NCBI GenBank assembly: GCA_022432975.1
Contig: CM039510.1
Coordinates: 8,772,414 to 8,836,413, forward strand
Length of the DNA stretch: 64,000 nucleotides
Source: Begonia masoniana
Lineage: Eukaryota; Streptophyta; Magnoliopsida; Cucurbitales; Begoniaceae
Direction: 5' to 3'
Shown: piece by piece, positions 1 through 64,000 of the stretch
How positions within the stretch are numbered: the stretch's first letter is position 1
How the letters are laid out: each line of letters opens with the position of its first letter
The notes under the pieces: generated by a model
The model's database searches: none
What the model was told of the DNA's origin: nothing
Seen by the model: the letters and a program-made list of their open reading frames with translations, nothing else
Translations under genes and position numbers: made by a program

Positions 1-13
1 AGAGTTTGTTTGT

Positions 14-510
14 GCCTTCGGGCCTACATCACAAAACAGTAGGATTTATGTATGTTTGTATGTTTATTTTCAATTGTCATGCATCATATTTTGAAATGTA
101 CGAAAATGAATTTACATGATTTTGAATCGGCAAGGAATGAACAGATTGAAACAGTACGTGAAACAGATACACTGTTAAGGGAACTAATCCAACCCTTAAT
201 GAGACAGAGGATATTTATACTTTGGGAGAGTTGATCCAACTTCCAATTTCACAGGGGGATCGGAGGATGTGAATCAGAATTTACTGTTAAGGGAATTAAT
301 CCGCCCCTTAATGAGTCAGTGGATGAGTATACTTTGGGAGAGTTGATCCAACTCCCAATTTCACAGGGGGATCAGAACAGAAACGTTGAATGAGCAACTG
401 AGTTGAGAAAGTAGAAATTGCATGTTTAGGAAATTCATATTTCAGTATTTCATTTCAGTATTGCTTTACTTACTTAGCATTAGGCTAATAGATGAGTTTT
501 GTGATGTAGG
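14..510 (+). promoter_or_regulatory. Paired arms and hairpin array of LTR Q (candidate leader intron, donor outside window)
   Basis: CCTACATCACAAAAC at 23-37 is perfectly complementary to GTTTTGTGATGTAGG at 496-510, whose TAG/GTGAAG end resembles a 3' splice site. GCCTTCGGGC just before the left arm can form a C(UUCG)G tetraloop hairpin. Between the arms, stems TTAAGGG/CCCTTAA and TTGGGAG/CTCCCAA alternate. The 5' splice site expected upstream is beyond the window edge. Function is inferred. Confidence 0.6.
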
Positions 511-989
511 TGAAGAAGCTTTAGCAGGTGTGTTTACTGAGTTCACAGAGGGCTAGTTGGGTTGGAGGAGTGCATCTACACAATGTTCTGGCAGCTGATG
601 GGGCAGTTTAACTGATGTCTGTTAGGATGAAGTTTAGTGGTAAATGTTTCGAATTAAATAGATTGAATTTTTACAACAGTAGAGACTTCAATGTTTTGAA
701 TGCATATGAGTTTTCTTTTCTGATAGTGGTATTCTGTTGGTTTTAATACCGGATTTTTACTGGAGTTGAGTACATGAAGATTTAAATTGTTTTTCTGAAT
801 GGTTTCAATAGAATAGACAAGTCTTTACTGCAGTTGTATTGTTCTGGTATAGATTGTGAAAAGTTGAAATATTGTTCTGTTTTCTATCAGTTGGAACCGT
901 GAGTTTTTGTCTACGAAGATGTATGTTTATTTTCATCGGTAGATGTATCCATATTTCTATCATAAGATGTCTTCATAAGGCAATCGGAA

Positions 990-1691
990 GTGTTGACTTC
1001 ATCGGCAGATGAAGTCATGTTGACTTCATCGGCAGATGAAGTCATGTTGACTTCATCGGCAGATGAAGTCATGTTGACTTCATCGGCAGATGAAGTCATG
1101 TTGACTTCATCGGCAGATGAAGTCATGTTGACTTCATCGGCAGATGAAGTCATGTTGACTTCATCGGCAGATGAAGTCATGTTGACTTCATCGGCAGATG
1201 AAGTCATGTTGACTTCATCGGCAGATGAAGTCATGTTGACTTCATCGGCAGATGAAGTCATGTTGACTTCATCGGCAGATGAAGTCATGTTGACTTCATC
1301 GGCAGATGAAGTCATGTTGACTTCATCGGCAGATGAAGTCATGTTGACTTCATCGGCAGATGAAGTCATGTTGACTTCATCGGCAGATGAAGTCATGTTG
1401 ACTTCATCGGCAGATGAAGTCATGTTGACTTCATCGGCAGATGAAGTCATGTTGACTTCATCGGCAGATGAAGTCATGTTGACTTCATCGGCAGATGAAG
1501 TCATGTTGACTTCATCGGCAGATGAAGTCATGTTGACTTCATCGGCAGATGAAGTCATGTTGACTTCATCGGCAGATGAAGTCATGTTGACTTCATCGGC
1601 AGATGAAGTCATGTTGACTTCATCGGCAGATGAAGTCATGTTGACTTCATCGGCAGATGAAGTCATGTTGACTTCATCGGCAGATGAAGTT
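990..1691. repeat. 27-bp minisatellite array 1, 26 units
   Basis: Twenty-six near-identical 27-bp units. Each unit contains an inverted repeat, stem GACTTCATC and GATGAAGTC around a GGCA loop. Because the unit length is divisible by three and the unit is palindromic, both strands are open and encode almost the same nonapeptide (MLTSSADEV on +, NMTSSADEV on -). This explains the two overlapping long ORFs, which are not evidence of genes. Confidence 0.95.
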
Positions 1692-2082
1692 GTATGTGCA
1701 GTTGATGTGATGAGGAGACCAATCACTAGGGCCATGGCCCAAGTCTATCTAACAAAGTTGTCAGTTTGAGGGAACCTTAATTTTGAAAAGGAGGTCCTAC
1801 AAGGGCAAAGAAAAACCCTTCACATGCTTAATTGGGAGGAGGACAAGAAGGACCATCAACGCCGATCCGTTAAGATGGATGAAGAACAATCAAGAAGAAG
1901 GAGAACGATAAGTTTAGGCATTATACTTTTGCCTTTAGTTGCTATTAATGGAAGTGATTTTAATCAAATTACTTCATTTAATGTAACTAAACTACTTAAG
2001 TCTCAACTTTAGTTTATTTAATTTTAGCAAGAGTCAAGTTTAATTTAGTCTGTAATTTTCGTGATTACGTTGCTATTTGAAA

Positions 2083-2254
2083 GGTCATTAAGTGAGTCAA
2101 AGTTGTATTAAATGTTTAGTGGTGAAATAAATCACTAAACATGTCTTATTGTTTTCATTTATTTCGTTGGTCATTAAGTGAGTCAAAGTTGTATTAAATG
2201 TTTAGTGGTGAAATAAATCACTAAACATGTCTTTATTGCTTTCATTTATTTCGT
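2083..2254. repeat. Two tandem 86-bp copies containing a palindrome
   Basis: GGTCATTAAGTGAGTCAAAG and what follows occurs at 2083 and again at 2169. Each copy holds an inverted repeat TGTTTAGTG ... CACTAAACA. It lies inside the left LTR-like part of the degenerate gypsy element. Confidence 0.85.
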
Positions 2255-3017
2255 TTTAGGTTCCTTGAACCTCCTTGTTCTTGGTTCGAATTAGAGTCTA
2301 TATAAGGTCTTAGATTGTATTATTCAGCATTGAATCATTATTATAAATCTCATTTTGTCTTTGACAATTTCTTCGAGTTTCATTACTCATATTCGGCCAA
2401 GCTTGTAAGGTGAGTATATCCGAACAAGTGTAACCAAAACTTGCATCTCTATTTTGGGTTTTTGTTGAGAGTTGCATTTTATACCTTTACTTTCCACCTT
2501 TTTTCGAAGGTATCCCGTAGTGAAAGAAAGGAGCACATCCCTCATTAGGGGTGGAGGTTCTGTTGCAAAGATTCCTCAAACCAGTGGTATCATCACCACG
2601 AAAACCAACTTGAAGCCATTACCATTTCCATCCGATTCTTTTGGAACCATCACATCTTTCCATTGTTTACATCACATCATTTGGTACAAAGCACCAGGGT
2701 CAAAACCTAACATATTACATGTGGAGACAAGGATTGGAGACTTACAACCAAGATTCACAAGGTCAAACTTCCAAGCAATCACACCACATCACTTTCAACA
2801 AAGGAGCCGGAGTTTCTTTTCCAACAACAAATTCGACTGAGATGAAAGGTATGATTATTCAAATGCATCAAAATGATACTTAATAATTAGAGAATCCCCA
2901 CAAGCACCACAGGGAGAGGGATAGGTCAAAGGTAACAAGAAGATGAAAAGAGTTTACGAAATGGAAGAGGAATGAGTATCATCCGAGGAGGAGGAAGAAA
3001 ACCATTATCAAGATGAA

Positions 3018-3945
3018 ATGAGAATATTTAAAGTCTCCATTCCTACTTCAAAGGTGGAAAACTTGTATTCCACAAAGTACTTTACGACATTCATTGATAT
3101 GGAAGCTCATAGTGGAGGCTTAGCTAATCATTTTGGAGAGAGGAAGACTCTTGAAGCATTTAAAGGAGCATTTCTATGGCCGAAAATGATGAAAGACATA
3201 CATCGAATTGTGGAGAGGTGCATTGTTTGCAAGAAGGCCAAAAGTCACCTTTTACCCAAGGGTTGTATTACCATTGCCAACTTCCTAGTCATCCATGGAC
3301 CGAATTAAGTATGGACTTGTATTGGGACTTCCAAGGACAAAAAGGGGAAAGAAGCAATTATGGTAGTAGTTGATCGATTTTCAAAAATGGCTCCTTCATC
3401 CATGTACAAAACGACAATGCCTATGCAAATTGACTGAATTATTCTTCAAAGAGATTGTTAGACTTCATGGAGTACCAAAAACCAGAGTCTCAGATCGTGA
3501 CACAAAATTCTTGAGTTCTTTTGGAACACATTGTGGAGAAGGCTAGGAACAAAGCTTTTATTTTAGCACATCATGTCCATCCACAACCGATGGACAGACC
3601 GAGGTGGTTAACCGAACTTTTGGGATCTTTGTTAAGGTGCATCATTGGAGAAAGGTATGGAGATTGGGATATTCAACTTCCCTATGTGGAGTTTTGCTTT
3701 ATAATAAAAGTATTCATAGTACCACTAATAAAAGTTCCATTGAGGTAGTGTATGGATTCAATCCATTACTCCCATTGGATTTAATTCCTTTACCAAGCAA
3801 AGACATGTTAATACCGATGGGAGAATCCAGTCAAAGGAAGTTAAAGCTATACATGAAGAGACTCGAAAGGCCATTGAAAAGAAGAATGCATCGAATGCTA
3901 AGCTGCAAAACCGAGGAGAAAGGGGGTTATATTCAAAGAAGGTGA
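3018..3945 (+). pseudogene. Integrase fragment of the degenerate gypsy element
   Basis: The translation from 3018 resembles the zinc-binding (HHCC) integrase region of plant Ty3/gypsy elements: H-S-G-G-L-A, H-F-G-E-R-K-T, W-P-K-M and C-I-V-C-K-K-A-K are in the right order. Downstream, other frames show L-S-M-D (the first catalytic Asp region), V-V-D-R-F-S-K-M-A and V-S-D-R-D, so the core domain continues through several frameshifts and stops. It cannot encode a working integrase. The fragment belongs to a different gypsy lineage from elements A and B, judging by residues around the zinc finger. Confidence 0.75.
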
Positions 3946-4475
3946 TCAAGTATGGTTACATTTTAGGAAGGAGCGGTTTCCTCACTTGGAAATCAAAGTT
4001 ATCTCCAAGAGCTAGGACCTTTCAAACAGTCTTAGAAGATCAACAATAAATGCATACAAGCTGATCTACTGAAGATTATGGGTAATCCAACACATTTAAT
4101 GTACAAGACCTTTCATTATATCAAGGTGAAGATGAACTTTCGGATTTGAGGTCAAATCCTCAATTACCCCGGGAGGATTGATGGATGAGGAGGGGGGGAC
4201 CAATCAACTAGGGCCATGGCCCAAGTTTACTCTAACAAGTTTGTTCATTTGTAGGGAACCTACTTTTGACAAGGAGGTCCACAAGGCGACACAGAAAAAC
4301 CTTTACTGCTAATTTGGGAGGAGGACAAGAAGGACCATCAAACCGATCTAAGAGGTATGAAGGAACAACAAGAAAGGAGAGAAACTATAAGTTAGCATTT
4401 ATAATTTGCTTAGTTGAAAAAATGGAAGTGATTTTAATCAAATTACTTATTGAATGTAACTAAACTACTTAAGTC

Positions 4476-7400
4476 TTGACTTTATCGGCAGATGAAGTCA
4501 TGTTGACTTCATCGGCAGATGAAGTTGTATGTGCAGTCGTGTTGACTTTATCGGCAGATGAAGTCATGTTGACTTCATCGGCAGATGAAGTCATGTTGAC
4601 TTCATCGGCAGATGAAGTCATGTTGACTTCATCGGCAGATGAAGTCATGTTGACTTCATCGGCAGATGAAGTCATGTTGACTTCATCGGCAGATGAAGTC
4701 ATGTTGACTTCATCGGCAGATGAAGTCATGTTGACTTCATCGGCAGATGAAGTTGTATGTGCAGTCGTGTTGACTTTATCGGCAGATGAAGTCATGTTGA
4801 CTTCATCGGCAGATGAAGTCATGTTGACTTCATCGGCAGATGAAGTCATGTTGACTTCATCGGCAGATGAAGTCATGTTGACTTCATCGGCAGATGAAGT
4901 CATGTTGACTTCATCGGCAGATGAAGTCATGTTGACTTCATCGGCAGATGAAGTCATGTTGACTTCATCGGCAGATGAAGTCATGTTGACTTCATCGGCA
5001 GATGAAGTCATGTTGACTTCATCGGCAGATGAAGTCATGTTGACTTCATCGGCAGATGAAGTCATGTTGACTTCATCGGCAGATGAAGTCATGTTGACTT
5101 CATCGGCAGATGAAGTCATGTTGACTTCATCGGCAGATGAAGTCATGTTGACTTCATCGGCAGATGAAGTCATGTTGACTTCATCGGCAGATGAAGTTGT
5201 ATGTGCAGTCGTGTTGACTTTATCGGCAGATGAAGTCATGTTGACTTCATCGGCAGATGAAGTCATGTTGACTTCATCGGCAGATGAAGTCATGTTGACT
5301 TCATCGGCAGATGAAGTCATGTTGACTTCATCGGCAGATGAAGTCATGTTGACTTCATCGGCAGATGAAGTCATGTTGACTTCATCGGCAGATGAAGTCA
5401 TGTTGACTTCATCGGCAGATGAAGTCATGTTGACTTCATCGGCAGATGAAGTCATGTTGACTTCATCGGCAGATGAAGTCATGTTGACTTCATCGGCAGA
5501 TGAAGTTGTATGTGCAGTCGTGTTGACTTTATCGGCAGATGAAGTCATGTTGACTTCATCGGCAGATGAAGTCATGTTGACTTCATCGGCAGATGAAGTC
5601 ATGTTGACTTCATCGGCAGATGAAGTCATGTTGACTTCATCGGCAGATGAAGTCATGTTGACTTCATCGGCAGATGAAGTCATGTTGACTTCATCGGCAG
5701 ATGAAGTCATGTTGACTTCATCGGCAGATGAAGTCATGTTGACTTCATCGGCAGATGAAGTCATGTTGACTTCATCGGCAGATGAAGTCATGTTGACTTC
5801 ATCGGCAGATGAAGTTGTATGTGCAGTCGTGTTGACTTTATCGGCAGATGAAGTCATGTTGACTTCATCGGCAGATGAAGTCATGTTGACTTCATCGGCA
5901 GATGAAGTCATGTTGACTTCATCGGCAGATGAAGTCATGTTGACTTCATCGGCAGATGAAGTCATGTTGACTTCATCGGCAGATGAAGTCATGTTGACTT
6001 CATCGGCAGATGAAGTCATGTTGACTTCATCGGCAGATGAAGTCATGTTGACTTCATCGGCAGATGAAGTCATGTTGACTTCATCGGCAGATGAAGTCAT
6101 GTTGACTTCATCGGCAGATGAAGTTGTGTGTGCAGTCATGTGACTTTATCGGCAGATGAAGTCATGTTGACTTCATCGGCAGATGAAGTCATGTTGACTT
6201 CATCGGCAGATGAAGTCATGTTGACTTCATCGGCAGATGAAGTCATGTTGACTTCATCGGCAGATGAAGTCATGTTGACTTCATCGGCAGATGAAGTCAT
6301 GTTGACTTCATCGGCAGATGAAGTCATGTTGACTTCATCGGCAGATGAAGTCATGTTGACTTCATCGGCAGATGAAGTCATGTTGACTTCATCGGCAGAT
6401 GAAGTCATGTTGACTTCATCGGCAGATGAAGTCATGTTGACTTCATCGGCAGATGAAGTTGTATGTGCAGTCGTGTTGACTTTATCGGCAGATGAAGTCA
6501 TGTTGACTTCATCGGCAGATGAAGTCATGTTGACTTCATCGGCAGATGAAGTCATGTTGACTTCATCGGCAGATGAAGTCATGTTGACTTCATCGGCAGA
6601 TGAAGTTGTATGTGCAGTCGTGTTGACTTTATCGGCAGATGAAGTCATGTTGACTTCATCGGCAGATGAAGTCATGTTGACTTCATCGGCAGATGAAGTT
6701 GTATGTGAAGTCATGTTGACTTCATCGGCAGATGAAGTCATGTTGACTTCATCGGCAGATGAAGTCATGTTGACTTCATCGGCAGATGAAGTCATGTTGA
6801 CTTCATCGGCAGATGAAGTCATGTTGACTTCATCGGCAGATGAAGTCATGTTGACTTCATCGGCAGATGAAGTCATGTTGACTTCATCGGCAGATGAAGT
6901 CATGTTGACTTCATCGGCAGATGAAGTCATGTTGACTTCATCGGCAGATGAAGTCATGTTGACTTCATCGGCAGATGAAGTCATGTTGACTTCATCGGCA
7001 GATGAAGTCATGTTGACTTCATCGGCAGATGAAGTCATGTTGACTTCATCGGCAGATGAAGTCATGTTGACTTCATCGGCAGATGAAGTTGTATGTGCAG
7101 TCGTGTTGACTTTATCGGCAGATGAAGTCATGTTGACTTCATCGGCAGATGAAGTCATGTTGACTTCATCGGCAGATGAAGTCATGTTGACTTCATCGGC
7201 AGATGAAGTCATGTTGACTTCATCGGCAGATGAAGTCATGTTGACTTCATCGGCAGATGAAGTCATGTTGACTTCATCGGCAGATGAAGTCATGTTGACT
7301 TCATCGGCAGATGAAGTCATGTTGACTTCATCGGCAGATGAAGTCATGTTGACTTCATCGGCAGATGAAGTCATGTTGACTTCATCGGCAGATGAAGTCA

Positions 7401-7521
7401 TGTTGACTTCATCGGCAGATGAAGTCATGTTGACTTCATCGGCAGATGAAGTCATGTTGACTTCATCGGCAGATGAAGTCATGTTGACTTCATCGGCAGA
7501 TGAAGTCATGTTGACTTCATC
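4476..7521. repeat. 27-bp minisatellite array 2 with higher-order structure
   Basis: About 109 units of the same 27-bp palindromic repeat. A 12-bp-longer junction (GTTGTATGTGCAGTCGTG followed by a TTGACTTTATCGG variant unit) recurs at 4524, 4752, 5196, 5505, 5814, 6123, 6458, 6605, 6698 and 7088. The blocks between junctions hold 8, 16, 11, 11, 11, 12, 5, 3 and 14 units; three consecutive blocks are exactly 309 bp. A one-base deletion near 6140 shifts the reading frame. The long ORFs on both strands are a by-product of the repeat. Confidence 0.95.
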
Positions 7522-7947
7522 GATGTTGCTTTTATCGGAGATTGACAGTCATGTGACTTCAGCGGCAGATGAAGTTGTGATGACCTATCGGTAGCTATGT
7601 GCAAGCCCGCCGAAGAGAAATGTCTTTCAATTCCAAGTCTTCAGGCATACGTTCATCGGCATGGAAGTCGTTATATGTGCTGTGTCTGCGTCTTTCCGTT
7701 GATTTTTCCACCGGCAGATGTGGTTTGACTTTAGATGATTTTAACAGTGTTTTGTGATTTAAACCTTTATTTCTTTTGGTCGATTATCTCGAACATTTTA
7801 CCCGATTATCCAAACATTTTATGGTTTTGTTTAACTCTAAGTTATTTAAATTAATTCCGCTGCAAAATTTTAAATTATGAATGAAGTTTTTAGTTCGTGT
7901 ACGGGTTTTGCGTGATGAACCGGGTTCAGAGAATTCGGGGCGTTACA

Positions 7948-9306
7948 AAACCTCAGAGCAGATATATGTCTGGCTGCAGCAACCACCCCATGAGCTCGAT
8001 CCACCCTCTACATTAGATCATCACTTTGAGGAACAAGATCCTCAGTTTCGAGTTCAGTACCTACATCAGGGAGTTCACCTATGAGTCTAAAACTCAGTAA
8101 GGACATAATCAGAATGTAGTGGTGCATATGCAATGCATGAACTTTCAGAAATTCAGTGACAGAACAGAACATTACATTACAGTGGCAGAAGAATTAAGTG
8201 GGGCTTATAGGGGAACTGGTTCAGTAGGTGCACTATCAGGCACGGCAGTTTTTAGATTCCCAGGGAGGGATAAAACCAAAGGGTCCTTGCCAGGGACAAT
8301 ATTTTCAGATTCCCAGGGAGGGATAAAACCAGAGGGCCAGTCCCCGTCCCGCACTTAACCAGTACATTACAGACAGTCAGATTTTATCTTGTTTAGTTTC
8401 AAACCGTGTACAGAAATCAGTTTTTGCATGGATTTTCAGTAAAACGTGTATGCATGACATTCTCAGTGCCTGAACCTATAACAGCAGACATCAGAAATAA
8501 CAGGGCATATTATGAGACAGAAAACGGACAACTCAGAACGTGAACTGAACAGACAACACAGAACACAAACTGAACAGAAGCTATAACATTTCTACCCAAA
8601 ACTACCCGACAGAACAGGAACCCTAGTACCTCGGTGATGTAGGGCCTTAAGGGCCAACCTACGGTTATGAACTTACCTGTTTGCTGTGGTGTCAGATGCT
8701 CAAATGTCCCTGGAATGCTCGGATCTGTAACATGAATGTACAGAATTTAAACGCTACAAATGCTAACTAATATCTCGTAGGAAATGCAGCAAACACACTT
8801 AAACACTTTAGAAAACACACCAACGTGTTTTCATCCAAAACAGGGAGTTTTCACCAAAAACCGAAACCCTAAACTTCGGTAAAAACTCACTTTAAACTTA
8901 TCCAAACTTGTTAGCATTAAAAGACGCTCACCTTTGCTGAAGAAAACGGAGAAATGCTGGAGAAACAAAGTGTGGAAGTTTTGTTTCAATCGCCTGGAAG
9001 AGAGAGCCAAGAGAGATGAGAGGAAGCAGAGAAGTGAATGAACATTCACGTAGGAGGATGAACTTAGCTTCCTCAGCAAGTTGCCACTTGGCAATCATCC
9101 ATTAATTTCTCCCACCAACCTTAATTTCTTCCCAATCTACCCCTCAATGCATTTCTAACTAAATGAATGTTTTGATTACACCCTAGTTTAGTTTTCCACT
9201 AAACATTCCAACAATTCCACCAAAACATTCATTTGTATTAATACAATAATAATCCCGTATAAATGATCCGGGAAAACTACTACATGGAAAAATGCCGGGT
9301 GTTACA
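7948..9306 (-). mobile_element. Reverse LTR R1, 5' part (rest cut off by LTR Q)
   Basis: Read on the minus strand it starts TGTAACACCCGGCATTTTTC at 9306 and aligns by eye with the reverse LTRs at 14189-17444 and 37271-50351, sharing the GTCTGGCTGCAGCAACC stretch and the CCCAGGGAGGGATAAAACC repeats. It runs left to 7948, where LTR Q interrupts it; its 3' end lies outside the window. It is itself inserted in LTR P1, which continues at 9307. The candidate leader-intron arms are at 8630-8643 and 8060-8073, with a GTAAGT donor at 8676 on the minus strand. Confidence 0.75.
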
Positions 9307-10061
9307 ATGTCACTCTGTTCTCTATCGGTAGATGATGTCTATCGGCAGATGTTGAGTTATAGTTGTATTGTCTATCGGAAGATGTCTTCAGAAAAGCCAT
9401 CGGATGATGTCTCAATAAAGTCATCGGTACATGAAATTTATTCAATCGGATGATGTAGGTTTAATTCTATCGGAAGATGTAGATTTTGCACTATCGGTAT
9501 GAGTGGGTATTATGCTTTGTCGTTTAGTGATCGATGTATGCAGTTTATTCTATCGGAAGAAGGGAATGAGAGATTTTTGTCGTTTTGCCGTCGGTAGATG
9601 CGAGTCGCAAAACTTGTCGTTTTGCGATCGGTTGATGTTGGATAATTGATTTATCCGGCTGACGTCATCGGTAGATGCAGTCCACCGAGAGATGTCTTTT
9701 GTTTCCAACTCTTTTGGTTGACGTCATCGGTAGAAGCCTTCTATTTCCTGTTTCTGCTTCTTCCGTTGACTTTATTCATCGGCAGATGCGTTTGACTTCT
9801 GCGACTTCTCAAGTATTCCACGGTTTAAACCTTTATTTCCTATTTGCCGATTGTTTCTTAACATTTCAAACAATGTTCATAGTTTTGTTTAACTCTATTG
9901 TTGCTCAAATGATTTCCGCTACAAATTTTTAAATGTATTGAGATTTTAGCAAATGTCAAATTTTGACTTTTGAGCAAAGTTTTAAATTTGGGTCCAAAGT
10001 TTCTTAGTTATCTTCGGGTTTATGAGTAATAAACCGGGTTCAGAAAACTCGGGGCGTTACA
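9307..10061 (+). mobile_element. LTR P1, 3' portion
   Basis: From ATGTCACTCTGTTCTCTATC onward the sequence tracks the LTR of element A (from about 26429): a run of ATCGGTAGATG, ATCGGAAGATG and ATCGGATGATG motifs, then AACCGGGTTCAGAAAACTCG and the GCGTTACA terminus at 10061. Its 5' portion lies left of the reverse LTR R1 and outside the window. No primer-binding site follows, so it is a solo or 3' LTR inserted into element X. Confidence 0.75.
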
Positions 10062-10077
10062 CTCTTGTGATCAAAAA

Positions 10078-11115
10078 GTGTATAATCAGGTGGCAGTTAT
10101 GGAGAAGAAATTTGTAGAGCCATCACCTCCCCTAGCCCCAACTCAAGCTGAAATTATTGAAGGATCCCATGGCCTAGAAGAAGATGATAATGAGATGCTA
10201 GAAGAAGAAATTATCTACCCCATGGAAGGTCCATTACTTGAATTGAATGAAGTCTTGGAAAAGGAGAAAAATTTGGACTATGACTCGGATGAGCAAGAGG
10301 GTGATGAACGGTTGGAAATTCTAGAAGGAAATTGTGTAGAATCTCCTACCCTAATCCGTTGCATCGAAAATTTTGGAGTTATGGATCATGTTGAAGAATG
10401 CTTGGATTGTGATGTCAATTCCTTAACAACAAGTTTGCAAACAAGAAGGTTAATGGAAGGGACCCTCACTAAGAAAGAAACCCTATGTGCAATGTATGCA
10501 CCTAATCCTTTTTCCCAAACTTATCAAGAGACCTACCAGATTGAAAGGAGCTACCTAGACCCAATTTTAATCCAAACCGAGAGTGTCTCGTATACCTTGA
10601 AAATTATTGGAATTTCCATATTTGCCTCAATGACCAAGGATGGAAAAATTTGTTTGAACACCATGGAACATCCTATTTCCTTCAATATGATTCTAAAGGA
10701 TGAATTTTCTAGTAAGGCCGTGAACAATAAAACGCCCAGGTATGTACCACCAAACTCTTTAATTTCTTGGATTTTTAGAATTGGTTGGAATGACAATTCT
10801 GTTTTGTGGTGTGATAAACTTTCTTTTATGCATCACATTATTGAAAATGTTGATATTTACCCTCTTTTAAAGAAACTGTTTTTGGGTATGAAAAGACCAT
10901 GTGGTAACGCTTTGGAAAATTATGTTATGCATGATCAATTGAACATGAATCTTTATTACCTATTCTTTTCATGGCATTATTATTTTTGGTTCCTAAAGAT
11001 TATTCTACTCATGAATGACATGAAACTAGTTTCTAATGTTAGACTTGTATGTTTCAAAATCATTATTTTTGAAAGAAAGAACATTGATAATCAAGTCTTG
11101 AATGAAAATTGTTAG
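10078..11115 (+). CDS. Unrecognised retroelement-associated ORF (345 aa)
   Basis: An open frame of 345 codons directly after LTR P1. The first 150 residues are very acidic (E-E-D-D-N-E-M-L-E-E-E, D-S-D-E-Q-E-G-D-E) and the C-terminal half is rich in aromatic and hydrophobic residues (W-I-F-R-I-G-W, F-S-W-H-Y-Y-F-W-F). I recognise no domain. Because the following ORF ends in a gypsy-like pol terminus and a purine tract, this is probably internal sequence of a non-autonomous retroelement (X). The ATG at 10078 is the first in frame, but the true 5' end may be lost behind P1. Codon use is AT-rich. Confidence 0.4.
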   Translation: MYNQVAVMEKKFVEPSPPLAPTQAEIIEGSHGLEEDDNEMLEEEIIYPMEGPLLELNEVLEKEKNLDYDSDEQEGDERLEILEGNCVESPTLIRCIENFGVMDHVEECLDCDVNSLTTSLQTRRLMEGTLTKKETLCAMYAPNPFSQTYQETYQIERSYLDPILIQTESVSYTLKIIGISIFASMTKDGKICLNTMEHPISFNMILKDEFSSKAVNNKTPRYVPPNSLISWIFRIGWNDNSVLWCDKLSFMHHIIENVDIYPLLKKLFLGMKRPCGNALENYVMHDQLNMNLYYLFFSWHYYFWFLKIILLMNDMKLVSNVRLVCFKIIIFERKNIDNQVLNENC

Positions 11116-11136
11116 ATTGACACGTGTATTGAACAT

Positions 11137-11985
11137 TTGAAATTTAGGCTTAAAGGTAGAAGCATGGTAATTGATTTACACTTAGTTGGACTTGAAGAAA
11201 ATCTTGATAAACTCATTGTTAAGTTGAAAACCTTGCACGAACCTTCACTTTATAAAATAGAAATTGGTAAGAGTTGTAAAACTTGCTATGAGTATGTTTT
11301 GGACAATGATTGTTTTATCAATTATTCTTTTTGTTTATCTTCTTATCTTTCTAACCCTTTTGTGAAGAGCACCTGCAATGGAATAGCAACGAAATTAGTA
11401 AGTATTTCAACTACCAAGTTTGTATCCTTTGATAGAATGAGTGCTTGGTTATTTAGAGTTGTTGAGATAGAGGATCATCATAATAATAGTCTTGCTTGGA
11501 ATAATTGGGTATTTATTTTTAACAATTTCATATTTGATTTACCCAAGTTCCGTAAGTTTTACTTACCAAACTATGATTTTTATTTTGTGTCTCGGAATAT
11601 TTTATCTAATCATTTAATCACTTGGTTACTTAAGATTGGATGGTTAGATGATTATTTTATTCGTGTTATTACTTTGGATGTTTGTGATCAAACTCTTCTT
11701 ATTCTTGCTAATATTAGATGCAATTTTAAATGTCATTTATCGAAGCATGATTATGAAATTATGAAAAGAACTAGGAAGAGAAATGTTGTTGATACCATTT
11801 TGTTATTAATGTGGATTGAATATTATTGGTGGTTAAAGGGCTTACAATTATTTGCATTGATGAATGTTTACTTTTTAACCCTTTTTAAATTCAAAATAGT
11901 TAGTCCTAATTTTGAAGAAAGCCTACTTCGGTGCGGACCAACCATTAGATTTGAGGTCAAATCTTCAATCACCCGGAGAGGATGA
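11137..11985 (+). CDS. Unrecognised retroelement-associated ORF (282 aa), same element
   Basis: Starts 21 bases after the preceding stop, in a different phase. It repeats the neighbour's style: A-W-L-F-R-V, T-W-L-L-K-I-G-W-L-D-D and I-E-Y-Y-W-W-L-K-G resemble W-I-F-R-I-G-W-N-D-N and Y-Y-F-W-F-L-K-I in the first ORF, so the two may be one broken protein or a duplication. Near 11948 another frame reads D-L-R-S-N-L-Q-S-P-G-E-D-D, which resembles the C-terminus of many plant gypsy polyproteins, followed by a GGAGAGGATGATG purine tract. Function unknown. Confidence 0.4.
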   Translation: MKFRLKGRSMVIDLHLVGLEENLDKLIVKLKTLHEPSLYKIEIGKSCKTCYEYVLDNDCFINYSFCLSSYLSNPFVKSTCNGIATKLVSISTTKFVSFDRMSAWLFRVVEIEDHHNNSLAWNNWVFIFNNFIFDLPKFRKFYLPNYDFYFVSRNILSNHLITWLLKIGWLDDYFIRVITLDVCDQTLLILANIRCNFKCHLSKHDYEIMKRTRKRNVVDTILLLMWIEYYWWLKGLQLFALMNVYFLTLFKFKIVSPNFEESLLRCGPTIRFEVKSSITRRG

Positions 11986-13060
11986 TGTGCCTACGATCTT
12001 GAATTGTCAAGCACAGACCAAGGTATGCATTTTGACTATTTTATTACTAATTAGTTTGTGAATTTTGTAGGAAAAATGTTTATTTAAAGTTTGGAATTTT
12101 AAAGAGGGAATTTGTCTTCCCTTCATCAATTGTGTAACCAAGCTAATCGCATAATTTTAGTTTAATTTTAATTTGGCAAACAATGACCTTTTATGTAAGT
12201 TGGACAAACATTTAGTCCTTATATTTAGTCATGGATAATTAGGCATTTAGGGGTAGATTGTGTGGTTAGGATTAGTGGTGGCTTTAAGGTTGGGTTGCAA
12301 TATTGGGTATAACCTTCAAGCCCAAAACTTATGGCATAAATTCCAGCCCATTAGCCTTAGCCCACGCACACTTAAACACTAAAGCAGCCTGCACTTCAGC
12401 TTCACGAAGCAGCCTAGCGAGCACTCAGCAACCGAGAAGCGATCTTCAGTCGATCGCACAGCGAGCGACCACGAGCTTCAGAAATCGACGGTGATCACTC
12501 CGCGAGTGCACAGATTGCCCACCTGGACGAGCTGACCAGTCGAAGCCCTTCCTTGCTCCAAGCAAACAGCCTCGTCAGCTTTGAGTTCCAATTTCGCGAA
12601 TGCCTGGCAGAAGCCTTCCAACGGCTATTTCTTCTCTCGGCATTTCCAACCCTAGCCACCTTAGGTATTTAAGCATCGCTTTTAGTGTTTGTACGCAATT
12701 TTTTTTGATCAATACAAACCTATTTTGCTCTCTCTGAAAATCCAGAAGGTTTTCTGGTTGCCGTCAAGGTAAGCCACGGCTCTGCCGTGAGGAGTGTGCC
12801 TCCATTGATCATCAGTCTTACGGTGGCTGTGATCTCTTACTTTCTCTCCCTCTCTGTTATCAGAGTTTAAAAGGCTGAGGATGGCAACCGAGCCCAGCAG
12901 TTGTTGCCTTTCCACGGGAAGGCATGCACCGAGAAGCATAACATAAGCTAGCTTCTCGGTCAGCCAAGGGTTTTCTCCACATTCCATTTCTCCTCCGCTG
13001 CATTTGTCATTGCCTCTTTAACTTGTTCTGTTTTTCTTCCCCTATTTTTCTGTCAAACAG
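11986..13060 (+). mobile_element. Probable 3' LTR of element X
   Basis: Follows a purine-rich tract (CCCGGAGAGGATGA) and begins with TG. It contains a TATTTAAGC TATA-like box near 12666, which fits an LTR promoter. The right limit is uncertain: CTGTCAAACA near 13060 is a candidate end. No left copy is visible, so the boundaries are inferred. Confidence 0.35.
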
Positions 13061-13122
13061 GAACCCGGATGGCGGTATGTCTGCACGGGCGAACCGGAAG
13101 GTGACAGGTCATAAAAAGGGGG

Positions 13123-13389
13123 TCGTCAAAATCTCACATCGCTTGGAGAAGTGTGTGGAAATGAAACATATGTAAAGAGACCCTCCCAACATAGCAAGAC
13201 GCGTTTTGGAGCACAATTGACAACGGATCCCATAAGAACTCCGAAGTTAAAAGTGCTTCGGCGAGAGCAATTCCAGGTTGGGTGACCTTATGGGAAGTTC
13301 TCGCCAAACAAAGCCGTGAGGGGAGGATATTGGGCTACGGTCCAATCCCCAGAGCGGACAATATCTTACTGAGATAAGGAGTCGTTACA
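13123..13389 (+). mobile_element. Cassandra-type (TRIM) LTR
   Basis: A short LTR of about 267 bp, starting CGTCAAAATCTCACATCGC and ending CGGACAATATCTTACTGAG ... GTCGTTACA, the layout known for Cassandra retrotransposons. It carries a 5S rDNA-derived block. A polypurine tract (ATAAAAAGGGGG) lies just before it, so it is a 3' LTR. It ends exactly against remaining exon-d bases of TAD2 copy 1 (13390), so the element was inserted in that exon. The other LTR is outside the window, separated by nested elements. Confidence 0.8.
13221..13304 (+). other. 5S rDNA-derived block in the Cassandra LTR
   Basis: CAACGGATCCCATAAGAACT and what follows matches the 3' two thirds of plant 5S rRNA, including the internal polymerase III promoter boxes (A-box region GAAGTTAAAAGTGC, intermediate element GGCGAGAGCA, C-box GGTTGGGTGACC), with scattered substitutions. 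It is an LTR component, not a 5S gene: the first third of 5S is absent. Confidence 0.85.
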
Positions 13390-15165
13390 ATCTATACTCA
13401 GTATGGGTTTTTCATGCTAATATTGTGTATTGTGAAGACATTTTTATTCCAGTGAATTACCATTGTTGATTAGTTTGTCCTTATTATGTTTATACTCAAA
13501 AATGGTTTTTGTTTTCAAATTCGTTGTCTTATTTAGGTATAAAGGAGGTATATTATGGTTGTGGAAATGATAAATTTGGAGGTTGTGGCTCTATATTGTC
13601 CCTTCATTCAACTAACTCTCTGGCACTTAAAAGGTTTGCTTCTAATTTCAAACCATTCCATCAGATTCAATCCCGATTTGACTTGCTGATTTAGTTAGGC
13701 AAATAAGAAAATACTGAGCCATATAAAATTACCATCAAGAAAACATGTGTAAATCTAACTTATTCATTGATTTTTTTTTTGGAAAGAAAATTATTCCACT
13801 ATATTCATTCAAATTTGATATATGCACGCTAATGTACGAAGAACCTATTCGACGAAATAATCCTCCATTAAATCTCTAGAAACTTAGGATCTGAAAAAAA
13901 AAAAAAGATTATATTGTAATCTCTTTTATGTAATTGAAATAATATTATTTTAAAATAGTCTAAACTAACTTTGATTGTGATTTTCACATTTTTAGTTTCA
14001 TTTGATTTTGAATTCACATAGTATATATTTTTTTCATCTAAAAGAAATTTAGGAACAAATAAAAGGCACCATGAAAGTTTTATCCCATTAATTAAAGGTT
14101 TTTAATCATTTTGGTATTACTTTTTAGCAATCACTTTCTTCTATGAACTTAAGTACTTCACAAATAATAATACTTTGTAGTGTTGATATGTGACAGCCCG
14201 GAATCGAACCCGATCGGGGTTCGGGATCGGAGCCATCACTCCGGGACAGTTAACAGAAACCGGGGACTATTTTTTTTTTTTAACATTATACTTTTAAACT
14301 GGGGGCAGACAGAATTACAGAAAAGAGAAAGACAGAAAACATTACCGACTGAACTTTTAAAACTTTAACAGAGAACAGAATCGAATGACTGTCATCGCAA
14401 ACCCTAAAAAGAAACGTAACTTTGCAGAGGGGGAGAAACTATAGTGAGTAACAGAAAGCATTTACAGGGAGAGAGAGAGAGTCCTCGGGTGTAGAAATTT
14501 AAAACAGGTTTCAATAATGGATAACAAAACAGAAATTAGCATAAGGCTAGCGGAGGAGGAAGCAGGAAACATTGGCGGAAGACTTAGTTTAAAGGAGCAG
14601 CAGAAGACTTGAATGACGACAGCCGGAAGATGTAAATGCAAAGACAGAAGCGAAGATGACGTCAGGCGGAAGATTAGAGCTATCGGTGGATTCAGATACG
14701 ACAAAAGACGAACAGTATTCAGCGGAAGAGGCTGAGTAAAACTGGGCAGACAAGGTGGTGACGTCAGCCGGAAGATGGGTGACGTCAGGTGGAAGACACA
14801 GACAGTAACTGAGATCGGATGAGGAGATGACGTCAGCCGGAAGATGGATGACGTCAACCGGAAGATATAAGCATATACTGGCGGAAAAACTGGGATGACG
14901 TCAGCCTGAAGACTTATTTACACTGGGCGGATGACTTTGATGACGTCAGCCGGAAGACATATTTACACTGGGTGGATGACTAAGGCATATAACTGGGGCG
15001 GATGACAGAATTGACTTTGACTGGGGCAGATCCGAAGATGGATGACGTCAACCGGAAGATATAAGCATTACTGGCGGAAAAACTGGGATGACGTCAGCCT
15101 GAAGACTTATTACACTGGGCGGATGACTTTGATGACGTCAGCCGAAGACATATTTACACTGGTGA

Positions 15166-15680
15166 AGGCAGAAACTGGGGCGGATGACTAAGGCAGAAAC
15201 TGGGGCGGATGACTAAGGCAGAAACTGGGGCGGATGACTAAGGCAGAAACTGGGGCGGATGACTAAGGCAGAAACTGGGGCGGATGACTAAGGCAGAAAC
15301 TGGGGCGGATGACTAAGGCAGAAACTGGGGCGGATGACTAAGGCAGAAACTGGGGCGGATGACAGAATTGACTTTGACTGGGGCAGATGACTAAGGCAGA
15401 AACTGGGGCGGATGACAGAATTGACTTTGACTGGGGCAGATGACTAAGGCAGAAACTGGGGCGGATGACTAAGGCAGAAACTGGGGCGGATGACTAAGGC
15501 AGAAACTGGGGCGGATGACTAAGGCAGAAACTGGGGCGGATGACTAAGGCAGAAACTGGGGCGGATGACTAAGGCATATAACTGGGGCGGATGACAGAAT
15601 TGACTTTGACTGGGGCAGATGACTAAGGCAGAAACTGGGGCGGATGACTAAGGCAGAAACTGGGGCGGATGACAGAATTT
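15166..15680. repeat. 25-bp tandem array in LTR R0
   Basis: About 17 copies of a 25-bp unit built on AACTGGGGCGGATGACTAAG, with an occasional longer variant containing GAATTGACTTTGACTGGGGC. It lies in the motif zone toward the LTR 3' end, after several GATGACGTCAGCCGGAAGA units. Confidence 0.9.
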
Positions 15681-16199
15681 TCAAGGCAGAATTTGACAAC
15701 TCTTTAATAGAAAGACATACCAACAGAGAGTAGAAAAACAGAAAACCTAAAATCTCAGATTCTCAAACCAATTCAAAACATGGTTCTCGAACACAACAGA
15801 AGGCATAACAGAAACTTAGGAAGAATTACACTGCATGGATAGCTCTAAAACCAGAGATCCATCCATGCACAGACTATAAGAAAATATTCCAAACAATTCC
15901 AGAATACTTCAGAATGTAATTCAACTGTCAAATACAGAGGTTTTAAATATCGACACAGAACCCATACATTGTTTTAAAATCTCAAAGACAGTACAGGACT
16001 TAACATATAAATTACAGGATTTATCAAAAGGGGAGTTTTCTACAGAGTTTTTAACACAAAACCAGAATTTCAGAAAGCTTTACAAAAACCTCTAAACAAA
16101 TTTCATGTCTGGCTGCAGCAACCAAACCCCCATGAGCTTGATCCACCAGCACCTAATCATCAGACTGAGGCACAAAATCCTCGTTTTCGGGTTCAATAC

Positions 16200-16774
16200 C
16201 TACATCAGAGAGTTCACCTATGAGTCTAAAACTCAGCAAGAACATAATACAGATGCAGTGATGCAGAATGCTATGCATGCGATTTTCAGAATACAGTGAC
16301 AGAATATAACTTTACATTTCAGTGGCAGAGGGGTATAAGTGGGGCTTATAGGGGAACTGGCAAACAGATGGTGCACTATCAGGCATAGCAGATTTTTCAG
16401 ACTCCAAGGAGGGATAAAACCAGAGGGTCCTTGCTAGGGACAATTTATTTTCAGATTCCCAGGGAGGGATAAAACCAGAGGGCCAGTCCCCGTCCCGCAC
16501 TTAACCAGTACATTACAGATAGTCAGATTTTATCTTGTTTAGTTTCAAACAGTGTACAGAAAACAGTTTTGCATGAGCTTTCAGAGAAAGTCGTGTATGC
16601 ATGAACGATGCCTGAACTTAAACTGGCAGACAACAGAAATAACAGAACATACCATGAAGACGAACACAGACAACTCAGAAACATAAACTATAACCTTTCT
16701 ACCCAAAACAACCCGACAGAACAGAAAACCTAGTACCTCCGAGATGTAGGGCCAGCCTACGGATATGAACTTAC
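16200..16774 (-). promoter_or_regulatory. Candidate leader intron of LTR R0
   Basis: On the minus strand a GTAAGTTCATA donor (16774) is followed by CCTACATCTCGGAG, and the acceptor side reads CTCTCTGATGTAG/GT at about 16200. Eight bases of the arms pair perfectly and the rest partly. This is the weakest pairing among the reverse LTRs. Confidence 0.4.
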
Positions 16775-17889
16775 CTGATTGCTGCGGTGTCAGATGCTCG
16801 AATGTCCCTGGAATGCTCGGATCTGTAGTATGCATGAAGAGGTATTAAACAAGCTGCAAATGCTAACAAATAACTTGGAAGATTATGCAGTAAACTCCAT
16901 TTCATATTTGTAGATAACAGCAAATGCGTTTCCATACAAAAACCGAGAGTTCTCTCCCAAATATCTTAACCTAAACTTAAGCAAAACACATAGTTTTTGC
17001 TTGTCCAATGTGTTAGCATTAGAAGATGTTTACCTTAGCGGAGGAGCAGGAAGGAAATCTGAGAAGATCGAAGCAACTTCGATATTTGTTTTGTCAACTG
17101 GAAGAGAGAATCTTGAGAGAAATACAGAGAAGGAAAAATGCATATGAATGTTTACGTAGGAGGAAGGAGAATAGGTAGGTTCCCCAGCAAGTTATTGCCA
17201 CTTGGCAATCATCCATTGGTTATCTCCCACCAACCTTAATTTCTTCCCAATTTACCCCTCCATCCATTACCAACTAGCTCGTTTGTTTAGTTACCCCTTT
17301 TGTTTGGTTTTTATCTCATTATCCCATTCAATATAAACTCATTCGTTTTGGTTTCCAACTAAACATACTTTGTGTTAACATTGAATTAATCCCACTTAAT
17401 AGTTCGGGAAAACAATTACATAGATAAAAATGTCGGGTGTTACAGGATAATATGCTCAGTCTAATATATTGTTAGTACTTAACTGATGACGAAACCATTG
17501 AAATATTGTTCCAGTGATGGTGCTATGCAAGGAAGGGGTTTCAAAAGCACGGGAGGAATTATGGCATCAGAGGCGATTTCTCTCCTTCGAAGTTTTTATG
17601 AACAGGGGAATCCCAATGGTACGTACTAGGTAATGCCTTGTAAATGTGAGGGCCCTGTAATTATGTTTAATGAACAGCTAATTCTGGAGACTTGATTTCT
17701 AAATTAACAAAAAACGTGACAAATCTTGGATAATTAGTAATTTGAGTGAATATAACTATCTTTTTTTTTTGAGTATTTAAAATTGAAACTTGAGTTAAGC
17801 TAAGATTTATATTTATCTTTTATTTGTTTTTTATTTCAACTCTGAAGCCTCACAGACCACTGCTCAACAATCAACAACAAATTGAATGA

Positions 17890-19235
17890 ATGAAAAATGC
17901 GTAATTTTGCGGTCGATCATCCTTATGCGTTGCATATCAACTAGTTGCCTTTTTTTTTTTGAAAATTTGCTTGAATTAGCCAGTAATATGAAATGGTAAA
18001 TTGTTTCATATTCCATTTTGTTCTTCAATCTTAGCATTTAGGATATGGATGTCTAAATTATAGTTGAATTGATATGAATTATAAGCAGCAAGTAATTTGC
18101 TATTTTTGTTCTGTACAAAAATGACAATTTCAATTCATTAATTTACCTTTTCTGAAGAGTAATTAACATACTGTTACATTTGAATAATTTATTTATTTTT
18201 TTACTAAATAAGAACTCGCTTAATCATTTATAAAATTGAATTAATTTTTATTAGGAAAAAAATAATCTTAGGCATAATTACTCACAATTATATCAAGCAT
18301 AAAAAAGTGTTGTATATGCTTTGGACATAATTTTCCTTCTTTCCATAAAAATCTAGAGTTTTTTCTTCAATTAAATTGAAATAATATTTGATTGTATGAA
18401 TCAAAAATAATATCTTTCTCCTCACAATGACTTGAAAATCGAAATTATAAACCTGATTGTGACGATCAAAGAAGCTCATAATGCGCTATAATTGCCAGTT
18501 TTATAAAATCCCAAGAGAATACTAGGACCTTGCAATTAATATTACATATCAATAATTGAAGTCTTATAGTAGAAACTAATTCATTTCAAAGAGACATTCT
18601 TCAGTTTCAATTGTGACCTTCAAACTAAGTATGAGTTTGAACTTATATTAAGGGTCCATTTTCTTCAAAATAATTGATTTTGGAGTTCGAACCAATGCGT
18701 AGCCACACTTATATATCACGAGTTTCTTCACTCATGCTTTATGATGGGATGAAAGAAACAAGCAAACTAAAATCCTTGCGACAAATGAAATTAAACAGAC
18801 TATACTTTCTAAGTACATCATGCCAAATAATATTATAAAACTTCTCCTAGCAAAGTGGATAAATATATCTACCTTTTTAGTTCCATGGACAAAGCTGAAG
18901 TCCTCAAATCTAATTTTTATTTATTTTTCTCTCGAATTAACTTATTACCCTAATGCAATATTTCTTCTAGAAGAAAAACATATAATTCAGATAGAAGTAT
19001 CATCACTGCATCAGGCAATATTAATAAAATTTAAAAATATGGAAGCCATTAAAATTGAAAAAACAAAATTGCAAAATTTATAGAGAAAAAGAGACTGGAC
19101 AATCAATAATTGCTCATATCATGAAACATGTGATGTTCTGATAAGTTAATGGTTGTCTTTTTTTTTTTTTTTCTAATTCCACAATCACGTATGATATTTG
19201 ACGCATTATTGTAGATAAAAGGTTGTACTACAATG
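17890..19235. other. Convergent intergenic region
   Basis: AT-rich sequence between the end of TAD2 copy 1 (+) and the last exon of the FEY-like gene (-). I see homopolymer T runs but no coding, RNA or repeat structure worth calling. Confidence 0.5.
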
Positions 19236-19388
19236 TCAGCCTAAGGAAGAACCTGAAAAAAGTTGCGACTCGAAAAGCAGATTGCATGAGGTATTCCACA
19301 GCAATTCTGCAAGTTCCACGTTATACGAGAGTCTTGATGAGTTCAAAGTCCTACCATTTCCACCAAAAAAGTACACCCCAGATGTTTC
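19236..19388 (-). pseudogene. FEY: FEY-like last exon
   Basis: Begins after a T-rich tract ending CAG and encodes E-T-S-G-V-Y-F-F-G-G-N-G-R-T, then S-S-R-L-S and L-L-W-N-T-S-C-N, ending at a TGA (19236-19238). The frame continues from exon 8 in phase 0. It is separated from exon 8 by solo LTR S1. Confidence 0.85.
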
Positions 19389-20040
19389 CTGAAAAAAAAA
19401 AAAAACATCAGCCAGCCCATTTGTTTTATCTTCATGAATTCTCAAATTTTGCCTCAACAAACTATTTAGACTGCATTATTGAAACACAAGAATGAAAATT
19501 TTACATGAAGTAGAAACGTCTCACCACTTTAATAGCACCAAAATGGCCATTAGTTGAAGATAGGATATTGAAACATATTTTCCGACATCATTCCATGAAA
19601 CAATATATTTTTTATAACAATCAAAATAGTGTTTTCTTTATTGTTATAAGAAACAAAATGTATAAAAGCAAAAGTCAACAAACAGAAGGATAAGATATTC
19701 TTATTGAAAATGAAAATAATTCAAGAAAAAATTATCTCCTTTCGAAATTGTTTTCTAGTGTTCGAGTTGAGAAAAACTATATTTCTTCACTTTCCAATTT
19801 TTTTTAAGTCATCTTGTAACGCCCCAAACTCGCCCCGGCTCGGTGCGTCACATTTCTAACCAACCCCGCGTTTAAAACGACGTTTAAAATAATTTTCGTA
19901 AATTTTTCGACTCGTTTTTTGGGTTTTTCGAAACCTCAATTTTTGTTGGAAAACGTGCCCAAAATACGTTTAAAATACATCGAAAAATGTCGGGTCAAAA
20001 TATTGTAGAAATCGGGAAAAATTTAAAAAAAACGAATTTT

Positions 20041-20280
20041 GGCTCAAAAGGGGCGCTGTGCGCCGCGCGCACGCAGGGCGCCGTGCGCGCTGGGCGCCCC
20101 GCACGCCCGGGCAGCGTGCCGCGCGCTCGCTGGGCGCGCCCTATGCGTGCCCTGCCGCGATCGATTGCGATTTTGCCCGATCGATCGGGCACGCTCGGGC
20201 TGTTTTCACCCAAAAACATCCCGACCACGATCGGTCGCGCCCCGGGCCCGATCGATCGGTCCGGCTCGGGTTTTTCTCAA
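20041..20280. repeat. GC-rich CGATCGATCG zone of LTR S1
   Basis: A GC-rich island in AT-rich surroundings: repeated GGGCGC/GCGCGC words, then palindromic CGATCGATCG, CCCGATCGATCGGGC and GATCGATCGG words. It occupies the same place relative to the LTR 3' end as the CGATCGATCG zone of LTR O. Confidence 0.7.
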
Positions 20281-20861
20281 CCAAAAACCCTTAAAAATGC
20301 CTGTTTTAACCTTTCCTCACTTTTCTACACTTTTCTTCACTCCGAACACCTCCAAAAATCCCGAAACTTTAACCATACCTCCCCGACTCCCAAATCTTCA
20401 ACTCCCGTAAAAATTGTAGAAAACCGACTTGAAACGGATATTAATAAAAATAGCTAACTTAAACCCGATATCGTTTGTTTTAAAATAAAAAATGACAGCA
20501 TAACGCCTAAATTTCTTTAAACCAAAACCTGCAAATAAAACCGGAAAATATATATTTTCAAATTCCCAAATACGACAACCAATATCCACAATACCACCGA
20601 CTCAAAAACTTAAAAATAACTACGAAAACATTTACAAATACACGTACTAAATCCTCCACGTCATCTAAGTTGTTTGAAACCAAAATTCTTACAAAACCAT
20701 CGGAAAACTAACTATCACAAAACCTTCACCTCCCACACTTCCCGAGGAAGAAAGTAGCCGAGACGCCCCAACAATAACCTGCATCAGTGCACCCCGTACT
20801 CCTCCGACTGCGGCCTAGTCCTCGGCTGTCTCATCTAATTCACCTGTAAAGAACTCGTCAC

Positions 20862-21583
20862 CTACACCATAGAACACAAAAAGGTAAGCCTAACGCTTAG
20901 CAAGTAGGGAAGTAATGCACATAACACACCAAATGCTTGACTCAACCCTAATATGCAGTTTCTACACCCTCCGTTGTTTTCTTCTCGTTCTGGTTACATT
21001 TATCTTCCACTTTCCTGTGAATCAAGTAGGCACACGCCCCAACACAATCCTAGACGGCCACGCCTTGATCCACGGAGCAAGACCGGAGGCACACGCCCTA
21101 ACACAATCCTAGACGGCCAACCAAATCTCCCTCAATCGATCGTAGAATCCTCATTGTGCTTTCAAGCACGAGCATATCGAGGCATTCATACTCACGACAC
21201 ATTACGTACATTAGCATAGCATCTCAAGTAAAATCCCCACGGGGTGCTCAGCGAGCCACGTGCCCGACGAGGCTTTTCTACTCGAGACCAAGTTGCATAG
21301 CATCTCTAATAAAATCAATCACGGGGTGCTCAGCGAGCCACGTGCCAGATGAGGCTATTCGACTAAAGACCAAGTTGCATATCAATTTTCTTATCTTACA
21401 TTTCATCCTCACCACTCAAGCATGCAAAACACGTGGTTTCGTAGTTAGAAAAAGATGATGCATGACACACGATGCATGACACCAATTAAAACATAGCAAC
21501 AAACAAACATAGCAAACAAACAATCATTCCCTATCGTTCTATGGTGTAGGCCCGAAGGCAACAAACACACATCCACTACTTAC
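20862..21583 (-). promoter_or_regulatory. Candidate leader intron of LTR S1, compensated arms
   Basis: Minus strand: donor CAG/GTAAGTAG at 21583, a GCCTTCGGGC hairpin, left arm CCTACACCATAGAAC (21550-21536) and right arm GTTCTATGGTGTAG/G (20875-20861). The arms are 15/15 complementary although three positions differ from the A/B/Q version, so both partners changed. Two 81-bp copies around CACGGGGTGCTCAGCGAGCC (21239, 21320) fill part of the interval. Confidence 0.6.
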
Positions 21584-22897
21584 CTGGCTGCTCGTCCTCC
21601 AATTGCTCAATTCTACCAGAAAATACACGCGTTCGATTACCTAACATAACAAAAACTCAACTTAGTAATTTACTAACGAATTCTAAGGAAATTCTTAACC
21701 TAAACTAACTAAAACTACAACACAATTCATTTCCAAAACACTAAACTCGGTTTTTATCCCAAAATTGACCGTCTAACTTCAAACGGTCGTAACTCTCTCG
21801 TTTTTCAACGGATTTCGACGCGCCACCCTAATTCGGAAACCTCTACACGTCTACTATCCATTGAAACACCCAAATTAACCAAACAAACACATTAGCCCAG
21901 CTGAAATCCAGAAAACAGAACTGACCCCCTTTGAGTTAAAAACCGGTTTTTCCCAAACTCAACTCCAATCTTCAATCTAACCCTAAAATCAACCTAAACC
22001 AATCCATTCAACAACCTAATCATCAAAATAGGAAAGAAACAAGACTTTGAACCCTAATTTTCGGATTCCATGGTTTGGGTTTTCCAAACCCTAACCAAAT
22101 CCATCAAAACCACTCTAAAAACACCATAAACTAACCCTAATTCGTATACAACTTAAAACCCACTAAATTTTACCTTAAAAACTCTTGAAATCTTGAAGCA
22201 AAGGAGAGGAGGAAGGGCTCTAATGGCTGCCAAGGAAAAACGTGGAGGAAATGGGAAGAAGATGAATGAAGTTTAGGATTTTACCCTTTTTAACTAAAAC
22301 TTTTTTCCACTTTTTATTTCCCTCCACCAAATTCTTAAAATCATAAATAAACCCCTCCTTTTATCACTTTTAATCCAACGCCAAACACACACAAAACACC
22401 ACCTTTATTCTTCCTTTAATAAATTTCTAGAAATTCCTATTGGTTGGTTTATATCACTATTCCACTTTGACTTTTCAAACCTTTTGGTTTGAATTGTCAA
22501 ACCACTTTTCTTTCCTTTCTCTTCCACTTCAATGCACAACATTAATCTTGAATAATTAAACTCTCCTAACACGTCTAATCGTAGACTACACACGTAATAG
22601 AAAATTTTTGGGTGTTACACATCTCGTATTTCTTTTCTGAACAAGCCATTTAAATCAAGCAATTTTGGTCATCAAAAAAGAAAAAAACATAATATAACCA
22701 TATCTAATACAAACCATATATACATCAAAGTTAAGGGAATTAAAGGACAAAGAAACAACTTAAGTTTGATTATGAGAGTCAATAGACAAAGAACAACTAA
22801 ATTCAATTACTCATCACGTAGATTTATCTCATAGGAACAGTTAATGCATACTATCTTTCACAAGTGACAGTAAATGAAGAAAGAAAGAGTGAATTAC

Positions 22898-23794
22898 AGG
22901 TGGGGCAAAAACTGCATCCAAAATTGAGCTGATCCCATCTTGAGGCGACTGCAAAAGTCTAAGAAAATTCAAGACAATATATGCCATTGACGAAAGACAG
23001 ATCGGAACTTCCCGCATTATGTTAGTTTTTACTACTCCAGGATCTGCGACACTGAAAGATAGTTTTATGACAAAAAACGTAAGATAATCGTCAATCTTTT
23101 TGGGGGAAATAAAGAACACGATGAAACACTTACTTAATGGTAAGGTGATGAGATTCTCCCAATAGAAGTCGTCGATGAAGTTCATAGGAGAATAGGAGTA
23201 AACACACTAGAAAATAAAAATGAAAAATGCTGGTGAGAAACTAAATTGAAAAAAAAAAAAAAAAAAAAAATTTATCATTATCTTATCTGGGATCTATGGC
23301 TTACATTTTGAATACTCGTAGGAATAAGCACAAGGGTAATGTGTAAATTCACTAAACTGTTTACCAGATACAGTTTCTTTGTTGACCTGTACATCAAGAA
23401 CTAAACGAAAAAAGTGCTCATGCAGAGAAAATTTATCACCAAATACTCTATTTTCGAAAATAAATCAGCCTCCTATCTGTAATGATAAGTTAAGTATTTA
23501 CAAAATCCATTTAGTTGATCAAAACTTTCTTACCGTAGCATCTATTGAATTAATAAACAAACTTCAAAAAAACATTCCCACATTGGAGACAGTATATTGC
23601 AATGAAATATATAATAAATCAGCTTCACCATTGTCAAACTGACGATTTGATATACAAATATCAAAATATTCTTACCACTTCTATGCGTAAAGGATGTGAC
23701 ATTTACAACTCGGGATGGAATAGGACTGTTCTTCATAAGTGGCAGTAGAAGTTTGGTCAAACAGAACGGGCCAATATAATTTGTAGCCATTACT
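22898..23794 (-). pseudogene. FEY: FEY-like exons 5 to 8
   Basis: Four exons in correct phase: exon 5 (23676-23794, A-T-N-Y-I-G-P-F ... V-V-N-V-T-S-F-T-H-R-S), exon 6 (23305-23400, ending Y-S-Y-E-Y-S-K, the YxxxK catalytic pair), exon 7 (23134-23206, L-C-L-L-L-F-S-Y-E-L-H-R) and exon 8 (22898-23051, V-A-D-P-G-V-V-K-T-N-I-M-R-E). No stop or frameshift is seen here. Introns are 82 to 275 bases. Confidence 0.85.
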
Positions 23795-24227
23795 CTACAG
23801 AATAAAAAGACTATTGAGAACGCAATACACCAATCTTTGAAAGCACTAGTGTAACACCCGGTTTTAATCGAGATTTTAATATTCCAATAAATAATAGTAT
23901 TTTTATAAATATGTCAAATTATGTCTGTTTCACGAACAGAAAGTGTTATTACGATCCTAATAATTAATATGGATTTTAAGAAAATTTTGGAAATTTTAGG
24001 TGTTGTAACGCTATTTTTACGAGAATTACGTTTCTCGTAATATAAAGGACGTTGTGGTAAAAATAGTAAACGATGTCTGATTTGCAAACGGACAGTTTTA
24101 ATAAAGCCCTGATAATAAGTTGGAGTTATTGGTGAAATAAGAAAATTTTAAAAAACCGAATCGTTAGTTAATTAACGAAGCAAGGGACGAAACAAATAGA
24201 AAATCAAAGGAATGGCAAAAAGGTAAT

Positions 24228-24471
24228 TTGCCAAGTCAAAGTTTAATTAAAATCATAAGTTTTCTTCTCTTCTCCCTCATTCATGATTTCTTCTCTGTGC
24301 AGTTCTCCCTCCAGACGATTTTTCATCGCCTCTCACGGCGTTCTCACCCCGACGATCGAGCTCTCCTCCGGCGACTCGTTTTCTTCGCGATTTCTTCTCC
24401 TCTCGCAACCCTACGTAAGATTCTGTGATTTTTGGACGTTAGCTCTCGATTTTAGGTCGCTAAATAATTAG
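24228..24471 (+). other. Leader-like region of LTR O
   Basis: A pyrimidine-rich stretch (CTTCTCTTCTCCCTC) followed by short open frames without recognisable products. It sits where LTRs A and B have their leader after the TATA-like box. I see no protein-coding evidence. Confidence 0.3.
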
Positions 24472-25033
24472 GGTTTTGTAGGAATTTCATGAAAATAGTC
24501 GGGTTATGTTAGGAAATATTCGATAGGGTTGTATTTACGATTATTGAGCGTTATTTGGTGAAATGAATGGTGTATTCGAAGTTGGGTTGAAATGTCGGGT
24601 TTGAAGCTATGAGAAATCCTATTAATGGAGTTTAGGGTTATTGGTGAGCATAAGTTTCTCGATGAAATGCCCGAGAGAGTTAAATTAGAGTTTTAGGAAA
24701 TTTCCTTAGTTAAAGGTTTCGTTAATTTGGACGTTTACGGTTTAAACTCGTTCTGACGACAAATGTTGTGAATTGCCTTAGGTGAACAACGCTCGTGGAC
24801 GGAGTCTGAGTTTCTACGGACGACAGGTAAGTTCTCGTGACTTACTGTGGCCGATTGACCTACGCCATGCGTCGATGTTGCGTTGAGGATTGTGGATCTT
24901 TGATTGTTTAATTGCTTTGGTTGGGTAGTTAGGACTAGTTGCCTTTATAGGTTATGTTTTTATTGTCTTGATGGTATACATATTGTATGTTTATGTTGTG
25001 CATTTAATTGTCCATGCATCATGTTTTTGAATA

Positions 25034-27176
25034 TGTAGCACCCGGTTTCAATTAAACCGAATTTAACTTATCAATTAATGATGTGCAATTTCATGGAAGA
25101 ATTGGGAGAGTTATTGGTTAGGTTAATGAGTGACTAAGCAAGGGTATTTATGTAAATTTGGCAATTTAAAAGTAGATAACCAATTTAAGGGAAGGGGTTT
25201 AGAGATTTATGTACTGTAGCCGCCACTGTTTCATCATTTATTCCTTTTCAGTGTCCAGCTCAAGCTCAGCAGAGCTCTCGACGAATCTTCCACCAGACTC
25301 TTCTTCTATCTAAGTAAGTTTTTCCCCCATTTCTTATATTTTAGCAGTTAGATAGCCGAGGGAGTCCAATGCGAGGGTTTCGAGGATGCTATAGATGAGT
25401 GTCAATTTCAGTTTAGTGCAGTATCGGGAATGCATTATGACCAGAGTTCTCAATTAGTTTCCTTAGGTCTCTGGTTGAATAGGATGAAGTTTAGTGAAGG
25501 TTTAATTAATGATCAATTTATGAATTTAGGTTCGAGCTAATTTCCGGAGGAGAATTCAACCAAACCATCCAGAAGACCAGGTAAGTAAATTATGCATGTG
25601 CCTTCGGGCCTACATCACAAAACAGTAGGGTTATGTATTTTGGGAATGATTTTGTATGTCATGCATCATTTTTTAAAAGATTACGAAAATGAATTTCCAT
25701 GTAAGAACGATAAGGTATGAACTGTATGTGACAGACAAACTATTAAGGGAACTAATCCACCCCTTAACTTATGAAGGGATTTATAACATTGGGAGAATTG
25801 ATCCCACTCCCAAGGGAACAGAGGGATCAGATCAGCTATTAAGGGAATTCATCCGCCCCTTAATCGAGTAGAGGATGTATAACATTGGGAAAATTGATCC
25901 ACTTCCCAAGGGAACCGAGGGATCAGATCAGCTTATGAACGTATGTAAATGCAACTGAGATGTGAAAGTAGAAATTGCATGTTTAGGAAATTATGTTTCA
26001 GCATTTCATTTCATTACAGCTTTACTTACTTAGCATTAAGCTAATAGATGAGTTTTGTGATGTAGGTGAAGAAGTGACAGCAGGTGAATCCTCTGAGTTC
26101 ATTGAGGGGTAGACTGGTTGGGGGAGCATACTTATGCCACGGATCTGGTACTTGATGAGGCTGTTTAACTGATGTCTGTTGGAGTGAAGGTGTAGTTGAC
26201 AATGTTTCGATTTGAATAGGTTGAGTTCTCATGACAGTAGTTGTTTCAATGTTTTGAAAATGTTTTGAGTTTCCTTTTCTGATAATAGTATTCTGCTGAG
26301 ATTTGATGTTGGCACTTGCTGGATTGTTTTGAGTATTGCATTGGTTAGAATGGTATTTGAATGGTTTCAGTAATGTAAGTAGGTTCTTTTCTGTAGTTAG
26401 AGTCATGTTGTATAGCAAGGAGTTGTAGGTATGTCGCTCTGTCCTCTATCGGTAGATGATGTCTATCGGTAGATGTCGAGTTATAGCTATGTTGTCTATC
26501 AGAAGATGTCTTCAGTTAAGCCATCGGATGATGTCTCAGTAAAGTCACCGGTACATGAGGTTTATTCTATCGGAAGATGTAGAATTCGCCCTACCTGTAT
26601 GAGTGGGTATTATGCTTGTCGTTTAGTGATCGGTATATGCAATTTACCCTATCGGAAGAAGGGGATGAGAGATTTTATCGTTTTGCTATCGGCAGATGCA
26701 AGTCGTAAAACTTGTCGTTTGCGATCGGTTGATGTTGGATATTGATTTATCCGGCTGACGTCATCGGTAGATGCAGTCTACAGAGTGATGTCTTTTGTTT
26801 CCAACTCTTCTGGTCCACGTCATCGGTGGAAGCCTTCTATTTTCTGTTCCTGTTCCTTCCGTTGACTTTATCCATTGGTAGATGTGTTTGACTTCTGCGA
26901 CTTCTCTAGTATTCAACTGTTTAAACTTAATTTTCTATTTGCCGATTGTTTCTTAACAATTCAAACAACGTTTCGTAGTTTTGTTTACCTTCATTGTTGT
27001 TCAAATGATTTCCGCTGCAAGCATTTAAATGTTTTGAAGTTTTCTTTTTTTTTTTAAAAAAAAAAAGGGATGTTAAATTTAGACTTTCGAGCGAGTTTTA
27101 AATTTAGTCCAAGGTTTCTTAGTTATGTACGGGCTTATGAGTAACAAACCGAGTTCAGATAATTCGGGGCGTTACA
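25034..27176 (+). repeat. 5' LTR of element A
   Basis: TGTAGCACCCGG ... GGGGCGTTACA. The TATA-like box reads AATTTAAGG at 25182 where the 3' LTR has TATTTAAGG at 31969. Leader-intron signals are at 25581-26065. A run of ATCGGTAGATG-type motifs fills 26450-26890. Confidence 0.95.
25581..26065 (+). promoter_or_regulatory. Candidate leader intron of element A 5' LTR
   Basis: CCAG/GTAAGT (25581), left arm CCTACATCACAAAAC (25609-25623), right arm GTTTTGTGATGTAG/G (26052-26066). Between them are four hairpins with stems of 7-8 bp (TTAAGGG/CCCTTAA and TTGGGAG/CTCCCAA types) and loops of the form AAYTNATCC. The 3' LTR repeats it at 32369-32853. That it is spliced is inferred. Confidence 0.6.
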
Positions 27177-27179
27177 GTA

Positions 27180-27190
27180 TGGTATCAGAG
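27180..27190 (+). other. Primer-binding site of element A
   Basis: TGGTATCAGAG, complementary to the 3' end of initiator tRNA-Met, three bases after the 5' LTR. Confidence 0.9.
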
Positions 27191-27330
27191 ACATTCAGTT
27201 AAACCGTTCAAAAGATTACTCATCAGTGCCAATCGTTGCATGGAGGTACTCCAACAACTGTAAGTGTTTATCTTAACCTTAGCTATTAGAAGATTAAGGG
27301 TGAACTTAACCTTGTACAAGAATATAACAA

Positions 27331-30300
27331 ATGTCTAGACGACCAGGAAGACCAAGATTACCGAGAGAGATACCGAATCCGAGGCGGGAGGAGGACTCTA
27401 GTGTAATTAGGCAGCTGACCGAATTGATGCGTCAGCAGACTGATATAGTACGTCAACAGTCTGATCAATTAGGAGTGCTGTTGAGCCGGGAGACACAAGG
27501 AAGTGCCAACTCGGGTTCTAGCAGTGAACACTCTGGAGATAGATTCAGGAGACTAAGACCACCCACGTTTGATGGACAGTCATCTGACCCAGTTATTGCT
27601 GAAGGATGGCTTAGAAAAATCGAGAGTATGTTTAGGTGTGCCAATGTTGGAGAGGAGGACAAAGTCACGTTGGCCACGTTCCATTTGGCTGGTGAAGCTC
27701 AACTCTGGTGGGAAACGATAGAGACCACCACAGATGTCTTGGCGATGCCTTGGTCACAATTCAAGGACATATTCTATGGGAAGTATTTTAACAGCACGGT
27801 CCAAACCGCGAAGAAGTTGGAGTTTCTGAATTTGAAGCAGACAGGATCGGTGGCAGAGTACAGTAGGCAATTTGAGTCCTTGTCCAGGTTTGCTGGACAT
27901 TTTGCTCATAAGGACGATGATAAGGTGTTCAAATTTGTGCATGGACTGAAGCCGGAGATTTACCGAGGAGTCAATGGCATCAAAGGCTTGACATTTAGTG
28001 AAGTTGTGTCCACTGCTCTGGAAGTGGAAGAAGCTGAAAGGAAGTGTGCCGGACCAAAAGAGGTTTCGCAAAAGTTTATCCAGCCACACCATCAGAGGGG
28101 AGTGAAGAGGCCAAGTGAAGGCCAAAATAACCAAGGATCTGGAAAGAAGGTACTGAATACCCAGAAGTTCCCTCAGTGCCCGAAATGTTCAAAGAATCAC
28201 TTGGGGAAGTGTAGATTTGGATCGGGTAAGTGCTTCAACTGTGAAGAGGTTGGACACTTGTACAAGGATTGCCCAAAGCCCCAGGTCATTCGATGTTTCC
28301 ATTGCAACAAGGTTGGCCATGTCAACAGAGACTGCCCAGCTTTGAAGGATGGCCCTGTCAAGATTAAGCCAAGAATATTCTCCATGATGGAGTCCTGTGA
28401 TGAGGACCGGCCTACTGTGGTGTTAGGTACAATACTGATCAACTCTATACCTGCTTTTACTTTGATAGATTCGGGTGCAACACATTCTTTTATAGCCTCT
28501 GCATTTGCTGACAAGTTAAACGTACGGTTTACTTCTTCCGAACATGTGTTCAAAGTTGCCCTACCCTCTAGTGAACGCATGCACTCTAACCAAATGATGC
28601 CCGATAGTGTTGTATTAGTAGGAAACATGAATTTGCCTGCCGATCTCATCGTTATGGATATATTGGGATTTGATGTAATCCTAGGAATGGATTGGTTATT
28701 TAAACATTTTGCCACAATAGATTGTAGGACTAGAGTTGTCAGTTTTCAACCCCCTAGAGGTTTAAACCATACCTTCCAAGCTCAAAAGAAGAGTAAGAAA
28801 ATGACTGTAATGACTTCTATCGATTGTAGACCCTCCTCATGCAGGGAGTATTTGTGCTTTTTGGCCAATGTTTTAGACGCACAAGATGTTTTAGTTGTCC
28901 AAGATTTTCTGGAAGTATTCCTAGATGACCTACCTGGCTTGCCGCCAGATAGGGAGATTGAATTCGTTGTGGACGTCTACCCAGGCGCTGAGCCTGTATC
29001 TAAGAATCCATATAGATTAGCACCAACAGAACTTAAGGAATTGAAGAAGCAGTTAGAGGATTTATTAGAAAAAGGGTTCATACGCCCTAGCTTTTCACCG
29101 TGGGGTGCACCTGTTCTTTTCGTCAAAAAGAAGGATGGATCAATGCGTATGTGCATTGATTATAGAGAAATAAATAAGTTAACTGTCAAGAATAAGTATC
29201 CTTTGCCAAGGATTGACGACTTATTTGACCAGCTGAAGGGTGCAAGAGTTTTCTCTAAGATTGACCTTAGATCCGGTTATTATCAGTTGAAAGTCAAATC
29301 AGAGGATATTCCTAAGACAGCTTTTCGCACAAGGTATGGGCATTATGAGTTTTTGGTTATGTCCTTTGGATTGACTAATGCGCCAGCAGCCTTCATGGAT
29401 CTTATGAATATGGTGTTTCATGAATACTTAGATAAATTTGTCATAGTGTTCATTGATGATATTTTAATTTATTCCCGTTCCAAGGACGAGCATGCTAGAC
29501 ACCTGACCTTAGTGTTGAAAGTGTTAAAACAGCACCAACTTTACGCCAAGTTTTCCAAGTGTGAATTTTGGTTGGACCAAGTTCACTTTCTTGGTCATGT
29601 GATCTCTGGAGATGGAATATCCGTTGATCCAGCTAAGGTCCAAGCAGTTAAGGAATGGCCCCAACCGGAGAGTGCTACTGATATTAGGAGTTTTCATGGG
29701 TTAGCAGGATATTATAGGAAGTTCATTGAAGGATTTTCAAAGATTGCTACACCCCTTACTAGGTTAACGAGGAAGAATGTGAAGTATATGTGGACTGAAG
29801 AATGTGAACGTAGCTTTCAGACCTTGAAACAGAAACTGACCAATGCCCCAATCTTAACCCTTCCAGTTGAAGATGGTAAATTTAGTATTTATTGTGATGC
29901 TTCCAAAATTAGACTAGGTTGTGTGTTGATGCAAGATGGAAAGGTTATAGCTTATGCTTCTAGGCAGTTAAAAGTACATGAAAAGAATTACCCTACACAT
30001 GACTTAGAATTAGCTGTTGTGGTCTTCGCATTAAAGATTTGGAGGCACTATCTGTATGGACAAACTTGTGAGATATTTTCGGATCATAAAAGTCTGAAAT
30101 ACATTTTCACGCAAAAGGAACTGAATATGAGGCAACGTAGGTGGTTAGAGTTTGTCAAAGATTATGATTTTGAGATTAAGTACCGCCCTGGCAAGGCGAA
30201 TGTAGTGGCTGATGCTTTGAGTAGAGTGACCCCTTCAGTCTCTGCATTGACTCTAGACATACCGATAGCTTTAGAGACAGAATTCCAAAGATTTAACCTG

Positions 30301-31785
30301 GAAGCTGTGTCTAGTATGACGGCTATGCTTTCGGCCATATCTTTAAGGCCTACCATTTTGGAGAAAATAAAGGAAGTTCAAATGAATGACACTGAATGCA
30401 ATAAGTATAAGTTGTGCATGGATTCTACTGACAAGCCGGATTTCAACTGCTCAGTTGATGGAATTCTCAAGTTTCGGAATAGATGGTTTGTTCCGGCTGA
30501 TACTGAACTTAGGAAGGGAATCCTATCTGAGGCACATTCTTCTAGACTCTCTGTTCATCCTGGGAGTACGAAAATGTACAGAGATCTCAAGCAACATTAT
30601 TGGTGGCCAGGTATGAAAAGAAGTGTGGCGGAGTATGTGGAGTCCTGTCTGATCTGCCAACAAGTCAAAGCTGAACATCAGAGGCCTGCTGGAACGTTAC
30701 AACCTTTACCAGTTCCCGAATGGAAATGGGAACAAATAACGATGGACTTTGTTATAGGATTACCTAGAGCAGCAAAGGGTCACGATGCAATTTGGGTAAT
30801 AGTTGATCGTTTAACCAAATCTGCTCACTTTCTGCCAATGAAGGTAACATACTCGATGGATCAACTGGCTGAGTTGTATGTGCACGAAGTTGTTAGACTG
30901 CATGGAGTTCCAAGCACCATAGTTTCAGACCGAGACACTATATTTACTTCTAAGTTTTGGAAAAGTTTGCACAAGGCTATGGGAACACAGCTTAGTTTTA
31001 GCACAGCTTTCCACCCTCAAACAGATGGACAATCCGAAAGGACTATTCAAACATTAGAAGATATGCTCTGTGCCTGTGTCTTAAACTTTCAAGGTTCATG
31101 GAGCAAATACTTGTCCTTGATTGAATTTTCTTATAATAACAGTTTTCAGACAACAATAGGCATGGCACCATACGAGGCATTGTATGGACGGAAGTGCAGA
31201 TCCCCATTGTATTGGGATGAAGTTGGAGAAGCACAATTGATTGGTCCTGACATCGTACAGCAAACAGTGGAGAAAATTGCTCTTATTCGACAAAGAATCT
31301 TGACAGCTCAAAGCCGGCAGAAAAGCTATGCAGACAAAAGGCGAAGAGAACTGGAATTTGAAGTAGGTAATGAAGTTTTCCTTAAAGTGTCACCTTTCAA
31401 AGGAGTGGTGAGATTTGGAAAGAGAGGAAAGTTGAACCCCAGATTTATTGGACCATTCACTATTCTGAAGAGAGTTGGGAGAACAGCCTACCAGTTACAA
31501 CTACCAACTTCTATGGGAGGGATACATGATGTGTTCCATGTTTCCATGTTGAAAAAGTGCATAAGAGATCCAAACCAAGTCGTGGGACAGCAGGACTTTG
31601 AGATTCATCCTACCCTTGCCTATGAAGAGAAATCAGTAAAGATCTTAGATTATGCAGTGAAGGTATTGCGCAACAAAGAAGTTCCACTAGTAAAAGTCTT
31701 ATGGCACAACCAGAACAGAGAGGAGACCACTTGGGAGCGCCAGCAAGACATGATGGACCAACATCCAGAATTATTCAGGTACTGA
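27331..31785 (+). CDS. Gag-Pol polyprotein of element A (1484 aa, open)
   Basis: A retrotransposon polyprotein in one uninterrupted frame. In order: Gag with a capsid-like region (about 70-230), two CCHC zinc knuckles (C-F-N-C-E-E-V-G-H near 300 and C-F-H-C-N-K-V-G-H near 321), an aspartic protease (D-S-G-A-T-H-S-F near 380), reverse transcriptase (K-I-D-L-R-S-G-Y near 643 and F-I-D-D-I near 706, both catalytic motifs intact), RNase H (Y-C-D-A-S near 852), integrase with an HHCC finger (1069-1110) and a D, D, E set (M-D-F-V, S-D-R-D, S-E-R-T), and a C-terminal chromodomain-like end ([14 protein letters not shown]). The chromodomain end and long LTRs point to the Tekay/Del clade. The ATG at 27331 begins a basic R-R-P-G-R-P-R segment also present in element B. 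No lesion is visible, so it may still be active. Confidence 0.95.
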
Positions 31786-31805
31786 ATTTTGAGGACAAAA
31801 TTCAT

Positions 31806-31820
31806 TTAAGGAGGGTAGAT
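31806..31820 (+). other. Polypurine tract of element A
   Basis: TAAGGAGGGTAGAT lies directly before the 3' LTR; the same tract precedes the 3' LTR of element B. Confidence 0.85.
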
Positions 31821-33964
31821 TGTAGCACCCGGTTTCAATTAAACCGAATTTAACTTATCAATTAATGATGTGCAATTTCATGGAAGAATTGGGAGAGTTA
31901 TTGGTTAGGTTAATGAGTGACTAAGCAAGGGCATTTATGTAAATTTGGCAATTTAAAAGTAGATAACCTATTTAAGGGAAGGGGTTTAGAGATTTATGTA
32001 CTGTAGCCGCCACTGTTTCATCATTTATTCCTTTTCGGTGTCCTAGCTCAAGCTCAGCAGAGCTCTCGACGAATCTTCCACCAGACTCTTCTTCTATCTA
32101 AGTAAGTTTTTCCCCCATTTCTTATATTTTAGCAGTTAGATAGCCGAGGGAGTCCAATGCGAGGGTTTCGAGGATGCTATAGATGAGTGTCAGTTTCAGT
32201 TTAGTGCAGTATCGGGAATGCATTATGACCAGAGTTCTCAATTAGTTTCCTTAGGTCTCTGGTTGAATAGGATGAAGTTTAGTGAAGGTTTAATTAATGA
32301 TCAGTTTATGGATTTAGGTTCGAGCTAATTTCCGGAGGAGAATTCAACCAAACCATCCAGAAGACCAGGTAAGTAAATTATGCATGTGTCTTCGGGCCTA
32401 CATCACAAAACAGTAGGGTTATGTATTTTGGGAATGATTTTGTATGTCATGCATCATTTTTTAAAAGATTACGAAAATGAATTTCCATGTAAGACCGATA
32501 AGGTATGAACTGTATGTGACAGACAAACTATTAAGGGAACTAATCCACCCCTTAACTTATGAAGGGATTTATAACATTGGGAGAATTGATCCCACTCCCA
32601 AGGGAACAGAGGGATCAAATCAGCTATTAAGGGAATTCATCTGCCCCTTAATCGAGTAGAGGATGTATAACATTGGGAAAATTGATCCACTTCCCAAGGG
32701 AACCGAGGGATCAGATCAGCTTATGAACGTATGTGAATGCAACTGAGATGTGAAAGTAGAAATTGCATGTTTAGGAAATTATGTTTCAGCATTTCATTTC
32801 ATTACAGCTTTACTTACTTAGCATTAGGCTAATAGATGAGTTTTGTGATGTAGGTGAAGAAGTGACAGCAGGTGAATCCTCTGAGTTCATTGAGGGGTAG
32901 ACTGGTTGGGGGAGCATACTCATGCCACGGATCTGGTACTTGATGAGGCGGTTTAACTGATGTCTGTTGGAGTGAAGGTGTAGTTGACAATGTTTCGATT
33001 TGAATAGGTTGAGTTCTCATGACAGTAGTTGTTTCAATGTTTTGAAAATATTTTGAGTTTCCTTTTCTGATAATAGTATTCTGTTGAGATTTGATGTTGG
33101 CACTTGCTGGATTGTTTTGAGTATTGCATTGGTTAGAATGGTATTTGAATGATTTCAGTAATGTAAGTAGGTTCTTTTCTGTAGTTAGAGTCGTGTTGTA
33201 TAGCAAGGAGTTGTAGGTATGTCGCTCAGTCCTCTATTGGTAGATGATGTCTATCGGTAGATGTCGAGTTATAGCTATGTTGTCTATCGGAAGATGTCTT
33301 CAGTTAAGCCATCGGATGATGTCTCAGTAAAGTCACCGGTACATGAGGTTTATTCTATCGGAAGATGTAGAATTCGCCCTACCGGTATGAGTGGGTATTA
33401 TGCTTGTCGTTTAGTGATCGGTATATGCATTTTACCCTATCGGAAGAAGGGGATGAGAGATTTTGTCGTTTTTCCATCGGCAGATGCAAGTCGTAAAACT
33501 TGTCGTTTGCGATCGGTTGATGTTGGATATTGATTTATCCAGATGATGTCATCGGTGGATGCAGTCTACAGAGTGATGTCTTTTGTTTCCAACTCTTCTG
33601 GTCCACGTCATCGGTGGAAGCCTTCTATTTTATGTTCCTGTTCCTTCCGTTGACTTTATCCATCGGTAGATGTGTTTGACTTCTGCGACTTCTCTAGTAT
33701 TCCACTGTTTAAACTTAATTTTCTATTTGCTGATTGTTTCTTAACAATTCAAACAACGTTTCGTAGTTTTGTTTAACTTCATTGTTGTTCAAATGATTTC
33801 CGCTGCAAGCATTTAAATGTTTTGAAGTTTTCTTTTTTTTTTTAAAAAAAAAAAGGGATGTTAAATTTAGACTTTCGAGCGAGTTTTAAATTTAGTCCAA
33901 GGTTTCTTAGTTATGTACGGGCTTATGAGTAACAAACCGGGTTCAGATAATTCGGGACGTTACA
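31821..33964 (+). repeat. 3' LTR of element A
   Basis: A near-identical copy of the 5' LTR, ending GGGACGTTACA with one change from GGGGCG. It has an intact TATTTAAGG at 31969, leader-intron signals at 32369-32853 and arms at 32397-32411 and 32840-32854. Confidence 0.95.
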
Positions 33965-34009
33965 GAATAAGCATAGAAAATGAATTTTCGCACTACGTTT
34001 TCATGAAAA

Positions 34010-35075
34010 GGAAATGAATAGTGAAAAGGTAGAAAATGAAGAGCGAAAAGGTAGAAAATGAATAGCGAAAAGTAGGGGTGTGCAAACCGAACCGGAACCG
34101 GTGAATTAGGTTCGGTTTTCATCGGTTTTGAGCATAGGTTCGGTTCGAATCGGTTTCATTTTATAGGAAACAGTGAATTAGGTTCGGTTTTCGGTTTGGA
34201 TCGGTCAAAACCGATCAAAACCGAACCGAACCGGACCTTAACTAAAAAACACAAAAAAAATCAAAAAAATTAAAGTTGGTCGAAAGTTCTAATTCTTTAA
34301 CAAAACTGGTGTGAGGTTCTCTCTAAAACTATATATCTTTTGAAAGCATGCTTGGAAATATTGCCATCAGATTACTATTAATTCTTTTTTTGGCAACAGT
34401 CCTGAACTGCCAAACCAATCCAAACCATTGTGTAGTGGATGGTTTGGTAAATACTTGAGAATTTTGAGTTTGTGTCATTATAGTTTCTTAGATTGTATAT
34501 TTAGTTTGGTTGGGTTTAGTTTAATTTTTTATGGATATTTATTGATTTGGTCTCATTTTCATGATTAATTTATTAACTTTCAGCAATAACTGGTTTTGTT
34601 ATGAAAAAGTGTTCAAAACCGACTTATTCCCAGTAGACTTACAATCCTTTTGAGGTTGTTTTTTTGAATACTTGTACATATTTAATTTGACTATATATCT
34701 AATTGTTTTTTATCTCTCCCAATTTAAATTTACATTTTTTTTTATTTTTTGGAAAATAGGTTGTAAAACCGAAACCGAACCGAAACCGAACCAAAAGTTT
34801 AGGTTCGGTTTTGGTATGCTGCAAAACCGGTTTCAGTTTTGTAATTCCGAAACCGAAACCGATCGATTCGGTTCGGCTTCTCTCCAAAACCGAACCGAAA
34901 CCGGTTTTGCACACCCCTAGCGAAAAGGTAGGAACATATGTGAAAAGAAAATGAATAGCGAAAAGGTAGGAAATGAATAGCGAAAAGGTAGGAAATGAAT
35001 AGCAAAAAGGTAGGAAATGAATAGCGAAAAGGTAGGAATGTATGTGAAAAGGAAATGAATAGCGAAAAGGTAAGA
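34010..35075. repeat. AATAGCGAAAAGGTAGGAAATG tandem tract in LTR O
   Basis: Short direct repeats of about 20-22 bp built on GCGAAAAGGTAG, interrupted by the hAT element. The hAT target duplication GCGAAAAG is one repeat word. Confidence 0.8.
34073..34919. mobile_element. Non-autonomous hAT-like element 1
   Basis: Terminal inverted repeats TAGGGGTGTGCAAA and TTTGCACACCCCTA, an 8-bp target duplication GCGAAAAG (34065-34072 and 34920-34927) and subterminal clusters of CCGAACCGAAACCGG words in both orientations. It has no transposase. The 847-bp element is related to the one at 54017-54570. Confidence 0.88.
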
Positions 35076-35430
35076 TGATTGCATGATTTTACGAACCGCA
35101 TACGCATAGCACGCATCTTCATTTACGAGACTTGCTGAGCCTTTATCTCATAGTTGTCTGTATGGCATAGGTGATCTTGATACAGGTGAGGACGAGATCC
35201 CTCCACCCGAGGAATGATCAGTTGAAGAAAGATGGCCCGTGAGAGTGTGCTGGTGTAGTTGGTACGCTTTTTAACCCGTGGGAAAGTAAGTAAATGTTTT
35301 GATGATTGAATAGATAGAGTCGTAGGAAAATTGTATAGATAGAACATTATAGGATATTGGTATCTGGATATCTGATAGTTTGATGTTTTGGGAAACTTGT
35401 TTTATAACATGCTTTGTTAAACCTTTTATT

Positions 35431-35985
35431 GGAAATATACTGGAACTGCTTGGTGATTTAAAACAGGGGAAATTGTTTTGTTTTTAAACGGATCCGCGCA
35501 GTTCGTTTTCGAGGAAGTTTACCATGTTTTTAATATGTTTTAAATTGGTTTTGTGTGACGTGTTGAGTGAGAATTGTATAGGGGATAGGATATGTTTAGG
35601 GTCGTTTATTTGGTGGATGACGAAATGCGAAATGAGTAAGGTTATGAATGGTTTTATGTTGAAATGTTTTAGTGTGTAGTTGTAGTAAGGAAAATGTGCA
35701 GGGAAGAGGAAATATACTGGAACTGCTTGGTGATTTAAAACAGGGGAAATTCTTTAGTTTTTAAGCGGATCCACGCAGTTCGTTTTCGAGGAAGTTTACC
35801 ATGTTTTTAATATGTTTTAAATTGGTTTCGTGTGACGTGTTGAGTGAGAATTGTATAGGGGATATGATATGTTTAGGGTCATTTATTTAATGGATGACGA
35901 AATGCGAAATGAGTAAGGTTATGAATGATTTTATGTTGAAATGTTTTAGTGTGTAGTTGTGGTAAGGAAAATGTGCAGGGAAGAA
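35431..35985 (+). repeat. 277-bp tandem duplication in LTR O
   Basis: GGAAATATACTGGAACTGCT and the following sequence recurs at 35708 with few differences. It is a plain duplication inside the LTR, with no coding content. Confidence 0.85.
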
Positions 35986-36024
35986 GGAAGAAGAGAGGGG
36001 CAAGCTCCCTGGAATTTTGGATTC

Positions 36025-36205
36025 CAGAGAGGTTGCCGATCGATCGCCTAAGGAGGTGATCGATCGGCAATTATGATCGCCACTCTCTGGAAATTCCAGA
36101 GAGTGTGACGATCGATCGCCTGATGTGGGGGCGATCGATCGCCCCCTATTTTTAGGAGCCGATCGATCGGCTGTCATGCAGCCGATCGATCGCCCCTATT
36201 ATTTG
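36025..36205. repeat. CGATCGATCG zone of LTR O
   Basis: Palindromic words GATCGATCGCC, GATCGATCGGC and CCGATCGATCGGC occur six or more times in 180 bases, with an inverted TCTGGAATTT/AAATTCCAGAGA pair. The zone lies about 260-440 bases from the LTR 3' end, the same position as in LTR S1. Confidence 0.8.
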
Positions 36206-36643
36206 TCGGCCCTCTTTACGTTTTTGCCCTCCGCGATGGTTATGTTATATTAAGTTTTATTTAATTGTTTTAATTGTTTTGTAACTTCTTTTATATTTTA
36301 TTCAAATAGTTTTAAAATAGTTTTCGAACGATTTTAACGATTCAGTCTACGATTTAAATTCCGCTCAAATGTTACGAGGTTTACAAGGATAAAAAAAATA
36401 ATAATAAAAAAAATATAAAAAAAAATATAATTCGGGAAAATAAGGGTACAGTGTTAGGGTCGCTACAACTAGACTTTTGATAGACTAGGTAGTTAATTCA
36501 TTAAGACACGAGTATAGGCACATGTTCAAGTTAGTTTTCATAAAATTGTGGCAATTAGAATGAACTACAGTTTTAATCCAAAAACAGTTGTAGAACTATT
36601 TCATGTTTCTGTGACAAACAAAAGAGTGAAAGAAGATAATTAC

Positions 36644-36853
36644 AGATCATAGCCCTCAGATAGTGAATCGCGACGATGTGGCCAATATCCCAGCATTGTT
36701 TATCAAGAGTTGCACAGATGGGTGCATTTCTGACTTCTGAAGCCATTGCTCAAGGGAGTTTCTAAAATTAACTATGGACTCGAAAGATGAGAGGTCAACC
36801 TAAAAAGCTTTGACAAGGGCATCCTTGTTCTGATCCTTTATATTCTGCATAGT
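36644..36853 (-). pseudogene. FEY: FEY-like exon 4 with both inactivating changes
   Basis: Encodes T-M-Q-N-I-K-D-Q-N then K-A-F, a TAG stop (36800-36802) where relatives have Glu before V-D-L/M-S-S-F, and later L-L-I-N-N-A-G-I-L-A-T-S-S. Near the end, after R-F-T, one extra base puts two more stops in frame; reading the E-G-Y-D motif needs the +1 frame. The exon is 210 bases, while the phases of the flanking exons require 209, which independently supports an inserted base. Acceptor TTTCCAG and donor GTAATT are intact. Exon 3 (29 bases, 36953-36981) lies just upstream. Confidence 0.85.
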
Positions 36854-37719
36854 CTGGAAATATGGGTAACAAAATACATAACAACGAAAAAAAATCAAGT
36901 TAAAAGCAGTGGAGCATTATTTTATGAAAGTACTTAGATTCAATAGGCATACCTTGGACAAAAGATGGGGTGAACGAGCAGCTGCAAAGACATACATATC
37001 AACAAATTGAAGTGCAACATATAATAGAAATAGCTTCCACAACATGCTTATAATCACAGTCCAGCACAAACACAAAATTTGAATCAAGGACGCCTTTATC
37101 TAGAACTTTAACTCTATTTATTAAAGATCATTATTTATAATAAAAATATTAAACAATTTTTGGTATCAAAAGTTGTTTGAATGACAAAGGTGGCACAATT
37201 TTAAATTCAAAATTGATTGAATCCATAGAAAAGGGGCTAATTCTAAGCATGTAAGTTTCAATATTTTCCTTGTGACAGCCCGAGACCATTACCCTTTCGG
37301 GGTCCGAGAGTCAAGCCGTCACTCCGGGACATTTAACAGAAAACGGACACATATTTTTTTTTTAACATAACAGACCGGGCTTTTAAAACAAACCTTTAAA
37401 ACTTTTCAGAAGGAGAAGACGTTCTCTAGATTTGAAAGTAAAACGAAAAACAGTTAAAGTCGGAAGGCAATAACAAACTAAAAGAAAATCAGGAGGCAGA
37501 ACAAATAACAGAAAAACAGAGAGAGAGTATGAGCTCTCTGGGATTTAAATGAAATGGAACACAGTAGAAATCCCCTGTATTTGAAAGCAAAACGGGAAAC
37601 AGAATAATATTAGGAGACGGGCTTCAGAAATAAATGACAGAATTAAAGGATAAAGCAGGAAGCATAAATAAATAAGCTAGCGGAAGACGTAGTCTAAAAA
37701 GAAGCAGTGGTGAATTCAG

Positions 37720-37872
37720 ATAAGACAAAAATGAACAGTGACCGGTGGACGTAGGCAAAAATGAACAGTGACCGGTGGACGTATGCAAAAATGAACAGTG
37801 ACCGGTGGACGTAGGCAAAAATGAACAGTGACCGGTGGACGTAGGCAAAAATGAACAGTAAACAGCGGTGGA
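37720..37872. repeat. 30-bp tandem array in LTR R2
   Basis: Five copies of a 30-bp unit, AACAGTGACCGGTGGACGTA plus AGGCAAAAATG, in the motif zone toward the 3' end of the reverse LTR. Confidence 0.9.
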
Positions 37873-39410
37873 CGTAAATTATAAGGCAACAGTGGATGAA
37901 ATTTTAAAGCAGCGGAGGATGCAATCAGAAGACATAGTTTTAAAAGCAGAATTTGACAACTTTTAACAGGAAGACAAACAAACAGAGAGCAGAAAAACGG
38001 AAAACATAAAAATCTCAGATTCTCAAACCAATTCAAAACATGGTTCTCGAACACAACAGAAGGCATAACAGAAACTTAAGAAGAATTACACTGCATGGAT
38101 AGCTCTAAAACCAGAGACCATCCATGCACAGACTATCAGAAAATATTCCAAACAATTCCAGAATACTTCAGAATGTAATTCAACTGTCAAATACAGAGGT
38201 TTTAAATATCGACACAGAATCCATACATTGTTTTAAAATCTCAAAGACAGTACAGAACTTAACATGGATTTCCAGAATTCATTATAACAGAAGTTTTTAA
38301 AACAGGAATATAGAACTTCAAAACCTTTCTTTCTCTGGACAGATTTATGTCTAGTTGCCACAAACACACCCCATGAGCTCGACCCGCCAACTACATCAGA
38401 TCATCATCTTGAGGCACAAGGTCCTCATTCACGGGTTCAGTACCTACATCAGGGAGTTCACCTATTAGTCTAAAATTCAGTAAGAACATATATATATTTA
38501 TGCAGTGATGCAAAATGCTATGCATGCGGTTTTCAGAATACAGTAACAGAACATTTCATTACGTTTCAGTGGCAGAGGGGTATAAGTGGGGCTTATAGGG
38601 GAACTGACAAGCAGAGGGTGCACTATCAGGCACATTCAGTCATTCAGCAGTTTTTCATAATCCCAGGGAGGGATAAAACCAGAGGGTCCTTGCTAAGGAC
38701 AATTTCTTTTCAGAATCCCAGGGAAGGATAAAACCAGAGGGCCAGTCCCCGTCCCACACTTAACCAATACATTTCAGTCAGATTTTATCTTGTTTAACTT
38801 CAAACCGTGTACAGAAAACAGTTTTGCATGAACTTTCGGGAAAAACGTGTATGCATGAGCATCTACTGTTGTAGCACCCGGTTTAATCACGATCTAATTA
38901 TTTAATCAAAGCGTGAGACATTATTGTTATGGAGGATTAATGACTAGGTTAATGTATGACTAAAGGAGGGCAGTATGGTAATCTGATAGTAATAAAGGTT
39001 AACGTATTTAAGGAAACTATTAATGAAGTAGCCGCCACTATTTATTTCATTTTTCCCCTCCATTCTCAGCTCCTCAGCTTAGCAGAGCGCGATAGGAGAC
39101 CCCCTTCGACTTCCTCCAGTGATTTCCTCCGAACTAGGTGAGTTTTGCTTCTATTTCTTGTTACATTGTGTCTATCGTTGGTAGGAGGGATGATAAATGA
39201 GGTTTTGAGAAGGCGGTAAGCGAGTGGTGGTTTCGGTTTAAGTTGAAATCGGGAATGCACAATGACTAGAGTTCCCAAAACAGTTTCCCTTAGATTTCTA
39301 GTGGTTTAGAATGAAGATTGGAGGAAATTTAATGTATGCTCTGTCTATGGTTTTAGGTTTGAGTAATACCCGAAGTAGCTTGAAACCAAGTTTTATTTCC
39401 AGGAGACCAA

Positions 39411-39960
39411 GTAAGTGAAGTATTGTGTGTGCCTTCGGGCCTACATCACAAAACAGTAGGTTAATGCATGTTTGAGTATTTTCTGTATGTTATGCATCAT
39501 GTTTTTGAAAAAATACGAAAATGAACTTTCATGTAATATTATGGTAAGGTGAGTACAGATTTAACTGCATTGGCGGTTAAGGGAACTAATCCACCCCTTA
39601 ACTGATTATGAGGATTTATAGCATTGGGAGAATTGATCCCACTCCCAAGAGGTCTGAGGGATCAGAATAGCTATTAAGGGACTTCATCCACCCCTTAACT
39701 GATGAAGAGGATGTATACAGATTGAACTGCCCTGGCGGTTAAGGGACTTCATCCACCCCTTAACTGATTATGAGGATGTATAGCATTGGGAGAATTGATC
39801 CCACTCCCAAGGGCAATCAAGGGATCTGATCAGTAGACAAACGATGTGCGACTAAGATGAGAAAGTAGAAACTGCATATTAGGTTTCATGTTTCAGCTTG
39901 TCATTTCATTATTGCTTTACTTACTTAGCATTAGGCTAATAGATGAGTTTTGTGATGTAG
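39411..39960 (+). promoter_or_regulatory. Candidate leader intron of element B 5' LTR
   Basis: GTAAGT, then the GCCTTCGGGC hairpin, CCTACATCACAAAAC, hairpins of the TTAAGGG/CCCTTAA and TTGGGAG/CTCCCAA types, and GTTTTGTGATGTAG/GTGAAG. A CTAAT branch-point-like word lies about 20 bases before the acceptor. The 3' LTR repeats it at 47780-48330. Confidence 0.6.
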
Positions 39961-40485
39961 GTGAAGAAGTGATAGCAGGTGTGCTTTCTGAGTCTACTGA
40001 GGACTAGACTGGTTGGAGGTGTGCATCCTTGTAATAGACTGGCAGCTGATGGGGCGGTTTAACTGGTGTCAGTGGTTGTGAAGGTTTAGTGAACATTGAT
40101 TTCAATTTGAGTATGTTAAACTTTCTAATGAAAGAAGTTGCTTGGATGTTTTCAAAAATATTTTGAGACCCTTCTGAAGTTAGTATTCCGTTAGTTTTAA
40201 TACTGGATTTTTACTGGATTTTGAGAAATGCAACGATTTGAATTATTTCTGAATGTTTCAGTAAGGTGAGTAAATTCCTTCTGTAGTTAGAGTTGTGTTG
40301 TATGGCTAGAAGTAGTTGGAGTGTCACTTTGAACTCTATCGGTAGATGGTGTCTATCAGTGGGTGTTGAGATGTAATTCTATTTTTTTTGGAAGATGAAG
40401 TTTTATTTTCATCGGAAGATTTAGCTGTATTTCTATCGGAAGATGTAAGTAGGAAAATTGTCGTTTAGTGATCGGTATGTGAAGT

Positions 40486-42173
40486 TTAGTCGATCGGATG
40501 AGGAAATCATCCGGCTGACGTCACCGGTGGATATAGAGTAAAGTCGATCGGATGAAGAAATCATCCGGCTGACGTCGGAAATCATCCGGCTGACGTCATC
40601 GGTGGATATAGAGTAAAGCCGATCGGATGAGGAAATCATCCGGCTGACGTCACCGGTGGATATAGAGTAAAGTTGATCGGATGAGGAAATCATCCGGCTG
40701 ACGTCACCGGTGGATATAGAGTAAAGTCGATCGGATGAGGAAATCATCCGGCTGACGTCACCGGTGGATATAGAGTAAAGTCGATCGGATGAGGAAATCA
40801 TCCGGCTGACGTCACCGGTGGATATAGAGTAAAGTCGATCGGATGAGGAAATCATCCGGCTGACGTCACCGGTGGATATAGAGTAAAGTCGATCGGATGA
40901 GGAAATCATCCGGCTGACGTCACCGGTGGATATAGAGTAAAGTCGATCGGATGAGGAAATCATCCGGCTGACGTCACCGGTGGATATAGAGTAAAGTCGA
41001 TCGGATGAGGAAATCATCCGGCTGACGTCACCGGTGGATATAGAGTAAAGTCGATCGGATGAGGAAATCATCCGGCTGACGTCACCGGTGGATATAGAGT
41101 AAAGTCGATCGGATGAGGAAATCATCCGGCTGACGTCACCGGTGGATATAGAGTAAAGTCGATCGGATGAGGAAATCATCCGGCTGACGTCACCGGTGGA
41201 TATAGAGTAAAGTCGATCGGATGAGGAAATCATCCGGCTGACGTCACCGGTGGATATAGAGTAAAGTCGATCGGATGAGGAAATCATCCGGCTGACGTCA
41301 CCGGTGGATATAGAGTAAAGTCGATCGGATGAGGAAATCATCCGGCTGACGTCACCGGTGGATATAGAGTAAAGTCGATCGGATGAGGAAATCATCCGGC
41401 TGACGTCACCGGTGGATATAGAGTAAAGTCGATCGGATGAGGAAATCATCCGGCTGACGTCACCGGTGGATATAGAGTAAAGTCGATCGGATGAGGAAAT
41501 CATCCGGCTGACGTCACCGGTGGATATAGAGTAAAGTCGATCGGATGAGGAAATCATCCGGCTGACGTCACCGGTGGATATAGAGTAAAGTCGATCGGAT
41601 GAGGAAATCATCCGGCTGACGTCACCGGTGGATATAGAGTAAAGTCGATCGGATGAGGAAATCATCCGGCTGACGTCACCGGTGGATATAGAGTAAAGTC
41701 GATCGGATGAGGAAATCATCCGGCTGACGTCACCGGTGGATATAGAGTAAAGTCGATCGGATGAGGAAATCATCCGGCTGACGTCACGGTGGATATAGAG
41801 TAAAGTCGATCGGATGAGGAAATCATCCGGCTGACGTCACCGGTGGATATAGAGTAAAGTCGATCGGATGAGGAAATCATCCGGCTGACGTCACCGGTGG
41901 ATATAGAGTAAAGTCGATCGGATGAGGAAATCATCCGGCTGACGTCACCGGTGGATATAGAGTAAAGTCGATCGGATGAAGAAATCATCCGGCTGACGTC
42001 ATCGGTGGATATAGAGTAAAGCCGATCGGATGAGGAAATCATCCAGCTGACGTCACCGGTGGATATAGAGTAAAGTTGATCGGATGAGGAAATCATCCGG
42101 CTGACGTCACCGGTGGATATAGAGTAAAGTCGATCGGATGAGAAAATCATCCGGCTGACGTCACCGGTTGATG
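40486..42173. repeat. 54-bp minisatellite in the 5' LTR of B, about 31 units
   Basis: Each 54-bp unit has the hairpin CGGATGA/TCATCCG (loop GGAAA), the palindrome TGACGTCA and ACCGGTGGATATAGAG. One unit is shortened near 40577 and one base is missing near 41786. The 18-residue repeat encoded on the minus strand follows from the unit length and is not a gene. Confidence 0.95.
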
Positions 42174-42573
42174 TAGGATGTATTTTGTCGTTTTGTGACC
42201 GGATGGTGTAGCCGAAACCTTGTCGTTTTGTTATCAGGAAAAGCCTTCTGTTTTCTATGTCAGTTCCTTCTGGTTGACTTCGTTCTTCGGATGATGTGTT
42301 TGACTTTATTAAATTTTAAGTATTTCACGCCTAAACCTTTATCCCTTCCGACTGAATTATTTTCTTAATATTTTATTCGATCATTCAAACACTGTTGCAT
42401 AGTTTTGCTCAACTCTATTTCGCTCGAAGATCTTTCCGCTGCAAGTTTTCATGTTTTATCAAACGTTAAAATTTAAATTCCGAAGGAAGTTTTAAATTCT
42501 GTCCAAGGTTTCTTAGTAATATCCGGGTTTTTGAGTAACAAACCGGGTTCAGAAAACTCGGGGCGTTACAGTA

Positions 42574-42584
42574 TGGTATCAGAG
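42574..42584 (+). other. Primer-binding site of element B
   Basis: TGGTATCAGAG, matching the initiator tRNA-Met 3' end, three bases after the LTR, as in element A. Confidence 0.9.
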
Positions 42585-42725
42585 ACATTGAGTTAAACCG
42601 TTCAAAAGATTACTCATCAGTGCCAATCGTTGCATGGAAGTACTCCAACGACTGTAAGTGTTTATGTTAGCCTTAGTAACTAGATGTTTTTGAAAGTAAT
42701 TAACCTTATACAGGAATCCAGTATA

Positions 42726-43858
42726 ATGGCTAGACGCCCAGGAAGACTTAGAGTGCCTAGAGAAATGCCAAACGTAAGAGGTGAAGAGGAGCCTAGTGTG
42801 ATTAGGCAGCTGACAGATTTGGTGCGTCAGCAGACTGACATAGTGTGACAACAGTCCGACCAATTAGGAGTGTTATTGAACCGAGAAGCACAAGGAAGTG
42901 CCAACTCGGGCCATGGCAATGAGCATTCTGGAGACCGATTTCGCAGGCTTCAACCGCCCACATTTGATGGAAGATCATCTAACCCGATTGTTGCTGAAGA
43001 ATGGTTAAGGAAGATTGAGAGCATGCTCTGATGTGCCAACGTCGGAGAAGGAGATAAGGTCACCCTGGCAACGTTTCATTTTGCTGGAGACGCTCAGCTT
43101 TGGTGGGAGACAATTGAGACCACCACTGATATTCTGGCTATGACTTGGTCTCAGTTTAAGGACACCTTCTTTGAGAAGTATTTTAGCAGCACCGTTCAGG
43201 CCGCGAAGAAGGTGGAGTTCATGAACTTGAAGCAGACAGGATCCGTGGCCGAGTATGTTAGACAATTTGAGTCTCTTTCCAGATTCGCTGGACACTTTAT
43301 TCACAGAAACGAAGATAAGGTATTCCAATTTATGAATGGACTGAAGCCAGAGGTGTACAGAGGGGTCAAGTATTCAGGTTTTAAAGGTTTGCCTTTCAGT
43401 GAAGTTGTGTCCATAGCCTTGGAGGTGGAGGAAGCCGAGATAAAATGTTCTGGGCCGAAGGAAGTCCCACGAAAGTTCGTTCAACCCCAACAACAGAGAG
43501 GAATGAAGAGGCCAAGTGAGGGCCAGTATAGTCAAGGAATGGGAAAGAAAGTACCAGATACTAAGATGTTTCCTCAGTGCCCAAAGTGTTCGAAGAACCA
43601 CCCGGGCGAGTGCAGATTTGGGACAAATAAATGTTTTAACTGTGAAGAGGTTGGACACTCGTTCAGGGATTGCCCAAAGCCTAGAATCATCCGTTGCTTC
43701 AACTGTAATAAAGTCGGCCATATCAACAGAGACTACCCAGCCTTGAAGGGCGGACCTGCCAAGATTAAGCCAAGAATATTCTCCATGATGGAGTCGGGTG
43801 ATGAGGACCAGCCTGCTGTAGTATCAGGTACCATATTGGTTAACCTGCTTTTACTTTG
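42726..43858 (+). pseudogene. Gag region of element B, broken
   Basis: Same start (M-A-R-R-P-G-R) and layout as Gag of element A. TGA stops at 42846-42848 (codon 41) and 43029-43031 (codon 102) interrupt it, and a 7-base deletion near 43843 relative to element A throws the protease out of frame. The last Cys of the second zinc knuckle is Tyr (43734-43736). The capsid and knuckle coding between 43140 and 43859 is otherwise readable. Confidence 0.9.
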
Positions 43859-46800
43859 ATAGATTCGGGTGCAACACATTCTTTTGTAGCCTCTACTTTT
43901 GCTGATAAGTTAGATGTACGGTTTACTTCTCCTGAGCATGTGTTTAACGTAGCATTACCCTCTGGTGAACGCATGCACTCTAACCAAGTGATGCCTGATA
44001 GCATTGTATTAGTAGGAAACATGAATTTGCCTGCCGATCTCATTATTATGGACATAATGGGATTTGATGTAATCTTAGGGATGGATTGGTTGTTTAAGCA
44101 TTATGCCACAATAGATTGTAGGACTGGAGTTGTTAGTTTTCAACCCCCTGGAGGTTTAAACCATACCTTCCAAGCTCTGAAGAAGAGTAAGAAAATGACT
44201 GTAATGACTTCTGTCAATTGTAGACCCTCTCCATGCAAAGAGTATTTGTGCTTTTTGGCCAGTGTTTTAGACACACAACTAGTAGAAAAATCAAGCCCCA
44301 AAAATGTCTTAGTTGTCCAAGACTTCCCTGAAGTATTCCTAGATGACCTTCCTGACTTGCCACCAGATAGGGAAATTGAATTTGTGGTAGATGTTTACCC
44401 CGGCGCCGAGCCTGTGTCCAAAAATCCATATAGACTAGCACCTACAGAACTTAAGGAATTGAAGAAACAGTTGGAGGATTTATTGGAGAAAGGATTCATA
44501 CGCCCAAGTTTTTCACCATGGGGTGCACCGGTCCTTTTTGTCAAAAAGAAAGATGGATCTATGCGTATGTGCATTGATTATAGAGAATTGAATAATTTAA
44601 CTGTCAAGAATAAATACCCTTTGCCAAGGATTGATGACTTATTTGACCAACTTAAGGGTGCGAGACTTTTCTCTAAGATTAACCTTAGGTCCGGTTATTA
44701 CCAGTTGAAGGTTAAATCTGAAGATATCCCAAAGACTGCCTTTCGCACAAGGTATGGACATTATGAGTTTTTGGTTATGTCTTTTGGTTTGACAAATGCA
44801 CCAGCAGCCTTCATGGATCTCATGAATAGGGTGTTTCATGAGTATTTGGACAAGTTTGTCATTGTATTCATTGATGACATTCTAATCTATTCTAGCACTA
44901 AGGATGAACATGCCAAACATTTGAGTTTAGTGTTAGAAGTACTGAGAATGCACCAACTTTATGCCAAGTTTTCTAAGTGTGAGTTCTGGTTGGACCAAGT
45001 TCACTTTTTAGGACATGTCATCTCTGGGGACGGCATATCTGTTGATCCAGCAAAAGTTCAAGCAGTTAAGGAGTGGCCCCAACCGAAGAGTGCTACTAAT
45101 ATTCGAAGTTTTCTTGGACTAGCAGGGTATTACAGAAAGTTCATTGAAGGATTTTCAAAGATTGCTACACCCCTTACTAAGTTAACCAGGAAAAATGTGA
45201 AGTATATATGGACTGATGAATGTGAACATAGCTTCATGACCTTGAAACAGAAACTAACCAATGCTCCAATTTTAACCCTTCCAGCTGAAGATGGTAAATT
45301 TAGTATTTATTGTGATGCTTCCAAAATTGGTCTTGGTTGTGTGTCAATGCAGAATGGTAAAGTAATAGCTTATGCCTCTAGACAGTTGAAAACACATGAA
45401 AAGAACTACCCTACCCATGACTTAGAATTAGCTGCAGTTGTATTTGCACTTAAGATTTGGAGGCATTACTTGTATGGACAATCTTGTGAGATATTTTCAG
45501 ATCATAAGAGCCTGAAGTATATCTTCACACAGAAGGAACTAAACATGAGGCAACGTCGATGGTTGGAATTTGTAAAAGACTATGATTTTGAGATCAAATA
45601 TCATCCCGGCAAAGCAAATGTCGTGGCTGATGCCTTGAGTAGAGTAACGACATCAACCCCATCTATGACTTTCAGTATGCCATTAGCTTTGGAATCTGAA
45701 TTCCAAAAATTTAACCTAGAAGCAGTAACCAGTGTATCAGCTATACTATCAGCCATAACCTTAAAGCCTACCATTCTAGAGAAAATAAAGGAAGCTCAGA
45801 CGAATGATGATGAGTGTAACAAGTACAAGTCGAGCATGAACTCTACGGACCAATCAGATTTTAGCTATTCTGCTAATGGGATCCTCAAGTTTAGAAATAG
45901 GTGGTTTGTTCCAGCCATTAAGGAACTCCGTGATGAGATTCTTTCTGAAGCACACTCTTCCAGGTTCTCAGTTCACCCTGGAAGTACAAAGATGTACAGA
46001 GACCTTAAGCAACACTACTGGTGGCCTAGTATGAAACGAAGCGTGGCAGAGTATGTAGGATCATGTTTGTGTTGTCAACAGATTAAAGCCGAGCATCAGA
46101 GACCCTCAGGAACATTGCAACCCTTACCAGTTCCTGAATGGAAATGGGAACAAATAACTATGGATTTTGTTATAGGATTACCTAGAACAGCAAAGGGACA
46201 TGATGCAATCTGGGTAATAGTTGATCGTTTGACCAAATCTGCTCACTTTCTACCAATGAAGATAACATATTCGATGGATCAACTGGCCGAGTTGTATGTG
46301 CACGAAGTTGTTAGACTGCATGGAGTTCCAAACACCATAGTTTCAGACCGAGACTCCAGATTTACATCTAAGTTTTGGAAAAGTTTGCACAAGGCTATGG
46401 GAACACAGCTTAATTTTAGCACAGCTTTTCACCCTCAAACAGATGGACAATCCGAGAGAACCATTCAGACCTTAGAAGATATGCTCCGAGCATGCATATT
46501 GGATTTTCAAGGATCTTGGAGTAAATATTTACCATTGGTTGAGTTCTCGTACAATAACAGTTTTCAAGCAACAATAGGCATGGCTCCATACGAAGCATTA
46601 TATGGACGAAAATGCAGATCTCCTTTGTACTGGGATGAAGTTGGTGAAGCACAGTTACTTTGTCCTAACATTGTGCAGCAGACTGTGGAGAAGGTTGCCC
46701 TCATCCGACAGAGAATTCTGACAGCTCAGAGCCGCCATAAGAGTTATGCTGATAAAAGACGAAGAGAATTAGAGTTTAAAGTAGGTGATGAAGTTTTTCT

Positions 46801-47203
46801 TAAGGTATCACCATTCAAAGGAGTTGTGAGATTCGGGAAGAGAGCAAAGTTGAACCCCAGGTTCATTGGACCATTCTTAATTTTGAAAAGGGTTGGGAGT
46901 GTAGCCTATCTGTTGCAGTTACCGGCTTCTATGGAAGGAATCCACAACGTGTTCCATGTTTCTATGTTAAAGAAGTGTGTAAGAGATCCATATCAGATTG
47001 TGGAACAGCAGGACATTGAGGTTCTTCCTACTCTTGCTTATGAGGAGAAACCTGTAAGGATCTTGGACTATGCAGTGAAAGTATTGCGCAACAAGGAAGT
47101 CCCACTAGTGAAAGTCTTATGGCACGACCAGAACATAGAGGAGACAACTTGGGAGCGCCAGCAAGACATGATGGACCAACATCCTGAGTTGTTCAGGTAC
47201 TGA
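43856..47203 (+). pseudogene. Pol of element B (protease to chromodomain end), open but separated from gag
   Basis: A 1115-codon frame: aspartic protease (D-S-G-A-T-H-S-F), reverse transcriptase, RNase H, integrase with HHCC and D, D, E, and the chromodomain-like end. It is highly similar to element A. The reverse transcriptase motif reads K-I-N-L-R-S-G-Y (44681-44683 AAC) where A has K-I-D-L, replacing the first catalytic Asp, so activity is probably lost; F-I-D-D-I is intact. An upstream frameshift separates it from gag, so it has no natural start. Confidence 0.9.
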
Positions 47204-47238
47204 ATTTTGAGGACAAAATTCTTTTAAGGAGGGTAGAT

Positions 47239-49525
47239 TGTAGCACCCGGTTTAATCACGATCTAATTATTTAATCAAAGCGTGAGACATTATTGTTATA
47301 AAGGATTAATGACTAGGTTAATGTATGACTAAAGGAGGGCAGTACGGTAATCTGATAGTAATAAAGGTTAACGTATTTAAGGAAACTATTAATGAAGTAG
47401 CCGCCACTGTTTATTTCATTTTTCCCCTCCATTCTCAGCTCCTCAGCTTAGCAGAGCGCAATAGGAGACCCCCTTCGACTTCCTCCAGCGATTTCCTTCG
47501 AACTAGGTGAGTTTTGCTTCTATTTCTTGTTACATTGTGTCTATCGTTGGTAGGAGGGATGATAAATGAGGTTTTGAGAAGGCGGTAAGCGAGTGGTGGT
47601 TTCGGTTTAAGTTGAAATCGGGAATGCACAATGACTAGAGTTCCCAAAACAGTTTCCCTTAGATTTCTAGTGGTTTAGAATGAAGATTGGAGGAAATTTA
47701 ATGTATGCTCTGTCTATGGTTTTAGGTTTGAGTAATACCCGAAGTAGCTTGCAACTAAGTTTTTTTTCCAGGAGACCAAGTAAGTGAAGTATTGTGTGTG
47801 CCTTCGGGCCTACATCACAAAACAGTAGGTTTATGCATGTTTGAGTATTTTCTGTATGTTATGCATCATGTTTTTGAAAGAATACGAAAATGAACTTTCA
47901 TGTAATATTATGGTAAGGTGAGTACAGATTTAACTGCATTGGCGGTTAAGGGAACTAATCCACCCCTTAATTGATTATGAGGATTTATAGCATTGGGAGA
48001 ATTGATCCCACTCCCAAGAGGTCTGAGGGATCAGAATAGCTATTAAGGGACTTCATCCACCCCTTAACTGATGAAGAGGATGTATACAGATTGAACTGCA
48101 TTGGCGGTTAAGGGACTTCATCCACCCCTTAACTGATTATGAGGATGTATAGCATTGGGAGAATTGATCCCACTCCCAAGGGCAATCAAGGGATCTGATC
48201 AGTAGACAAACGATGTGCGACTAAGATGAGAAAGTAGAAACTGCATATTTAGGTTTCATGTTTCAGCTTGTCATTTCATTATTGCTTTACTTACTTAGTA
48301 TTAGGCTAATAGATGAGTTTTGTGATGTAGGTGAAGAAGTGATAGCAGGTGTGCTTTCTGAGTCTACTGAGGACTAGACTGGTTGGAGGAGTGCATCCTT
48401 GTAATAGACTGGCAGCTGATGGGGCGGTTTAACTGGTGTCAGTGGTTGTGAAGGTTTAGTGAACATTGATTTCAATTTGAGTATGTTAAACTTTCTAATG
48501 AAAGAAGTTGCTTGGATGTTTTCAAAAATATTTTGAGACCCTTCTGAAGTTAGTATTCTGTTAGTTTTAATACTAGATTTTTACTGGATTTTGAGAAATG
48601 CAACGATTTGAATTATTTCTGAATGTTTCAGTAAGGTGAGTAAATTCCTTCTGTAGTTAGAGTTGTGTTGTATGGCTAGAAGTAGTTGGAGTGTCACTTT
48701 GAACTCTATCGGTAGAAGGTGTCTATCGGTGGGTGTTGAGATGTAATTCTATTTTTTTTTTTTTTTTTGGAAGATGAAGTTTTATTTTCATCGGAAGATT
48801 TAGCTGTATTTCTATCGGAAGATGTAAGTAGGAAAATTGTCGTTTAGTGATCGGTATGTGAAGTTTAGTCGATCGGATGAGGAAATCATCCGGCTGACGT
48901 CACCGGTGGATATAGAGTAAAGTCGATCGGATGAGGAAATCATCTGACTGACGTCACCGGTGGATATAGAGTAAAGTCGATCGGATGAGGAAATCATCCG
49001 GCTGACGTCACCGGTGGATATAGAGTAAAGTCGATCGGATGAGGAAATCATCCGGCTGACGTCACCGGTGGATATAGAGTAAAGTCGATCGGATGAGAAA
49101 ATCATCCGGCTGACGTCACCGGTTGATGTAGGATATATTTTGTCATTTTGTGACCGGATGGTGTAGCCGAAACCTTGTCGTTTTGTTATCAGGAAAAGCC
49201 TTCTGTTTTCTATGTCAGTTCCTTCCGGTTGACTTCGTTCTTCGGATGATGTGTTTGACTTTCTTAAATTTTAAGTATTTCACGCCTAAACCTTTATCCC
49301 TTCCGACTGAATTATTTTCTTAATATTTTATTCGATCATTCAAACACTGTTGCATAGTTTTGCTCAACTCTATTTCGCTCGAAGATCTTTCCGCTGCAAG
49401 TTTTCATGTTTTATCAAACGTTAAAATTTAAATTCCGAAGGAAGTTTTAAATTCGGTCCAAGGTTTCTTAGTAATATCCGGGTTTTTGAGTAACAAACCG
49501 GGTTCAGAAAACTTGGGGCGTTACA
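47239..49525 (+). repeat. 3' LTR of element B
   Basis: Preceded by TTTTAAGGAGGGTAGAT. Nearly identical to the 5' LTR, except for only five 54-bp units (48868-49130) and a T-run of 17 at 48752 where the 5' LTR has 8. Leader-intron signals are at 47780-48330. Confidence 0.95.
48868..49130. repeat. 54-bp minisatellite in the 3' LTR of B, five units
   Basis: The same 54-bp unit as in the 5' LTR, with one variant (CATCTGACTGACGTCACC). It lacks the variant units seen at both ends of the 5' LTR array. Confidence 0.93.
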
Positions 49526-50868
49526 ACTGTGCCTGAACTTACAATAACAGATAACAGAAATAATAGAACATACTGTGAAGCAGAACTTAGACAACTCAGA
49601 ACATAAACTATAACCTTTCTACCCAAAACAACCCGACAGAACTGAAATACCTAGTACCTCCGTGATGTAGGGCCTTAAGGGCCAACCTACGGGTATGAAC
49701 TTACCTGTTGCTGCAGAGTTGATAGTCCTGAACGTCTCGGAAATGCTCGAACCTGTACATGCACGCTCGAAAATTAACAAGCTGCAAATGCTAACTAATA
49801 AGTTAGAAGAGTCTGTTCCAAACTCATTCAAACCCTTAGAAAACAAACCGGTGTGTTTTCATCCAAAGACTGTGAGTTTTTCACTAAATACCATAACCCT
49901 AAACTTCGGGAAAAACCCACATTAAACTTTTCCAAACTTGTTAGCATTAGTAGATGTTTACCTTAGCGGAGGAGCAGAAGAAAATCTGAGGAGATCGAAG
50001 TAAATCTTCGATGGTTACTTGTCGACTGGAAGAGAGAATGCCGAGAAGAGAATGGAGAGAGAGCAGAGAAGTGAAGTGAAGAGGGTTTCACGTAGGAGGA
50101 AGAACTTAACTTCTTCAACAAGTTGTCAAGTGTCAATTATTCATTGGCTATCTCCACCAACCTTAATTTCTCTCTAATTTACCCTTCCATGCATTTTAAA
50201 CTTAGTGTTTTGTTTAGTTACACATTAGTTTGGTTCTCGCCTCACTAAATGCTCCAAAATTTTACAATAAAATAGTTATTGTATTTATGGCAATTTAAAT
50301 CCATACAATAATTCAACAGATTATTACACGGCCAAAATGCCGGGTGTTACATTCCTAGTTTGTAAAAGTTTCTTTACTAGATTGATATGCACAATCTGAA
50401 GTTTTTTAATCAATAAGATGAGATCTACAACTGACAACACTAATGTTCTAAGAAATATTTGACCTCAAAGAAGAAAACTATCATTAAGATAAACAGTGAA
50501 AAAAAGTTGAATGGATTAAGTTTCAGTTCCAAATTTGGAAGGTAAAATTTGCCCAAAATAAAATATTTCACTTTCATTCGTATTTGATAAAATACTATAG
50601 CAGTCAATGCACGTGACTCAATGAAATATATTTTTGATAAGTTGAAGAAGAACCTCATCTAGCTTAGCAAGGAATTGAAGCATGAAAGGAATTAGCATAG
50701 ACCAAGAACAACATAGAAGCCATGCTTAGAAAGTGCAAGAGCAGTGGCAGCACCCAAACCAGATGTAGCCTGTCTCATTATAAAGTTTAAATTTCAGCAG
50801 TTATGTACATAAAATTCAAAAAAAGAAGCTTTTGATTTGATTGAAGAAACAATTTCAAAAAAACATAC

Positions 50869-51087
50869 GCCGGTAACTATGCAGATCGGTCTTGAGCTCA
50901 GTCCCGTAGAAGTACAAAACTTAGCAGATTGTGACTGATTTTTCCTCCTTGGAATTAAGAGAGACAAAAAGCTTTGCAAGAATAGGACTGCGTATGAGTA
51001 GATAAGAGAAAGAGTCCACAGCACTGACATTCTCCAAAACTCTATGGACCAGAAAAATTGCCAGATCTCCTGTAACTCATTCATCAT
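50869..51087 (-). pseudogene. FEY: FEY-like exon 1
   Basis: Encodes 73 residues from M-M-N-E-L-Q: an F-W-R-M-S-V-L-W start, a hydrophobic stretch (L-W-T-L-S-L-I-Y-S-Y-A-V-L-F) that is probably a membrane anchor, a basic R-R-K linker, then R-P-I-C-I-V-T-G at the start of the Rossmann fold. The donor GTATGT follows GGC, phase 0. The start could also be the second Met at 51084. Confidence 0.85.
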
Positions 51088-53272
51088 TTACCTTCATCAT
51101 TCATAGCAGTGTTAGATTAATAAACCTAGATGCAATCAGATAATTTTCGAACAAATAATTAATCTGCAATGATAATGTCACAAAACTACTATTTTGGAGC
51201 ATCATAAACTGTTGATATTTTAAATGGAAAACCGTAGACCCTAATGCATATGAGAACCACCATTTATAAAAGAAGGAATCAATGCAACTACTGAACTTTA
51301 AGCAATACATCGCATTATCCTACTTTTAACACAACTTCCATTGGGATCCCTCTATTCCATCCCAAGTCAGCAGTATAAGAACAAAGACTTCATAATTGGA
51401 ATGCAAACCTTGATCCCAGTTGTGTTGATTGTTTGTGTTATTGTGCATTTTTTGTAGATCTCTCCCATTTTATTCACATTCCATCCATCAATATAGTGCT
51501 GCAGACCAAAAAAATGCAATTGCAACAAACTTTTAAACTAATATAAGTTTAATGTCAAACTTCTGGCTTGGACTAGAATAATGAAAATTAGAACGGACTC
51601 CATAAATTACACATAAATAAGCTTGGATTTCAAACACAGAGAACCTAAACAAGAAAATCAGATCATTTTCCCTACTAAATCACGTAACAAATGCCAAATT
51701 AGAAAGTTATATTTTGAAAAATTAAAAGGAAATGAAAAAAATCGACGTTTACAGGGGAGAACTTGGTGAAACTGTCATGAGTCTCTCAAGAACAATCTTG
51801 TCGGGGAGAAGCTGAAAAAGCTGCAGAAGCAGGTGTTTGGGTTGGATTGAATTTTTCAAAAAATACTGATGAATGCGAAAAAGCTAGGAAAAGATTTGAA
51901 AAACTGGAGCCCGATTGAATGTTGATTCCCAACACATCACCTTAATTTGAGTAAATTTATGAACCATTGACACTATTGATAGTGAGGAAGAAGAGCTCGG
52001 AAGTACTATGGAAAAACTCCACATAATTTGCTTAAGACTAGAAAAATGACAAAGTAACAAATTTAAAAAACAAATGCTAACTCTGCAACCAGGAAATTGA
52101 CTATTTTTGCTTCCTCAGAGACGTTCCAGAAATGTCAGCAATGGTGAGCAAATAAGTCCACCAACAAACTTGCAGAAACGAAAGTAGTTTTCCTTAATCA
52201 TGAAACTATTTTATTTCGATCATACTTTCTTCTTCGCTCTTCGTTTTTCTTCCATTAACGTCAAATTTCAAAATTGCTTTTTTTTTTTTTAAGGAAAAGG
52301 CTTCTAACATTCTCACCATAAAACAGCAGGCACTAAGTTAGCTCACTAATTGTAGAATATTTCAAGACCGAGGACGAGGAATCCTACCATCACAACGCCG
52401 GAGGTTGGTGACTCAATTGTGGGGAGACGATTGGATAAGCGACCATACGGAGCGTTCCCTGAGCGCTCTAAAGCAAGGACCATCAGCGTCAAATACGGTA
52501 AAAAGTCGGAAGTGTGAGGAACGCCTAAATTTCTTCCAGCTTTCGTTGAGTACGGAGGTTAGGGCAGAATTGCCGAAGTCCGAGTTTAAAAGGCAGAAAG
52601 GGCCGACCAGTAGTCCACTCAATGTTCGATGGCGTGGTGAGGAGCTTCACTGGCCGAAGCTGAAAATCGATCGATCGATCGAGGCACACACCGCACAGCT
52701 CAGGTTTCTGCAAGAACGATGAAGCTCGATACTCCGACACCATTAATATTGAGACTATGTATCGCTTTGGAAATGCCCTTATCTGCCCAAAAAATATCAA
52801 TTTTTGAAATTTAGTATTGTTAACTCGAAGTTTGGATATCAAACAATCCGAGAGATAATGGATTGAACTTTGGTAAACTTTCATTTATATCTTTTCTCAC
52901 CTCATCGGGAACGAGCCGACTTTCTCAGCACAGTTTCCTGCGTAAAGAATTTCCTTTTCTCAGTTAATTCTTGGGTATTGTTAATTTCCTTTCCGAACCA
53001 AAAAAGAAACCTTGAGTTCTTCAATCAAATTTTAGTGCAAATTTAAGTCGGAATGAGCGAATTTTAGAAAATTTACGACGTGCAAATTTTTTGTCATTTA
53101 TGATCCGTACGGAAAATTTAGGAAACCAAATAGAAAATTTAAAAAAATAAATTAAAATTTTAAGTTGACATTAGTACGTCTCAAAGTGAATTAAATTCAC
53201 AGGAGAATAACGTCAGAATTTATTGAAGGGACTTATTTGGAAAAAATTTTAATCAAAAAACCAAAACCCAAT
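51088..53272. other. Upstream region of the FEY-like gene
   Basis: AT-rich sequence with a more GC-balanced patch at 52380-52735 that is open on both strands and contains GATCGATCGATCG at 52668-52680. It may hold the promoter and leader of the FEY-like gene on the minus strand. I recognise no protein in the 106-codon plus-strand frame or the 119-codon minus-strand frame. Confidence 0.4.
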
Positions 53273-53282
53273 TAAAATAAAA

Positions 53283-54690
53283 GGTAATTATTGATTTGAA
53301 CCATGTACTATACATTTTTTTTCAATTCGCCCCCTGTACAAAAAAAATCGGCAAACCAAACCCCGTACTTTGATTCTGTTATCATCTTTGACCTTTTATC
53401 AACAATTTTATTAAACCCTCATTTAAAAAATTACCAAATGATCTTAGATTAAGTTGAAAATTTTACCACATGTTCACTACTTAATGAAAAAATAATTTGA
53501 AAATTTTCGTGATTTTTTAAAATATGTACGATTTATTGTAATTGTATTTTAGTATTTTATAAAAATATTATAATAAATCATACAAATTTTAGAAAAACAC
53601 GATAAGTTTTCTATTATCTATCCATGATAGGTTGAACATGTGAAAAAGTTTTCAAATAAATCCAATATCGGTTGGTATTTTTAAAAAAAATAATTTTTAA
53701 AGTAAAGAAGAAACTGAGATTAATTTAAACAAATATCAAAGAATATTGGATTTATTTGAAACTTTTTTCACATGTTTACTACATTATGGGTAGATAATAG
53801 ACAAATTGTCGTAATTTTTTAAAACTTGTATGATTTATTATAATAGTTTTATAAAATATTAAAATAAAATTACAATAAATTTTACATGTGTTAAAAAGTA
53901 ACAAAACTTTTCAGATTATCTTCTCACTAAGTAGTGAACATGTGGTAAAAATTCAACTGAATTTAATATTGTTTGGTAATTTTAAAATGAGGGTTTAAAA
54001 AAATTGTTGATAAAAGTAGGGGTGTGCAAACCGAACCGGAACCGATGAACCGAACCGAAACCGGTGAAATAGGTTCGGTTCGGATTGGTTTTGACCATTT
54101 AGAAACCGATCTTCGGTTTCATTTTGTAGGAACCGCTTAATTAGGTTCGGTTTTCGGTTTGGATCGGTCAAAACCGATACAAACCGAACCGAACCGGTTT
54201 TGCACAAAAAAATTTTAATTATTAAAAATAAAATAAAATAAAATAAAGAATCTTTTTAATAATTAAAATTACTTTTGTTATGATATTACTTTTATTTCCT
54301 AAAAGGATTTATTGTAATTTTGACTTTACTTTTCGTTTTTTATTCTTCTAATACATTTTTTTTTTTATATTTGACTATATATCTAATTGTTTTTTATCTC
54401 CTCCAATTTAAATTTATATTATTTAAATTTTTAGAAAATAAGTTGTAGAACCGAAACCGAACCGGAACCGAACCGAAACTTTCGGTTCGATTCCGGGTCG
54501 GTTTTGGTATGTTAAAAGACCGGTTTCGGTTCGGTAAATCCGAAACCGAAACCGGTTTTGCACACCCCTAGATAAAAGGTCAAAAATGATAACAAAATCA
54601 AAGTACAGGGTTCGGTTTGCTGGTTTTTTTAGTACAAGAGGGCGAATTGAAAACAAGTGTACAGTACATGGTTTAAATCGATAATTACCA
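53283..54690. mobile_element. Fold-back / Mutator-like element with very long inverted repeats
   Basis: Ends GGTAATTAT and ATAATTACC. The arms remain complementary inward (GAACCATGTACTATAC with GTACAGTACATGGTTT; ACCCTCATTTAA with TTAAAATGAGGGTTT; CCACATGTTCACTACTTA with AAGTAGTGAACATGTGG; AATCCAATATCGG with AATATTGGATT) to a centre near 53700. The flanks are TAAAATAAAA on both sides (53273-53282, 54691-54700), a 10-bp duplication as expected for Mutator-like elements but of low complexity. It has no transposase. The hAT element 54017-54570 interrupts the right arm. Confidence 0.75.
54017..54570. mobile_element. Non-autonomous hAT-like element 2
   Basis: The same TAGGGGTGTGCAAA terminal repeat as element 1, a perfect 8-bp target duplication GATAAAAG (54009-54016 and 54571-54578) and CCGAACCGGAACCG-rich subterminal regions. 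Length 554 bp, non-coding. Confidence 0.9.
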
Positions 54691-54784
54691 TAAAATAAAA
54701 TAAAATAATAATAAAAAAATAATTTAAAAATAAAATTTTAAAACGATAAAGTTAAACCTTATCGTTTCTGTCTGTCGGCTGAAA

Positions 54785-54934
54785 CAAAAAAGAAAGAGGG
54801 AGAGAGAGAACTCGAGTCGCCGTGAGAGAGGAGAAGAAAGGCCGATGCCGGAACGACCTACGTTCGGCCGGATCTTGGTGTTAAAATCTTTGTCTCGAAG
54901 AGTAGATCAACGTTGGTGTAAGACATTTTTGAAG
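54785..54934 (+). other. TAD2: Probable first (leader) exon of TAD2 copy 2
   Basis: A GA-rich leader (AGAGGGAGAGAGAGAAC) leads to a donor GAAG/GTAAGC at 54935. An ATG at 54845 opens 30 codons in phase with exon a, so a longer N-terminus is possible; relatives start near the exon-a Met, so a 5' UTR exon is more likely. It is divergent from the FEY-like gene. Confidence 0.5.
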
Positions 54935-56007
54935 GTAAGCTCTCTAACTCCCCATTTTTGCCCGGGAAGTTTCTGGTTTTTTGTATTTTTGCTGATCTGT
55001 GATTTGAGGTCGATGGTTTGGTGTTTTTAGCACGAATCGACCGGAAAGGAGGTAAGAAACGGGTTGGAAACAAGTTTTGGCGAGTCGACTCGGGTCCAAG
55101 GTCAATTTGGGCCTGGGCTGGGTCAGGCCCAACCCGAGATGATCAGCCCGGTTCGGGCCAGGCCGAGTCAGCACCAGCCGCTTTCGGTCGGGTCCGACCC
55201 CAGCCCATCTGGGCTAGGTTCATCCGGACCGGATCGATCTGATCGGTTTGGGGCCAATCCGACCCTTGACTGTTGACTTAAACAGTTGACCATTGATTTT
55301 GAACGTTGACAGTAGATTTTAATTACATAATATGGGAGATATTTTCCTACCAGGATGCAAAATTTTAAGGCTTGTGTTAAAAGTTCCTAGGTTATACACA
55401 CACATAATGTCCTGTGTCTTGATGTTTCCCATGTGATGGAATTCCATTGGATCAACAAAGTTTTTCAATGATCTATTTTGATTCTTTTTGAGGCTGAAAC
55501 CAAACTAAACTAACATGGTTCCAGCCCGAGATGTAATGGAAGAAGAACTAGTATATAAAAGATATAATCTACTTAGGTCAAGATTGTTTTGAAAGTAAAT
55601 TAAGGTTATGGAAAACAAAACACTCGGCTCATTAGGAAAGGATACGCTTTATACATAAGTGGAAAATGCATAGATTTTGGATAATTTTTTTTTTTAAGTC
55701 AGAACTTTTTCATTCAATTTCAACAAGGGCCCTTAATAATAAAAAAGGGGGCGTCAATGATACTCATAACAGAATATTTTGTCTTTTGTAATTTTCTCAT
55801 TGAAAATGCAAAATAACTGTACTTTATTGCACGCTTCATCGATCTTTTCACAACCATACACAAGGAAATTTTGGTATAAAACCAAAAGACGAAAAAAAAA
55901 AAGGTTTTTATGTGTTACAAAAAAAAATGGATTTAGAAAAAAAACTCGTAATTTGGTTAAATGTTTTTTGGGTTTAATGACATAGAAGAGAGTAAAGACT
56001 CACTTTT
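54935..56007. other. Leader intron of TAD2 copy 2, first part
   Basis: A GC-richer stretch with repeated GGGCC/CCCGG words (55080-55260), then AT-rich sequence to the solo LTR. No gene is supported. Confidence 0.4.
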
Positions 56008-56645
56008 TGTAACGCCCCCGAACCCACCCTGGCTCGGTGCGCTACTTTGCTAACCAGTCCCGCGTTAAAACATAATTTTCTAAACCCCAAAACATAAAAC
56101 TAAATTGACACAGCTGAATTTAAAGCTAAGTCTCTCGAAACTCTCTTACGTCATACCTAGCTGCCTAGACTCACGAATTCCCTTACTCCTATCCATTAAG
56201 CACCACGGCGTCCTTCCCGAAATTTCGGCAAAGTAACGCCTGTAAATGGCGCCTCCAAAATGCTAAATACCTGCAAAGAAATAAATCCCAACCAATCCAG
56301 CATATGAAATCACCAAATAGCAGTAAAAAGGGAAACTAAAATACTAATATCCCTAAGTGAAGAAAGTCCACAGGGCAACACGTCACCCTTAACTATGACT
56401 ATAAACAACAACAACAAATAGCTACACCGTAACTCTCAAAATATCAACCAAAAAGAAAGTTACGCATACCCATCATTTCTACAAACAGACATTTACGACA
56501 AACTACCAAAAGACAAGCCCACATTTCCCCGAAGACCATGGTCGAGACGCCCCGACAACTACCCGCACCGGCATACAGCGTACATCAACGACTGCGTCCC
56601 AATCCTAGCTTTCCTCGTAGCTCTAACCTGTACTCCTGTCGTCAC

Positions 56646-57762
56646 CTACACCACAGAACACACACACACACGTAAGCTTACGCTTAGCAAGTAGAGGACA
56701 ACAAGTACAAACATACACTATGCACACACAACTCTCACACAATCCTAACACATGCCGTTCCACCCCCAACATCTTTCGTAGCAAATCCACTCACAACATC
56801 TTACGTGTACTCAGTCAGGTGCCTCTTGCAGAACCTCCCGAAGTTTGCCATATTTCAGACACTACTTCACGACGAGGAACCACTGCATATCTTTTGTGGA
56901 AACCTCCCGAAGCTTGCCATATTTCAGACACTACTTCGCGACGAGGAACCACTACATAACTTTTGTGGAAACCTCCCGAAGCTTGCCATATTTCAGACAC
57001 TACTTCGCGACGAGGAACCACTGCATAACTTTTGTGGAAACCTCCCGAAGCTTGCCATATTTCAGACACTACTTCGCGACGAGGAACCACTGCATAACTT
57101 TTGTGGAAACCTCCCGAAGCTTGCCATATTTCAGACACTACTTCGCGACGAGGAACCACTGCATATCTTTTGTGGAAACCTCTCGAAGCTTGCCATATTT
57201 CAGACACTACTTCGCGACGAGGAACCACTGTATATCTTTTGTGGAAACCTCCCGAAGCTTGCCATATTTCAGACACTACTTCGCGACGAGGAACCACTGC
57301 ATATCTTTTGTGGAAACCTCCCGAAGCTTGCCATATTTCAGACACTACTTCGCGACGAGGAACCACTGTATATCTTTTGTGGAAACCTCCCGAAGCTTGC
57401 CATATTTCAGACACTACTTCGCGACGAGGAACCACCACCAACAGACCACTTTCAATCCATATCGTACTCACATTTCAAAACCATGCTTAACCACAACCAA
57501 ACATTTAAAACCATGCTTAACCACAACCAAACATTTAAAACCATGCTTAACCAAACAAAACATTTAAACCATACTTAACCAAACATTCAAGCAACCAAAT
57601 CAGAACAAAGAAACCAAACAAGCAAACAATCTCAAACACTAACAATAACAACCCAGCAATTCATCAAACAATACTCAAACACTAACAATACACTATCAAA
57701 CAATAAATCCTACCGTTTTGTGGTGTAGGCCCGAAGGCAACAAACACACGTCCACTACTTAC
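56646..57762 (-). promoter_or_regulatory. Candidate leader intron of LTR S2
   Basis: Minus strand: CAG/GTAAGTAG (57762), GCCTTCGGGC hairpin, left arm at 57729-57715 and right arm at 56659-56645. Fourteen of 15 positions pair and the remaining one is a G-T wobble. A 69-bp tandem array fills the interval. Confidence 0.55.
56827..57440. repeat. 69-bp tandem array in LTR S2, nine units
   Basis: CCTCCCGAAGCTTGCCATAT starts recur every 69 bases (56834, 56903, 56972, 57041 and so on to 57386). Units differ at one to three positions. Because 69 is divisible by three, several frames on both strands are open; these are not genes. Short ACCATGCTTAACCACAACCA repeats follow to 57560. Confidence 0.95.
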
Positions 57763-58954
57763 CTGATTGCTCGGCTCCCAATTTATCACTTCTACCGATC
57801 AATTCCTTCGTTCGACGACCTAAAATACCGAAACTTAGCTTAATAAGTTACCAATATAAAATCTAAGGAAATTTTTCAACTAAAACTAACAACACTTAAA
57901 ATACATTTCACTCTTAAAACCTAAAACCCGATTTTTACCCAAATTTGACCGTCGAACTTCAAACGGTCATATCTCCCTCGTTTTTCAACGGATTTCGACG
58001 CGCCACCCCAATTCGAAAACCTCTACACGTTTACTATCCAATGAAACACTCAAATTCAACAACCAAACCATTTGACCAATTCGAAAACCACAAAAACAGA
58101 TTCGGCTTCTTAACATTCAAAACCCGTTTTTTCACAAACTCACCCTATTTCTCTAATCTAACCTTATCAACAACCTAACTAACCTATCCTAAGCTTAAAC
58201 CATCAAACATTAAAGAGAAAACCAGCAAGGAACTCAAAATTCGGAGTGCTCCCTTTAGTGTTTCCAAATCATACTCAAACTCTCACAAAATCCACTAAAA
58301 ACACTCTTAATCTTCACCAATTTACAAATAATTAAAAACCCATAAAGTTTTACCTTAGAATACCTTAACAAATTGAAGAAAAGAGAGGGAGATGCATCGG
58401 CTATGGTGGAGAGGGAGAGAGTGACGATGGAGAAGAAGAAAATGAAAAAAACTTCTCATTTATTACCACTTTTCCCCTTTTTTTTTATTCATTTAATAAC
58501 CCTTTAAAATACATTTAAACCCTCCCCTTCCTCACTTTAGCAACCCACGTGAACCCCCTTAACTCACCACTTTTCCATTCAATTAAATTTTTCTAAATTT
58601 TGATTGGTTCATGCATTTGACTTTTCTCACATCTTTTTGCTTTTGAATTTTCACTCTCTTTTCTTCTCTTTTACTCCAACGTGAATCAAATAAAAACCAC
58701 ACATTGCTTTGGGATTTTATTGGTTTAACACCATTGACTTGTCAACCTTGTCCTACCAAAATTTCTTTGAAATTTAATTGGCTTAGCACTTTGACTTTTC
58801 AACCCTTTTATTGTTTTTGAATTGTCAAGCTTCCTTTCTTCGTTACACATTACTTCTAAACTCTTCATCCCTTAATATTACACTCTCATACATAACCTAC
58901 TCTCATACATAACCTAGGGCTACGCACCTTATAAAAAATTTCCCGGGTGTTACA

Positions 58955-60238
58955 CTTTTTCTTCTTCTTTTTCGATTTCCTCAACACCTACTGACTTTTT
59001 TTAGTGTTTGAACTCACGAAACATCAAGGTTTTTCTTTCTCTGAGTGTATAGTGTGTGTTAACGGCCGTGCACAGTTGGGGGAACATGTAAAACCACGCA
59101 GAACTATAGGGAGCACGAAGCAGTGGCTTTAATTACTCAATGTCCATATATTTTAAGTAATCCAAAATTTGATTGTCATGTAATTTTGATTATGAGAGAC
59201 CTTATTGATCCTATCTCTCCTTGCCTCTCTCTTTGTAGAATCATGGGGAATGGGTGAAACTCTGCAAAGCTAGAGGGAGCTTGAAGAAACAAACTTAATT
59301 ACTCAATTTCTCATGGTTTTAAGCTTTCTGAAATTGGATTGTCATGTATGTTTGGTTACCATAGAAGTTGACCTGCTGTTTACAGTCCTTAATGGGGCTT
59401 AAAATTTGTCATTTTTTCTTCAGTCTTTATGAGCTTTATAATAGTGTATCGTACTATTTGACTCATATTTTACCTAAAACTAGCTATATGGGTTTATAAT
59501 CTACTTGGCCGCCTTTCTCTTTGAAGCCCGTGTTCAAGCAATTTATATGTTGAAACAAAACACGATGGGCAAAACTCATCCTTGAAGATTTGGCTTGCAT
59601 GTAGAAGGAATTAAGTAGATATATGCATACATGACTAGCTTTCAAGCCGTTTATATTTTGAAACAAACATGATTGGCAAAACTCATCCTTGAAGAGCTAA
59701 CTTGCATGGGGAAGGTTTTAAATAGATATATACATACATGACTAGCTCTACTTGACCGAATAGATACACGAGTCATTTGACAAATGATAAAGTGCAAATT
59801 ACCTCTTTGACGACCTCATAAGTTTGGCACCCACGATGGAGCAACTTGAGCATATAAAGTCCTGATAGCTGGGTAAATGGTGTCACGATTGAATTTGGTT
59901 CCAAGAGGTTTGATTGTAACAATCTAATTGTCCCACTTCAGCTAAACCTTGTAATATCATTGTCCCCATATTTTATCTAGCAAAATATAGTATAAAGAAG
60001 ACCGTCAGCTTTGGAAACATGTTGTACCTTATTGAGGTTGCACCCAAAACCCAAACTTAGTGAGGGTGTTACTGAGAGATTTAGTATCAGGTGGGGTTGA
60101 TTGTATATGTTTTTTATTTCCTTATCAGCCAATCAGTACTTTAATTCAATTGTGTATGGCTTGAGTTGATCTTGTTTATGGTGTTTTTTTTATTTTCTTT
60201 TTGTTGATTGTATTGTTCAATATTTCTTATGTCTTTAG
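58955..60238 (+). other. Leader intron of TAD2 copy 2, second part
   Basis: Between solo LTR S2 and exon a. AT-rich, with a short direct repeat around 59560-59700 (GGCAAAACTCATCCTTGAAG twice, GATATATGCATACATGACTA and a variant). No other coding sequence is seen. Confidence 0.45.
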
Positions 60239-63970
<3,732 letters not shown>

Positions 63971-64000
63971 GTACGAACTCGGTAATGCCTTATAAATGTG

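Follow-up and report, generated by a model that had tools for sequence, protein, structure and literature searches.

Pairing between the two sides of an intron has been described in yeast, where, according to the available parts of the papers, a stretch near the 5' splice site of RPS17B pairs near the branch point in a zipper stem that affects splicing (PMC2536676), and RPL7B also contains a zipper-stem intron (PMC12311795). Splicing is inhibited when a theophylline aptamer sequesters the branch point, as stated in the accessible text of another study (PMC2275289). Plant LTR retrotransposons are generally without introns, Ogre and EVADE being given as exceptions in the portion of the source at hand (PMC12786077); the spliced elements treated in such portions are BARE, EVADE, Ogre and CRR (PMC3735527, PMC12786077), and for BARE separate RNA pools are described, the spliced RNA having to stay out of replication according to its authors (PMC3735527, in part).

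The window analysed here is a whole stretch of 64,000 nucleotides from the 795-Mb genome of Begonia masoniana (G000:C9:8772414-8836413), in which LTR groups A, B, Q, S, R and O have one layout in common: a 15-nt arm1 pairs with an arm2 that overlaps an acceptor-like TGTAG|G. As in the yeast zipper stems, so far as the available text describes them, a stretch on the donor side pairs toward the branch-point side, and here this pairing is conserved by covariation; unlike those stems, arm2 overlaps the 3' splice site downstream of the branch-point motif, an extra hairpin lies on that branch-point-like motif, the intron is located in the LTR of a retrotransposon and the effect on splicing is putative. 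The theophylline design, as presented in the accessible text, resembles this fold in that RNA structure masks the branch point (putatively so in the LTRs), but it is artificial and controlled by a ligand, whereas the LTR fold is natural and has no known ligand. Spliced and unspliced RNA pools of one element, which are proposed below, would be a trait shared with BARE, EVADE, Ogre and CRR; however, the introns of those elements are in or between coding parts, and the parts of the sources available describe none in an LTR or with paired ends. In retroviruses splicing is restrained, as part of the RNA must stay unspliced as genome, and the likeness to the present elements is that some RNA must remain unspliced to serve in this way. 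We know of no retroviral intron that lies in an LTR and has its ends connected by a long-range helix. In open-licence PMC papers no description of an LTR leader intron with paired ends was found, so that its novelty is provisional, and for an intron in an LTR the open-licence literature gave one HIV vector paper. In the portions available, a paper on CRM elements (PMC3059260) makes no mention of introns or splicing, one on sunflower (PMC7730604) deals with splicing of other elements, Tekay being missing from its expressed set, and one on structured plant RNA (PMC12218528) does not mention transposons, retroelements or LTRs.

Element A is a Ty3/gypsy LTR retrotransposon, an assignment made for A alone from its LTR pair, PBS and gag-protease-RT-RNase H-integrase order; its frame contains gag, protease, RT, RNase H and integrase zinc-binding domains, and no Pfam chromodomain was matched at E 0.001. 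Its LTRs (5', 25034-27177; 3', 31821-33965; both on the plus strand) form a 98.2% direct repeat with the ends TGTAGC...GTTACA, and TATGGTATCAGAG adjoins the 5' LTR. The leader in the 5' LTR consists, on the plus strand, of intron 1 (25314-25529, GTAAGT...TTTAG, without the shared arms), a short middle exon (25530-25580) and intron 2 (25581-26065, 485 nt, GTAAGT...TGTAG).

Because spliced RNA, if reverse transcribed, would leave LTRs with an exact exon junction, such LTRs are to be expected in the genome. At up to 3 mismatches, the junction pattern CAGAAGACCAG|GTGAAGAAGTGAYAGCAGG has 2 genome matches and none in the control, and both belong to the two LTRs of one element (G000:C9:42278024-42284138), which are 1,410 nt long, 98.1% identical and 6,085 nt apart; the element has a PBS, and its long frame has two stops. 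The segment 25581-26065, proposed as a candidate intron in the preliminary description, is absent exactly from both of these LTRs, and the acceptor thereby used is the one inside arm2. A wider junction pattern gave 19 matches and none in the control, of which two, at 0 mismatches, are again the LTRs of the intron-less element, and the other 17, at 2 mismatches each, have the letters of intron-bearing acceptors; hence one element without intron 2 has been found among A-like leaders, to which the evidence from exact losses refers. The upstream intron 1 was revealed by alignment with 15 other LTR starts and typically reads CTAG|GTRAGT ... TTTAG|GTGAGC. It is also missing, exactly, from the intron-2-less element, and a solo LTR (L028, 4407-6298, duplication TTAAC) is without intron 1 and retains intron 2 with its paired arms. 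The intron-1 spacing fits in 32 of 34 anchored copies of group A, the exceptions being L028, where the intron is absent, and L022, which is mis-anchored; the length is about 200-245 nt in the 24 copies with clear ends (8 are unclear), and none of these 24 has the shared arms in intron 1, a count made without a shuffled control. The intron-1 loss pattern has 1,450 matches and 0 in the control, a figure useless as a count of losses because intron-bearing acceptors also match at one mismatch (L007, L029); among the matches listed, 23 places match at zero mismatches. Acceptor-like TTAG|GT sites 46-55 nt before donor 2 in S1, S2 and O suggest an intron 1 there too.

These losses are what reverse transcription of spliced RNA would leave, and there seems to be little doubt that the leader contains a real spliceosomal intron. 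Plant introns are usually richer in U than their flanks, a common trait and not a defining one. Such enrichment was not found for intron 2 of A (29.9% against 32.9 and 37.9% in the flanks) and Q (30.7% against 32.7 and 27.0%). The density of ATG per 100 nt is 4.1 and 3.3 in intron 2 and 1.9-3.2 in the exons. Unusual stability of the whole intron was discarded as a general property, the z values obtained by folding with 60 shuffles each being -2.38 (A5), -1.82 (Q5), -1.27 (B), -0.65 (R1) and +0.36 (S1), and those of the controls -0.55 to +0.59.

In the window, arm1 (CCTACATCACAAAAC) begins at 23, 25609, 32397, 39440 and 47809, and its exact reverse complement at 496, 26052, 32840, 39947 and 48317, which bears out at five copies each what had been stated in the preliminary description for A, B and Q. 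When up to 3 mismatches are allowed, CCTACATCACAAAAC has 15 matches in the window, whereas 100 shuffles gave a mean of 2.6 and a maximum of 7. The five introns, all on the plus strand, are those of the A 5' LTR (arms 25609-25623 and 26052-26066, the latter including AG 26064-26065 of the 3' splice site and the first base of the exon), the A 3' LTR (32369-32853; arms 32397-32411 and 32840-32854), B (1-509, donor outside the window; arms 23-37 and 496-510), and the 5' LTR (39411-39960; arms 39440-39454 and 39947-39961) and 3' LTR (47780-48330; arms 47809-47823 and 48317-48331) of the LTR retrotransposon Q, whose LTRs start from 38869 and from 47238. All window copies with their upstream side inside the window have GTAAGT before arm1, B being truncated by the window edge. 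Where the donor is visible, arm1 follows it at 28-35 nt across groups and at 28-29 nt in A and Q, in which arm2 is 443-508 nt downstream of arm1 and ends in TGTAG|G. The GT-AG consensus (GTAAGT and TGTAG|G) is present in the window copies and in most other genomic copies, some decayed copies deviating from it.

The S1, S2 and R copies are on the minus strand. S1 (20862-21583; arm1 21536-21550, arm2 20861-20875) differs from A at three arm positions, each of them compensated, and forms 15/15 pairs, as had been claimed. S2 (56646-57762; arm1 57715-57729, arm2 56645-56659) forms 14/15 pairs, in agreement with the earlier count, but the remaining cell, taken for a wobble, is A.C on the transcribed strand and not G.U, because these copies are on the minus strand. 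The R copies had been credited with 8 to 13 of 14 pairs; our count is 12-13 of 15, namely 12 in R1 (8061-8676; arm1 8629-8643, arm2 8060-8074), 12, one of them G.U, in R0 (16200-16774; arm1 16736-16750, arm2 16199-16213) and 13 in R2 (38443-49671; arm1 49657-49671, arm2 38443-38457, with the inserted element Q between them). In O (24827-35170, plus strand, donor at 24827), counted over arms 24859-24873 and 35157-35171, which are split by the inserted element A, the 10 Watson-Crick pairs stand and two G.U pairs in 15, instead of one wobble, accompany them. Across groups intron 2 varies from about 380 to more than 1,100 nt, with arm1 near the donor in all.

Several neighbouring features were also observed. 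A is nested within the LTR intron of O (24827-35171) and Q within that of R2 (38443-49671). A 69-bp tandem array (56694-57590) inside intron 2 of S2 explains much of the length of this intron, and the LTRs of Q differ strongly in length, a 54-bp tandem array (40488-42176; 48867-49131) being much longer in the 5' LTR. Tandem arrays of 27 bp (988-1702, 4473-7591) are open as long reading frames on both strands. The sole Rfam match in the window at gathering score, with none at the arms, is a 5S rRNA-like stretch (13203-13315, RF00001, 49.7 bits) that directly precedes a repeat (13390-14188 and 63003-63798, 93.5% identity); the two may belong to a Cassandra-type element.

The exact arm is matched 26,388 times in the 795-Mb genome (13,209 + 13,179), and the backwards-read control 1 + 0 times. 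No match to a 22-nt arm1 pattern was found in virus contigs, and an 18-nt acceptor pattern has 21 matches in prokaryote genomes, with titles all of bacteria or archaea, which is about the chance level by our estimate. Conservation was analysed in two samples. The first one comprises twenty regions of 10 kb from one contig, each surrounding an exact arm match, with flanks placed by BLAST and arms masked, and is biased as its regions were chosen by the exact arm. In its group A (35 donor sides and 37 acceptor sides) the mean majority share is 0.970 and 0.957 in arm columns and 0.789 and 0.812 in other columns, respectively; on the donor side none of 191 other 15-column windows is as conserved as the arm, and on the acceptor side 8 of 210 reach it, the adjoining hairpin being about equally conserved. 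The second sample was picked by the exon sequence downstream of the acceptor, ignoring the arms: from 40 candidates scored out of 3,932, 20 were used, two window copies and 18 others being omitted. These copies are close relatives of A and their differences are partly non-independent; all 20 contain both arms and the intervening intron, with arm2 intact in 20 and arm1 in 17, and GGTAAGT is unaltered in 18 (it is changed in L074, and L075 is rearranged upstream). Identity to A amounts to 596 of 600 positions in the arms and 7,029 of 7,220 in the intron body. The outcome that the preliminary description had named as telling against its view, arms no better conserved than their neighbours, was thus found in neither sample. 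Further stretches inside intron 2 are conserved as well.

Other groups were sought with a pattern composed of GTAAGT, a gap and GGGCCTACACC, which has 930 genome matches and 0 in the control; the 100 matches listed brought to light two further groups, T and O', besides several variants of S. At 16 of the listed places the best arm1 partner was searched for without presupposing its sequence. One S copy (L061) is wholly compensated (CACGGAAC with GTTCCGTG). The prediction of full-length partners failed for T and O', which form 12 and 11 pairs and leave the distal end unpaired. Outside group A the distal 3-4 pairs frequently fail, and S copies with CATGG pair weakly at positions 10-12. The pairing of 15-nt arms across families proposed earlier holds, with a shared helix core of just 11-12 bp.

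Both the upstream intron and a second conserved structure had been overlooked in the preliminary description. The latter is a 5-bp hairpin just upstream of arm2 (TNAGY/RCTNA or similar), present in seven groups: TTAGC/GCTAA in A (TTAGC-ATTAA-GCTAA, 26030-26044, plus strand), TAAGC/GCTTA in S, U and one T copy, TGAGC/GCTCA in one O copy, the other O copies having one pair changed, and TGAGT/ACTCA in R0 and R1. The branch-point consensus is YTNAY, and in each of the seven groups the 3' strand of the hairpin, extended by the following base, reads CTNAY (CTAAT, CTTAC, CTTAT, CTCAT, CTCAC); this sequence, which in A is at 26041-26045, identified by motif only, and 21 nt from the acceptor AG, is the likely branch point. 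Given the positions of arm2 and the hairpin, the pyrimidine stretch and the 3' splice site fall within one helix and the likely branch point within the other. By eye, a possible third helix joins AGTAGG, downstream of arm1, to a CCTACT-like stretch upstream of the hairpin in A and S, in an ambiguous register, and was left uncounted. A second AG|GTG, 18-21 nt downstream of the intron-2 acceptor (26066-26084 and equivalents) in many A, S and O copies, may be a tandem acceptor or a further donor.

For the covariation analysis, 36 distinct rows from seven groups were aligned (17 A, 9 S, 2 T, 3 O, 3 R, 1 U and 1 V). The alignment omits copies with arm indels (L001, L002, L016, L021, one copy each of L022 and L023, and the S copy of L025), L064, whose best partner resembles that of another group, L054-L057, with no 3' arm within 1.5 kb, L066, which nearly duplicates L065, copies with one side only, and copies identical in all 40 letters to an included row. 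In the arms and the hairpin, 93.6% of 720 cells are paired (shuffled, 86.3 ± 0.6), the covariation score is 0.281 (shuffled, 0.152 ± 0.009; slides by 1-3 columns, 0.068-0.130) and 60 cells are changed on both sides (shuffled, 23.4 ± 3.8), each value being reached in 0 of 500 shuffles, which ignore the relatedness of rows, so that counts out of 500 are not probabilities. The number of pairs with a double change (9 vs 6.5 ± 1.2, 22/500 as high) and that of further pair types (24 vs 21.9 ± 1.5, 69/500 as high) are near chance. The 720 cells comprise 642 Watson-Crick, 32 G.U, 15 A.C and 31 other mismatches, and the excess of G.U over A.C is as expected if pairing takes place on the transcribed strand. 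Compensated pairs are present in both helices. Taken together, A, S/T/U, O and R/V show each of the four possible combinations of arm pair 7-34 (U-A or C-G) with hairpin pair 17-24 (G-C or not), and for this reason at least one double change is recurrent, independently of the tree and barring recombination. Within group A alone the changes are mostly uncompensated decay. The covariation across LTR groups, which exceeds shuffles and slides, supports the earlier suggestion that compensation points to selection for RNA pairing; it is very probable that the pairing of the ends of intron 2 is under selection.

From the sequence we infer that intron 2 is spliced in living cells, where its branch point lies, how it folds in vivo and what the fold does, and these points could be combined as follows. 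The LTR would encode a 5' leader with spliceosomal introns, the downstream one (intron 2) carrying the conserved fold. Arm1, about 28 nt past the 5' splice site, would pair with the pyrimidine stretch and the 3' splice site (arm2), and the 5-bp hairpin just upstream of arm2 would tie up the likely branch point CTNAY. The fold, masking the branch point and the 3' splice site, would render splicing of intron 2 inefficient or regulated; the unspliced share of the transcripts would be the template for complete new LTRs, and the spliced share would be mRNA. It is likely that the pairing acts on splicing, and the best reading of its main effect is restraint of splicing, to which a probability of roughly 45% can be assigned. 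In favour of restraint, the 3' splice site and the branch-point-like motif are precisely the signals covered by arm and hairpin, and among A-like leaders only one intron-2-less element was found. If spliced RNA were copied, the progeny would lose the intron; as the intron is kept in very many copies, unspliced RNA is probably the form normally copied.

The sequence data favour neither restraint nor promotion of splicing over the other. In the case of promotion, the helix would draw the 5' splice site toward the branch point and the 3' splice site of a long and variable intron, and we consider this to be a rather doubtful, if serious, alternative. Arm1 comes soon after the donor in all groups despite the range of intron lengths, pairing in A shortens the path from the donor to the branch-point motif from about 460 to about 50 nt by our count, and yeast RPS17B operates in this way as far as the accessible text goes (PMC2536676). 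However, the acceptor AG lies within arm2 and the branch-point motif within the hairpin; both must open for splicing, and a zipper would require neither arrangement. The pairing on which the preliminary description built its suggestion that the splice sites are brought together is supported, but that suggestion is only one option, and masking is at least as likely because arm2 is itself the pyrimidine stretch with the 3' splice site and the hairpin holds the branch-point-like motif. The two effects predict opposite outcomes of breaking arm1.

It is unlikely that the folded leader serves another purpose (packaging, dimerisation, nuclear export or translation control, for instance) to which the pairing of the intron ends would be incidental: the additional conserved stretches within intron 2 are consistent with it, and so is the apparent copying of unspliced RNA, intron-less copies being rare, but both conserved helices are placed exactly on splice signals and the arms start and end at fixed positions relative to donor and acceptor. 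It is quite improbable that the precise losses were deletions between short direct repeats rather than products of splicing. Both ends of intron 2 bear AGGT, those of intron 1 bear a similar repeat, and a single element is without intron 2; nevertheless, with 4,526 pairs of 4-nt direct repeats spaced 150-600 nt apart in the A LTR, deletion would be unlikely to hit both introns exactly in one element, and a second, independent LTR lost intron 1 at identical points. The perfect inverted repeats of one fixed sequence in group A could also be a pair of matching protein sites in the DNA or the terminal inverted repeats of an ancient DNA transposon, but hardly so, given that pairing is kept with different letters in different groups, G.U cells exceed A.C cells (32 vs 15), the hairpin covaries too and, for the terminal inverted repeats, there is no target duplication (A has GGG before arm1 and TGA after arm2).

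If restraint of splicing is the main effect, the LTRs may contain, as we tentatively propose, a natural splicing attenuator in many groups, in which one fold divides the transcripts into spliced mRNA and unspliced genome. Such an attenuator, if true, would resolve in cis the conflict between translation and copying of one RNA. In plants, the way in which a retrotransposon RNA combines the roles of mRNA and genome is an open question, and an LTR intron whose ends are under selection to pair would be a concrete switch. It could be tested by compensatory mutation, and this genome alone offers thousands of natural variants. For annotation, leader introns in LTRs can pass for deletions or for LTR length variants, and LTRs driving host genes would supply ready-made splice sites.
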